In this document: positions 1 to 64,000 of the stretch, in pieces
Numbering within the stretch: position 1 is the stretch's first letter
How the letters are laid out: each line of letters begins with the position of its first letter
Source of the DNA: Gonatopus flavifemur
Taxonomy: Eukaryota; Arthropoda; Insecta; Hymenoptera; Dryinidae
Assembly (NCBI GenBank): GCA_018340375.1
Contig: JAFFJZ010000004.1
Span: 34,818,001 to 34,882,000 of the forward strand
Reading direction: 5' to 3'
Length of the DNA stretch: 64,000 bases
Notes under the pieces: model-generated
Seen by the model: only the letters and a program-made list of their open reading frames with translations
The model's database searches: none
Told to the model about the DNA's origin: nothing
Program-made: the position numbers and the translations under genes

Positions 1-70
1 GCCCCATCCGTAAGATGTGTACAGAATTTTTCATAAACATTGTATCATCCCTTCAAACTTTTTTATTTTA

Positions 71-508
71 CAGTAGAACCTCGATTATCCGAGCTCCGAT
101 CAACCGACGCTCCGCGTTATCCGAGGCCTGAACCACTTCGAATTAACCGAGCTGGATCCTCGGATAATACGAATCATCGAATGAATCATAAATAATAAAA
201 TCACTGATTTTTTAAAATCAAAAAAATTTGTAGCAATGCATGTTTGTACAAATAATGTACCAAAAATTAGGACATATTCATTTTCTTTTCACATTCATAT
301 TTTAATGTGATGAAGATTATAAACATATAAATATATCAGGAATATGTTGAATAATATTTATGTAATATATTCAAACTGCGCAATGAAGATTTCAAACACT
401 TGAGGGATTAAAATTTCTCAAAAAATATATATTTTCTGTATTATCCGAGGTTTCAGTTATCTGAGGTAAGCTCTCCCCACATTACCTCGGATAATCGAGG
501 TTCTACTG
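71..508. mobile_element. pogo/Tigger-like MITE
   Basis: A 438-bp element with near-identical inverted ends starting CAGTAGAACCTCGATTATCC and flanked by TA on both sides (69-70, 509-510). The end sequence and the TA duplication are those of the pogo/Tigger branch of Tc1/mariner. The AT-rich interior has no coding capacity, so it is a non-autonomous copy. Confidence 0.9.
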
Positions 509-510
509 TA

Positions 511-1223
511 CTTCTATTGTGATTTTTAAATCTTTTGATTCTTTTTGTCCTTGAGGACTCTGGATCATGAGAATATTCTTCAAAATATGGAGAAGACCGT
601 TATTTGATTATCATATTCTTCCATTCAACATCCAGTTCACTTCATTACACGAAAGTGAGTACATAAGAAATATGAAGATACATCTAATGATACATTTTCC
701 TTGAAGATCCAGATAACATTCGATTCTCCTGCCATCCTGCTCAAATCTTTAAAATACTCTTAATGTTTCTGGAAACGATTAATTTGTGAATATAAGAACA
801 AAGATTCCCTTAGCGAATCTGATCATACCAAAATTTTCAGTATGCCGTGAGTATCATTTTCGGATGGTATATAATAGGGGTGTGCGAGAAAACATACCGT
901 ATGCTTATGAAGATTATATACTTGAAGTACATCGCAATATTTTCAATCATTCGGTATTTATTCAGTACAAATTCGGTATAAATTTGATGTGGATCTTCAA
1001 TACCCAATTATTACCGACAACGTTTCAAATTTCGGTATATTTTTGTTATAAATCAAGTCTGATTTCGGCAGCAGTATTATTTGAGTATGATTGAGGGATG
1101 GAAAATTCACAAACATACCGGGTAATTTCAGCATGATCAAAGTATGATTGCATTCGCTAGGGTCTACAAGCGGTTGAAATCATTGTAAACTTGGGAAACA
1201 GAAACAACAACTTAGATGCGTAA
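511..1223. other. Non-coding AT-rich stretch
   Basis: No credible gene. The motif CGGTAT or its complement recurs between about 870 and 1120, next to a possible hAT-like start (TAGGGGTGTGCGAG near 875). I found no matching right end, so no element is called. Confidence 0.4.
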
Positions 1224-1719
1224 TGGAACAAAGCGACTGTCGTTTTGTTCAATAAAGCGACCTAGGAACAACCATAAAGCGACTTTGAGAAAAATTCGTG
1301 TTTATTAAGAATAATTGAGCGTAGGGAAACAATCAAAAAAGCATCATTAAGTAGAGATTTTGATCTATCAATTGACATAAACATCATGCTGAAATTCGAT
1401 GATTGAGGTACTGTTTGGATCGTTTGAAAAAGAGGAATTTTTGGAAGGAAATCGGCTCGGTACAACGGAACGCGTTGAGCGTGAGGGGTGGAGCTTGAGT
1501 AAAGGACACGTGGCGAAGAGGGGAGCGAGGGAGCAACTAATCACGCCTACCGAAGCAGGGACGCGGCAACGTAACAAGAACGACGAGACGACCCTGGAAC
1601 GACTAACAAACGACTTTCACATAATGTTCAGGTTAAATAAATTTGTCTTTCATATGATTGTTATTTCGGAATGCATGAGTATGTGTTCACTGAGAGGGCT
1701 ATTGATATGTGAATTGAAC

Positions 1720-3136
1720 GGATGGATACTAATTACGGGAAAACTCAGAAAGAGTTCATTTTGGATTGGGAACGAGAAAACGACCAAAAGGTGACTTTTC
1801 CGGAAATTCACTGATACTTTCGTTTTTTAATTTGATCGCGATCTCGTTGCGATTTGTGGTTGATATCTTATTTGAGGAAGGGTGTAACCGCATCATGATC
1901 CTATTGAAAGATTCACCTCAAGGTTAATTATTCGCAAATCAAGTGCGGACATATAAAGCGACTATGGAACGACCAACCGACGACTTTCGTATAAGTTTTA
2001 GGTTTCCCGATGGTTTTTCATATTGTTACAATTTCAAATTGAATCAGCTGCTCACTGAATGTCCTATGGATATGTAAATCACGCGCATGGATAACAATCA
2101 CGGGAAGTAACCGGAAAGAGTTCATTTTGGATTGGAAACGAGAAAACGACCGTAAAGCGACCTTAAAACAACCAAAGGGTGACTTTTTCGGAAATTCACT
2201 GATACTTTCGTTTCTTGATTTGATCGCGATCTCGTTGACAATTTGTGATTTATGTCTCACTTGAGGAAGGGTGTAACCGCATCATGATCCTATTGAAAGA
2301 TTCACCTCAAGGTTCATTGTTTGCAAATCGAGTGCGAACATACAAAGCGACTATGAAACGACCAACCGACGACTTTCGTATAAGTTTCAGGTGTCCCATT
2401 GTTTTTCATATTGTTACAATTTCAAATTGAATCAGCTGCTCACTGAATGTCCTATGGATATGTAAATCACGCGCATGGATAACAATCACGGGAAGAAATT
2501 GGAAAAAGTTCATTTTAAATTGGAAACGAGAAAACGACCGTAAAGCGACCTTAAAACGACCAAAAGGTGACTTTTTCAGAAATTCACTGATACTTTCGTT
2601 TCTTGATTTGATCGCGATCTCGTTGACAATTTGTGATTTATGTCTCACTTGAGGAAGGGTGTAACCGCATCATGATCCTATTGAAAGATTCACCTCAAGG
2701 TTCATTGTTTGCAAATCGAGTGCGAACATACAAAGCGACTATGAAACGACCAACCGACGACTTTCGTATAAGTTTCAGGTGTCCCATTGTTTTTCATATT
2801 GTTACAATTTCAAATTGAATCAGCTGCTCACTGAATGTCCTATGGATATGTAAATCACGCGCATGGATAACAATCACGGGAAGTAACCGGAAAGAGTTCA
2901 TTTTGGATTGGAAACGAGAAAACGACCGTAAAGCGACCTTAAAACAACCAAAGGGTGACTTTTTCGGAAATTCACTGATACTTTCGTTTTTTGATTTCAT
3001 CGCGATCTCGTTGCGATTTGTGATTTATATCTTACTTGAGGAAGGCTGTAACGGCATCATAATCCTATTGAAAGATTCACCTCAAGGTTAATTGTTCGCA
3101 AATCGAGTGCGAACATACAAAGCGACTATGAAACGA
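1720..3136 (+). repeat. 388-bp direct repeats, left arm of foldback
   Basis: About three and a half units of a 388-bp repeat. The phrase GTTACAATTTCAAATTGAAT recurs at about 2025, 2413 and 2801. Copies differ by only a few substitutions. Orientation flips abruptly near 3137. Confidence 0.9.
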
Positions 3137-3299
3137 CTCCGATCCAAAATGAACTCTTTCCGATTTCTTCCCGTGATTGTTATCCATGCGCGTGATTTAC
3201 ATATTCATAGGACATTCAGGAAGCAGCTGATTCAATTTGAAATTGTAACAATATGAAAAACCATTGGGAAACCTAAAACTTATATGAAACTCGTCGGTT

Positions 3300-3545
3300 G
3301 CCCAGGTAGGAAATGCCAATATTGACAACTGACCCATGCTTGGCAAAATACTGGGCTGCCAAGCATCGCGAACCAATATTGGTTCAATATACAACCGTTG
3401 TTCATTCTAGAAACCATACCGGGTTCCATGGGAAATGCCAATATGACAACTGGTGCAAGCTTGGCAAAATATCGGGCTGCCAAACATGAAGAACCAATAT
3501 CAACCCAATAGAAAACCGTTTGTTGTTTGAGAACCCACACCACAC
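3300..3545. repeat. Foldback spacer with ~122-bp tandem pair
   Basis: The spacer is unrelated to the 388-bp unit and holds two diverged direct copies of a ~122-bp sequence (beginning GGAAATGCCAATAT near 3308 and again near 3431). No gene is visible. Confidence 0.75.
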
Positions 3546-5143
3546 CATTAACCCTGAGGTGAATCTTCCAATAAGATTATGATGCGGTTACAGCCTTTCC
3601 AGCCTTTCTGAAGTAAGATATAAACCACAAATTGTCAACGAGATCGCGATCAAATCAAAAAACGAAAGTATCAGTGAATTTCCGAAAAAGTCACCCTTTG
3701 GTCGTTTTCTCGTTTCCAATCCAAAATGAAGTCTTTCCGATTACTTCCGGTGATTGTTATCCATGCGCATGATTTACATATCCATAGGACATTCAGTGGG
3801 CAGCTGATTCAATTTGAAATTGTAACAATATGAAAAACAATGGGAAACCTGAAACTTATACGAAAGTCGTCGGTTGGTGGTTTCATAGTCGCTTTGTATG
3901 TTCGCACTCGATTTGCGAACAATTAACCTTGAGGTGAGTCTTTCAATAGGATTATGATGCGGTTACAGCCTTCCTCAAGTAAGATATAAACCACAAATCG
4001 CAACGAGATCGCGATCAAATCAAAAAACAAAAGTATCAGTGAATTTCCAAAAAAGTCACCCTTTAGTCGTTTTAAGGTCGCTTTACGGTCGTTTTCTCGT
4101 TTCCAATCCAAAATGAACTCTTTCCGATTTCTTCCCGTGATTGTTATCCATGCGCGTGATTCACATATCCATAGGACATTCAGTGAGCAGCTGATTCAAT
4201 TTGAAATTGTAACAATATGAAAAACCATCGGGAAACCTAAAACTTATACGAAAGTCGTCGGTTGGTCGTTCCATAGTCGCTTTATATGTCCGCACTTGAT
4301 TTGCGAATAATTAACCCTGAGGTGAATCTTCCAATAGGATTATGATGCGGTTACACCCTCTCTGAAGTAGGATATGAACCACAAATTGTCAACGAGATCG
4401 CGATCAAATCAAAAAACGAAAGTATCAGTGAATTTCCGAAAAAGTCACTGTTTGGTCGTTTTAAGGTCGCTTTACGGTCGTTTTCTCGTTTCCAATCCAA
4501 AATGAACTCTTTCCGATTTCTTCCCGTGATTGTTATCCATGCGCGTGATTCACATATCCATAGGACATTCAGTGAGCAGCTGATTCAATTTGAAATTGTA
4601 ACAATATGAAAAACAATGGGAAACCTGAAACTTATACGAAAGTCGTCGGTTGGTCGTTCCATAGTCGCTTTATATGTCCGCACTTGATTTGCGAATAATT
4701 AACCCTGAGGTGAATCTTCCAATAGGATTATGATGCGGTTACAGCCTTTCTGAAGTAGGTTATAAACCACAAATTGTCAACGAGATCGCGATCAAAGCAA
4801 AAAACGAAAGTATCAGTGAATTTCCGAAAAAGTCACTCTTTGGTCGTTTTAAGGCCCCTACGGTCGTTTTCTCGTTTCCAATCCAAAATGAACTCTTTCC
4901 GATTTCTTCCCGTGATTGTTATCCATGCGCGTGATTCACATATCCAATGGACATTCAGTGAGCTGATTCAATTTGAAATTGTAACAATATGAAAAACAAT
5001 GGGAAACCTGAAACTTATACGAAAGTCGTCGGTTGGTCGTTCCATAGTCGCTTTGTATGTTTGCACTCGATATGCGAACAATTAACCTTGAGGTGAATCT
5101 TTCAATAGGATTATAATGCGGTTACACCCTTCCTCAAGTAAGA
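3546..5143 (-). repeat. 388-bp repeats, inverted (right) arm
   Basis: The same unit as the left arm in opposite orientation, with period 386-389 bp (TTCCAATCCAAAATGAA near 3714, 4101, 4490 and 4876). The array continues at 6468 after the mariner insertion. Confidence 0.9.
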
Positions 5144-5145
5144 TA

Positions 5146-6467
5146 CGAGGTGTGTTCAAAAAGTAAGGTGACTTTGTATTTTTAAGGAAAAATATTTATT
5201 TATTTATCAATATTTATGTTGTCCCCTTCAAAGTAATCGCCCTCAGATACAATACACTTATGCCAACGGTTTTTCCAATCCTCAAAGCACTTCTCATAAG
5301 CACTTTTCGGTATAGCCTTGAGCTCTTCCATCGATGCAGTCTTTATCTCTTCAATCGTTGCAAATCTACGTCCTTTCATAGGTCTCTTTAGTTTTGGGAA
5401 CAAGAAAAAGTCACATGGGGCCAAATCCGGTAAATATGGTGGCTGAGGCATGATTGTGGTGTTGTTTTTGGCCAAAAAATCTCTCACAAGCAAAAATGAG
5501 TGAGCAGGGGCATTATCGTGATACAAAAGCCATGAATTATTTTTCCACAATTCCGAACGTTTTCTTCGTATTGCTTCTCGCAAACGGCGCATAACTTCAA
5601 GATAATACTGTTTATTGACCGTACGACCATATGGTAAGAACTCCTGATGCACCACGCCATGGTAATCGAAGAAAACAGTGAGCAAAACTCTGACATTTGA
5701 TCGAACTTGGCGTGCTTTTTTCGGTCTTGGCTCATCTGGGGTCTTCCATTGGGACGATTGGACTTTGGTTTCGACATCATAACCATATACCCATGATTCG
5801 TCACCAGTTATGACCCTTTTGAGTAAATCTGGGTCGTCGTTGACGTCATTCAACAGTTCTTGAGCGATGCTCATGCGACGGTTCTTTTGGTCAAAATTTA
5901 GCAATTTCGGAACAAACTTCGCTGACACACGTCTCATGCCCAAAACGTTAGAAAAAATTTCATGGCACGAGCCAAGCGATAAACCAACATCCTCAGCAAC
6001 TTCTCTGATAGTGATTCGACGATTTTCCAAAACAATTTTCTTCACTGCTTGAACGTTTTCATCAGTTGTTGACGTGCTTGGGCGTCCAGAGCGAGGCTCG
6101 TCATTGGCATCTACCCGGCCATCTTGGAAGAGTTTGTACCACTTGTAAACATTTTTTTTACTCAGAACAGTTTCACCGTATGCTACTGTCAACATTTCAA
6201 GTGTTTCGGAGCACTTTATTTTATTTTTTACACAAAATTTGATGCAAATCCTTTGATCCATATTTTTCGATAGCAAGAAATCGCCGAGCACGCAAAACAC
6301 TTATAACCTTTACGCCTCTCACAACCAAACAAAAAATGCTATACACTTGAAACTTGGTACAGATGTTCGAGAAGAGTGTGCCAACATAACAAAACAAAAA
6401 AATCGATAATCCAAAGTACGTTGCCCGCGAAATTTGAAAAGTCACCTTACTTTTTGAACACCCCTCG
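5146..6467 (-). mobile_element. Complete mariner element
   Basis: A 1322-bp element with inverted repeats of about 30 bp (CGAGGTGTGTTCAAAAAGTA at the left, one mismatch at the right), flanked by TA (5144-5145, 6468-6469). The interrupted repeat unit reads AGATATAAACCACAA in sister copies, so the TA insertion is exact. It contains one long transposase frame and is full length for mariner. Confidence 0.95.
5200..6261 (-). CDS. Mariner transposase (DD34D), apparently intact
   Basis: Cut-and-paste DNA transposase that would act in the nucleus on the inverted repeats flanking it. From the ATG at 6261 it is 353 residues, typical of mariner. The frame is open further upstream (to 6300), but the first ATG gives the expected start MDQRICIKFC. 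The N-terminal part is the paired helix-turn-helix DNA-binding region (about 1-110). The catalytic triad is D154 (TGDESW), D249 (HDNAPAH) and D284 (PDLAPCD), with exactly 34 residues between the last two. Two family motifs vary: the linker reads KFVPKLL where WVPHEL is usual, and YLPDLAP replaces YSPDLAP. No stop or frameshift is present. Activity is possible but unproven; the motif changes could reduce it. I did not assign a subfamily. Confidence 0.95.
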   Translation of the reverse strand: MDQRICIKFCVKNKIKCSETLEMLTVAYGETVLSKKNVYKWYKLFQDGRVDANDEPRSGRPSTSTTDENVQAVKKIVLENRRITIREVAEDVGLSLGSCHEIFSNVLGMRRVSAKFVPKLLNFDQKNRRMSIAQELLNDVNDDPDLLKRVITGDESWVYGYDVETKVQSSQWKTPDEPRPKKARQVRSNVRVLLTVFFDYHGVVHQEFLPYGRTVNKQYYLEVMRRLREAIRRKRSELWKNNSWLLYHDNAPAHSFLLVRDFLAKNNTTIMPQPPYLPDLAPCDFFLFPKLKRPMKGRRFATIEEIKTASMEELKAIPKSAYEKCFEDWKNRWHKCIVSEGDYFEGDNINIDK

Positions 6468-6624
6468 TATAAACCACAAATCGCAACGAGATCGCGATCA
6501 AATCAAAAAACGAAAGTATCAGTGAATTTCCGAAAAAGTCACCTTTTGGTCGTTTTAAGGTCGCTTCACGGTCGTTTTCTCGTTCCCAATCCAAAATGAA
6601 CTCTTTCTGAGTTTTTCCCGTAAT

Positions 6625-8063
6625 CAGTGTTGCCAGAACAGCAACACGGTTGCTAGATTTAGCACTATGAAAACATTTCTAGCCCTGAATTTTTAAGTAC
6701 AGCACTTAACACTATGGATAGCACTTAGATTAAATATCTAGCACTATTTTTTCAATATCTAGCACCATGATAGAGCTCACTGCTTTCTTTTCATATAAGA
6801 CCACTGATACAGGTAAAACTGGATATTACTATATTAGAAGAAAAAAAACAACGTTATCTATTGAACGAACCTGCATTCAGTCCATTTGGATTCTCTCTTT
6901 CGTTATTTTGATTGAATAAACAAAGATACATTCACATCTGTTTGTGTCTCTCTTTCTTTCCACGCAATTCTATCATTGCGCTCATTCCAATATATGGGTG
7001 CTTCCGCCACCGAGGGAATAGAGTGGGTGAGCTTATTTTTCCACCAATCAAAAGTTAGGAAATTTTCTCTGAATTTTTCAATTGGTTAAAAGATAACCTA
7101 TTCTACTCTATTCCCATCGTTGAGCTGTATATATACATACTGGAGTGGGGGCAACAATATAATCGCGCGTATAGAGAGAGAGGTACAAACGGGTGTCAAT
7201 GTGTCCTTGTCTATCCAATCAAAATGGCGAGAGAGAAATTCGAACGGGTGTGAATCTATGTTTTTTGTTTGTTAGAAAAAAGTCCAGTTTACAGCAGGGT
7301 TGGAAGTCATTCAATTAAAACTCATTTAAATTGACGTTCAATGAACAATAAAAATTGAATTTTCAATTGAAATTTTTCTGAATTAAAAATGAAATTGAAT
7401 TCTTAATTGAAATTTTTTTGCAACAAACAATTAAATTAAATTCTCAATGGAGGTAATTTCCATTTGACATATCAATTTAATTGATTCAAAATCAAGCGAT
7501 GGTTGATCCATTTTCCTTATGTTTTCTTGTTCTTCCTCAATTAACAAATACAGAAAAACAAGAGCGCATCAGGAAAATCAATCAATCATTGCTTGATTTT
7601 AAATTACATTCATTTGATAATTGGAAACGACTTCAATTAAGAATTGAATTTAATCTTCAATTGAAGAAACTTTCAAATAAGAATTAAATCCTAATTGTTA
7701 ATTGGGTGCTTCTTCAATTAACTAATTTACAACCCTGGTTTACAGTATATTGATACATGATTTTGGTCATTGAATATCGAATCAAATATCTCTGAACATC
7801 CATTTGGAGATGTAAAATGGAAAAATAAATATACAAGGTATCTCACTAAACACTCTGACCCTGCTGAATGTAAATTCCTGATATAACAAAATGTGCAAAA
7901 TTCACAAATTCAAAATTCTCTATTTTTCCCGCGTTTTTTTTAGCACCAACATTTGGCAGCATCGAAAAAAATCTAGCACTGTCACCAATTCTAATTCAGC
8001 TCTGAACAGCACCGACTGCTGCGTCATCTAGCTCTGCGAGTCTATAACCTTCTGGCAACACTG
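6625..8063. mobile_element. Non-autonomous hAT element
   Basis: Ends CAGTGTTGCCAGAA and its complement, flanked by an 8-bp duplication CCCGTAAT (6617-6624, 8064-8071). The left foldback arm near 1725-1750 shows the uninterrupted site. The 8-bp duplication and CAGTG ends indicate hAT. The 1.44-kb interior has no transposase and hosts another hAT element. Confidence 0.93.
7295..7737. mobile_element. hAT MITE nested in a hAT element
   Basis: A 443-bp element with ends CAGGGTTG, flanked by GTTTACAG on both sides (7287-7294, 7738-7745). The interior repeats the word TTCAATTGAA and relatives. The open frame at 7481-7687 is low-complexity MITE sequence, not a gene. Confidence 0.92.
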
Positions 8064-8456
8064 CCCGTAATTAGTATCCATCCGTTCAATTCACATATCA
8101 ATAGCCCTTTCAGTGAACACATACTCATGCATTCCGAAATAACAATCATATGAAAGACAAATTTATTTAACCTGAACATTATGTGAAAGTCGTTTGTTAG
8201 TCGTTCCAGGGTCGTCTCGTCGTTCTTGTTACGTTGCCGCGTCCCTGCTTCGGTAGGCGTGATTAGTTGCTCCCTCGCTCTCCTCTTCGCCACGTGTCCT
8301 TTACTCAAGTTCCGCCCCTCACGCTCAACGCGTTCCGTTGTACCGAGCCGATTTCCTTCCAAAAATTCCTCTTTTTCAAACGATCCAAACAGTACCTCAA
8401 TCATCGAATTTCAGCATGATGTTTATGTCAATTGATAGATCAAAGCCTCTACTTAA

Positions 8457-8550
8457 GGGGTCACTAGCGCTGACCAACAGAGCACGTTGGATAGAAAAGG
8501 ACACGCTTATACGATAGAGAGAGAGGTTTGTTACCATCGCTAGTATCCCG
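8457..8550. mobile_element. 94-bp TTAA-flanked MITE (piggyBac-like)
   Basis: Short inverted ends (GGGGTCACTAGCG and CGGGATACTAGCG) flanked by TTAA (8453-8456, 8551-8554). The matching left arm near 1342-1353 has a single TTAA and no insert. TTAA targets are characteristic of piggyBac. Confidence 0.85.
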
Positions 8551-8867
8551 TTAATGATGCTTTTTTTATTTTTTCCCTACGCTCAATTATTCTTAAAAAA
8601 CACGAATTTTTCTTAAAGTTGCTTTATGGTCGTTCCTAAGTCGCTTTATTGAACAAAACGACAGTCGTTTCATGGTCGTTTCGTGGTCGTTCAGTTCCAC
8701 CAGGGTTGTTGCGAGTATGGTTTAGATTACGTCCTACATCCTACGTGAACTGATACCTAGATACTTGCTTATATTATGTGTATGAATCCCTAATGTGTAT
8801 GAATAACTCGAATAAATGTTATGTATAATAAAATGAACGATTCTGAAATCCACATGATAACTATTCC

Positions 8868-9379
8868 CCCGAAGAGAACATGAAGCTTCAGCGAACGTTC
8901 AGATCAGATGTGGATAGATCGAGCCGAAGGTTCATTAGAGCTAACTTTTAGATTCACAAACGTTTCACGAAGGTTCTACGGACGTTGAACTGTCCGCCTC
9001 GAAATACGTTCAGGAAACATAGATGGAACGTTCACTGAAGATGCATCGAAGGTTTGACGAAGCTTCTCAAAAATGTCTATATTCATATTCATTTAGATCA
9101 GTTTATATGAAAAATGAATTAATTAATACACATAAATTATTATAAATTAATCTAAGTATAGATATTTTTGTGAAGCTTCCTCAAACCTTCGATGAACCTT
9201 CAATGAACGTTGCATCTATGTTTTCTGAAAGTATTTTGAGGCGGACATTTCAACGTTCGTAGTACCTTTGACGAACGTTTGTGAATCTAAACGTTAGCTT
9301 TCATGAACTTTCATGAGCTTCGATCCGATCTATACAGATCTAATCTGAACGTTCGCTGAAGCTTCATGTTCTCTTCGGG
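8868..9379. mobile_element. Fully palindromic MITE, copy 1
   Basis: Self-complementary over its 512-bp length, with ends CCCGAAGAGAACATGAAGCT. A second copy lies at 53930-54432. The interior repeats GAACGTT and CGAAGG words. The target duplication is unclear (possibly TCC). Confidence 0.88.
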
Positions 9380-9687
9380 TCCAATAGAGGGTTTGTTTGA
9401 ATGAACTTGAACGAGAATGAATTGACATTTCTATCATCTTTACGGGAGAACGGAATCCAAACTTTCACAAATACACCAGGAAAATCAAATTACACAAACT
9501 TCTGGTTGGTGAACAGGCATTGAATATCTAAGTTGTTGTGAGAAACTGTATTTACAAAAAGGGAGCTATATGAGTTGCACGGAGATTTGATGTTGAAATC
9601 AGTCTGTGTATGGCATGACCGGATGGCAAGATGAAGGAAAAACAAAATGGAACACGTGTATCATTGATTCGATATAATACGAAACGT

Positions 9688-9693
9688 TTTATT
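9688..9693 (-). promoter_or_regulatory. Possible poly(A) signal
   Basis: AATAAA on the minus strand, 470 bp past the zinc-finger stop. If used, the 3' untranslated region would contain the MITE at 9747-9974. Position is the only support. Confidence 0.25.
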
Positions 9694-9746
9694 TATAAGA
9701 TATGTGTACAGTCAAAATATCAGAACAGATTTTATAATATATCCTA

Positions 9747-9974
9747 CACGGAGAAAACGAAACATTAGTGAGTATTTTATCAGAAAACAGAAGAAGTCTA
9801 GCCACATTGGTTACTGCGTAGACATGAACCAATCGTGTCTGTACAATAGATCATACTGTGGGGACATGACTGATTCATGTCTATAAATTAACAATCAGTG
9901 TTAAAATTTGTTTTTTTCATAACACGAACCAGTCATATCGAAATAATACTCACTGATGTTTCGTTTTCTCCGTG
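9747..9974. mobile_element. CAC-type 2-bp-TSD MITE
   Basis: A 228-bp element with ends CACGGAGAAAACGAAACAT, flanked by TA. The interior carries GACATGA/TCATGTC words. It lies just downstream of the zinc-finger gene. Confidence 0.88.
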
Positions 9975-10165
9975 TAAGATTCTAAAAAGATATATATAGA
10001 TGAAGTTAAAAAGTGAAGACTCACTGGCTGAATAAAAAAAATAATAAAAATCATATAAAAACAATTATAAAATAAAGTGATATTTACATCTTAAAGTACG
10101 GATTCTGTTCAACAGAAACAATCATGCATGTCTGTGCTTTGGGAGATTCACCTGAAGGACCAAAA

Positions 10166-11680
10166 CTAATCATCAATGTCGATCAAGATGATTTCCTTCT
10201 CGTTTTTGTTTTGTGAGTTTCTAAGATTAGATTTATCAATAGACTTACAATTATCAACCTCTATAAGCAAATCATCGTCTTCCTCGTATCTAATCCCATA
10301 TTCGTACAGGGAATCTTTAGACATATTGAGATTTTTTAAGGAAAAGTTTTCCTCCTTTGAGGAGATAAGATCTAAGTAAGTTTTCCTAGGTATTGCAGTG
10401 AACTGATTTCCAGCAATTTTTGTTGATTCAGGACACTTGTCAGATGTATTGTCGACAATTGTATGTGGCTTCAAGTCTACAGTATTCTCAACTTCATTGA
10501 TGTCATCGAGTAGATCCTGTTCTGTATCGATGGAATCAACTAACATCCCCTTTTTCTGCATTTTCAAAATCTCTTGAATTGCATCAATAACCAACATTTC
10601 TTGTTGACAACGAGTGGGGGATTCGTGACTTATTCCATCGATAGATCCATGTTTAGACCGAGAAATTCTCAAAACTTCTGTAATTTCGTCACCAGTAGAA
10701 TACCTTGGAGCGGATTGAGGATTCATCAGAGTCTCATTCGGAACCACTTGAATGTCATCATCTTCATTCAAAATTGGATCAGATGACGGATTTAATGGTA
10801 CCCTTCGATCGAAAAGGATTGTCGCAATTTTCAAGTTAGATTGATCGTTAGTAACATCATATATTGTTGGCGGTGAAGTATTATTATTTACTCGCGAAGG
10901 ATGATTTTGAGTGGTCCTATTTGACATTCGATCATATATGTTCTGCGCAGCTAATGTTGATTCGTGAATATGATTGTTGAGTGAGAATGAATTTTCTTTC
11001 GGTACAGGACAGTCTAGTTGTGAATTTTTCATCACATCATCGTAAACGTAAGGATTGAAATCCGATTCATAACCATTGTCGTTTGAACAGTGATCGGTTG
11101 TATTAGATTCATCGATAACAGTAAAACTTTTTTGAGTAGACATGTCGTTATTATATGATTTGAGATATTTTCGTTTGATCGGTCTTCTCCCAATGATCTC
11201 ATTTCCAATCTTCCATACGATGACTTTGGTCTTGTGTACTTTCTTCAAATGATGTTGCAGATCTTGAGGTCGTTTAAAGAACTTTCCACAGAATTCACAG
11301 TGAACAAGATTGGCGTCCCGTGAGCTTAAGCGGATCTCACGCCTGAGGTGATGACAGTCTGTTTGACACTTATAAACTTTGTTGCATATTTTGCATTCTA
11401 CACCAGGTATTACAACAGAACATTCTTTGATACCACCCTGTTGGTCAGGGATTCTATCAATGTTCGTGGACTCTGCAACATGTAATGAATCGTTCTTTTT
11501 TTTCTCGTACATCTGGTTGATCGATTGCTTCTCGTACATCATGTATGGTGGTTCATTTTCCATATGTGGGTGATGGCTATCCCAATTGACATACCATGGT
11601 TCTTCATTGTATGTGTAAATTCCCAGCGATGGATTGGCAGCGCTTCCGAATCCATTCATGTCGTTGTGATGCGGTGCCAT
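10166..11680 (-). CDS. C2H2 zinc-finger protein, main coding exon
   Basis: Probably a nuclear DNA- or protein-binding factor; I do not recognise the orthologue. From ATG 11680 it is 504 residues (the frame is open upstream to the acceptor at 11703). Near residue 128 is a classical finger, C-x2-C-x12-H-x4-H (CEFCGKFFKRPQDLQHH). Near residue 96 is a degenerate one (CKICNKVYKCQTDCHH) lacking a clear last histidine. A basic patch RRPIKRKYLK follows (possible nuclear signal). The rest is polar and probably disordered, with several short hydrophobic-plus-acidic segments; the final KEIILIDIDD resembles a SUMO-interacting motif. No repeat-derived sequence or frame break occurs within it, unlike its surroundings. 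The stop is TAG at 10166-10168. Start choice depends on whether the upstream exon is coding. Confidence 0.85.
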   Translation of the reverse strand: MAPHHNDMNGFGSAANPSLGIYTYNEEPWYVNWDSHHPHMENEPPYMMYEKQSINQMYEKKKNDSLHVAESTNIDRIPDQQGGIKECSVVIPGVECKICNKVYKCQTDCHHLRREIRLSSRDANLVHCEFCGKFFKRPQDLQHHLKKVHKTKVIVWKIGNEIIGRRPIKRKYLKSYNNDMSTQKSFTVIDESNTTDHCSNDNGYESDFNPYVYDDVMKNSQLDCPVPKENSFSLNNHIHESTLAAQNIYDRMSNRTTQNHPSRVNNNTSPPTIYDVTNDQSNLKIATILFDRRVPLNPSSDPILNEDDDIQVVPNETLMNPQSAPRYSTGDEITEVLRISRSKHGSIDGISHESPTRCQQEMLVIDAIQEILKMQKKGMLVDSIDTEQDLLDDINEVENTVDLKPHTIVDNTSDKCPESTKIAGNQFTAIPRKTYLDLISSKEENFSLKNLNMSKDSLYEYGIRYEEDDDLLIEVDNCKSIDKSNLRNSQNKNEKEIILIDIDD

Positions 11681-11702
11681 TCGATCTCGCTCCACGGTTG
11701 TA

Positions 11703-11725
11703 TCTGAAAATTAGAAAAAAATACC
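11703..11725 (-). promoter_or_regulatory. 3' splice site of the zinc-finger exon
   Basis: On the minus strand a pyrimidine-rich tract ends in TTTTCAG immediately before the exon (AG at 11704-11705). A possible branch sequence CTAAT sits close upstream. The frame stays open to this point with no stop, so an upstream exon joins here, either coding or 5' untranslated. Confidence 0.75.
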
Positions 11726-12441
11726 AACCTCATGATTTTGAAAGAAAATATGGAATTCGATCTTATCTAAATCTATGGAACTATTTAAAATTGGGCGAAG
11801 AAAATATTTATTATCAAAGGGGATTCAAGATTTGAGAGAAAGGATATAGAACCGTTGAGGATATAGAACTGAAGGATATAGAACCATTTGATCGAATTGT
11901 ACTTGAAACAAGGAGAAAATGAGTTCCACCCGTCTTCCAGCGGTTGAATCATTAAGGCGAACATTCCAATATGGCGTGTCAAAAAATTCGAATGTTTTTG
12001 GGCATTTTCCGATAGTTTTTACCCGTCAAACTGATATCCTGCAGACGCTTGAAGTGTTTTCTGCCTTGTGACGCTTCAAAAGAGTCTGCGTCTGAGTAAA
12101 AACTGCGTGCGCTCAAGTTTTGAAACACTGTCATGAAGATTACCTAGTGCAGGTGATTTCTTAAAAATTCCCGGGCGTATCGATTTCAAATTTCAACACC
12201 GTATTCAGTACTATCATAGCTATCGTCCGTATCTCAAACTTGTTTATCTCTTGACTGTAACTTATGATTTCACCTGATTTACCACGCCAAAAAAGGTGTT
12301 TTTCACACTTTTGAAAGAACCGCCCCCATTTTGTTAATTTTGGCAAAATTAAATAGTCAAGGTACGGACGAAAAGGGCAACAACATAGATCAAGAAACTT
12401 TGTCGTTTTTGTGTTCCATTGCATTAGAAGAGCTTGAATCA
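11726..12441. other. Intron sequence, no gene seen
   Basis: Presumed intron of the zinc-finger gene. AT-rich, no convincing coding frame or bounded repeat. Confidence 0.4.
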
Positions 12442-13274
12442 CCTGCGACAGCAAAAAACCTTTGAAACTTAAATTCTTGAAACTTAGAAGTTCTTGAATT
12501 TTCAAAAGATTCTGAAGAGAATTCTCAAAGAACTCTTAGAATATTTTCCGCTTTAACTATTTAATCCAGCTTGCCTAAAAACCTTGATACATGGCTAATT
12601 GCTATCAAAACTGAAATGGTTTTCAAAGTCTTCTGGAACACTTTCAAACAGATCATGAGGAATTCCAAAAGCATTGTTGAAGAAGTATTTTGAGATCCTG
12701 TGACAAAATCTTGAGGAGCCGCAAATATCAAAATGAACGTCCAAAATCTTGCACTTAGCTGCAAGTCCAATCAGTTGCCTGGAAATGTGCATACAGAAGT
12801 ATCCGAATCTGTTTTGTAACATCTTCATATATTTTTATGGATTTATAACCTTCTTCAGTTTGATTCGAATGACTCACTTTGAGTTTTTCAACTGATTCGT
12901 GACAAATTTTTTCATATTTTTGGGATTCTTGAGTTAACTGAGGGGTTTTTAGAGCATATCAATGAATGTTTCTACAAATTCTCTAGGATTATCAAGAGCC
13001 TTATATAGCATCCTTCAAGATCTCTTTATAGAATTCTTTGAGACATCTTTTAGGATTTTTTAGGAACTCTCTTAGGATTCTTGACGAGATCTTTTGGATT
13101 TCTCTGCAAACTGTTTTGGAATTCTTTAAGAGTTCTTTTGGATGAGCAAAAACTCCCCTGTGGAATTGACATTTCGGAGATTCTTCAAGAATTCTTTTAG
13201 ACGAGGTATGATATTCTCCGAAAATCCTTCTGGGATTCTCAGAGAACGCTTCCTGAACTTTTTTGCTGTGTGGG
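12442..13274. mobile_element. CCCA-type 2-bp-TSD element
   Basis: Ends CCTGCGACAGCAAAAAA and (complement) CCCACACAGCAAAAAA, flanked by CA. The 833-bp interior is dominated by AAGAATTCTT and TTAGGATTCT words in both orientations. No coding. Confidence 0.7.
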
Positions 13275-14685
13275 CATAAGTATTCCATGGTGGAAGGAGG
13301 ACGATAGTTCCAAAAAAAAGTTCCAACAAAAAATAGTTCCAAAAGTTCTTGCTTCTAAAAACGAAGTGTTTGAACACTTCCCAAAGCTTTCTTTCTATGC
13401 CAATATTCACAATGTAGCTTTAGTTTTGTTCACTTCTGTTACTTTCATAACCTTTTCGGTATTTCCAAATTTTTTTGCATCATCTTCATCATTTTTGATG
13501 AAAAATTGAAAATTGGTTTGTCATTCTCTTCGTGCAGTGATTGGTGACTTGTTTCAACGACCGACTTCATCTATTTGTTTGTATACAATATTCCGAAATT
13601 TCTAATTTGAGAAAAAATGTTTTGACATTTTGCGTCATCATGCTTATGAATGCGAGCTTAATCGTTGGGAACAGGAACCTCACCTGCAGTGTTGAAGCGG
13701 AAAATATATTCTTCCGGGCATCATTGGTGTAAAAATGCATTGTGGTTCCTGATCTTTTTAGATAAGTTTGTGATGAATCTATATCATAATCATTCAAATC
13801 GAATTATGTTGTGTTATGAGTCGAGCATACAGAATATACAAGAAGATATATGCGGAATTGAATCTTCCGAAGGGAATTAAGAAATCATTGCATATTCGCA
13901 ACATTTCTATTCCGGGAAAGAGTATTTTCATCCACGCTCATGATGCAGATGAAACAGTTCACGTATACTATCACACATGTGTTATCATGTGACGCCATGG
14001 GACCTGGGACAAAAGAAAATTCCATGCCAGATGGGCTTTTTATATTTTTAATATTTGAATCGTTGATAGAAACGAAACGAAAATTTAAACTTACAAAATT
14101 TGACAGATCATCGTTATTCGTCGTCTCGAATGAACTTGAAACTGGGAACATCTTTTGAAGAATGTACTGGTATATTTTGGATTTCTAGAATTTCAATAAA
14201 CGATTCAAAACTGCAGCAAAATAAATTTTTTGAATACAGGATCGGACTTTTGTACCAACAATGAATCGCAAATACATGTCTGGATGATCCGAATCTTTCA
14301 TCGGCTTCAGCACAATCAGAAATTCCGAAATGAGAATTGGATATGCAGAAAATTGTATGTAATACTCATCACAACAACGAGGATAGACTCAAAGTCATAA
14401 TACAAGTGGAACAATTCACCTATAAGCCATTCAAATGAAATGGATTCTTCCGCTGCCTCTAAACGCGCCACATATGAGTGACCGTGATATTCTACGGGAT
14501 CTGGAACATGCACATTCTACGCTGGATAAGATTCATTGAATCTAGCATCAGAATGGTGATTCAACGATGAATCACCAATGTATATCTACACAATCCGCAT
14601 TGTTTTCAACCTCAACAAAATCATTTTGTTTCTCTTCATTAAGAGGAAGATGTACAAGGCTCATATTGTGGAGTAGATTCTAAAT
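13275..14685. other. Intron sequence, no gene seen
   Basis: No repeat boundary, RNA gene or coding signal that I can support. Confidence 0.35.
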
Positions 14686-14689
14686 TTTT

Positions 14690-15510
14690 AGAATTTACAA
14701 CTATTTTAGTATTAGCAACTATGAAAATGTGGTGAAATAGCAACTCAACTATATAATTTTTGTTTTCGGAACTATGTAGGCTATATTTAGATGAACTATG
14801 TAAATTGGATTACAATGACCACGGAAGTTGTAGAGACTAGAAATTTTTCTTGGTAAAAACTCATATGACATAGTAGAAGCAACTATGTTTTTGGGATTTG
14901 ACGTACTATGAGTTAAATGTAATTGGAATCGAGTCAGTAACATTATGTCCTCAGGAAAAATATTCATTAGAACTACTGAAAATACTTGAGAGAACTATGA
15001 ATAGTTAATTACCACACTATTAATCAATATTTACGATCAGAAGATTGAACGAATTGTATAAGGAAAAAAGAAATTCAATCCAATGTACGTCATAGAGGTA
15101 AAGTAATAATATTTGTGATTTTTAATCACTCAAAAAGGAAAATTTTCTACCTCACCTGACAGGGAATCGAACCTATGAATCCTACCTACCTACCTAACAA
15201 TCTACAAACTTTACACCTAACCGATAAACTATACCGCGAATTCATATAAGAGCAACTTAGGAGAAGTTATTGTTTTACGAGTGAATGAAGTTTGTCAACA
15301 TTGGTCCTGTTGTCTATAACTTTTCCGCAATAAGAAGCATTCACCGATAAAAAATGACGTATAAGCTAAAATGTAACTGGAACCATTTGTAATCGTAATC
15401 GTAATTTCCAAACCCCCATAACCATAATTAAAAATATATTTTCATAGTCATTGAAATATAAAATCGGAATCCTTGTAATTTCGAAAAATTAAATGTCACA
15501 CAGCGAAAAA
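14690..15510. repeat. Word-repeat DNA around an orphan tRNA-like module
   Basis: The word AACTATG recurs many times in 14690-15010, and diverged relatives follow to about 15500. This matches the interior style of the 2-bp-TSD elements, but I could not find paired ends. Confidence 0.45.
15155..15240 (-). ncRNA. tRNA-like pol III module A
   Basis: On the minus strand a box A-like TATAGTTTATCGGTTAGG is followed by a box B GGTTCGATTCC (15163-15173). It resembles the module at 48650, sharing ATCGGTTAGGT, a TAGGTAGG-like middle and the sequence after box B. No full cloverleaf, so not a working tRNA gene. Confidence 0.6.
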
Positions 15511-15522
15511 TTTGGTGACATA

Positions 15523-15662
15523 GGAGGTCTACTCAGAGTTTGTGTTGAAAACAACATATCAAATTCTGAAATTCACAGATTTTTAGTGTAAATTCAACAT
15601 TTTTGTGTTGATTTGATACATTTCTTGTATTAATATACAACATAAATTGCGAGTGGACCTCC
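15523..15662. mobile_element. Small MULE-like MITE
   Basis: Inverted ends GGAGGTCTACTC and GGAGGTCCACTC around 140 bp rich in CAACA words. Flanks GGTGACATA and TGGGACATA match at 7 of 9 positions, suggesting an old 9-bp duplication. Confidence 0.55.
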
Positions 15663-16900
15663 TGGGACATACACGTGTGTTAAAAATACACAAAATCTAT
15701 CAAATGTAATAATCAATTGACAATTAATTTCAGTGGAAGAAATATATAATACATGAGAGTAAATGACATATGATACGATTTTGGAGTTCATCATCAAGAA
15801 GCGATTGTAACCCTGAATAAAAGAAATGTGTGAACACTCATGAATTGTTCATGAATGATAAAGTAAACTATTTATGAATTAAGAATATGTGGATATTGAC
15901 AGTGAAAATGCATTGGTACAAACGATCTTTCACGTGTGGAAGAAATAATCGATTGTAATGAATGAAAAAAAAAATGATTTGGGTTCTCTGCTGAATATTT
16001 CCCATAGAAAATGATAGAAGACTCTTTCATTTGTAACAAACTCAATATATTTAGTTGTATTCTTTCATTTTCAATCCGTCATTACTTATGAAGGCTCATT
16101 GTGTTCCTTGTGAGATTTGAAAAACTTTTACCGTGGAATTTTCGAGCCCTCAGAAATCATGAATGGATTGAAAATAAACATTTTTCCACACAAAAACCAT
16201 GAAAAATTCCGCGGTTATTACAAAATTGTTTGTTTATAATTTGAGTTGGTGTTGTTGTCACAAAGAAAAATATAAACTTCAACGAATATGATTCTCGAAT
16301 TCCTTCGATCTTGGTCCCCTACTTGACCATGATTTTTCAAATTTCATTCTGAATATTGCTAGAAAACTATCTTAAAGAATTCTCTCAAGATACGAGATGT
16401 TCAGATTTTATTCTTCAAGAACTGCTTGAGAACTAGTTTCGCTGTCTGGATTTATCTTTCGAATGGTGCCAGATGACGGCTTCCTTATCTTATCTATGGC
16501 AGATATGTGGGCGAAGAAAAGATCAACGGCACTATCCAAAGAGCGAACTGCATTTGGATTGCGAAATCAAGCTTTGACTACAGTACCGATACTATTCCCC
16601 TCCAAACCCCTATTAATTGTTTTGAATTTCAATATTTCCTCTTATTATCGATTTTCTATTGATACATCCGAGTACTTCCCAGAAAATGTATATTTTTACA
16701 GGGAATAAAAGTTGGCTTGAATCAAAACGAAATGCACCAAGGGGATAATTCCTTTGAATTCGATTTGGTTACGTAGTTCATTTACGGGATACCTTTTATA
16801 CCCTACCCACAATTGAACAGGATTCAAACAGAATATTCACTGTCACAGTGCAAACACTTAATAAGATCTTCTGAGTGAGTGATGAGCGGGTCTATTGAGA
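15663..16900. other. Non-coding intron stretch
   Basis: AT-rich with no gene. A MITE-like right end (GCTGTCTGG near 16440) has no partner that I could find. Confidence 0.35.
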
Positions 16901-16939
16901 GGTTGCACTGTATTCGAAGGAAGTTGTACCAGTGTGCTC

Positions 16940-17960
16940 AAATTGGACTCGCAAACGTTACATACACAGACGGGACTGTAGACCTGGTGAAAAAAGAGAG
17001 GGTATAATTGCGCATGCAATCTAGCATGCTTTCTCCTTTGCCCCCCCCCCCCCCGTTTACTATCCGATGAGCAATGCAGAAAGCATGCCAGGTGGCATGC
17101 GCAATAGAGTGAGCCAAAAAACTAATCTATTGAATTTATGGGTTGAAATGGATCTATATACGGAGAAAAAACTTCCCCCGTTTGGCAGAATTCTTAGCTC
17201 CATATCAGCGTTGCCAGCCTCCTGCTTCTTTCCGATGAATCAGCGTATCACGTACAGCTGTTGAATGGAACGGCCAATGACGGAAGTAGAAAAAAACAGC
17301 AGCTGGCATCCCTGCTCCATATTAAAATGTGTCGGTAGGCATTTGAAATTTCCCATCTAAAGAACAACAAGTACAATTGCTTTTCATTGAAAATGCTATA
17401 ACTTTTGAACCATTTGAGATACAAAACTTTTCTAGGGAGTTGAGTTTTTTAAATAAAGAATTTGTAAATTTACGGGCCATTAGAGTATTGAAAACAGGAA
17501 GACATCCATGGCCCGTGTATACAAAAATTTTTGATCTTGATAACTCAACTCACAGATAATTTTCTAAGAGATTTTAATGCCCTACAAGAATCTGTCTAGA
17601 GAGATTTTTTATCTCAAATGATTCAAAAGTTATAGCATTTTCAATGAAAAACAATTGCTATACGTGTTTTATGAATGGAAAATTACAAATGCCCACCGAC
17701 ACCTCTTAAAATCGAGTTGAAAATTCTGTCAAACGGGGGAATGTTTTTCTCGGTATAGCGATTCATTTGAACCCATAAATTCCATAGGTTAGTTTTTTTG
17801 GCTCACCCTAATGCACAACCATAAGCCACTCTTTTTTTACACGAACGTACAGTCCCATCTGTGTGTGCAACGCTTGCGAGCCTAATCTGAGAACACCATT
17901 GAACTGTATAATATACTGGAATGAGCACCATTCCAAAATTTTTCGTCAAAGAGAGACAGT
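16940..17960. repeat. Outer inverted repeat with poly-C tract
   Basis: 16945-17020 (containing CACAGACGGGACTGTA) is inverted at about 17820-17890. A 14-base C run (17041-17054) lies in the left half between local inverted copies of AGAAAGCATGC and GCATGCGCAAT. The 702-bp element at 17107 sits inside. Confidence 0.6.
17107..17808. mobile_element. Palindromic TA-flanked element
   Basis: Long inverted repeats running almost to the centre, with ends GAGTGAGCCAAAAAACTAAT and GGGTGAGCCAAAAAAACTAA, flanked by TA (17105-17106, 17809-17810). No coding. Probably Tc1/mariner-type. Confidence 0.8.
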
Positions 17961-20120
17961 CGAGTACAATGTGCGAGAAAAAGAAGCAGATACCTTTTAC
18001 ACTCATTATCCCTTTCTAAGATGCATGTATTGAAAAGAAACAACACTATTTCATCTTGCATTTCACACTGACGAAAGATCTCTTCTTCCATCCTATAGGA
18101 AATTTCGGCAGTGCTCTTTCCAGTATGTTATATAGTTCAATGGAGAACACTGAGTTGACTTGCGTTCCAATTGCTGGAAAAAATTAATAGTAAATGGATC
18201 GTATTGAGTTTGTCGTATTCAAATGAGGGCTACACCAACAGAAACTACGAAATTTACAGAATGATATAATCAAAAGAGTAGACTAATTGAACTAATAAAC
18301 TGATTCTACAAAAGAAGAAAAACACATTCCACCGTTCATCCCTAATTGTGGGGAAACCGGTCTTGAAAAATACTCATGGAATTAATCATCAAATTTGGTT
18401 ACACGGAATAATCAATGAAACAAAGAGACGATTTTCGGATTGGACAACCTACAATCAACCCATCACATGTTGAAGGATACGGAATTTTATATGTTGGTTG
18501 AAATTTTGCGAATAACATAGAAATCCTTATTAACTCATAGCAAAAATGTCATGAGACGGCGCTGGAATACCGATATGATAAATTTTTATCCTTTCTTTCC
18601 CTAATTTGAAAAACACCTTTCTTCTCCCACATTCACTATATACTTTACGAAATCACTTGGGATGATGGGAATATGAGGAAAGTTCATAGAACATATAATT
18701 TCATCCGTCTAATATTTTTTAAAAGGTATACACGGTTTTTGAGGTTGCTGATTAACAATCCACCATCAGATTTAAGAAATCTGAAATGGCGAATTTACTA
18801 TGGCAGCTGAAAATTTGACAGTAGCTTCAGAATTGGATGAACATCGGTTCCCTTCAGTTTTTGAAGTTACTGATTCCGAATCCATCATCAGATTTTCAAA
18901 ATTCGAAGATGGAGATACGTTTACCACATTTTTTGCTCCGATATGATTCCACTCTCGGCATGATCCACGATGTGGATTGATTTGTAATCACTGCGCTCAA
19001 AAAACCCAATACGCCGATTTCGATCCGATTTCAAGGCTTCCTACAATTTTCGTGTGCCATATTGGATCTTCTTGACTTCCACTGATCTTATCTCATCCAA
19101 TCAAAGCATTTGGATTTGATGAGTATTCTTATTACAAGTTTGAAGCTTCATCCTGAGACAATTTCGTGAACAAGAGAAGATTGGACCCTTTTTACGTTTC
19201 TTGTCAGCTTCAAGTGCGCTTACTATGGCGTGTATATTTTCACCAGGGCAAAATCAAACTTCTGATTATTCCTCACTTATTTTACAAGAAGACTTTTGGG
19301 AAGTTCGAAAATAATTGATTTGCTTCTGCTGGAAGAAAATTTGTATTCGATCATGTCGTTTACAGTGGAAGGGAAAAATTGAAAGCAAAAAAAGTGAAGA
19401 ATGATTTACTGATTCACACCCAGATACAGAAATGTTGCAATAATGCTATCATAATTATGACATGCACGCCAAAAAATGTTCGCATCATGGTGCCAATATG
19501 TTCCTGCATAAAGAATTGTTATTTGGGGGCAAAACGAGGTGATTTTACCATGATGAAAATACAATATTTACATCCTATGCATCATCGCAAGCTGAGCGAA
19601 GTGCATGATAATATTTTTATAACACGTTATGTTCAAAAATTTTTGGGACATGCTTTTCTATCTGGGTGAGACATTTTAGATGCGAATATTCAATTGACTG
19701 AAAAGGTCGTTGGAAACAAGTGATTTCAGCATTAGGAGCGTGAAGTTCTCCAAGTATTTCAAGAGAAGTGAAAATTGTTAGAAGATGCCTTATCAAGTTC
19801 TCTTTATACCATCATAAATGATGAGAGAAATTAGGAATAATAAATAGTGTTCTACAATTCACGTGGTATAAGATCTGTACAATGAATGATCTAATAAATG
19901 ATTAGTGAATTTGGTGTTTTAAGATACATTTTTAACACGATATTGATAGAGAAACATTTATTCATATCTCAGATTTTTAGGTTACAAGTTTACCACATAT
20001 TCAAATAACGGAAAACTAATAGTATCATAATACGAAACTGATCACGAATTTTATTTGCTTTTTGTCATTTTCATTGAAATCAATTTCAACATCGTTGTCG
20101 AGAGGACATAAACTCAACTA
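17961..20120. other. Non-coding intron stretch
   Basis: No gene. A degenerate ~120-bp direct repeat lies at 18735-18905 (TTTTTGAGGTTGCTGATT and TTTTTGAAGTTACTGATT). Nothing else could be bounded. Confidence 0.4.
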
Positions 20121-20124
20121 GAAA

Positions 20125-20300
20125 ATCTTCTGACTGGTTTCAGCGCTACCACGCCGAAGAACAGTCAAACTAATTCCACGAAGATTTACCAATACTACGT
20201 CAAAAATTTGTATAATTAGTTTATTATTCATGGTAGTGCATCCATGTAAAATTACTTCGAACGTTTTCCCGTACGGTGGCGCTGAAACCAGGCTGAAAAT
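20125..20300. repeat. Inverted repeat, probable MITE
   Basis: CTGGTTTCAGCGCTACCACG near 20137 is matched in inverted form by GTGGCGCTGAAACCAG near 20275. Interior about 120 bp; target duplication unresolved. Confidence 0.55.
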
Positions 20301-20644
20301 TTCTCAATTGCGTTAATCCTCCCCTCTCTGGCATTTTCGTGGAACTAGTTCAATCAGCAGATTGCCTCAAAACTCTGATCAAGATATTAATGATACAAAA
20401 TATTTTTGACCACTTGATTTGAAGAAAAACTGATGTGAAAAAATTTTGTTTTCAATTTGAATCAAATTGGTAAACTTTAAAATAATTGTTCAACCATGTA
20501 GAAAAAATCGATTCCCGAAAGATTCTGAATCTGATATATCCGAATTTAGATCCCAGATTTCATCATCTTGTGAAATTGTATTTTTGTTACCGAATTGAAT
20601 GAAAGGGAAAACCATTTTCTCGACAAATGGTCCTCAAGTTAAGG

Positions 20645-20776
20645 TTTCCACTTCGAAAACAGGACACGATGTTCATAGGTTTATTCTTCTCGAATAACCA
20701 ATCATGTTCGGGTTTTCATGTGACTTGAAGAATTAACATCGTGTTCTGCTTTCGAGGTGACAACCCTACCTCAAGT
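20645..20776. repeat. Inverted repeat, probable MITE
   Basis: GGTTTCCACTTCGAAAACAG (20643 on) is matched inverted by the stretch ending GAGGTGACAACC (about 20766), with ACACGATGTT/AACATCGTGT farther in. About 130 bp. Confidence 0.55.
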
Positions 20777-21212
20777 TATATAATGCAAGATGAATTTCTA
20801 AAAGGATCATTTTCTTCGACGCGATATAACCTGGTTAAAAAATCTATAGAATCTGACGAAATGAGATTTTATGGGATTTGGTCAGAACTTTGTGCAAGAT
20901 TTAATCAGATTTGGCAAGATTCAATGAGAAACACATTGAAAAAACACACTTATCTGATTAAATCTAGTTGAAAATGGTTGAATAGGGTTTGGTCAGAACA
21001 TTGTGCAAGATGCAATGAGATTTGTCGAGAATCAATGGGTTTGTTTAATCAGGGTACAGTTCTTTTCTCGAAATTCATATCAACTGACATGAGTGAGCAA
21101 GGAAAATTTATGTTGAAAATTAAATTCAATTCTAATGAGGCTGATTCAGCGTTCCCAGGGAATGAAATTCTTTCCCATGAATCACAAATCGTAAGACGTC
21201 ATCAATACAAAC

Positions 21213-21525
21213 TTACCGACCGAGCCCGGTCTTTTTCGACCAAATTAGGATGGGGGCCAAATTAACGAAAAGACAAATCAACGAAATCAGTGTTTGAAAA
21301 GAGAGTGTGTGACGTATCTCTCTTTTCAACCAACTTTTCGTTGATTTAGTTTTTCGTTAATTTGGCCCCCATCCCCAAATTACTCGGAACTGAATTCATG
21401 AAATGATCTGGAATTTTCAGGGATAATTCTTTGAGACCATCCTCGTTCCTGAAAATTTCAGGTCATTCTATGGATCCAGTTCCGAGTAATTTGCCCGAAA
21501 AAAACTCTGCTTGGTCGGTAAGCTC
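21213..21525. repeat. Inverted-repeat host of a hAT MITE
   Basis: CTTACCGACCGAGC at the left and its complement GCTTGGTCGGTAAG at the right bound a palindrome whose left arm carries the MITE at 21248-21374. Removing that MITE restores the arm match (CCAAATTA against TAATTTGC). Flanking duplication unclear. Confidence 0.7.
21248..21374. mobile_element. 127-bp hAT MITE, copy 1
   Basis: Ends GGATGGGGGCCAAAT with an 8-bp duplication CCAAATTA (21240-21247, 21375-21382). Related copies lie at 50754, 57691 and 58111. Confidence 0.92.
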
Positions 21526-22053
21526 GTACCCTTTTAAATGGAACTCCTAATAAGAAAACTTGAAAATTCTGAACCCTCAAGATGCTGGGTTGTTTACATA
21601 ATCCTTTAAGATCACACGCGGTGTTTTTAAATTCATTTACGAGATTTAGAGTTGATCGACATACTCGAATCACTAGAAATATTAATAAATGCCCTAAATA
21701 CTCAAACACATTGTACGATTTAAGAAAGAGATCACGTATATATCAATTGAATAATGCCATCGACACGCGACAACAAAAATCAATTTCATATCGCGGCGAC
21801 ATGAAGTAATTACGCAAATATTTTATGTTTTTAACCCGCACTGATTCTATTGAAACACAAATACTTTTAATTATTTATCACGATTATATTTTTTTGTCAC
21901 TGTTTGAACGAACGAGTCACTGAAACACAATCCAACACAGGGGACGCGACGAGTTTGATTGTATTTCATAATATAATATAATGTAATATAATAAAGAGAA
22001 AAACGGAAATAAGAAGAAATGAAGCAGAGGAAAATTCAGATATTCGATTTACT

Positions 22054-22335
22054 ACTTACTTTGAATATTATCACAAGCCGACACTATTTCAAAGATATAT
22101 GAAAATGTGAAGATGGTTGGAGAAATAATCGACTATTTCTCTTCCTTTTGTTTAGTCGATGTATCGATTGTGAAAAGTTTTGTTTTCTCCAGTTGTCCAT
22201 TCACTGATAATACCGATCAGAATCTTTTGTCCGTTCCTCCACAAAAAGTTTGCGTGTCTCGGCTATTCAACGTCCAATCGCACGAACGAGAAGCATCAGA
22301 AAGAAAGGACGCGTTAAGTTAACGTGGTGAATTGC
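22054..22335 (-). promoter_or_regulatory. Candidate first exon/promoter of zinc-finger gene
   Basis: A good minus-strand donor (CAAA|GTAAGT, 22054-22063) borders sequence with more CpG than its neighbours and no repeats. It includes an arthropod initiator-like TCAGT near 22207. Its position upstream of the acceptor at 11703 would make it an untranslated first exon of the zinc-finger gene across a ~10.3-kb intron. This is inference only. Confidence 0.3.
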
Positions 22336-23458
22336 GTAGTATCCAGAGCGCGTGCGCCAACGACAACGTTTGCTTCGTTCCGAGATGTACGACTGGGAAG
22401 GGGATTCTCAGTGTTTTTCCGTTACAGCGTTGCCGGTTATTTCTCTCTGGGAGAAGAGAACATAAATAACACAGTGACTCACTCTACGTAGAATGATTTC
22501 ATAGAATTTCAACAACACATTTTTTTATTTCCGTCAAATTTACTGAACAATAATATTTTCGATTAATTATTTGCATATAATACTATCCACTACAAATAAT
22601 ATATAACTATCAATACGCGTTGAGATGATTACAGATATTCAAGTAATTCGCGTTTCACACCGGAAAACATACAATGCTGATGACTCGGAAATCGTACACT
22701 TCAACGTACAAGAGACTGGTAGAAGTGTCGCTTCGTTACTGAGAGCTTGTATAGTTTGGTAAACGTACTTCTCTACAGCAGTACTCGTCGTCATAACGTG
22801 ACCTTTTTTCCCCTCTTTCGCATCTGTTTGTTCCTCTGTATCTCAACCTGCGATAGAACGAACTACTACGCTCTGGATATAACGTATTTGTGATTATACT
22901 CTCTCTTCCTCACAGTAGAAGCCTGTTTGGATGAGGTATTTGTTTAAGATCGAATCCTTTCTTTTTTTCAACGGGAACATGCTCAATACCGTACGATCAT
23001 AGGGATTCTTCTTCTCTGTATCCTTTACTTTTTTTCTTCCACTGGAAGTCGTCGACACACTTTGGATGTTTCATACTAGAAGACTTCTGGCGTCACAAAA
23101 AACCGTGAGAAATTTTTTCCAGAGTCTGTTTGTGTATCAAAAGAAGTTGGGAATTTTGAACATAAAATAATGAAATTGGATCTTTATTGTATATATGTTT
23201 TTTTTCATAATATATTCGAACTATGTCTCCGAAGTGTGTTGAAAACGTATTTGAATTACGATTACTGTCAATCAAATATGTTATCAAGATATTTTCATCA
23301 TCCATTTTTTGCAAATACGTGGATAACTACGATTCCCGGCTGAAATAATAATTCGATGGCTAAATAATTGAGGATGTTATCAATCTGTTTTATTACGGAA
23401 ATCAATAAATTAACGCATTGTGAAAACCGGTAAATCTGATTTCATTTTTGCCACACCC
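22336..23458. other. Non-repetitive upstream region
   Basis: No coding frame. CpG-containing around 22340-22440 and 22700-22870, consistent with promoter-proximal DNA. No repeats recognised. Confidence 0.35.
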
Positions 23459-23460
23459 TA

Positions 23461-23566
23461 CCCATATAGCACAAATGTCTCAGTAATATCTCCAGAATAT
23501 TCTGACAATATTACAATGTCTCCAGAATATTCTGGAGATATTACTGAGACATTTGTGCTATGTGGG
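23461..23566. mobile_element. CCCA-type 2-bp-TSD MITE (106 bp)
   Basis: Ends CCCATATAGCACAAATGTCT and CCCACATAGCACAAATGTCT, flanked by TA. The interior is almost only inverted copies of TCTCCAGAATATTCT. Confidence 0.88.
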
Positions 23567-23912
23567 TATTAGGTCCATTTGATTATTGATTTAGCAACCA
23601 ATGATGCATTCTTGTGAGAAAATCTTAATTCAAAATAATTATCAAGCTAATCCAATATAAAAATACTCGAACAGTTCAGAAACAGTTTTTTGAAAATATG
23701 AGATATATGAGATGGATATCAGCGGAATAAATATTTTATTTGATGTGAAATTGATGAGCTCCTTGAAAAACTACCCCACTGAAAAAATATATTTTGTGTA
23801 TAGTTTGGCAGAAGACAAAATATGTTCGATTTGATATTAGAAGAAATGAGATCTATTTCATGGTTCTCAAAGAATTCTTCTGTAGAAACGAACATTGAAA
23901 TTGAGTATCATG

Positions 23913-24156
23913 CACTGAGAGAAAAAAAATCTTAAACCAAGAAAATATTGGATTGACCGAGTCCAATCCGATATTTTCTTGAATCAAGAAAACCTTCTTC
24001 AAACGAAGAAAACATTCACTCAGTTTAAAGCTATACAACGTGATGTGGAGAAAATTTTCTTACCCCAAGTATGTATCTTATTTAGATAAAAGAAAAATTC
24101 ATATTCTCAGATCAAGAAAATATGTTCTTAGAATTAAGCTAGTTTTTCTCTAAGTG
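23913..24156. mobile_element. CAC-type 2-bp-TSD MITE
   Basis: Ends CACTGAGAGAAAAA and CACTTAGAGAAAAA, flanked by TG. The interior iterates CAAGAAAAT and complements. Confidence 0.87.
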
Positions 24157-24306
24157 TGATTTAAAGATGTATTTCAAAAGCTCTTGATGTTACTTCCCAA
24201 GTAGCAATGAACGTCCAAATGTTTCCCTAGCGATTCCACGATGACCAATTCTTGTTGAAAAAAATGTCCTAAACGACCAACAAGTTACCAAAACCAAGAT
24301 TTTTAA

Positions 24307-24591
24307 CCCTCTAACCGTAACCCCGGTCTCACAGACCGCTATCAAAATTGTATTTGCTCGTAATTTGAACTTTTTTGGTTAAATTGTTTGACATTTCATT
24401 CCTACTCTGCACAGAATTGCTCACTAAGTTTCGTACATAAGCCCACTATCCTACCTCGTAAACATTTCTAATGATCTAAAGAATGTTTTCTTCACTTCTA
24501 ACAACTTTGAATATCTAAAAGAAGGTGATAGCGGTCTGTTAGAACGGGGGTTACGGTTGACGTGATTTTGAGCAAGGTTACGGTTTAAGGG
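24307..24591. mobile_element. piggyBac-like TTAA MITE
   Basis: Ends CCCTCTAACCGTAACC and CCCTTAAACCGTAACC, flanked by TTAA (24303-24306, 24592-24595). Inner inverted copies of ACAGACCGCTATC. 285 bp, non-coding. Confidence 0.87.
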
Positions 24592-24703
24592 TTAACTGAA
24601 ATGTAACCGAAATCTTCGGTCGCTTGTCGGTTCACCCAGATCCGCTAGGGATGTAAGAAATAAGAATGTTCGCAAAATGTACGAATCAAATACGAAGAAC
24701 ATA

Positions 24704-24867
24704 CAGAGGCGGACTGGCTTCGGAATTCTAATGTGGAAAACACACTAACCCACTTTTTACAAGTAAAAACAAAACCACTGAGGATATAAGAAGCCAACAG
24801 CCCAAAATTTAAAAACGACGGCCCACGGGGAATTTTCCACATCTCCCATGAGGCCAGTCCACCTCTG
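24704..24867. mobile_element. Small hAT-like MITE
   Basis: Ends CAGAGGCGGACTGGC and CAGAGGTGGACTGGC. Flanks AGAACATA and AAAACATG match at 6 of 8 positions, consistent with an aged 8-bp hAT duplication. Confidence 0.7.
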
Positions 24868-25040
24868 AAAACATGTAGTGAACGTGCATAGAATGTCGCA
24901 ATGAGACTGTTTTAATGACTTTGGAATATCAGAAAACGGATCAAATTTTGCTACGTAGTTTTGAGGCAACTAAGCAATGGTCTCAAATTTTCAATATGCA
25001 GCAATGAAGTACACTGCTAGGATTCTGCCCTGAATATAAA

Positions 25041-25980
25041 CCCTGGCAAAAAAGTTTCACATAATTTCTCATATGTTCCAGTATTTTTTCATATTTCTTA
25101 TAATTTCTCATATATTTTCATAAATGTCATAAATTTTCATAATTTCTCAAGGAATTGGAACATTTTGTATGACAAATGTTTTCTCATAATAAGTCATAAT
25201 TTCTCATAAATGAAATCATATTATTTCATGTATTTTCATAATTTCTCATAAAATTACAAAAAATTTTTCATAAATATAATGATGACTATGAGATATGGTT
25301 TTTCATAAGAGCTCATAATTTCTCATCAAAAAAGTTACAATTATTCATAAATAAAAGTGTATCATCATATAATTTTCTAATTTCTCAAAAGAATTGCATA
25401 TATGTCTTAATTTCTTAAAAAATTCATACAGTTTCTTCTCGCATCCGTAAATACGAGAAGGATAATATGAAATATCAACACATATGAAAACATAGAAGCC
25501 TGCTGAAGTAACTAATCCAAGTGATCCGGATCACTTGGATTAGCTACTTTGGAAGGTTCCATAGCGTCTTATCAAAACAATAAATGATAAATCTTATGTG
25601 ACTTCATTAACATATGTTTTGGAGAGATTATAAAAAATTTAGAAATTTTAAAAGGGAATTGTTTTTCTTATAACAGCACCTCTTTTTTTGAAAAATGGTG
25701 AGATTTTATTCAAAATTTATGAGAATTTATGAAAAAATATGAAAAATTATGAGAAAAGCATTTCTCATAAGGGTGTTCAAACTCCTTCAGAAATTATAGA
25801 ATTTTATGCAAAAATTATGAGAAAATATGAAAATTTTATGAGAAAATTATGGAAAATTATGGAAACATTATATCTCATAATGATGTTCCAAATCCTTGAG
25901 AAATTATGGGATTTTATGAGAAAATTATGAAAAAAATTATGAAAAAATATGAGAAGTTATGAGAAATTTTTTCGCCAGGG
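25041..25980. mobile_element. CCCTGG-type 2-bp-TSD element
   Basis: Ends CCCTGGCAAAAAAGTTTC and CCCTGGCGAAAAAATTTC, flanked by AA. The left half repeats TTTCTCATAA dozens of times and the right half repeats its complement. A central palindrome surrounds CCAAGTGATCCGGATCACTTG. The small open frames inside are word-repeat artefacts. Confidence 0.87.
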
Positions 25981-26420
25981 AATCCAAAAGCCTAAAACAT
26001 ATTTCTCAACATGGGAAACCAAGTTATAAAAATTATTGACATATGTGGGTTAATATATTTATAATTGTTTGCATGATTTTAAGGAATTATTTGCAGATCC
26101 AATTCCATATTCAAAACTCAATTTTAACAATGTACTTTATGACTGCAGATTGAAGATTTGTGTTGATTGCTTAGTTGTTCAGAAAGTACGTAGCAAAATT
26201 TCGCCCATTGCTCCGAAGGCTCCATGGCTCTTGAACATACTTGACACCTATGATAAAAATTCTCAATAAAGAACCACACAAAACGATAAGTCTTTTCTAT
26301 CATTCTCTATGGGGTTTCTGGATACGGAATTACAATGTCACATCGTTACTACATGATGGAAGTCTGGCGTTTCTCATCGTATTCTATGGAATGCATCATG
26401 AAATGATTGAAGTTATTGTA

Positions 26421-27251
26421 AAATCCCAATAAAAAAACTCCAAAAAATTAAAAAAATAACGCCAAGCACATGAAAATGCGATCAATATCCACAAAAACAA
26501 ATCTATAAACCTATTCTCAACAGAAATTTCATTAAATTTGAAATTTCGATGCAATACAACAGGATATACCCCATCTGCAAAAAAGATGTGAAATCAATAT
26601 GTGCTGCCAAGTACATTTGGTTATCCAAATGGTATGTAAACGATTTTTTGTATATTGTAACTTCAATTGTTTTCAATCCTATGCAAAGTGATTGATGATC
26701 TTTGGAAAATATCATTGTATTGAAAATAAATATAAACTGGAGTAGTGGAAAATTCTTAGCTCTTCTTGTTAAACACTTTTATCATAAAATCTTCATTGGC
26801 CACGCCAAGTGTTCCGCATCGATATGGATTTCAAAACTGTTCAGAAATGACCAACACGTTTGTTTAAAAATAAGTCAGCGTTCTTTCTAGTAGGTATGCC
26901 AAATGATTGAACCTAATTTTTCTTCTACTCCACTTTATATTCATTTTCAATACAATGATGTTTTTCAAAGATCATAAATCACTTTGCATAGGATTGGAAA
27001 CAATTGAAGTTACAATATACAAAAAATCGTTTACATACCATTTGGATAACCAAATGTACTTGGCAGCACATATTGATTTCACATCTTTTTTTCAGATAGG
27101 GCATATCCTGTTGTATTGCATCGAAACTTTAAATGTAATGAAGTTTCTGTTGTGAACGGGTTCATAGATTTGTTTTTTTAGATATTGATCGCATTTTCAT
27201 GTGCATGGCGTAATTTTTTTACTTTTTTGGAGTTTTTTTTTATTAGGATTG
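26421..27251. repeat. Palindromic repeat family, copy 1
   Basis: Arms 26421-26745 and 26927-27251 are near-identical inverted copies (GAAATTTCGATGCAATACAA in one arm). Other copies: 44728-45609 and a partial one at 42122-42345. Non-coding; probably a MITE with long inverted repeats. Confidence 0.85.
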
Positions 27252-28160
27252 CACTTCTTTTTCTGAACAGACCTTCTATTGAAAACGATTAAAAATCAAA
27301 TCCTCATGTCAACTTTGATAGGAACCATAACAATGAAGAAAATGTCCTCAGATTATTTCTATGATATGAAAAACCACTTGGGCTCTCATTATTCATTCAG
27401 CTTGAATGTAACAACAGGAGAGATAAAATTTTTGCAGAGATCATTTGAGAATAAATCGTATCTTCAGTCACACCAGTCAGGCTACTGATAGTTATTCTAC
27501 AAGAACTTTTATGATTTTAAAGTCATTTATAAAATATATGATATTCCGAAATGGTTTACTTTCAAGCACCAGTTTTCCATAAAATATTCGTATCTTTATT
27601 TTTGTTTACTTTCAGAAAATTCTTCTCTTCAATATCATATCTGATCATTAACATCTATTTCTACATATTGCAACTAACACTATTGTACACTAACAGGTCC
27701 TTATTGTTGAATGTAATGTAACAGGTCGTCATTGTTTAGTACATATTAAAAGGAAAAAAATTGCTGTTGAATGAAATTTTCTTCCATTTTCGACACATAT
27801 TTGGGAATACAGACCTGCAGAAGTGAAAATATGTGAAGATGAAAATATTCAACGTTGATGATATCAAAGCATAGAATTATTTGAAAACAAACGTAATTGA
27901 AACTCAAGATAGAAGTTCGTAAGAATGGAAATACAATTCAGCTTGAATGGAACAACTGGAAGGTTCAAACTTTTAGAGAAAATATTTCAGAATCAATTCT
28001 ATTTCCAGCTACATCAATTAGTTTGATCTTCAGTCATTCAAGAACAATATCCGTAATTGTAATATCATTTATAACATATTTAATATTCCAAAATATTCTT
28101 TCTCTCAAATACTCGATTTTCAATTAAACATTGTCCATTAGAGATCTGAACTCTCAATCA
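27252..28160. other. Non-coding stretch
   Basis: AT-rich. Shares fragments with 45620-45750 (GAAGAAAATGTCCTCAGATT), so it is the flank of the same dispersed repeat. No gene. Confidence 0.4.
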
Positions 28161-28167
28161 TCTTAAT

Positions 28168-28704
28168 CACGAAAACCCCTAAAAACTCCAACACAGTAAA
28201 AAATAACGTCAAATCCCAAAAACCATACAAACGTTTTACAATAACGCTTAAAAAAAATCCTTGAAAAAAATACTTCACTCTTTCCGGAAGATTACTTAAT
28301 ATAACAAATATACCATTAAAAAAAAAAGATGTGAAAGGCAACCCTGTTTCGGAATTCGCATCAACCAGCAACACTTGGCGTGGCCGATGGTGGAAGTTTT
28401 TAGCCTTTATTACATGCAAATGAATTTCTATAGAACATTAAACAAGAAGTTTAAATGATATAATTTCATAAAATCTTCTTCGGCCACGCCAAGTGTTACT
28501 GGTTGATGCGAATTCCGAAACAGGGTTGCCTTTCACATCTTTTTTTTAATGGTATATTTGTTATATCAAGTAATCTTCCGGAAAGAGTGAAGTATTTTTT
28601 TCAAGGATTTTTTTTCAAGCGTTATTGTAAAACGTTTGTATGGTTTTTGGGATTTGACGTTATTTTTTGCTGTGTTGGAGTTTTTAGGGGTTTTTGTAAG
28701 ACAT
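28168..28704. repeat. Near-perfect ~220-bp-arm hairpin
   Basis: 28168-28388 and about 28482-28704 are almost exact inverted copies, separated by ~95 bp (AACACTTGGCGTGGCC at the inner edge). The match is closer than for most palindromes here, suggesting recent origin or conversion. It is distantly related to the 26421 family. Confidence 0.85.
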
Positions 28705-29665
28705 TTGTATGTTTTGTGGAATTCTACTTTTTTTCACTTTTTGGTATCTATATATACGAGCAGAACGATACGCTTGTTCTATTTATTTTTTGAATACAAT
28801 AATGCTTTTTCGAAAATCATAAATTACCTTCAATACAGTTAAAACAAACTGAAGTTACAATATACCAAAAATCTTTCACATATCCTTTGGATAACCAATG
28901 TAATTGGTCGCTCATATTGATTTCATATCTTTTTTTTTCAAATGGAGCATATCCTTTTATATCCCCTCGAAATTCTGAATGCAGTGGAATTTTCCTTTGG
29001 AATGTGTTTTTAGATTTTTTTATTCTTTGTTTTTGGGATTTTCATGTACTTGGCGTTATTTTTTTACTTTTTTGGAGTTTTTTTGGGGGATTTCACTTCT
29101 TTTTCTGAATATGCTTCCAACTGAACCCAAATAAAAATGAAATACCCCTGTCGAGTTCATGGCAATCGTAGGAATGAAGGAAATGTCCTCAGATAACTTA
29201 TGTGATATAAAAATCCACTTGGATTTCCATCAATCATCTCATCATTGGACGGCAATAGATTATCGGAATAAAGAATGAAGAAAAGAAGGGAAGAAAAGCG
29301 AATTCCCTTGAACGAATATACGTGTGAAGACTTCCGAAAACTAAATTTTCCTTGACTGATAAGTTGGCGCTCAAAGCAGCTCAAAGCAGCTCACAGCGCT
29401 CAAAGTAGCTCACGCCGCTCAAAACAGCCCACGATATTGTGCTGAACATGTCTTGTGCGGAAATTTCCAGTGTTTTCAAGAAATCATTGTAAGAAAATCG
29501 AAACAACATAGATCTTACAGACAGAGGGAACTTGCGTACAATATATTCAAGGTATCCAACAGAAATTTTTTTTGCAAGATAGAATTTGTACTGTTTAGCA
29601 TGAAGCTAAAAATAGGTTTCCAGCAAACATTTTTCGGTCACTCTTTTGAATCATTGTGAAAAGTA
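28705..29665. other. Repeat-derived flank, no gene
   Basis: 28830-29110 is a diverged relative of the right arm of the 26421 family. An 11-bp-like tandem of GCTCAAAGCA(G) lies at 29370-29430. Nothing coding. Confidence 0.45.
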
Positions 29666-29924
29666 GCAGATAGCAAAAGTTCCAAGAATTAGATCTCATT
29701 GAATTCTTTCGTGACCACAAAACGAACTATTGAAATGTCAGCAGAATAGGGTCCTTGGAGAATTCAAATCGCCTTTTGTCATACTGTATATTGTACTGTA
29801 TATAGTATGACAAAAGGCGATTTGAATTCTCCAAGAACTCCATCCTACTGACATTTCAGTGATTCATTTTGTGGTTCCAGAAGGATTCAATGGGATCTAG
29901 TTTTTGGAACTTTTGCTATCTGGG
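29666..29924. mobile_element. CCCA-type fully palindromic MITE
   Basis: Ends GCAGATAGCAAAAGTTCC and CCCAGATAGCAAAAGTTCC, flanked by TA. Self-complementary throughout; the central stem 29753-29824 is essentially perfect. Confidence 0.87.
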
Positions 29925-30335
29925 TAAAGAGATGTCAAATATTTATCATGCAACAAAAATATATACCTTCAAGATATCAGATTGGAGACACTTTCTAGTA
30001 CTGTACCAGACATTTTTCAGAATTTTGTGAAATATCCATCGAAATCATTCGAAAAAATTTTTCAAGAATATTTGGTTCGTTATGGTATTATAAAAGTATT
30101 CTATATTCTTCAAAACTGTACAATATCACAGTAATTGAATTCTAATTTTATGATGAAGCGAAATTATTGCTTTTCAAAGAAATATATATACGAGTCTTTA
30201 GCATTGCGTGGCCAATGTCGCTCTTCAACTTGCAGATCATGAATAAATATCCACTTTGTACCTTTACTTCGTAACATGCATGTGAAATTATCTTCAGAAA
30301 TATTTTTACCCTGATGAAAAACAACAGCTATAACT

Positions 30336-30990
30336 TTATAAAAGTGTTGTGCAATTATAATTTTTGAAGTTGGTAACGTTTATATTTTCTACCTTTGTTG
30401 CTTCAACATTATTGTGATTAAACATCATCAATTGCACAATTACATATTGTTCTGACGCTGTTATAAATGATTTTTTAGTTTTATGCAAGTTATTACAATT
30501 GCCACAAGAATCTTCAAAAATTTTCGATGTTGCAAAATTGAACTTGAATATTTCTTGAAACTCAAATGATTTTTGTGAAATTGGAGGTAGCCCAAGACGT
30601 GTAACACAATGTGTACCAACAATATTTTCGGTATATTCACATTTCGTACACTCCGTTAAGGTAGTTATTTGATGCTTCACTGAATTTTTAATAGCCATTG
30701 AATTTTCGCAAATAGAAGCGATGAATTCTCCTGCATCTTGTGAGTGATTATGCAAGTATTGTGGACCTGCAAGCTGTTTTAAAGCTATGATATCAAGGTT
30801 TCTTTTGCGAATTGTAGTTCTGAATTGAAATATTTATGATGTCATTGGGGTCAGATAAAAAAAATTGTTTTGTCTTAGAAGCACAGTACAATATACCCTG
30901 CATTACTGCATTCAAATAAGAAGAAACACCGTCAACAATAGGAAGACCCATTACGTTTAACGCGTGAATTTCTGTTGATTCTTCATCAAT
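30336..30990 (-). pseudogene. Ubiquitin-specific-protease-like fragment
   Basis: Reading on the minus strand from about 30990, the segment GLPIVDGVSSYLNAVMQ matches the position of the USP cysteine box (normally G-N-T-C-Y-x-N-x-x-x-Q), but the catalytic Cys is Ser. After a frameshift near 30810 the second conserved block follows (QLAGPQYLHNHSQDAGEF, like the USP QQDAxEF motif). Two C-x2-C pairs (CTKC, CGNC) come next, as in the USP fingers domain. The frame ends at 30336 without the His box. Real USPs are about 300 residues or more in this domain; here fewer than 220 remain. Frameshift, lost nucleophile and truncation make it a dead fragment. It could be a host gene relic or cargo of an unrecognised element. 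Confidence 0.7.
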
Positions 30991-31059
30991 ATTTTGGCCC
31001 CTGGATCATATATTATCCAATATCCTTATTCCTGAGTACCCAGGTGAAAAAGTTTTTTC

Positions 31060-31590
31060 AGTGAGTAAATTCTTTGAGTAAAATTACAGGTGGATTAAGA
31101 AAAAGTAGAAAGGATGCAGGTTTACTATACATCTGTATGTTACTTACCACCACGATCAATATCATCAGGTAGCGTAGAAGGAAAATGAAGAAAAGGCAAG
31201 AGTGCAGTGGATATACCACAGGTCCTTGCGTTAGGTACACTATTATCAGATTCTTCCAATAGAATCACAGGTAGATGAAGAAAAAGCAAGAAGGATGCAT
31301 GTCACCATACATCTTTGTTCCACAATGATCAATGTCATTAGGCAGCGTCATAAGAAAATGAAGAAAAGGCAGAAGTGCAGTGGATATACAAGTCCTTGCA
31401 TTGAATAATACCACTATCAGGTTCTTCCAACAGAATCATAGGTGGATGAAGAAAAAGCAAAAAGGATGTAGATGTACCATAGATCTGTACGTTAAATCCT
31501 ACCATGATGATTAGGTAGCGTTGAAGGAAAATGCAGAAAAGATAGGAGCGCCGTGGATATATCACAAATCTTTGCATCGGGTGCATTCCA
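31060..31590 (-). repeat. ~170-bp satellite block
   Basis: Three diverged tandem units carrying GATGAAGAAAAAGCAA(G/A)AAGG and the complement of CCTTTTCTTCATTTT. Other pieces in the opposite orientation: 32290-32384, 32874-32941, 33987-34416, 34791-34890 and 39944-40170; copies on both strands flank 38.7-39.1 kb. Non-coding. Confidence 0.8.
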
Positions 31591-32290
31591 CTGACCAATT
31601 GACGAATGATTAGAGAGACTGTTTAGGATCAACTCAACGAAAATTGAGCAGATACAATATTCTGATTATAGAAATTGTTGCAGAACAACTACAGGTCAAC
31701 TTGACTGATGTGACTGGATGTGACAATTCATTCTGAATGTTTTCTTCCAAAGTTCCATCTTTTCAGTTGTTCCATTCAAGCTGGATTATATTTGTGTTCT
31801 TACAAACCATCATTTTTATCTTTACTTATCTTGGTTTTGGAATGATTCAATTCTCAAATATCATGGATTTTATTAAATTGTCATAGAGTATTTTGGGTTG
31901 AGAGATTTAGTAACTCTAGGATCCATGAAATGTTCAAAATGTATTCAAAGTGATTCATGATCATTAAAAAGCAATATTGTATCAAATATCCAAACCATTT
32001 AATATTCATGATATTTGAGAATTGAATCATTCCAAAACCAAGATAAGTGAAGATAAAAATGATGGTTTGTAAGAACACAAATATAATCCAGCTTGAATGG
32101 AACAACTGAAAAGATGGAACTTTGGAAGAAAACATTCAGAATGAATTGTCACATCCAGTCACATCAGTCAAGTTGACCTGTAGTTCTGCAACAATTTCTA
32201 TAATCAGAATATTGTATCTGCTCAATTTTCGTTGAGTTGATCCTAAACAGTCTGCGTAATCATTCGTCAATTGGTCAGTCAAGTGCATCC
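31590..32290. repeat. ~280-bp-arm palindrome between satellite blocks
   Basis: Arms about 31590-31870 and 32010-32290 are inverted copies (GACCTGTAGTTCTGCAACAA near 32170). The satellite on both outer sides is inverted as well, so the symmetry continues beyond these arms. Confidence 0.8.
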
Positions 32291-32384
32291 GATGCAAAAA
32301 TTTGTGTTATTCCCACGGCGCTCCTGTCTTTTCTTCATTTTATTTCAACGCTACCTAATGATCATGATGGTACGTGAGATACAG

Positions 32385-32873
32385 CCCTCGTGGGAATCCC
32401 AATTTTGAGAGTTTTTCAAAAATGCTCAGAATATTCTCAGAGATTTTCAGAATTACTTGAGTTTTGTGGAGACTTGCAGAGATTTGTAGAAAACGTCCGA
32501 ATTTTGAGAGTTTTACAGAGATTCTCAGAAATTCTCAGAGAAATATTTCCACTAGGTATCCTTTAATGAGGGATCGGACAATCAGTCACCATTAGTGGGA
32601 TACTTCCGGTTTTTTCTATAGTTTAGTTAAGCATGCATAGTGTATGTTATTTTATTAAAATCATTTTTCTCAAATGTATTTACATGCTTTGTTCGAAGAA
32701 TGTTTCAGATTCACTTAATTGTAAGTATTATACATGAATAAGCTGACTTTAAATATGTATCTCGAATATTTTCATAAATATCAGTACCTATCCCACTAAT
32801 GGCGGCCGACCAATCCGTAATCAGTAGTTGATTGTCCGATCCCTCATTAAAGGATCCCCAATTTCCACCAGGG
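32385..32873. mobile_element. CCCTGG-type 2-bp-TSD element in satellite
   Basis: Ends CCCTCGTGGGAAT and CCCTGGTGGAAAT, flanked by AG. The satellite copy near 34094 reads ATACAGATGTAT with no insert. The left half iterates TTCTCAGAGATT. A nested inverted repeat (TCCTTTAATGAGGGATCGG, about 32562-32857) occupies the right half. Confidence 0.78.
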
Positions 32874-32941
32874 AGATGTATAGTACATCTGCGTCTTTCT
32901 TGCTTTCTTTTCACATACCAGTGATTTTATTGAAAGAATCT

Positions 32942-33986
32942 CCCAACTAACATTCAGACATCTTAAAGATATCTTTAAGAAGTCTCAATGCGTTTGTAAG
33001 AAGTCTTAAAAAACATTCTAAAAGATACCGAAACGAATCCTAAAAGATGTCTTATGAAACACGTATAGAATTCGAAAAGATATCTTGAAGAGTTCTTAAA
33101 GATGTCTTGGAGAATTCATAAAAACGTCTTGGAAGACTCTTGAATTTGTTCACAAAAAAAATTCTTAACCTTTTCTTTTTCCTTTCCCTCCTGTTTCTTC
33201 AACTGCTCTCGCGTTCCGATAAAGTTTACCTGATTTCGACCCTTGTTGTTACGGGAATCGAACCCATTCACTTGACGATATATTTACGCCTCAGTCACTT
33301 GAGCTATACGTACAACATGGTAGAGACGCCCATAATTGGCAATATGACATAATGAAATATGTCAGCGGTGTCCAGTTTCAAAGTGAAAATGATCTTTTGA
33401 ACAAACTGTTATCACATGAATAAATATCAAAAGAGTTGAATGTAATTACAAATAGGAAAGATGAATGAATTTAGTGAAACATATTTAGAAATCAATTCTG
33501 TGTTCTAGTAGTCGTTAATATTTCGTGAATACCGCAGATTCTTCCTAAAGTATTTCTGACGAATTGTTGTGAAGTGGATATTCGGTAATTTTATTGTGCA
33601 CGTCATAAGGCGACAAAATCGTACTTTTTACAAACTTTCAAATTTCTTGATATCTCAATGATTGATTCAAGCTTTTAATTCATGGATATGGAATCACCTC
33701 ATTTGCAATACGATTGTAATAACAGGTACATTCAAAGTTTTATTCTGTGTTATTCATGATCATGTGCTCATATAACCTCAAAGCTGCTGAAAAATTTATG
33801 TTCTTAAACGTGTCTTAATCAAGACATCTTTCCGAAATCTCCTCAAGACTTCTAAAAGATATCTTCAAGAACTCTTCAATAACGTTCTTGAAGACCTCTG
33901 AATCAAGACATCTTTTAGAAATCTTTTACAAGATGTCTTTCCAACACTTCTAAGAGATATCTTCAAGAATTGAAATGTTAGTTGGG
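32942..33986. mobile_element. Long CCCA-type element with tRNA-like module
   Basis: A 1045-bp element with ends CCCAACTAACATTC and CCCAACTAACATTTC, flanked by CT (32940-32941, 33987-33988). The satellite copy at 39950 reads GAAGAATCTGATA, which is the empty site. Both ends are built from AAGATATCTT and AGACATCTT words. A tRNA-like unit sits 303-374 bp from the left end. Confidence 0.87.
33245..33316 (-). ncRNA. tRNA-like pol III module B (72 nt)
   Basis: On the minus strand, 72 nt from GTTGTACG to CGTAACAAC, whose ends pair as an acceptor stem. Box A TAGCTCAAGTGACTGAGG and box B GGTTCGATTCC are present, with a plausible T-arm (ATGGG/CCCGT). The anticodon arm is not convincing. A run of T (minus strand) lies at 33153-33161. 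A tRNA-derived unit, probably not a working tRNA. Confidence 0.65.
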
Positions 33987-34416
33987 CTGATATTAGTATA
34001 CTCGACGCAAGGAACTGTTGTACATCCTCTGCGCTCCTGCCTTTTCTTCATTTTCTTACAAAGCTACCTATTGATATCGATCCTGCTGGTACATGATATA
34101 CAGATGTATGATATATCTGCATCTTGCCTGTTTTTCCTGCATCCACCTGTAATTCTACTCGAAGAATCTAGAGATTTATTATCAATTGAATCCACTTTGT
34201 AATCTGTGATGCAGTTTGATAGTGGTGATAGCAAACTCACAGATCTATGGTGTATTCGCTTCATTTTGTTTCTTTCTTATCCCTCTGAAACACTGCGCAA
34301 AGAATCTGATACCAGCATCGGATAGATCTGTGATATATTCACTGCGCTTTTGCCTTTTCTTCGTTCGACTATGAGGCTACCAAATGAGATTGATAGTGAC
34401 GATAGCTAGCATACAA
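33987..34416 (+). repeat. Satellite units
   Basis: Two to three diverged ~170-bp units (CCTTTTCTTCATTTTCTT, CCACCTGTAATTCTACT). Interrupted at 34417 by a MITE and resuming at 34791. Confidence 0.75.
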
Positions 34417-34790
34417 CCCATACAGCACCGGGAGGGTTCCTGAACGTTCAGAAGACGTGCTTGATTTCACAGAGAACGTGCAAATAACGTCTCAGGATGT
34501 TCTAAAAACGTCGCATGTATGTCCCAGGGACATGCAAATGTCTCGGTTAGTTCTATTCATGTCCCCGTGTGACTTTGTGGTTTTTCAAGGTTAGTTTTCA
34601 TGAAAGTACGTTTAGAAGGCATGATGAAAACGTCTGGTAGTAGATCAAAGGAACGTGCTTAGAACGTATTCAAGGATATCAAATGGGAAGGTACTCTAAA
34701 CGTTTGTAAAACTTGCTTCAGCGGGACCAAAACACGCAAAACCAAGAGCACGTTTTCAAAACGTTCAAAGAACTTTCTGTGCTGTCTGGG
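34417..34790. mobile_element. CCCA-type 2-bp-TSD MITE
   Basis: Ends CCCATACAGCACCGGGAGG and CCCAGACAGCACAGAAAG, flanked by AA. The interior repeats AACGTGC and AACGTTC words. 374 bp, non-coding. Confidence 0.83.
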
Positions 34791-35339
34791 AAATTTGTGA
34801 TACGTCTGCTTCATTTCTGCTTCGTCTTCAGCCACCTATGATTCTACTCCAGAGAACTGATTAACCCAGCATGTTGTAAGAATCTATGACATATCGTCGG
34901 TACTATCACAGAACCTCGTATCTTGATTTTCGACGGTTTGGTGGTTCCATCGGAAAAATGGTCAGCACATGTTAATACACATATGAACAAGACTTTTATA
35001 AACAAAGAGGCCTTCGATTATTCTTGAGTGAACATACACTGTTAAAAATTTCCGCATGAATTTTAATGTAACTCTACTGGAAGTTTTTTTCAAGTACGTA
35101 ACTAAAAATTCATGTACTGGTTCCACAAATTTCAAGTCTACATACATTAAATTTAATGTACATGGATTTGAAATTTAATGTACGAATACATGAAATTTGT
35201 ATATGAATTTTCATTCGCGTTCCAGAAAAAAACTTCCAGTAAATTTTTTTAAGCAAAAAACATGTTTCGGAGGAGAACATTTGCAGATTGACGACCACGT
35301 TGTTCACTACGTTCTCATGTCATGGAGAGAAAATTGGAA

Positions 35340-35430
35340 ACCTCGAAGAGAATCGAACCACCTAAACCAATCCCTACCTAATGTTGCGCGATCTACTATC
35401 CTAACGCCCTAACGACCTATGCTAAACCGG
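35340..35430 (-). ncRNA. tRNA-like pol III module C
   Basis: Minus strand: box A-like TTTAGCATAGGTCGTTAGG (35409-35427) and box B GGTTCGATTCTC (35348-35359), followed by a T6 run at 35255-35260. Lies 311-390 bp from the left end of its host element and points toward it. No clear cloverleaf. Confidence 0.55.
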
Positions 35431-35519
35431 TACCTACGTGGTTTATTAGAAAAGATCAATGTAAATGACGTGGATATCTGATTCAATCCATCGGTTGAGT
35501 ATAATAATCTATTAACCTA

Positions 35520-36970
35520 TGTGAAAATTGCAATTCGGTTGACAAATGTGAGGTTAAGTTTATGTGATAAAAAACAATGAATGAATTATTTTTGTGAAAT
35601 GTGTGGTCGTTATTGTTTAATTACTATGTATTAAAAATCTTTTCAAGCGAAAGTTTAAAATAAATTTCCAAAAACTTGGATTATTCACATAAAGCTCGTT
35701 GGATGGTTTTACTCTTGAAGAGTACTGTCAAAGTTGACATTCGCAAATTGGAGAAAAAAGTCTTATTTTCTGTCATGAATTTGTTATTAGAGTAGTGACA
35801 AACTTGTAGGAAGAGTTTGAAGGTTGGGTGGAATCCATATTGATCAGGAAAGTCAAAACCGTATTGCAAAACTTGGAAAATCTGTTAACGTAGCTGACAA
35901 TACTGGGGTATCGAGTCAGCTTTTCCTTACTACATGAAATCTAGGCAGGAGAAATGTATCAAAATTCAGTGAATTCAAGTTGGTGTTGAGTGAGAGAAGA
36001 CAGAAATATTCATTGGATTTTATTAGTCACTATAAAAATGTCAACAAATAAGGAAAGGCTATGTAGGACTCACTGTATTGTCTTTTAATATTTTTGTTTC
36101 AATAATGTTGTATCATGCTGCTACGAATGAATGTTATTATATTTGTGAAACAGGTTCAATACACTTGTTTCTTCAACTTATTAGTAAGAAAATACAAAAA
36201 TGTCCACAATACAAAATTATTGAAACAAAAATAATGAAAGACGATACAGTGAGTCCTACATAGCCTTTCCTTATTTGTCAACATTTTTATAATAACCAAT
36301 AAAATCCAATGAATATTTCTATCTTCTCTTACTTGACACCAACTTGAATTCACTGAATTTTGATACATTTCTCCTGCCTAGATTTCATGTAGTAAGGAAA
36401 AGCTGACTCGATACCCCAGTACTGTCAGCTACGTCAACAGATTTTCCAAGTTTTGCAATACGGTTTTGATTTTCCTGATCAATATGGATTCCACCCAACC
36501 TTCAAACTCTTCCTAAAAGTTTTTCACTACTCTAATAACGAATTCAAGACAGAGAATAAGACTTTTTTCTCCAATTTGCAAATGTCAACTTTGACAGTAC
36601 TCTTCAAGAGTAAAACCATCCAACGAGCTTTATGTGAATAATCCAAGTTTTTGGAAATTTATTTTAAACATTCGCTTAAAATAGTTTTGATTAAATGAGT
36701 TCTTCAGGACTCATATTACTACCAAAATGATTTGATCTCTGAGTTTTTTCTGAGAAATATTGATGTAAGTATTTGAATAAAACTCATTCTCACTGCATCA
36801 ACAAATTATGATTTTTGACATATTACAACAGCTATGACTGATTCAATAATTCATGTTGCACTGAATAATAGATTTTTTTAATACATATTAATTAAGAACT
36901 AACGATCACACATTTCACGAAAATGATTAATTTTTATTTTTCAATTCAAAGAAGTCAACCTCATATCCGT
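35520..36970. repeat. Large palindrome inside the 3.1-kb element
   Basis: Inner arms 35630-36060 and 36240-36675 are near-identical inverted copies (ATCCAACGAGCTTTATGTGA in the right arm). More diverged outer arms reach about 35520 and 36970; the right one is interrupted at 36685-36865. Matching short open frames in both arms are symmetry artefacts. Confidence 0.82.
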
Positions 36971-37663
36971 AAACTATATTTCAATTCTAAAATACAAACA
37001 GATTTGTTACATTTTCTTTCTCATTTATATCACCTGTAATTATATGTAAAAATTAATGGGAAAACCTGTTCAGCTGTTTAAAAATCTTTATGAAATACGT
37101 GCTGTATGGGTACTGACATTTCCGATATCAAGTGTGAACAATATTTTATTCATTTTAGAATTGAAAAGTTCATTCTTCTCCATTTTATATATATTTTAGT
37201 AAGCACTTGTATAATTATTAGAGATGGTTTTACTCCACATTATCAATTAGTTCAACTTATTACATACTAATAAGTAGCTCACTAGTTTTGACCAACCAAC
37301 GCTAGTTGGATTCAACTTATCAGTAATTGACCAGTACCTCGCTAGTTTTTTGTGCTCAGTTTTTCCTCTCTAGCGCCTCATCAGTCATAGGAAAAAATTT
37401 GTGAGATTTCTACCAGGGTACGTGCATGGGATTGCGCACTGTGAATGCAAATTCTCATTCCATATTGGTTCTGAAATATAGGAAGCCAAATTTTCTGAAT
37501 TATAACCTTCAATCGTGAGAATTTTCCATCGATCCCATAATGTTTCAGAACCACTATGAAATTAAAATCCTCAATCCCAAACATGTATTTGATCATCGTA
37601 TTTATAAAATTCGTATTTCTCACGTGGTTCACGAAAATATTTCGCGCAAAATTTCGTACTCTT

Positions 37664-37771
37664 CCCCAACAGAACCTAAAATTTGTGTACGTCCAGAAAA
37701 CGTCCAAATACGTTTCTCAGACGTCCTTTGGAGGTTTCCTGGACGTACACAAATTTTAGGTTCTGTTGGGG
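37664..37771. mobile_element. CCCA-type 2-bp-TSD MITE (108 bp)
   Basis: Nearly perfect palindrome with ends CCCCAACAGAACCTAAAATT, flanked by TT. Inner words ACGTCC and GGACGT. Confidence 0.83.
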
Positions 37772-38317
37772 TTCAGTGTCGTTCAAGCACTCTTCACGAC
37801 AAGACTCGTAGAGTGTCACCTGAAGCGATTGAGAACAATAATTCCAAAATTTATAACCACAAAAAGATTATAATTATTCAATTTATTCACTCAATTTCAA
37901 ACATTATGGATGGTTATGTTATTTTCTCAAATCTCTATCGATTTACTCTAAGTTAATTTTTAATGTACTGATACTTGAAATTGTAATTCAATTCCACATG
38001 ATTTGAAAATTAATGTAATAATACTTGAATATCATTTCATGTACCTTCAAGTTGAAATTTCATGTACACTGGTACATTAAGAGTGCATTAAAATTCAAGA
38101 AATTTTTAACAGTGTAATTGATCACATATAACTTGATTATATGTGTATTTAGTGTGTACTGATGATATTTCCGATGGAACCTCGATACTGTCGAAAATCG
38201 AGATACGAGGTTTTGCCATAGTACCGACGATATCTACTGTGTTTTCGCCTTTGAAAAAATCGTTTTGAAATAATTCAATGTGACTAAAGTAACTGGAGAC
38301 CAACTTCAACTTCTACT

Positions 38318-38483
38318 CAGTGATGCCAGCATTTGGTCGATCGAGTGGATTTTCCCCCTCCATCACGCTGTATACAATCAAATTTCTTTTGTCGGAGGTT
38401 TGATTGTGTGTGTGACATTTCTATACAGACAGATGTGATGGAGAGGGAAAATTGACTCGGTCGATCAAATGCTGGCATCACTG
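38318..38483. mobile_element. 166-bp hAT MITE
   Basis: Ends CAGTGATGCCAGCATTTG, flanked by the 8-bp duplication CTTCTACT (38310-38317, 38484-38491). Shares CAGTGATGCCAG with 58647-58852. Confidence 0.92.
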
Positions 38484-38579
38484 CTTCTACTGTTAGTCAA
38501 ACTATTTACATCTCTTTGAGGTTTTGTTATGAACTTCACTTTCTAAAAACTTTTTATATTGCATTGGGGTTTTTTGATG

Positions 38580-39090
38580 AATTCCCCTTTCTGATTATGA
38601 GTGATGATTCAGTTATTGATTCATTACATAATCTTTGATCATCCATTTCATGCCATTCATTATCAATAGAATCCACTTACAGATGAATCTGTAATTCATC
38701 CATTCAATACAAAATTTCCATAAGACCGACTACATGAAATTGATAGGGGTGGTAGACGACGCACTGGTCTATGGTATATTTGCTTCTTTTTCGTGTTTCC
38801 TTATACACCTGTGATACTACTCAAGCAATCCGATAACAACTCTTAGTCAAGAAAGTATCAGGCCAATGAGGAAAGACAAAAACGAAGTAAATATACCACG
38901 CGATCTGTACGTCGTCCACCACCACTATCCATTCCATTTGGTAATTTCATAGGCAATTTTGTATTGAATGGACGAACTACAGATTATAAAGTGAATTCAA
39001 TTGATAATGAATGGCATGAAATAGATGATCAAAGATTATGTAATGAATCAACAACTGAATCATCGCTTATAATCAGAAAGTGAAATTCAT
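38580..39090. repeat. Inverted repeat around satellite
   Basis: TTGATTCATTACATAATC near 38618 is inverted near 39035. Between the arms are two inverted pieces of the ~170-bp satellite. Confidence 0.7.
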
Positions 39091-39143
39091 ATGTACGTAC
39101 ATATGCATCCTTCTTGCTTTTTCTTCATCTACCTGTGATTCTA

Positions 39144-39943
39144 CTCTCTAAATCTGAATCAGTAAAAAACCGCTGATTCACAGTGAAAATTGATTCACAC
39201 TGATTCCATCAGTCCTAAGGCGTCCACTGAGAATCAGTTAAAAATCACTGATTCAATCAGTGCAAACCACTGGTTCAATCAGTGAAACTAGTGACCTGAT
39301 CAGAAAAGAAAAATATCATGGTAAAAAAAATTATCTTTTCTGGGATCTGAACCCAGACCCGCAACGTCACAGTCGCTCACCATAACCGCTCAGCTACCGA
39401 ATCTCACTTGGATAAGGTAGAATTATAGATGTACTTGAAGAACGTCAGATGTTTGAAATACTTATATCTCAAAAACGGTTGCTTATGTGGACGAATAGCT
39501 TGAAGGTTTTCAGTTTGTTAAAACCATGCGGATCTGTATTGTTTATAATTATTTCAAACACCTTGCACAAGCGACTACTTGCATATTATTTCTCTTATAT
39601 GAATGTTGGCATTATAATTTGAAAATGTATTTTTTCGAGTATATTTTTTCAGAGTATATGAAACGTAATAATGTAATTCTTAATTAAAATGTACACATTT
39701 CAAAAAATTTTATTGACATACCACAAAGTTTCATTTTATTTTTCGAATATACTTTGAAAGAAACTGCAATTCATCTGCTTACTGATCAATCAGTGAAATG
39801 ACATCTCACTGATTATGTCAGTAGTTATTTCACTGATTCTCAGTGCTTTTCACTATCGAACCAGTGAAATATACTGAAATCTCAGTGGTTACAAAGATCA
39901 CTGATTCAAACAGTGGTTTTTTCACTGATTCAGATTTAGAGAG
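39144..39943. mobile_element. CTCTCTAAAT-type 2-bp-TSD element
   Basis: An 800-bp element with ends CTCTCTAAATCTGAATCAGT, flanked by TA. Satellite copies (e.g. 31230-31290, reversed) read straight through GATTCTATTGGAAGAATC, giving the empty site. The interior iterates CACTGATTCAGTG. Contains a tRNA-like module 194-266 bp from the left end. Confidence 0.9.
39338..39410 (-). ncRNA. tRNA-like pol III module D
   Basis: Minus strand: box A TAGCTGAGCGG, box B GGTTCAGATCC in a perfect T-arm (CTGGG/CCCAG), then a T8 run at 39323-39330. The acceptor stem is not paired. Looks derived from a tRNA with a long variable region, but is not a clear gene. Confidence 0.62.
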
Positions 39944-40170
39944 TATTGGAAGAATCTGATAGTAGTGTACCTAACGCAAGGACCTGCGGTATATCCACAG
40001 CACCCTTGCCTTTTCTTCATTTTCTTTCTACGCGACCTGATGATATTGATTGTAGTGGGAGGTAACATACACATGTATAGTATACCTGCATCTTTTCTAC
40101 ATTTTCTTGATCCACCTGTAATTTTACTCAAAGAATCTAGGGAAATCATTTTGTATCATTTTGCACATAA
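39944..40170 (+). repeat. Satellite unit
   Basis: One well-preserved unit (CCTAACGCAAGGACCTGCGG ... CCACCTGTAATTTTACTC), useful as a reference for the empty sites of neighbouring insertions. Confidence 0.75.
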
Positions 40171-40351
40171 CTCATAATTTTGATTCAGGATATCATATTT
40201 TTTTAGCATACCTGAAGTGCTCGGTGACTAACCTTATTTTCGAATGTTTTCCAAACTTGCTATAATTTATCAATGTTTTTCAATGGACTTCAATTTTCAA
40301 TTACAAGCCATTATTCACTGATTGAATTTACATTCATCTTATGATAACCTT

Positions 40352-40721
40352 CACGGAGAAAAAGGAATTCGCTGTGGCAGCGAAATCTACTTTTGCTGGG
40401 TTCCTTTTGCCAGAGCAGCAAATTTTTTGCTGTGACAGCAAACTATTTGCTGTTCTAGCAATCTTGTTAGCTGCGACAGTGAATTTTTAGCTGAGGCAGC
40501 AAAAAATGTTTGCTATCCCAGCAAAATTTGTTTGCTATTTTATATATAATACTGAAAATTTGCTGGCGGAGCAAACATTTTTCGCTGCCACAGCTAAAAA
40601 ATTGCTGTCGTAGCTAACACGATTGCTGTTATAGCAAATTCTTAGCTAGGTCAACAAAAAATTTTGCTATTCTATATATAATACCTCGATTTGCTGCGTC
40701 AGCAAATTTTTTCTCTCCGTG
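40352..40721. mobile_element. CAC-type MITE with GCTG/CAGC words
   Basis: Ends CACGGAGAAAAAGG and CACGGAGAGAAAAAATT, flanked by TT. The interior is almost wholly TTGCTG, CAGCAAA and AGCTA words in both orientations. 370 bp. Confidence 0.9.
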
Positions 40722-41176
40722 TTAAATAACCTGTAATTCATCCATCTTGTATTGTCATGAATAACATGTAATTCATCCATCTCGTATTGTCATATTATTT
40801 TTTTATGTATTCTGATTCAGATTACAATAGAATCAACTAACTCACATTTCGTATTATTTCGGATTGTAACCTCCTTATATGATTATTAATTGGAAGGAAA
40901 TATGAAATTCTCAATGGACCTGGTTTTCAAGTATTGTATCTGACACAGAAAATAACCGACACGCGACTTTCTCCTTGGGGATGGGAATGATGGAATGAAA
41001 ATTCCTTGAACTTTCCATTGCGATTGCTTTTTTTGAAAGGTTTCTCCGACGATTTCATTTCATCGTTATATTCGGCGATTGTAGCATCGGCGAAATAGAT
41101 ATTTTGTGAAAAAAGTTTGATACCATTCATACAATGCTTGTGGTGTTGTGATTTGATGACATGTTGCACACTGCAG

Positions 41177-41413
41177 CACGGAGAAAAGTAAAGAAGTATA
41201 TTTTACTTCATATAATTCGTCAATATTTTTTGGTAGTTCCTAAGATATTTTCAGTATAGCTCACTCCTTAAAAAGTAAATCTTCCTTGGAAATTCTTAAA
41301 GAGCACTTCAATGGAGTAACTTCCACTTCGAAAATAGTCATACATATCTAATTGGGCGCTGAAGTAAGAACTACCGCGATTGGAATAGCAGTTACTTCTC
41401 ATTTGTTTCCGTG
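41177..41413. mobile_element. CAC-type MITE with AAGTAA words
   Basis: Ends CACGGAGAAAAGTAA and CACGGAAACAAATGAGAAGT. Flanks AG and AA do not match exactly. The interior iterates GAAGTAA/TTACTTC. Confidence 0.72.
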
Positions 41414-41740
41414 AAGCTTACAAAAGCTGCATTTCTTTCAAGATAATTATTTTGGGTTAGTGAATTGTAGAAATCGAATGTCACCTGAATCAATCCCTCA
41501 CAATTTATCACCAATGATAACCGGAAAAATTAGTTTTGTTTTGTAAGTATGACGAACAGATCACAAAATCTGCACGGAAAAAAAGACATAGTCACACTAG
41601 CTATTTTCAAGTAGTTGTATTGAAGATAGTGGCGATGATAAACCACATATCTGCCCATAATAGTTCGTTAGTGGTCACAAATGTTTTGAGTATTCGCCAC
41701 AAGCAAATTAAATCGTTGTGACAAACTGGTTGATCGAATG

Positions 41741-42114
41741 TAGTGTTGCCGCGATATTATCGTCGAAATTTAGAAATAATCGATTATCTTAATTTTGACA
41801 GGTTTTCATGAAACTTTTAACGCGTAGATCTTCGACTGTGCACGAAATGGAACGGGATAATGGATCATCTTGGTCTTTTAAACAAAATGAATCAAAATAT
41901 TCTTACACTATCGTAACGATAATTATCGATATATCGTAACGATAAATGGAAGCATATCTTGGTTTATTTTGTGTACAAGTCTGGGATTATTCATTATTCC
42001 GTTTCATTATGAGCATAATCGAAGATTCGTGGATTATATATTCCATAGGAACGTGTAAGAATTGAGATAATCGATTATTCCTCAATTATCGACGATAATA
42101 TCGCGGCAACACTA
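41741..42114. mobile_element. 374-bp hAT MITE
   Basis: Ends TAGTGTTGCCGCGATATTAT, flanked by ATCGAATG (41733-41740, 42115-42122). The interior is rich in ATCG/CGAT (AATCGATTAT, TATCGTAACGATAA). Non-coding. Confidence 0.92.
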
Positions 42115-42121
42115 ATCGAAT

Positions 42122-42345
42122 GAGAGAAATAACTACCTCATCTACGTCACTTTGAAATCCCAATAAAAAAACTCGAAAGAAGTGAAAAAATACCGCCAAG
42201 CACATGAAAATGCGATCAATATCTACAAAAACAAATCTATAAACCTATTTTCAACAGAAATTTCATTACATTTAAAATTTCGATGCAATACAACAGCATA
42301 GGCTGCAACTGAACAAAAAGATGTGAAATCAATATGAGCTGCCTA
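42122..42345. repeat. Partial copy of palindromic family
   Basis: One arm of the 26421 family, plus 30 bp of upstream flank (ATAACTACCTCATCTACGTC) that also precedes the copy at 44728. Confidence 0.8.
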
Positions 42346-42378
42346 CCTCGAACCTAATTAGGCACTCATCTAATACTA

Positions 42379-42610
42379 CACCGAGAGAAAAAGCATGCTT
42401 TAGAAGCATGACACTTCAATGCTTCTAACGCATTTGTTACAACGTACTTTTAACGCTCGGGACTCATGCAGTTAACGCACGAGACCATGCTTTTTGGGTA
42501 TGTGTCACATGCTTTCTAAGCATGGGTACCGAGCGTTGGAAGCACGTTGTGACAAATGCATCAGAAACTTTAGTGCGTCATACTTCTGCAGTATGCTTTT
42601 TCTCTCGATG
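42379..42610. mobile_element. CAC-type MITE with AGCATG words
   Basis: Ends CACCGAGAGAAAAAGCATG and CATCGAGAGAAAAAGCATA, flanked by TA. The interior repeats GCATG, CATGCTT and AACGC words. 232 bp. Confidence 0.85.
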
Positions 42611-42756
42611 TACTCAAATACTACGTATACCAGCACGGAGTGCCTATTGCACCCGTTCTCGTACGCTCTGACCGTATCATCTAAAATATTGGAGTAATCC
42701 GATTGGAAGTTGGATAGTTTTTCATTTCATGCAATAATGATTGATAATCCGTGGGG

Positions 42757-42780
42757 TTGTCTGTCTGTCTGTCTGTCTGT
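42757..42780. repeat. (GTCT)n microsatellite
   Basis: About six GTCT units immediately upstream of the mariner fossil. Confidence 0.9.
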
Positions 42781-42892
42781 ACTCGGGATAACTCTGGACC
42801 GAGTGAACCAAATTGGATGAAATTTATAGAGGACCTTCTTCAAACCCTACTTTTTTGGATTTTTTTTATTGGGATAAAGTTTTACCCAATCG

Positions 42893-43174
42893 TTCTCTAA
42901 ATTTCTTGGAGTGAAAATTCACTCTTGCCGAGTGAAAATACTGCAACTCCGAAAGAGTGGAAAATTTCACTCTTAAAGAGTGAATTTTCACTCTATAAGA
43001 GTGGACATCAACTCTGGTGTTTGGAGTGAAAAACTCACTCTTAGGAAAAAGAGTGAATATTGACTCTCAAAGAGTGAAATTTCACTCTTCAAGAGTTGAG
43101 CTCCCACTCCGTTCTAGAGTTGCAGTATTTTGACTCTTTGAAGAGTGAATATTCACTCCAAAGAATTTAGAGAG
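42893..43174. mobile_element. CTCTCTAAAT-type MITE, copy in mariner leader
   Basis: Ends TTCTCTAAATTTCTTGGAG and CTCTCTAAATTCTTTGGAG, flanked by CG. The interior iterates AGAGTGAA/TTCACTCT. 282 bp; sister of 43302. Confidence 0.9.
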
Positions 43175-43301
43175 CGGAGATGTAAGTTTTTGAGTCAAAT
43201 CCTCGTCCTTTGCGGGAAGTTCTGATTTTCTGCTTTCATTTGAAGAAAACTGCGACTGAGGCTCATCGAATGCGCTCAAGTACTTACGGCGAGACTGCTT
43301 T

Positions 43302-43562
43302 CTCTCTAAATTCCTTGGAGTGAAAATACTGCAACTCCGAAAGAGTAAAGAATTTCAATCTTAAAGAGTGAATTTCCACTCTATAAGAGTGGAAATCACC
43401 TCTGGTGTTTGGAGTGAAAAACTCACTCTTAGGAAAAAGAGTGAATATTGACTCTTAAAGAGTGAAATTTCACTCTTCAAGAGTTGAGCTCCCACTCCGT
43501 TCTAGAGTTGCAGTATTTTGACTCTTCGGAGAGTGAATATTCACTCCAAAGAATTTAGAGAG
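43302..43562. mobile_element. CTCTCTAAAT-type MITE, copy in mariner coding
   Basis: A 261-bp sister of the 42893 copy, flanked by TT. Removing it and one TT joins mariner codons ...GETA and RTCREWF.... The interior iterates AGAGTGAA. Confidence 0.92.
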
Positions 43563-44085
43563 TTCAGTAAAGAACGTGTCGTGAATGGTTTCCACGTTTC
43601 AAGAAGAGTGATTTTAATGTCGAGGACCGACATGGCGGTTGAAGAGAGAACATTTTTGAAGATTCCGAATTGGAGGCATTACTTGATGAAGACTCGTGCC
43701 AAACGCAAGAAGAATTGGCAGAATCATTGGGAGTATCTCAACAAACCATTTCCGAAACGCCAGAGCTATGGGAATGATTCAGAAACAGGGGAATTGGGTT
43801 CCCTACGAAATGAAGCCAAGAGATGTTAAGCGATGTTTCTTTACTTGCAAACAGCTGCTTCAAAGGAAGAATCGAAATGGGTTTTTACACCGCATTGTGA
43901 CCGGCGACGAAGAATGGGTTCACTACAACAATCCCAAGCGCAGAAAATCTTGGCAAATGCCCGGACATGTCCCCACGGAGACGGCTGAACCAAATATTCA
44001 TGGTGCCAAGATTATGCTCTACATGTGGTCGGACCAGCTCGGTGTCGTGTATTATGAGCTATTGAAACCAAGTGAAACCATTACA

Positions 44086-44538
44086 CACGGAAAAAATTCT
44101 AGGACTGTGAGAGTTCGAAATTTATATAACTCTAACAGTTCAATTATTTTTGCTGATGCAAGTTCAAAACAACATTGAACTCGTATAGTCACACGATCCA
44201 CGCCATTAAATCCAATAGTTTGGCGTGAGAGAGTGCGGCGCTGAGTCAAATTGCGAGAGCTCGAGCGATCTGACCCTCAGGGTCCGAGATTTCGTACTCT
44301 GAGAGTCCGATTGCTTGAGCTCTCGCAGTTCAACGCAGCGCCGCGCTTTCTCACGCCAAACTATTGGATTTAATGGCCCACATCGTGTGACTATAACAGT
44401 TCGATGTTGTTTTGAACTTTTACTATTCAATTTTTTAACCGAGTCAAGTCAAAAACTCGCACTGTTACTGTTCAAATTACATTTGAACTCTTTCAGTGCA
44501 AACAGTTGTATTGATTCAGTCCTGAAATGTTTTCGGTG
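44086..44538. mobile_element. CAC-type MITE inside mariner coding
   Basis: Ends CACGGAAAAAATTC and CACCGAAAACATTTC, flanked by CA. Excision of the element and one CA restores the codons for ETITGDRYR in frame. A strong inner palindrome covers 44170-44425 (TTTGGCGTGAGAGAGTG and complement). Confidence 0.92.
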
Positions 44539-44727
44539 CAGGGGATCGATATCGAACGCAGTTGATGCGTATGAGCCGAGCATTGAAAGAGAAATGGCCA
44601 ATACCAAGAAGGACACGATAAAGTTATCCTCTAACATGATAATGCTCGGCCACATGTCTCAAAACCGGTCAACATATTTGTCAACACTAAAATAATTAGA
44701 GAAATAACTACCTCATCTACGTCACTT

Positions 44728-45609
44728 TGAAATCCCAATAAAACAACTCGAAAGAAGTAAAAAAACTCTCTCTCAACAGAAATTTCATTACATTTAAAAT
44801 ATCGATGCAATACAACAGGATATGCTCCATCTGAAAAAAAGATGTAAAATCAATATGTGCTGCCGAATACGTTTGGTTATCTAAATGGTATGTGAACAAT
44901 TTTTTGTATATTGCTACTTCAATTTTTTTCAATTCTATTCAAAGTGATTTATGATCATGAATGATGAAAAATCAATGATGACGATGTTCAATCATTTGAC
45001 ATATCTACTAGAAAGAACTCTGACTTATTTTGAACCAAACCTGTTGAACATTTCTGAACAGTTTTGAAATTTATGTCCATACGAGAAACTTGACGTGGCT
45101 AGTGGAAAATTTTGAGCTCTCATTATTGAACACTTTTATCATAAAATCTTTATTGGCCACGCCCAGTATTTCGCATCGACATTAGATTCAAAACTGTTCA
45201 GAAATGACCAACACGTTTGGTTCAAAATAAGTCAGCGTTCTTTTTAGTAGGTATGCCAAATGATTGAACCTGATTTTTCTTCTACTCCGCTTTATATTCA
45301 TTTGCAATACAATGATGTTTTTCAAAGATCATAAATCACTTTGAATAGGATTGAAAACAATTGAAGTTACAATATACAAAAAATCGTTTACATACCATTT
45401 GGATAACCAAATGTTCTTGGCAGCACATATTGATTTCACATCTTTTTTTCAGATGAGTCATATCCTGTTGTATTGCATCGAAATTTTAAATGTAATGAAA
45501 TTTCTGTTGAGAATAGGTTTATAGATTTGTTTTTGTAGATATCGATCGCATTTTCATGTGCTTGGCGTTATTTTTGTACTTTTTTGGAGTTTTTTTTATT
45601 AGGATTTCA
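44728..45609. repeat. Palindromic repeat family, copy 2
   Basis: Same structure as 26421-27251: arms about 44728-44960 and 45290-45609 with a loop carrying GGCCACGCC. Downstream 45620-45930 matches 29140-29370. Confidence 0.82.
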
Positions 45610-46073
45610 CTTCTTTTTTTGAATATGACTTCAATTAAAAACTAATGAAAATTAAATACTCATGTCAAGCTTGATAGGAATCATAGCAGTGAAGAAAATG
45701 TCCTCAGATTATTTCTGTGATATGAAAAACCACTCGGGCTCTCATTGTTCATCTCATCATTGGACAGCAATAGATTATTGAAACCAAAAATGAAGGAAAG
45801 AAGGAAAGGAAAGTGAATTTCCTTAAACAAGTATAGATGTGAAGGATTCTGGAAGCTAAATGTTAGTTGACCGATAAGTTGACGCTGAAAGAGCTCAGAG
45901 TTTTTGAAAAACACATATTGACTCCGTTAGGTTCAGCTAAAGGTTATGTTTGTTTCTAACGGCTATTTTTATCAGGGTGCAGCTCCCTTGTTCAAGTGTC
46001 TCATAGGATATGATAGGAAATGATTGATGATATTCTATGATATTCCATGGATTCTATGATACATGGGAACGTA

Positions 46074-46297
46074 CACTGAGAGAAAGGGCCTACTCAAATA
46101 TTCGACAGCTAGGAAATTTAGTCACTGTAAATAAGAATTTAGTTGTGCCAGCTAAATTTTATTTGTTTTAACTATATTTTTTATTCTTATTGAACAAACC
46201 ATTTTATTCATGTTTCAGACAGCTAGACTTTTATTTACCCCAACTAAAGTCTAACTAGCGCAAATAAAACTCTAGCTGCGATAACTTTCTCTCAGTG
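46074..46297. mobile_element. CAC-type MITE with AGCTA/AAATAAA words
   Basis: Ends CACTGAGAGAAAG, flanked by TA. The interior repeats AGCTA, AACTAAA and ATTTAGTT words. 224 bp. Confidence 0.88.
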
Positions 46298-46432
46298 TAC
46301 TTGACAGGATGTTTATAATATTTAATCATGTATCCTCCTCAATACGAATGTTTGAGATTTGCAATAAATCGAATTTATGATATCTTATAATTTGGGCAAA
46401 TTGAAAGAAGATTGAATATCACAAATACTCAA

Positions 46433-46864
46433 GGGGATACCAGCGCCGTGACACTAGCCAAATCCTTTCTGACAAATCATGCACGGAGAAAAAATGGTTT
46501 GCTACCATAGCGCCTACAAAGGAATTTGTTGTCCTTGCAAAAATATTAACTCCGGCAGCTAAGACGTGAGTTCTGTTAACAAATTGGCTTATGTCAGCAA
46601 AAAAAATGTAGTTGTGTCAATCATTTTTCTTGCTCTTTTAGCTAATTTTTTTGTAGCCGCTATAGTAACAGACCTGCTTGTTATGCTAGCAATACTTTTT
46701 TCTCCGTGTGTGCAAATAAAGCAACACAATCGAAATATCGCTCTGTACAGACTTTCTTCAATCAATAAAGATGGTCTGTACAGAGCGATATTTTAATTAC
46801 ATTGCTTAATTTTTGCATAATTTGTCAGAAAAGATTTGGCTAGTGCCACGCCGCTGGTATCCCT
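46433..46864. mobile_element. piggyBac-like MITE hosting a CAC-type MITE
   Basis: Ends GGGGATACCAGCGCCGTG and AGGGATACCAGCGGCGTG, flanked by TCAA and TTAA. Resembles the ends of 8457-8550 (GGGATACTAGCG). A central hairpin repeats GCTCTGTACAGA words. It carries 46482-46708. Confidence 0.72.
46482..46708. mobile_element. 227-bp CAC-type MITE, copy a
   Basis: Ends CACGGAGAAAAAATGGTTTG and CACGGAGAAAAAAGTATTG, flanked by TG. Nearly the same sequence and exactly the same length as 47260-47486 and 47700-47926. Confidence 0.92.
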
Positions 46865-47193
46865 TTAAGTGAAGGCAATATGTTTTGATGCGAAAAACAG
46901 GATAGCTGAGATTGGAAATTACATCACATCAAACCCCAGCGGAGTTTATACCAGTCTATACGAAATGATGTTATGCATAGTAAATTGTATTCAATTCACA
47001 TCCTATGTGGAAAAATGAGCATTGAATCCTGTCATGATGGATCAGATAATGCATAACCAGAAATTGATTGTGATTTTTATCATATATCACGTGAGTAAGT
47101 CCTATGATGATGTTTGCGATATAGGGGGAATATTCCTCCCATGATAACACATAATAATCGCAATGCATTCTTATGTAGTTCTGTGATGCACAT

Positions 47194-47539
47194 CCACTTA
47201 ACACACAATGTCTCGGTAATGTCTCGAAATATAACTCCGACATAACCGAGACATTTTTACACGGAGAAAAAATGGTTTGCTACTATAACGCCTACAAAGA
47301 AATTGGTTGTCCTTGCAAAAATATTCACTACAGCAACTAAGGCGTTAGTTCTGTTAACAAATGTGTTTATGTCAGCGATAAAATTTAGTTGTGTCAATCA
47401 TTTTTCTTGCTCTTACAGCTAATTTTTTTTGTAGGCGCTATAGTAACAGACCTGCTTGTTATGACAGCAATACTTTTCTTTCCGTGTAATATTACAACAA
47501 TATTTCGAGTTATGACTGAGACATTGCGTGCTATGTGGG
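47194..47539. mobile_element. CCCA-type MITE split by insertion
   Basis: Ends CCACTTAACACACAATGTCT and CCCACATAGCACGCAATGTCT-like, with inner words ACTCGAAAT/ATTTCGAGT. Interrupted by 47260-47486. Duplication unclear. Confidence 0.65.
47260..47486. mobile_element. 227-bp CAC-type MITE, copy b
   Basis: Sister of 46482, flanked by TA, inserted in the CCCA-type MITE. Confidence 0.92.
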
Positions 47540-47699
47540 AAACATTGATCTACGTTGACACAACCAATATCATGCCTATGATATCTTATAAGGTTAGGGA
47601 GAGTAGAATCCTATCATATCTTATGAGCTCTTACGGGGATATCAAATAGGTGGTTATTCCGATCATGTTCGTCGCAAGGGACTCCTATCACAATGTTTG

Positions 47700-47926
47700 C
47701 ACGGAGAAAAAATGGTTTGCTACTATAGCGCCTACAAAGAAATTTGTTGTCCTTGCAAGAATATTCACTACAGGAGCTAAGACGTTAGTTCTATTAACAA
47801 ATCTGTTTAAGTCAGCAAAAAAATGTAGCTGTGTCAATCATTCTTCTTGCTCTTACAGCTAATTTTTTTTGTAGGCGCTGTAGTAACAGACCTGCTTGTC
47901 ACACCAGCAATACTTTTCTCTCCGTG
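47700..47926. mobile_element. 227-bp CAC-type MITE, copy c
   Basis: Sister of 46482, flanked by TG. A paralogous stretch at 47107-47128 reads ATGTTTGCGATATAG with no insert, giving the empty site. Confidence 0.93.
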
Positions 47927-47963
47927 TGCGATATAGCGGAAACAGTTTTCCTATGATAACCTA

Positions 47964-49068
47964 CACTGTAAAAAAAAACTGGAAATTTACTGTGCAACTG
48001 GACTGGAAATTTCCAGTGCTAGTACTGGAATATGGATATTCCAGTACATGTACAGAGATTTTGTTGTTACGTTACTGAAAATTTACCAAGCATAACTGAA
48101 AATTCAGTCATTGTACTGGAATTTTCAAGTTTGAGATGATGTACTGAAATTTTGCCATGATTTCGCGAAAATTTTACCGGCTCGTACTACAATTTTATAG
48201 TTCTGGTGCACCAAAAAAAAATATTCCCTCAAAAAGGACTTGAGAAAAAATTTGGAATTTAGAAAAAAAAACCTAATCGTTGGTATACTGGAATTATACA
48301 GGTTTTTAACTGCAATTCTCAGGTTTTGTGATGGAATTTTCCAGTTACTATGCAATTGAATTATACAGGTTTTGAACTGCAATTTTCAGGTCGTGTGATG
48401 GAATTTTCCAGTTGCTATGCAACGGAATTTAATCACTGTTGCACTGAAATTTTCCACTTCTATTGGATTTCGTCATTTCTGGCAGGAAAAATTTCAAGTC
48501 TTTATATTAAAAATTTCCTGATTGAGATTTTGAATAATAATTGTAATTGTAGCCAATGAAATTGATATATGAGGTTTTTCCAAGACTTATCCTCTTGTGT
48601 TCTAGATATGAAGCATATGTAGTAACCCAAGCTGGCCTTCCAACATGTCGCGCTATATAGCTCATCGGTTAGGTCTTAGGTTTCAGTTGGTAGGCAGGTA
48701 GAAAAGTGTGGGTTCAAATCCTGTTAGGTAGACATGAGTTTCTGTCCATCCAAATGAACGATCAAAAGTTTCTCAATCATCTTGGAACACAAGGACCCTG
48801 CAAAATCACTTTGCGTGAGCAATTTTTTTTCAATTTTCATGGATATTTTCAGCATTAATTTTCCAGTACATGTCCTGGAAAAGTCCAGCTCGTGTACTGA
48901 AAAATTCCAGTACCGAGGCTCAGAAAATTTCCAGTTTTGATGCGGAAATTCCATAACGTTTGCACTGAATTTTTGCAGTACAAATGTGCTGAAATTTTCC
49001 GGTACATGTACAGGTTAATGACTTCCAGTACATGTACTGGAATTTTCCGGTGAAATTTTTTTACAGTG
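47964..49068. mobile_element. 1.1-kb CAC-type element with tRNA-like module
   Basis: Ends CACTGTAAAAAAAAACTGG and CACTGTAAAAAAATTTCACC, flanked by TA. The interior iterates CTGGAAATTTCCAGT and GTACATGTAC. Paralogous DNA at 47140-47180 lacks it. A tRNA-like module lies 347-413 bp from the right end. Confidence 0.9.
48650..48735 (+). ncRNA. tRNA-like pol III module E
   Basis: Plus strand: TATAGCTCATCGGTTAGG (48655-48672) is very close to a standard tRNA D-arm/box A; box B is GGTTCAAATCC (48711-48721); a T8 run follows at 48823-48830. The T-arm pairs only with wobbles. Confidence 0.65.
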
Positions 49069-49673
49069 TATCATATTAATCGCAATTCATTCTGATGTAG
49101 TTAAGTTGTAAAGCAGCGGATCTCTGGAAGAAAAATTGAAATATCTCATGATTTCTCAATCCGAAGTTATAGCGATTTGAAGTTTTTTGACTTCCAGCCA
49201 ATCAGGATGTAGCAACTTCGAATCATTGTGGGTCCGAAACGAACAATGATAGGATGATTTGATTTTTTTCCCAGAGATCCGCCGTTTTCCAAATCAACGA
49301 ATGGTATCAAGCTGAAGTATGTAGCACACGGTGCTTCTGAGTTATTTGAATTCGAAAAAACATCTGAAAACGCTCATATCTCTAAAACTAAGGCTTAAAA
49401 AAATTATATATACATATATATATATATACTCACACAACACAGCCATGTCCCAAACTCCCGTGATGTCAGTTCCAAAAGTATTTTTTGAGAATTCTTTTTG
49501 AATACCAGGGATTCGTAAAGAACTTCTTCTGGACTGTCATAACAGGGACTCTTAAAGAATCCTATTATGAATTCATAAGGAGTTCTTTATGAATACATCG
49601 GAACCAGCGTGATGTATGGGCGTATAGATATATAAATTATACATGGTTCCTATGTCAAATTTGAATCCATATA

Positions 49674-49991
49674 CCCAAATAGCACCAGAATATACTATGA
49701 ACGTTCTTCGAATATTCGGAATATGTTCTATGCACATTCCAATGAGACCGTTTCATAGGTGCTATGCATATTCATCGAACGCATGTAAACGAATATACGA
49801 CGGTACGTCAATCAAACTTCGATTGAATGAATATCGTACATTTCGGATGTACTATGTACGTTCTAAGTATATTTAAAACAGTCTCATTCGAATATTCTAT
49901 GAACGTTCGTTATATGTTCTTCGTATCTCATTCGTACATTCTACGAACGTTTCTATTTCGTATATACTTTGAACTTCTGTCGCTGCTTGGG
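49674..49991. mobile_element. CCCA-type MITE with GAACGTTC words
   Basis: Ends CCCAAATAGCACCAGAATAT and CCCAAGCAGCGACAGAAG, flanked by TA. The interior iterates GAACGTTC, TTCGAATA and TATGTTC. 318 bp; the open frame here is an artefact. A (TA)n tract lies upstream at 49406-49431. Confidence 0.83.
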
Positions 49992-50753
49992 TAGGTTAGC
50001 ATTTGCATATTGTGGGAAAATTATGATGAAACGTCATATAAAATTTTCTTGAAGTTAGAAGATTCATTTACGCGTAACGGAGAGTCATCTAGGCGTACTT
50101 TGGAAACAAAATGAAACATTTTCATGCTCCATTTGTTCAAATAAGTATTTTCCACACTTTTTGATTCTCACTAGTGTGCAGTTGTCATAACGTCAACCAG
50201 CTTCTGAAGGGTGTTCGGACGCAGAAAAGCTCACACGGGAAGATCGGAAACCTCGGAAACAGAACCCATATTCCATATAAAACTGTCCACAAATGCGAAG
50301 ATGACTAGATTCATGTCCACTATATTGATTCCGCCATCATAGTTAGGGTCACCAGATCGCCGGCGGCCGAAATGAGAACACCTCCCCTCTCATACCTGAA
50401 GACCTTTTTTTTTTAGAGACCAGTATAAATCAGACCGTGCTTTTCATATATTATATATCCTTATTTTAAATATCTAATGCAGCACAACGAGCATATAATA
50501 TCTGACTTAGAATTCTAATGCTTTGCAACAAATATGTACATCTTATACAGTAAACATGTACTATACACTTCCGTAGGCTTAACCGCAGTCGCTATCAGTA
50601 TCTGCTCCCATAGGTTTGTTTCCACAATCGTATTTTTCTGATGCGCTGATCTTCTTGATAACAGATGCATTTTCTGGTCGCTTAAGAAAACTTTCGAATT
50701 GATTGCAAGTGAAATGGGAAAAATTAAATTTCACCATAAGGATATGTCGTATG

Positions 50754-50880
50754 GGATGGAGGCCAAATCAACGAAAAGACAAATCAACGAAATCAGTGTT
50801 TGAAAAGAGAAAGTGTGACGTATCTCTCTTTTCAACCAACTTTTCATTGATTTGGTTTTTCGTTCATTTGGCCCCCATCC
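50754..50880. mobile_element. 127-bp hAT MITE, copy 2
   Basis: Inserted in the C-terminal coding part of the hAT pseudogene with duplication GTCGTATG (50746-50753, 50881-50888). Same family as 21248. Confidence 0.93.
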
Positions 50881-51779
50881 GTCGTATGTTTTCTACCGTT
50901 AAACGATTTCTTTCTTTCGTCCACTGAGAGTTCATGAGAGAGAAAACTCGCTCACAATTCGCATTGTGACTCGGAATGGCATAAAAAGTTGCGCAATCTT
51001 AAGAATTTCAGAATAACTTTCCAGATCTTGATTTGACTTAAAAAACTTACACATTCTAGAGCTTGCACTTTGATTAGAGTGAAAATCATCATCAAGTTCC
51101 TTTGTTGCTGAAAATTTTTTCAAATTGATCACTTGATCATGTAATTTCAGAAGAAGGATTTCAATTCCGCTTTTCTAACTGTGTAAATAGAAAAATAATC
51201 GAATAATTTATAAATAATTAAATCGACGTCAATCAAACCGAATCTATCTAGCCCGTGATGGATTGCATTATGTGCAATATGTGCTGAGCATCCGACACCA
51301 ATCAAATGAGGATTCAAGGTTTGTTTAAGCTTATAACAAATGTTGTTTCTCCCTCCTCGATTCACTCCTCCAAAACTCGTATTTGTGTTATCAGCAACGA
51401 AAGCATTGACTTTTTCGGCCAGTTCATGTTTTTGCAATACATTTACGATGTACGATGCAATCGTTTCCGCCTTTTCATTATCAAGATCGTGAAAATCTAA
51501 TAATCGGACTATAAGTCCTTTCGTCACATCGAAATATTGGATGGTGATAGGGAAAGGTTAGTGGTACCATGATTACTCCCGTCAGTCCCCACTCCGATGT
51601 ATGGTATATACGTAACCTCTTGTTTGATAATCTCAGTTGAGAAAGGGGAAAAAACACCATTGATAATAGCCTCCGTTTTAGTCCTCGCGCATGATATCTT
51701 TATAGCTATTTCCGAATCCTTAAAAAGGGATCTAACAAGAGGCACAGTGCAGTCCATTTGAGAGTAAGACAGGTGGTGC

Positions 51780-51952
51780 GGTAGGGGGTCTTTTTGCCGA
51801 AAAAGTTTTTCGCCGAATAAACTTAATTCGACAATCGCTAGTCATTTCTAGAGATCACTACGGAATCTCCTAGTGATTTCTAGAGGTGACTATCGATTGT
51901 CAAATTACAGTGTATTCGGCGGAAAACGTTTTCGGCAAAAAGACCCCCTACC
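51780..51952. mobile_element. MULE-like MITE in hAT pseudogene
   Basis: Ends GGTAGGGGGTCTTTTTGCCG, flanked by the 9-bp duplication AGGTGGTGC (51771-51779, 51953-51961). Nine-base duplications are typical of Mutator-like elements. Removing it rejoins conserved coding. Confidence 0.9.
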
Positions 51953-52124
51953 AGGTGGTGCATAACAGGATGAAATGCGAGTACCCCTTCTGCTACAGCA
52001 ATTTTTGTTTCCAAGGGAGAATTCTTCTTAACTACAAATTCATCGAGTGATTTCGAAGTCGACGCATCGTGAATATACGATTTGTGTTTTTCTGAATCCA
52101 AGTGATATTTCAATTCCGTTTGCC

Positions 52125-52527
52125 CTAGAAAATCATAAAAAGGACTGTAACAATATTGCAGAAATCTAACACATGGATAATTGAAATATTTCTATGATAT
52201 TGCTATATGTCACGTTTAGGTTTCAAGGTTCCTTTAAAAACATTGCAATTTTCGTGAATCTTACATTACATTCCATACAATATTTCTGAATTATGTCTGA
52301 AATATTTCCAGAACACTAATGACATATTTCATAGTAATATTTCTTTGGTGATGTATTCAAACATTGCAAAGAACTAACACTACTAACAGTTCAATTGACA
52401 TATGTTTGATACATTTCTGCGACAGGATGATGAAAAGGAAAGATTGAAATATAATTGAGACATTACCGAAATCTATTATGCTGAATGGGCATAATCGTCA
52501 ACGTATCACAAAAGCGTAAATACTAAC
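52125..52527 (-). other. Intron of the BED-hAT gene
   Basis: Donor ATG|GTTAGTA and acceptor TTTTCTAG|GGC. Splicing joins CAT-G and GG-CAA as His-Gly-Gln, keeping the BED finger spacing. The intron holds word-repeat sequence (AATATTTC/GAAATATT), possibly a MITE. Confidence 0.82.
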
Positions 52528-52949
52528 CATGATTTGCGATTGAAATTTTGCAGTCGCACAGATTACATATTGCTATCGTTGCTTTCTCACTAGGCCTAAA
52601 GCATTTGTATTGCTTTTGCAAATCTTTATTAAAAGTGCATTTACGTTTACCCATTGTGCATTTGAGGTTGTACTTCTCAACATCGATCTGCGAAAAATAT
52701 ACGAGCGGTTAACTTCATTTTTCTCATACAATAAACAAAAATTCATACTCAACGTATACCTACCAATTTTTTAGCATTCTTGTCATATGCGGTCTACCGG
52801 AAAGTAGTGATCTACCGGATTAGAACGCATACTACAACATATACGAATGCTGTATGCGGTCTACCTCAGCAGAGCGCACACTGCATCGCATATGCATGAT
52901 GTATGCGGTCTATCTGAATAGAGCACATACAGGAACGCTAAAGGGGAGG

Positions 52950-53854
52950 GGTAACGTTGATTCGGCGAGAAAAAGGCCCAATTTTTAGAATTTTTTTAAA
53001 CGTTAAAAGTAATACAAATTCATTTGATTGATAGTGACATCATAATAGAATATATGAAGAATATTTCCTGAATTTTTCAAACAAAAGTATTGATAATTCA
53101 CTCGATGGTAGCAAATCTTTAGAGCCGGCTCGGTGAGAAGCCGGTGTACAGTTTGAATCAAAATCTACTCGAACAATTCTTTTGAAATTTAGTATACTAC
53201 TTTCTCACATAAATAACCAGGTAACCCTGGGAGCATTTTTTCCGATTTTTAAATTTTTTGTGACACTTAGGAGTGAAAACACCGATTTTCGCTTCAAAAA
53301 ATGGGCCTATTTGTTATTGTAAAATTAATAATTATCAGAAAACAAAGCTCCCAGGGTTACCTGGTCATTTGTGTAAGGAAGTAGTATACTAAATTTCAAA
53401 AGAATCGTAGAAATCGTAAAAATAGATTTTGATTTAAACTGTGCATCGGCTTCTCACTGAGGCGCCTCTGAGGATTTGCTACACTCAGAGAAAAATCTGG
53501 CCGGCACAACCACAGCACGTCGTTGATTTTTGTCTTGGCCATCTTATGTAGTTGCTACAACTACATTCGTGTGATTTTGTTTTGTTTTTCTTGTCATCAT
53601 AACCAAATTTCACGTCACTGCAACCATGAATCTTTGACCATGCGAACATAGTTCCTGTAACCACGTTGCTTTTTCTCAGTGTAACATCGAGTCAATTATC
53701 AATATCTTTGTTTGAAAAATACAGGAAATATTCTTCATATATTGTATTATGATGTCACTATTAATTGAATAAATTTGTTGTACCTATAGCGTTTCAAAAA
53801 TTTCTTGAAATTGTGCCTTTTTTCTCGCCAAATTAACGTCACGTCCCCCCAATA
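52950..53854. repeat. Palindromic element nested in 52774-56496
   Basis: Left arm about 52953-53125 and right arm about 53690-53854 are inverted copies (GGCGAGAAAAAGGC and complement); an inner pair lies near 53210-53240/53335-53380 (CCCAGGGTTACCTGG-like). The right arm is interrupted by 53482-53681. Confidence 0.75.
53482..53681. mobile_element. 200-bp CAC-type MITE
   Basis: Ends CACTCAGAGAAAAA and CACTGAGAAAAAGCAACG, flanked by TA. The opposite arm of the host palindrome (near 53105) gives the empty site. Interior words include GGTTGCA/CAACCA. Confidence 0.9.
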
Positions 53855-53929
53855 AAAAGTCATATGCGGTCTACTCCGGCAAACGAAAAAACAAAGGGCC
53901 AAGAGTAAAATAGAAAAACCACATAATCA

Positions 53930-54432
53930 CCCGAAGAGAACATGAAGCTTCAGCGAACGTTCAGATCAGATGTGTATAGATCGGGCCGGAGCTTCATTAG
54001 AGCTAAGTTTTAGATTCACAAACGTTTGACGAAGGTTCTACGGACGTTGAAATGTCCGCCTCGAAATACGTTCAAGTAACATAGATGGAACGTTCGCTGA
54101 AGGTTCATCGAAGGTTTAACGAAGCTCCACAAAAATATCTATACTTAGATTAATTTATAATAATTTATGTTTATCAATTAATTTATTTTTTATATAAATT
54201 AATCAAAATTAATATAAGTATAGATATTTTTGGGAAGCTTCCTCAAACCTTCGATGAACCTTCAGCGAACCTTCGATCTATGTTTCCTGAACGTATTTCG
54301 AGGCGAACATTTCAACGTCCGTAGAACCTTCGTCAAACGTTTGTGAATCTAAAAGTTAGCTCTAATGAACCTTTGGCCCGATCTATACACATCTGATCTG
54401 AACGTTCGCTGAAGCTTCATGTTCTCTTCGGG
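53930..54432. mobile_element. Fully palindromic MITE, copy 2
   Basis: Second copy of 8868-9379, same ends CCCGAAGAGAACATGAAGCT, 503 bp. Nested in the 52774 element. Confidence 0.9.
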
Positions 54433-54790
54433 CATTGATCAAGAATTCATAATAAGCAATATGAAAATCGATTCATCAATTATTAATTTGAATCAATCAT
54501 TCATTCAAAACACAGACATGTAAACACATAATGTCAGTAAGTGTGCAGGCATATAAACATACATGATAACATGAAACGATACATGAATGTACGTACATCT
54601 CAAAAAATAAAACATTGCATTGAATATACATAAGTGCCGTTACTATACTTTCATTCCCCTGACTTCCTCTCACCTCCTATTAAATAATAAAAAAACACAT
54701 AAGTAAATGATGAATAGTGAATAAATAAGTGATAAAAAATGAACAAGCCACGGATAATAAATAAATGGTGAATACATGTATACAAGTACA

Positions 54791-56248
54791 CTGCCGTACA
54801 AGTTAAAAAGACACTTAAGTCTGTTCAGCCTCGAACGGAGATAATCGACGAAAACGATTTCCTTACGAAAAGACGTTGAAAAATATCATTTCAATAAATG
54901 TTTAAACATTTCTAACGTAAAATGATCATTCTCTTTCCGATTCCGTAAAAAAATTCCAACTTTTTTGTTATTGGCACTGAGAAAAACGACATGCGTTTGT
55001 TCATTTAGAACAATACAAGGGAAAAAAGCACTCAAGTCGACACAAGGGTATTTTACTTGTACAAGCGCCCGCGTGGTGTTCGCCTTACAAGCGGAGAAAC
55101 ACCTCAAGTCCCAAGTCGGGTGGCGTAGATTATCATGATTTCCAAGTTTTTCAATCTTCTCATTGCTTATTAACCCTCTGCCTAGTCAGTGGTTCACACT
55201 AACCCAGACAGCTTGTGAGTTTTTGAAAAAATTGTTATTCCATTCATTATTCTCTACTCGTTGAACATTACATGGTGATGTTGTTGAGGGTTTTGGTGAT
55301 CGATTAAAAAAAACTCCGTTCAAATTGATGTAATTGGAACGGGAATATGATCTGAAAATCTTTTCATGGAAAATATAGTGTGTTACTTCGCGAACAAACT
55401 TTTGTTGGTCTTGTTTGATGTTTGCAATGCTTGGCCATACACTCACCTACGGTGGGTGGATTAACGCCTCAAGATATAAACATTAACCGTGGCCAACAAA
55501 ATATGGTTAATATCGCGACACAATAAACCAATTATGGTTTCAAATCAATTATCTTGGAATGCTCGAGAAAAATCTTAAAACGTGTGTTCTTATAAGTGTT
55601 GTAATTCCTTTAATAATTATATGCCCTTGATTAGTTGTGTTTTATAACTGAATTTATATACTTACTCAGTGGCGAGAACATTTTAGATTCCATAAAATCC
55701 GGTGTTTATACTGTCGAAAAACACTCCACTTCGTATTTGAAAGAAAAAACTATATAAATCGAATGCATATATTAACCGGATTTGTTTTGTTGACAGAAAA
55801 CAATTGATGCACTTCGGGTTTCTCCGCACGTTGGCCGAACAAGACATAGGACTTTTTCTAGTTGTAATGTAGCGCCCAGCTCGAGCAATTTACAACGGAA
55901 GAAAAACTTATGTTCTGATCTATTTCAACTTCTTGTATTCAAGGCTGATCCTCGACACTTTTACAAATCAAGAAGAACCTAAGTCGACTTAGGTTCGCTC
56001 TCAATTGTAAATTGATGATGAACGAGCGTTTTTTCACGCCAAATACAACTTTTCCAAGACTAAGGTCTTTTTTCATCAGGGATGAACGAATTTCCGTCGC
56101 ATAAAACTTGCAATAACGCAAAAACTATTCATCTTTCCTGATTTTCGTTTCGACAGATAGATTCAGAATTCTCTTCCAAATCGATTAATATCAAAATCTC
56201 ATTTTCGTCAAAAAAGTGACTCAAGTGCCTTTTTAATTTGTACGGCAG
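54791..56248. mobile_element. 1.46-kb TACA-flanked element
   Basis: Ends CTGCCGTACAAGTTAAAAAG and CTGCCGTACAAATTAAAAAG, flanked by TACA (54787-54790, 56249-56252). Two minus-strand open frames (54886-55107, 55186-55446) show no recognisable domain. A four-base duplication fits several DNA transposon groups; family unknown. Confidence 0.75.
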
Positions 56249-56524
56249 TACACAAAGTACGTATTCGCATATCTGTTTTTCCCGCCAACCGGGGTAGACC
56301 GCATATTGCAACCTACACCGTTGTTATATGAATTCTACTCAGGGTAGATCCCATACAACAACTGCACAGGAAGCTTCATGCGGCCTACCGGGGTAGACCG
56401 CACACAACAATGCTATGGGCTGCAGCATGCGATCTACCCCGGTAGACCGCATACAACAATCAAAGGACCTCAGTAGCACGCATACGACAAGAATGCCAAT
56501 TTTTTTCCGCGGAACTTTTAACAC

Positions 56525-57430
56525 GTGAATATGAAAACGTTTTTTGTCAACTCAAGTTTACTCATCATCGAAAACGTTGAATCAGTGAATCACCTCTCTG
56601 AACGGCGCGCAAAGTCAGAGACAAAAGAAGTCAACCAATCGTTACACACGTTCAATTTCCTTCGCAAAACTAACCTGATATGTATGAGGCTCGTTTCACA
56701 TGTTTCTTCAGCTCCATGTGACACGTACTTGAGAACTTCCTCACGGAGCGGAAACGCGCAACGCAGAACGCATAAGATTGGTTGATTCCTAGTTGTATTC
56801 GAAAATACCTAGAAATCAACCAATCTCATACGTTCCGTGTTTGCGCTCTTCTTCCGCTCCATGGGAGGGAGGCCGACACTGTTAGAAAACTTCTTCAATT
56901 TAATATGAAATTCTTTGAGAAATGATGTATTCCTATATTAAACCTGACAGCACACAAGAATTCCAAAAGAATTCTACAGATAGACCTCAAGAGCTTTTGT
57001 AGAATACAAAGAGTTATTAAAGAGTTTCTAAACAATTCGATTCGTTAGACATTCACAATTTTCTTTGAAATCCTTGAAGGAGTATCATCGAATTTTTAAA
57101 GAAATCCCAAATGTCTGACGAATCGAATTCTTTTTGCAACTCTTTAAGAATTATTGTGGTAACCTGTATGATGATTGGTGGATCCCTTTCTTTGCCAATC
57201 ATCATACAAGTCTCAAAAGACTGACTGACGGTTACCACAATATCGGAAACATCCTCTATTGGCCAATGAGAGTGTCCATTGGTCGTCGCAAAACAAGGAA
57301 GGGAAAATTGAAAATTTGTATGGAAAATTCATAAAAATGAGGACACTGGCCGAAAAAAGAGGATACGACCTGCAACTAGTATAAATGAGGACATGTCCAC
57401 TAAAATGAGGACGTCTGGTAACCCTAATCA
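56525..57430. other. Non-coding, small inverted repeats
   Basis: CCAATCTTATGCG-type inverted pair near 56765-56845; AATTCGATTCGTTAGACATT inverted near 57035/57110; GTGGTAACC and TGATGATTGG inverted at 57150-57240. No gene; none could be bounded as a complete element. Confidence 0.5.
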
Positions 57431-57690
57431 TAGTTTAGTTTTCTAACTGCGGATTCGGATTCAGCACCCTCGAATTCACGTCCGGCATATTCGATCAGTC
57501 ACCTTGGATTCTTTTTCTGACTTCGGATTCAAATTCAGCATCTTCGAAAACCCTTAAAACCCGTGTCTCATATGAATCTGGTCATTAGGGAGAGAACGAC
57601 TTTATTCGCGTCACCACATTGAGTTTGTCATCTTGGATTAATTCTCCGTTTCCAGATTTGTACTCTATGGGTACATTGTATGTATACATG

Positions 57691-57801
57691 GGATGGGGGC
57701 CAAATCAACGAAATCAGTGTTTGAAAAGAGAGAGTGTGACGTATCTCTCTTTTCAATCAACTTTTCGTTGATTTGGTTTTTCGTTAATTTGACCCCCATC
57801 C
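57691..57801. mobile_element. hAT MITE, copy 3 (111 bp)
   Basis: A shortened member of the 21248 family. Flanks TATACATG and GGTACATG match at 6 of 8 positions. Confidence 0.85.
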
Positions 57802-58110
57802 GGTACATGCTCGACAACCTTCAGGGCCATATTCCATTAAAATCCGTCACAATTACAATAATGCCTATACTCATGTCTGCCATATTGGATCCACCATCTC
57901 AAAATTGTTTTCTCACGTCAGATTCGAATCTAACACCCTCGGAGACCCCTAGCACCTATGTTCCATATCAATCTGTCCATGAATGCGTCAATGACTGAAT
58001 ACCCATATTACTGAGATATTTGTGCTATGTGGGTACACGTCCGCCATATTGGATCAACCACTTTGGAGTCGTTTTGTAGCTTCAGATTTGGATTCAGTAC
58101 CCTCGAAAAC

Positions 58111-58248
58111 GGATGGGGGCCAAATCAACGCAAAACCAAATCAACGAAACCGTTAGTTGGAAAGAATAAGACATCATACATCGTACATCCCTTCCTTTTC
58201 AACCAATGGTTTCGTTGATTTGTCCTTTCCTTGGTTCGGCCCCCACCT
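58111..58248. mobile_element. hAT MITE, copy 4 (138 bp)
   Basis: A diverged member of the 21248 family, flanked by TCGAAAAC (58103-58110, 58249-58256). Confidence 0.85.
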
Positions 58249-58646
58249 TCGAAAACTTCTAGGACTCATGTTTGATAGAAATCCGCCAATAAACACAAAA
58301 ATGCCTCAATTCACGTTCGCCGTCTTGAATTCGAGTTTTCACTCCAAATTAAGAGTCAGCGCTCTCTATTCACGTCTGTCATCTGGCATTCGCTATATTG
58401 AATGCGGGTTTTGAGTTCGGATTCTGATTCAGCACCCTAGAAAACCCCCAGAACCCATTTCATATATAAATCTGTCCATAAATGCGGAAATGACTGAATT
58501 CACGTCCGCTATCTTCAACCCGTCATCATGAATTCAAAATTCAACTCCAAATTCGGATTTAGCACCCTCCCCAACCCCTAGAACCCATGTCCCCGTATAA
58601 CACGTAATGTGTAAAGCATATGTTCGGCATGTGGAACATGCATAAT

Positions 58647-58852
58647 CAGTGATGCCAGATTCGAGATCGCTTTTACCTTCTCTATCGACCGCTTCCCCTT
58701 TCTCCCACCATGTGGAATGAGTCGGGCAAGCGAGAGAGTGATAGTCACTCTCTCTCTGTCGTATCGCGTGACTTATTCCGCATGGTGGGAGAAAGGGGAA
58801 GCGGTCAATGGGATGAGTAAAAACGGTCTCGGTCTAGAATCTGGCATTACTG
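58647..58852. mobile_element. 206-bp hAT MITE
   Basis: Ends CAGTGATGCCAGATTC and CAGTAATGCCAGATTC, flanked by TGCATAAT (58639-58646, 58853-58860). Long inner stem (GGGAGAAAGGGGAAGCGGTC). Confidence 0.93.
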
Positions 58853-59075
58853 TGCATAATCTGATGGAAAAAGGAATATTCTAAACAACATATTCCTGGC
58901 ATATATCATTTCACATCATGTGGCAATATTGTAAGAATTAGATTCAATCCACATGGCAGGAAGATTTTTATGAACTCAGTAAACTATAACCTCTCATTTG
59001 CAAATAACCGATGAACTCATTGTATTGTGTACGCGTGTCGGAATGAAGTATATGAAGTCGGAATGAATTTGTATA

Positions 59076-61159
59076 CAGGGTGATTCAGAATTCCCGCACT
59101 CTTTTTTGGGAGTAGATTCCTGAAGAAATTCTAAAACGATTTGTTCTCTTGCACAATGCTCTCCGACGCATAATTTCCGAGATATAATTAATTAAAGTTG
59201 ACTAATTATGAGGTGGATCCATCGGTCATTCAGGAGCGTCATAACAGAACAAGAGAGGAAGGTGCTTGCAGAGGGCGCTCATACGATCACCTGATCGGTA
59301 TAATCGATACGATTTACCAACATACAAATTGGTAAATTTTCTATGTAGAACGATTGAATTCGTCGACACTGTGGAAAAATTGATTATTGTCATGAATTCT
59401 TATCACGATATGCTGTAGGTGAAAGTTGTAATTTCAGTAATGATTTTTATTACGCAGACAAATGTAAAATAGTGTTATTTCGTAGGGATAGGGATTCAAG
59501 TGGGAGAAAGAAGTATAAGTACTCGTTTTCAATCAGAATTTTCATGTAAAGAAGAAAACATGAGAATTTTCATTCATCCGACACCTAATTTGAACGGTTT
59601 GATTAGTAAGTTTAACACAAGAGATTGGATTCCGAATCCTGTATTCTGATTGGTCGAGAATCAATGTATGTTGGATCAATCCTCGGCCGTTTCAAATGAT
59701 TCTTCTGAAGAATGTGTTTTCGACTTATCCCAACCACAACATTGAACAATGATGAATTTATTCGAATTCACCCTTTTTACATCATTCGATGATTATAAAG
59801 GGTTTATCGAACGTTAATAACTTACTTCAACTTGCAGAATCCATCAATTTTGACGAAAATACAAGGTGTGACATCGTATACGACCCAATCATTGCACTTG
59901 ATTGACATTGTAATCACATACGGTTTGTTTAGCTCAAATCGACCATTCGTGATACGAATCAACCAATCAGGTGACAGCTCGAAACAGTTTCATTTAAAGG
60001 ACATATGACTTTAAAGGGCATATTGTTATTTCAAATGGGAAAAGAATTGTCTTTGAAGATTAACCAAATCCGTCCATTTTAGGACGAATACATTTTCTAA
60101 ACGTAGAAACGCGCTCGAACTTGCACACAATTTGAATTAGATTTTGATTTAAACATGAATGACCTTGAGTGATCTCAAGTAAGTTATTAACGTTCGATAA
60201 ACCCTTTATAATCATCGAATGATGTAAAAAGGGTGAATTCGAATAAATTCATCATTGTTCAATGTTGTGGTTGGGATAAGTCGAAAACACATTCTTCAGA
60301 AGAATCATTTGAAACGGCCGAGGATTGATCTACATACATTGATTCTCGACCAATCAGAATACAGGATTCGGAATCCAATCTCTTGTGTTAAACTTACTAA
60401 TGAAACCGTTCAAATTGGGTATCGGATGAATGAAAATTCTCATGTTTTCTTCTTTACATGAAAATTCTGATTGAAAACGAGTACTTATACTTCTTTCTCC
60501 CACTTGAATCCCTATCCCTACGAAATAACACTATCTTACATTTGTCTGCGTCATAAAAATCATGACTGAAATCGGTAAACACCCGTTGGACCGAAAGCCC
60601 GTTAGGCCGAAACACCGTTGGACCGAAATTTATTTGACCGAATTACAATAATCCGAAAAAGTCTTGGTGACATTTTGTCTTATTCGCACACGACTAGTAA
60701 CGTATAGTAAGATTTCGGATTATTGTCATTCGGTAAAATAAATTTCGGTCCAACGGTCTTTCGGCCTAACGGGCTTTCGGTCCAAAGGGTGTTCACCCTG
60801 AAATCACAACTTCCACCTACAGCATATCGTGATAAGAATTCATGACAATAATCAATTTTTCCACAGTGTCGACGAATTCAATCGTTCTACATAGAAAATT
60901 TACCAATTTGTATGTTGGTAAATCGTATCGATTATACCGATCAGGTGATCGTATGAGCGCCCTCTGCAAGCACCTTCCTCTCTTGTTCTGTTATGACGCT
61001 CCTGAATGACCGATGGATCCACCTCATAATTAGTCAACTTTAATTAATTATATCTCGGAAATTATGCGTCGGAGAGCATTGTGCAAAAGGACAAATCGTT
61101 TTAGAATTTCATCAGGAATCTACTCCCAAAAAAGAGTGCGGGAATTTTGAATCACCCTG
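59076..61159. mobile_element. 2.1-kb palindromic TA-flanked element
   Basis: Ends CAGGGTGATTCAGAATTCCC and CAGGGTGATTCAAAATTCCC, flanked by TA (or TATA). Arms 59076-59828 and 60177-61159 are near identical except for the MITE at 60574. The 350-bp centre and the arms show no transposase. Ends suit a Tc1/mariner-type element. Confidence 0.88.
60574..60797. mobile_element. 224-bp palindromic MITE in one arm
   Basis: Ends GGTAAACACCCGTTGGACCG and GGTGAACACCCTTTGGACCG, flanked by CTGAAATC (60566-60573, 60798-60805). The other arm at 59430-59445 shows the empty site. Inner words GGACCGAAA and GGCCGAAA. Confidence 0.92.
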
Positions 61160-61899
61160 TATACTGTCTCAAAACTTTTTTTCGAAGTTTTGTCGAATGC
61201 ACGGAATTATCTTAGCCTAATTGAGATTGATTTATCGAATGTATATCCAAAAATATAGCTCCATGATCATGCAATAAGAAATTTTGAGATTTCGTCTACA
61301 GTAACTCGACGCGTATTTTTAGTGACAATGTTGGAACTGTATGAGACGGAACTACAATTAATATTTATGAAAGTTCAATCATAGTGACTTGAAGTATTTT
61401 TCGTCAGCCATTATGAGCCGACAGAACTTTAGAGGTTTTGCAATTCCAAAACACTTTTGAAAAATGTTTCTGCAACATGAGAAAAGCTATTTAACAATGA
61501 TTTTCCTTCTGGAAAGAATTATGATTGAATCATGATCGTGATACTGTATTAGACATCCTGAATATGTTGACAGAAGTCTTTTAGAAATATATAACCTCTT
61601 TTGTAAGATGAAAACTAGACCCTGATAACAAAATCCGAAAGGAAACTGTAGGAAACGATTGATTTTGCAAAATATTGTATCGTTTTTTATCATGCCTATC
61701 GTAGTTGATTTTGGGACCGATGGGAATGCTATCGTTTTCAATGCGAATCTATCATATTTGAGTTTAATCGTTAGAAAACGATACGAAGTTTTTCGTTTTA
61801 TATCGTATTTTATGATCATACCCGTGACTTATATGACATTAACGATATGAAATTTATAGTATCTTATGTGATGTATACAAAGTCGTTTTCTATGGCATG

Positions 61900-62440
61900 T
61901 AATGTAAAACTTACGATAGACATTCAATCGTTATCGATCACAAACTTAAGCAATCGTGTTGCAGGTGGAATGAACGATGGGAAGTCTATCGTAGTTTATG
62001 TGATATTTCACATACCTATTTTCTATCACAAGTAATGTGAAGCTTACGATGGACGTTTAATCGTTGCCAATCACAAATTTATGCAATCGTGATGGATGTG
62101 GAATGAACGATAGACAGTCTATCGTAGTTCATGTGATATTTCACATATCTGTTTGATATCACAAGTAATGTGAAACTTACGATAGGCATTCAATCGTTGT
62201 CAATCACAAACTTGAGCAGTCGTGGTGCATGTGGAATGAATGATAGATAGTCTATCGTAGTTTATGTGATATTTCACATACCTGTTTTCTATCACAAGTA
62301 ATGTGAAACTTATGATGGACGTTTAATCATTGCCAATCACAAATTTATGCAATCGTGATGCATGTGGAATGAACGATAGACAGTTCATCTTAGTTTATGT
62401 GATATCTCACATACCTGTTTTCTATCACAAATCATGTGAA
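61900..62440. repeat. 133-bp tandem repeat, about four copies
   Basis: Starts of AATGTRAARCTTA at about 61901, 62034, 62167 and 62300, a constant 133-bp step. Each unit holds ACGATAGACAGTCTATCGT-like inverted sequence. Confidence 0.88.
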
Positions 62441-63400
62441 TTACTATGAACTATTGGCACGATAGATACTTATAAGGGACAGATTGTCAAAAATTACTTA
62501 GACATAACTTCATTGAACACTGTAAAAAAATTTGTTGAATTCCAAACCAAAATGCTTGGAAATTTACAAACTTGGTTTGGAAAAACAATTTCCGAACCTT
62601 TTTTGTAAATTGCCAAACAAAAGTTTGTAAATTTTCAAAAATCTTCATGAAATCACAAAATTTTTTGAATGTTTACAAATTTTTGTTTGGTAATTTACAA
62701 AAAAAGTTTGTGTAAAAAACTTCTTTGGCAGTTTAGGAAGTATATTTTTCACAGTGAACTATGCATGTAGTTATAAATAATTATATATGAACAAATTATT
62801 AGGTCCATTTGCAAGAATCAGAATCAATTGAATATTTATATTGTTGCATGTGAGGTATGGTAGTGAACGAAATTCCCTATGCTTGTAATCTGAGAGATGA
62901 TCTTTCTAACGGTAAGAATCTTAAACTCCATTTATAACTACATGTATGATTCAATGAAGTTATGTACAAATATTTTTTGGAATCAAATCACAGTCAAGTA
63001 TCCATCATACCAATTGTCAGGAAGAATGTACTATCACTACCGCTTTTGTAAACCTCTGATCATTTTTCAGGTGATCAAGTGGAATGAAGTGATGTCATTC
63101 CTTCGATCCACAATCTGTATGAAGTGAAATGACCAGCCACTTGGTTGACATAAATTCTTTGCGAATAAGAAGTAGGTATCCACAACACTTGAGTCGATGA
63201 AGAAATTGACTTACATATTGGGAGCACAGTGAGTTTTCTTTACTCTGACTACCATGAACCATTGGCACGATAGATACTTATAAGACATATTGATTGTCAA
63301 AAATTACTCGAAAATAACTTCATTGAACTATACATGTATTTATAAATAATCAGATATGAACAAATTATTCAGTCAATTTGTAAGAATGAAAATCAATTGA
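62440..63400. repeat. Direct duplication, ~820 bp apart
   Basis: 62440-62517 plus 62757-62800 matches 63253-63365 (ATTGGCACGATAGATACTTA in both). The first copy is interrupted by the MITE at 62518. Confidence 0.82.
62518..62756. mobile_element. CAC-type MITE with AAACTTTTGTTTG words
   Basis: Ends CACTGTAAAAAAATTTG and CACTGTGAAAAATATAC, flanked by AA. The direct repeat at 63326 reads TTCATTGAACTAT, the empty site. The interior iterates TTTGTAAATT. 239 bp. Confidence 0.9.
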
Positions 63401-63419
63401 ATATTTCAGCTCCATGAAC

Positions 63420-64000
63420 CTGGAACCGCCACAAGCGATTTTGGGATAAGTGGCTATTGGAGAATTTGGAGCTAATTTAGAGCTAATTTAGTACTGGGCG
63501 TAAAAATTTAGAGCTCCTCTGGAAACGCTAGAAACTGTGGCGGTTCCAACTTCATGGGAAGCTGGAACCGCCACAACATGAGGGTAGAGTTTTTCGGGAA
63601 AAAGCTTCGACAGGAATTTAGAGCTAATTTAGAGCTCTTAAAATCATCCATGAAAATTTCCGAAAAAATTCCCCCTGGGGGTGAGGGAGAAAAAATTTGA
63701 GGAGAAAGTTTTTTTTCTCCTGAAATGTTTGTGAGATGAATTGCAGGACTTTTCTAGGCCATCAGAGGGGAAAACCAAGCTGGAAAACTCGAACCCAGAT
63801 ACCTATGGAGGACATGAAGAAGATGTGCTGAAGACTGGGTCGTTGGCTGAGCTGGAACCGCCACAACATAAAGGGGGGGGGGGTTTTTTGGGAAAAAGCT
63901 TCAATAGGAATTTGGAGCAAATTTGGAGCTCTTGAGATCATCTATGAAAATTTCCAAATAAATTACCGTAGAGGGTGGGGGAGAAAAAATTTGAAAAAAA
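63420..64000. repeat. ~300-bp repeat units running off the window
   Basis: GCTGGAACCGCCACAACAT starts near 63551 and again near 63851, each followed by GGGAAAAAGCTTC and GAGAAAAAATTTGA. A partial inverted copy lies at 63428-63550. Contains a long G run near 63871-63882. Confidence 0.7.

Follow-up and report, generated by a model that had tools for sequence, protein, structure and literature searches.

A predicted type-2 pol III unit inside one end of several non-autonomous TIR elements of Gonatopus flavifemur

Introduction

MITEs and other non-autonomous TIR transposons are characterized by a terminal inverted repeat (TIR), a short target duplication (TSD) of fixed length, subterminal repeats, and young, near-identical copies. 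A tRNA-type promoter with a stop signal is normally found in another class of mobile DNA, the SINEs. A and B boxes also occur outside tRNA genes in viral pol III RNAs (VA RNA, EBER) and at TFIIIC-only sites, with a short terminated RNA or factor binding as the outcome and without a tRNA. DNA transposons are currently expected to need just their ends and a transposase, and a pol III promoter is taken as the mark of a SINE.

This mark was so used for DINE-1 of Drosophila, a high-copy, non-autonomous insect element with terminal/subterminal inverted repeats and a 2-bp TSD: its authors argued that, having neither a pol III promoter nor similarity to tRNA, it is a MITE and not a SINE (PMC2374699). 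The elements described here are like DINE-1 in those structural features and unlike it in carrying a predicted pol III promoter. Cassandra TRIM retrotransposons are likewise non-autonomous mobile elements that adopted a pol III promoter, that of 5S rDNA; however, they are LTR retrotransposons with the promoter within the LTR (PMC10853983). A term search of the report on ATon found no mention of tRNA or pol III (PMC3422177), and the literature searched contains, at the level of titles and the first lines of abstracts, no description of a TIR element with a pol III unit.

Our elements come from a 64-kb stretch of Gonatopus flavifemur DNA (the window) and from other stretches of the genome. With MITEs they share TIRs, a short target duplication, and subterminal repeats, and one of them, E1, has young, near-identical copies; unlike MITEs, they hold an oriented, predicted pol III unit. 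This unit shares with tRNA-derived SINEs a box A/box B promoter, a tRNA-like head without recognizable cloverleaf, and, in its long class, a length of 163 to 188 nt, but its host is a TIR element with 2-bp duplications, it closes with a T-run 8 to 106 bases past box B, and it lacks a duplication of its own. As in VA RNA, EBER, and TFIIIC-only sites, the A/B boxes lie away from tRNA genes; those systems differ in not being mobile-element borders, and the folds predicted here are no stabler than chance.

Results

The initial annotation delimited four elements, E1 to E4, correctly to the base, and in each of them (4/4) the module faces the nearer end, with a T-run downstream, as had been described. 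The features are listed below; the strand is that of the module, and distances from box B are to the first T-run of at least 6.

32942..33986, minus strand: element E1; TIR CCCAACTAACATT, TSD CT, 22-bp subterminal repeats
33254..33306, minus strand: E1 from box A through box B; box A with 2 mismatches, box B with 0
33154..33161, minus strand: E1 terminator-like T8, 92 bases past box B; the end of T8 is 212 bp from the element end
35037..38114, minus strand: element E2; TIR CACTGTTAAAAATT, TSD TA, nested repeats inside
35349..35424, minus strand: E2 box A to box B; 3 mismatches, weak taken alone
35255..35260, minus strand: E2 T6, 88 bases past box B
39144..39943, minus strand: element E3; TIR CTCTCTAAATCTGAATCAG, TSD TA
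39343..39396, minus strand: E3 box A to box B; mismatches 1+1
39323..39330, minus strand: E3 T8, 12 bases past box B
47964..49068, plus strand: element E4; TIR CACTGTAAAAAA, TSD TA
48658..48721, plus strand: E4 box A to box B; mismatches 2+0
48823..48830, plus strand: E4 T8, 101 bases past box B
15163..15231, minus strand: E5 module from box A through box B; its T6 lies 93 bases past box B, and it is a relative of the E4 module

TIRs are present in the seven elements measured with both ends. The TSD is TA in E2 to E4, TG in L004, and 2 bp of variable sequence in E1; a fixed short target duplication is absent in L038, L042a, and TE2. Inverted ends were not both found for the hosts of E5, L020, L002, L007, N2, and L042b, and no autonomous relative was seen among the elements examined. 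Ends common to elements are CCCAACTAAC, CCCTGGTGAAAA, and CACTGTWAAAA.

We scanned the whole window for box A/box B pairs at cut-offs of ≤2 and ≤3 mismatches, with Markov sequences as the control. The stricter cut-off returned 4 matches (E1, E3, E4, and E5), compared to 0.35 on average, and never more than 2, in 60 Markov sequences. Under the looser cut-off the five matches are the modules of E1 to E4 and E5, compared to a Markov mean of 4.7, so the E2 boxes alone are not above chance. The earlier observation is confirmed and reaches further than described, since E5 had been missed; for the candidate in E2, support comes only from its layout and its similarity to some other modules. Further units lie in unrelated elements from other stretches of the genome, and 60 kb taken at round coordinates contained no convincing module. 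When T7 or longer was added to the boxes, 10 matches were found in 212 kb, in which all E1 copies except those of the window had been masked, compared to a mean of 1.1 and a maximum of 4 in 15 Markov sets. Among ten modules picked on boxes alone, T7 or longer follows within 130 bp downstream in seven (background, 0.078) and T6 occurs upstream in one; L042b has no T-run of 6.

These counts bear on whether the modules are chance matches to a short box consensus in an AT-rich, repeat-rich stretch. E2 and the other 3-mismatch matches do occur at chance frequency, and the window match at 17487 on the minus strand looks like chance and has a T-run. However, the excess at ≤2 mismatches, the excess with the terminator added, and the downstream T-run enrichment, which lay outside the first search, largely refute chance for E1, E3, E4, L004, L038, and L042a, and we regard it as a very improbable explanation.

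A module is missing from three short elements whose ends are of the E2 type, and two short CCCTGGTGAAAA elements have no box match. Eight of nine other inverted-repeat spans of 400 to 2100 bp in the window, picked from a list of 76 inverted-repeat pairs, are also without a match; the ninth, 17098-17817, has a doubtful one. Two window matches were left as probable chance, 17487 (minus strand; mismatches 1+1, T7, inside a TIR element) and 14167 (plus strand; mismatches 1+1, T6). Other box matches, most of them with 3 mismatches, were dropped as chance-like: L010, L011, L019, L020 on the plus strand, and L038 at 301; R2 11487, R3 7904, L041 1703, and L043 at 927 and 1449; N1 17808, TE1 3459, and L044 506; and R3 2408, with 2 mismatches and no T-run. 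The similarity between the L004 core and window 44918-44976 is AT-rich, and no module was seen in the latter element.

All seven elements measured at both ends, which belong to six families, have the order TIR, core, box A, box B, T-run, TIR, and in all seven the T-run ends 155 to 238 bp inside the faced end. The plan that had been proposed as shared among unlike elements therefore does recur in unrelated families. The accompanying suggestion of read-through into the terminal region is not supported, because with the T-run in this position the predicted transcript would stop before that region. The probability of a 150- to 240-bp placement by chance, multiplied over six families, is ~1e-6; the bounds were set post hoc. 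In E1 to E4 the T-run is the inner edge of a subterminal word block; no block edge was seen at the T-run in L004, L038, and L042a. The faced end of L042a is nearer by 14 bp only.

The 13 predicted units fall into two length classes, 79 to 98 nt and 163 to 188 nt; for E2, L002, and L007 the start of box A was placed by eye, a few to ~10 bases off the scan, which leaves the classes unchanged. The T-run follows box B by 8 to 16 bases, without a body, in the short class and by 88 to 106 bases in the long class.

A genome search with E1 returned 731 candidates; of the 40 that were scored, 34 are at 100% over all 131 bases. In 30 of 30 genome copies measured, both TIRs are exact and the module is at the same place; because the search that yielded them used the module itself, copies without a module are not countable. 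The 2-bp TSD is identical in 28/30 copies and in 5/7 in the next ten loci. The 30 copies are young, 0 to 0.8% off the consensus; many near-identical dispersed copies are a feature shown for E1 only. In the L038 family, recovered by a homology search that did not use the boxes, the module is fixed and oriented in 3/3 full-length copies. Both families bear out the proposal that the module belongs to its element, at a set place and in a set orientation.

ARAGORN and Rfam at gathering scores found no tRNA in the whole window, nor did Rfam at E up to 10 in 32900-49100 and four loci. No cloverleaf of a functional tRNA gene was thus recognized (ARAGORN, window; Rfam, window and four loci), while the sequence does contain the box A and box B of a SINE-type internal promoter. 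The units have no target duplication of their own: the longest flanking match averages 5.7 bases in 13 units, compared to 5.9 bases in the cross-element control, so SINE insertions with duplications of their own do not explain the modules.

Could the unit be passive cargo, that is, tRNA-like sequences or short SINEs that entered founder elements and were copied along, with an inherited placement and no use to the transposon? The six long-class modules are alike in 12/15 pairs and their host elements are not, a pattern that the arrival of one SINE-like unit in several elements would produce, and long-class modules hence need not be independent. The unrecognized cloverleaf and the existence of short relatives without a module also fit. 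However, the unit must then have entered six families repeatedly at one kind of inner border and in one orientation, no target duplication surrounds the unit, the short-class units stop 8 to 16 bases past box B without a SINE body, and the 75 bases past box B are not alike in 13/15 long-class pairs (z below 2). Moreover, boxes and T-run are kept better than the rest in one family (below). We consider cargo a serious but doubtful explanation.

That family comprises three diverged copies, L038, L042a, and TE2, all of which were also met by the box scan. The specified box positions (17/17) and the T's (6/6) are invariant, compared to 294/403 positions elsewhere (the sum of region counts). Between the boxes (21/28 invariant) and between box B and the T-run (4/8), the sequence varies like the rest.

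This variation argues against a working RNA, for example, a decoy for the small-RNA machinery or innate sensors by analogy with adenovirus VA RNA, as does the dissimilarity of the sequences between families. A product of this kind would account for the two length classes and the terminator-like T-run. However, predicted folds are no stabler than shuffles in 13/13 units (z between −1.5 and +1.0), which favors a promoter over a product, and we think a working RNA unlikely.

Discussion

We tentatively propose, at a little short of even confidence, that a type-2 pol III unit (box A, box B, and T-run) is built into several non-autonomous TIR families of the ~636-Mb genome. Pol III and TFIIIC would occupy the unit. 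Placed at the inner border of one element end, it may give rise to a short RNA of about 80 to 95 or 165 to 190 nt, ending short of the terminal region there.

Since no fold is conserved, the likeliest function, a further step away from the data, would be one in which pol III binding and transcription outweigh the RNA sequence. By keeping read-through away from the end and leaving it open, the unit would give the transposase access to the subterminal sites. It may be, though we hold this somewhat more loosely than the proposal above, that such a unit is a functional part of cut-and-paste transposons, and that many unrelated TIR families keep or re-acquire this promoter-terminator border just inside one end because pol III assembly there aids transposition or protects the end. 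Long forms may derive from autonomous elements in which the unit followed the transposase gene, and short forms may have lost the unit.

If several TIR families indeed carry a selected pol III border, pol III factors would share in the life of DNA transposons, and a pol III promoter would be a misleading criterion for sorting mobile elements.

Results

A pol III-like promoter module (box A and box B), with a terminator-like T-run downstream, lies in four long elements of the window (E1 to E4), and a fifth such module (E5) was found elsewhere in the window.

Box A/box B modules and host elements in the window
32942-33986: E1, TIR CCCAACTAACATT, 2-bp target duplication
35037-38114: E2, ends differ from E1, TA duplication
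39144-39943: E3, ends differ from E1, TA duplication
47964-49068: E4, ends differ from E1, TA duplication
15163-15231, minus strand: E5 module, kin to the E4 module
17107-17808: TIR element (GGGTGAGCC...), TA duplication, doubtful box match, T7 183 bp from the end

Pairwise comparison of E1 to E4 and the E5 region gave no match below E 0.01 except that between the E4 and E5 modules (48 bp, 79%, E 1.6e-4). AACTATG words lie on the downstream side of the E5 module; the ends of its host were looked for and not found.

Is the module a regular part of its host? The genome (636,049,841 bases, 402 contigs) was searched with 131 bases of E1 including the module, and the 40 candidates scored, of 731, all matched at ≥99%, 34 of them at 100% over the full query. 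Among the first 30 copies, both TIRs were exact in every one, the 2-bp duplication was identical in 28 and of variable sequence among copies, and divergence from their own consensus was 0 to 0.8%. The far side measured 716 bp in 27 of the 30, and the near side (258 to 346 bp) varied by 22-bp steps, with an exact fit in 27, in line with the fixed placement claimed in the initial annotation. Both TIRs were exact in 7 of the next ten matches (equal duplications in 5 of those 7); the other three were one diverged copy, one truncated and one beside a second copy. The module is thus a constant component of a young family with high copy number. All copies were recruited via a module-bearing query, and because of this they say nothing on module-less copies. 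When the window and eight further stretches were compared with the E1 consensus, only the window's own E1 and one stretch of word-like similarity in TE2 (71-73%) matched. At L036 1033-2456 and L039 1-2152, E1 copies adjoin one another or carry an additional 3' end, perhaps through aberrant transposition.

Both strands of the window were scanned for TRGYNNARYNGG and GGTTCRANTCC with starts 32-85 bases apart, with 60 order-2 Markov sequences as control. At ≤2 mismatches there were four matches (E1, E3, E4, E5) versus a Markov mean of 0.35; at ≤3 there were five, E2 being the fifth, versus 4.7, so the boxes of E2 are no evidence by themselves. The next scan required a T-run of ≥7 within 130 bases and covered 212,171 bases, made up of the window, three random stretches and the fetched loci, in which E1 copies were masked. 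It gave 10 matches versus 1.1 expected (maximum 4 in 15 control sets); the reversed and complemented controls yielded 2 between them. One of the ten, window 17487 minus, is chance-like in appearance. In a test independent of the box-only search, T7 or longer followed within 130 bases in 7 of 10 modules at ≤2 mismatches (background 0.078; E1 copies beyond the window left out), the other three being E5 (T6), L042b (T5) and an R3 match without T-run.

Further modules were found in the flanks of E1 copies and in later stretches.

Further module-bearing loci
L004/L041: 851 bp, TIR CCCTGGTAAAAATCG, TSD TG/TG
L038: 501 bp, TIR CCCTGGTGAAAATG, non-identical duplications, one family with L042a
L042a: 441 bp, TIR CCCTGGTGAAAATG, non-identical duplications, one family with L038
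TE2: 475 bp, from a later stretch, third member of the L038/L042a family
L042b: one-ended relative, module without a T-run of 6
L020: module with T8, host ends not both located
L002: module with T8, 3 mismatches in the first scan, host ends not both located
L007: module with T11, 3 mismatches in the first scan, host ends not both located
N2: module with T9, host ends not both located

R1-R3, each 20 kb long and taken from round coordinates, held one 2-mismatch match without T-run plus weaker ones, R4 and the window neighbour N1 (40 kb) only one match, with 3 mismatches, and three stretches picked near known elements (N2, TE1, TE2; 60 kb) two good units and one doubtful match.

Layout was measured where both ends are known (E1, E2, E3, E4, L004, L038, L042a; six families). 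As the initial annotation held for four of these, the modules are placed and oriented alike: all seven face the nearer end, in L042a by a margin of only 14 bp. From T-run end to faced end there are 212 bp in E1, 218 in E2 (T6), 179 in E3, 238 in E4, 155 in L004, 163 in L038 and 164 in L042a. The T-run thus ends 155-238 bp short in all seven, so the predicted transcript stops before the terminal region, which speaks against the earlier suggestion that it reads through. For this placement of the T-run, the chances multiplied over the six families come to about 1e-6, with limits picked post hoc. Repeated-word density jumps at or just after the T-run in E1-E4; in L004, L038 and L042a it is low throughout, with no clear jump there.

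Box-independent homology in 358,815 bases, some overlapping, yielded only L038, L042a and TE2 as full-length members of their family, with the unit in 3 of 3; the box scan had picked up all three as well, which may have introduced some bias. Across them, every specified box position (17/17) and every T of the T-run (6/6) is invariant, as are 150/200 positions on the 5' side, 116/162 on the 3' side, 21/28 between the boxes, 4/8 from box B to the T-run and 3/5 unspecified box positions. RNA folds were no more stable than shuffles in 13 of 13 units (z −1.5 to +1.0), and a tRNA was searched for in the window (ARAGORN and Rfam) and at four loci (Rfam) and none recognised. Because the boxes and T's are invariant, with neither fold signal nor tRNA, it is the putative promoter and terminator that are kept, and not a fold.

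With unit length counted from 10 bases upstream of box A through the end of the T-run, the 13 units form a short class of 79-98 bases (E3, L004, L038, L042a, TE2, L007) and a long class of 163-188 (E1, E2, E4, E5, L020, N2, L002). Among six long-class modules (E1 excluded), 12 of 15 pairs are alike over the first 130 bases (z 3.8 to 12), a likeness that owes part to the shared boxes used for selection; the other three (z 0.8, 1.2, 2.5) all involve E2. Over the 75 bases after box B, 13 of 15 pairs show no likeness (z below 2). A SINE-like unit may have entered several founder elements, or the units may descend from a common ancestor, the remaining sequence having changed since. Duplications around the units were looked for and none was found, including the SINE-type target duplications that the initial annotation had set against its own reading.

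Elements that differ inside, both long and short, share the end CCCTGGTGAAAA in slightly varied form (R2 (L049+L050) 12796-12948, L013 2117-2248, L041, L038, L042), and several families with it are perhaps served by one transposase. Mariner-type transposase frames (Pfam Transposase_1) lie at window 5200-6300 (minus; long and open) and 43690-44178 (plus); taken with the genome size, they suggest an insect. The window also holds a 388-bp tandem array in both orientations (1777-5145) and a young-looking fold-back structure with long inverted arms, 98-100% complementary (59071-61164). E1 and similar elements nest inside or adjoin other repeats (L007, L020, window 31066-38233).

Discussion

The main rival explanation is that the unit is passive cargo that does no work for the transposon. 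Short elements with E2-type ends (about 230-450 bp; R4, L028, R2) have no module, box scans gave no match in the two short CCCTGGTGAAAA elements (R2, L013), and 8 of 9 other inverted-repeat spans picked in the window lack one, which argues against a universal need for it. Literature searches covered open-licence PMC papers, a scope outside which subscription papers and preprints fall, and turned up none whose title or abstract opening reports a pol III unit inside a TIR transposon.

We read the unit as a pol III border, presumably kept for binding and termination. Its anatomy suggests that pol III would be active there, and we hypothesize that the unit plays a role in transposition.
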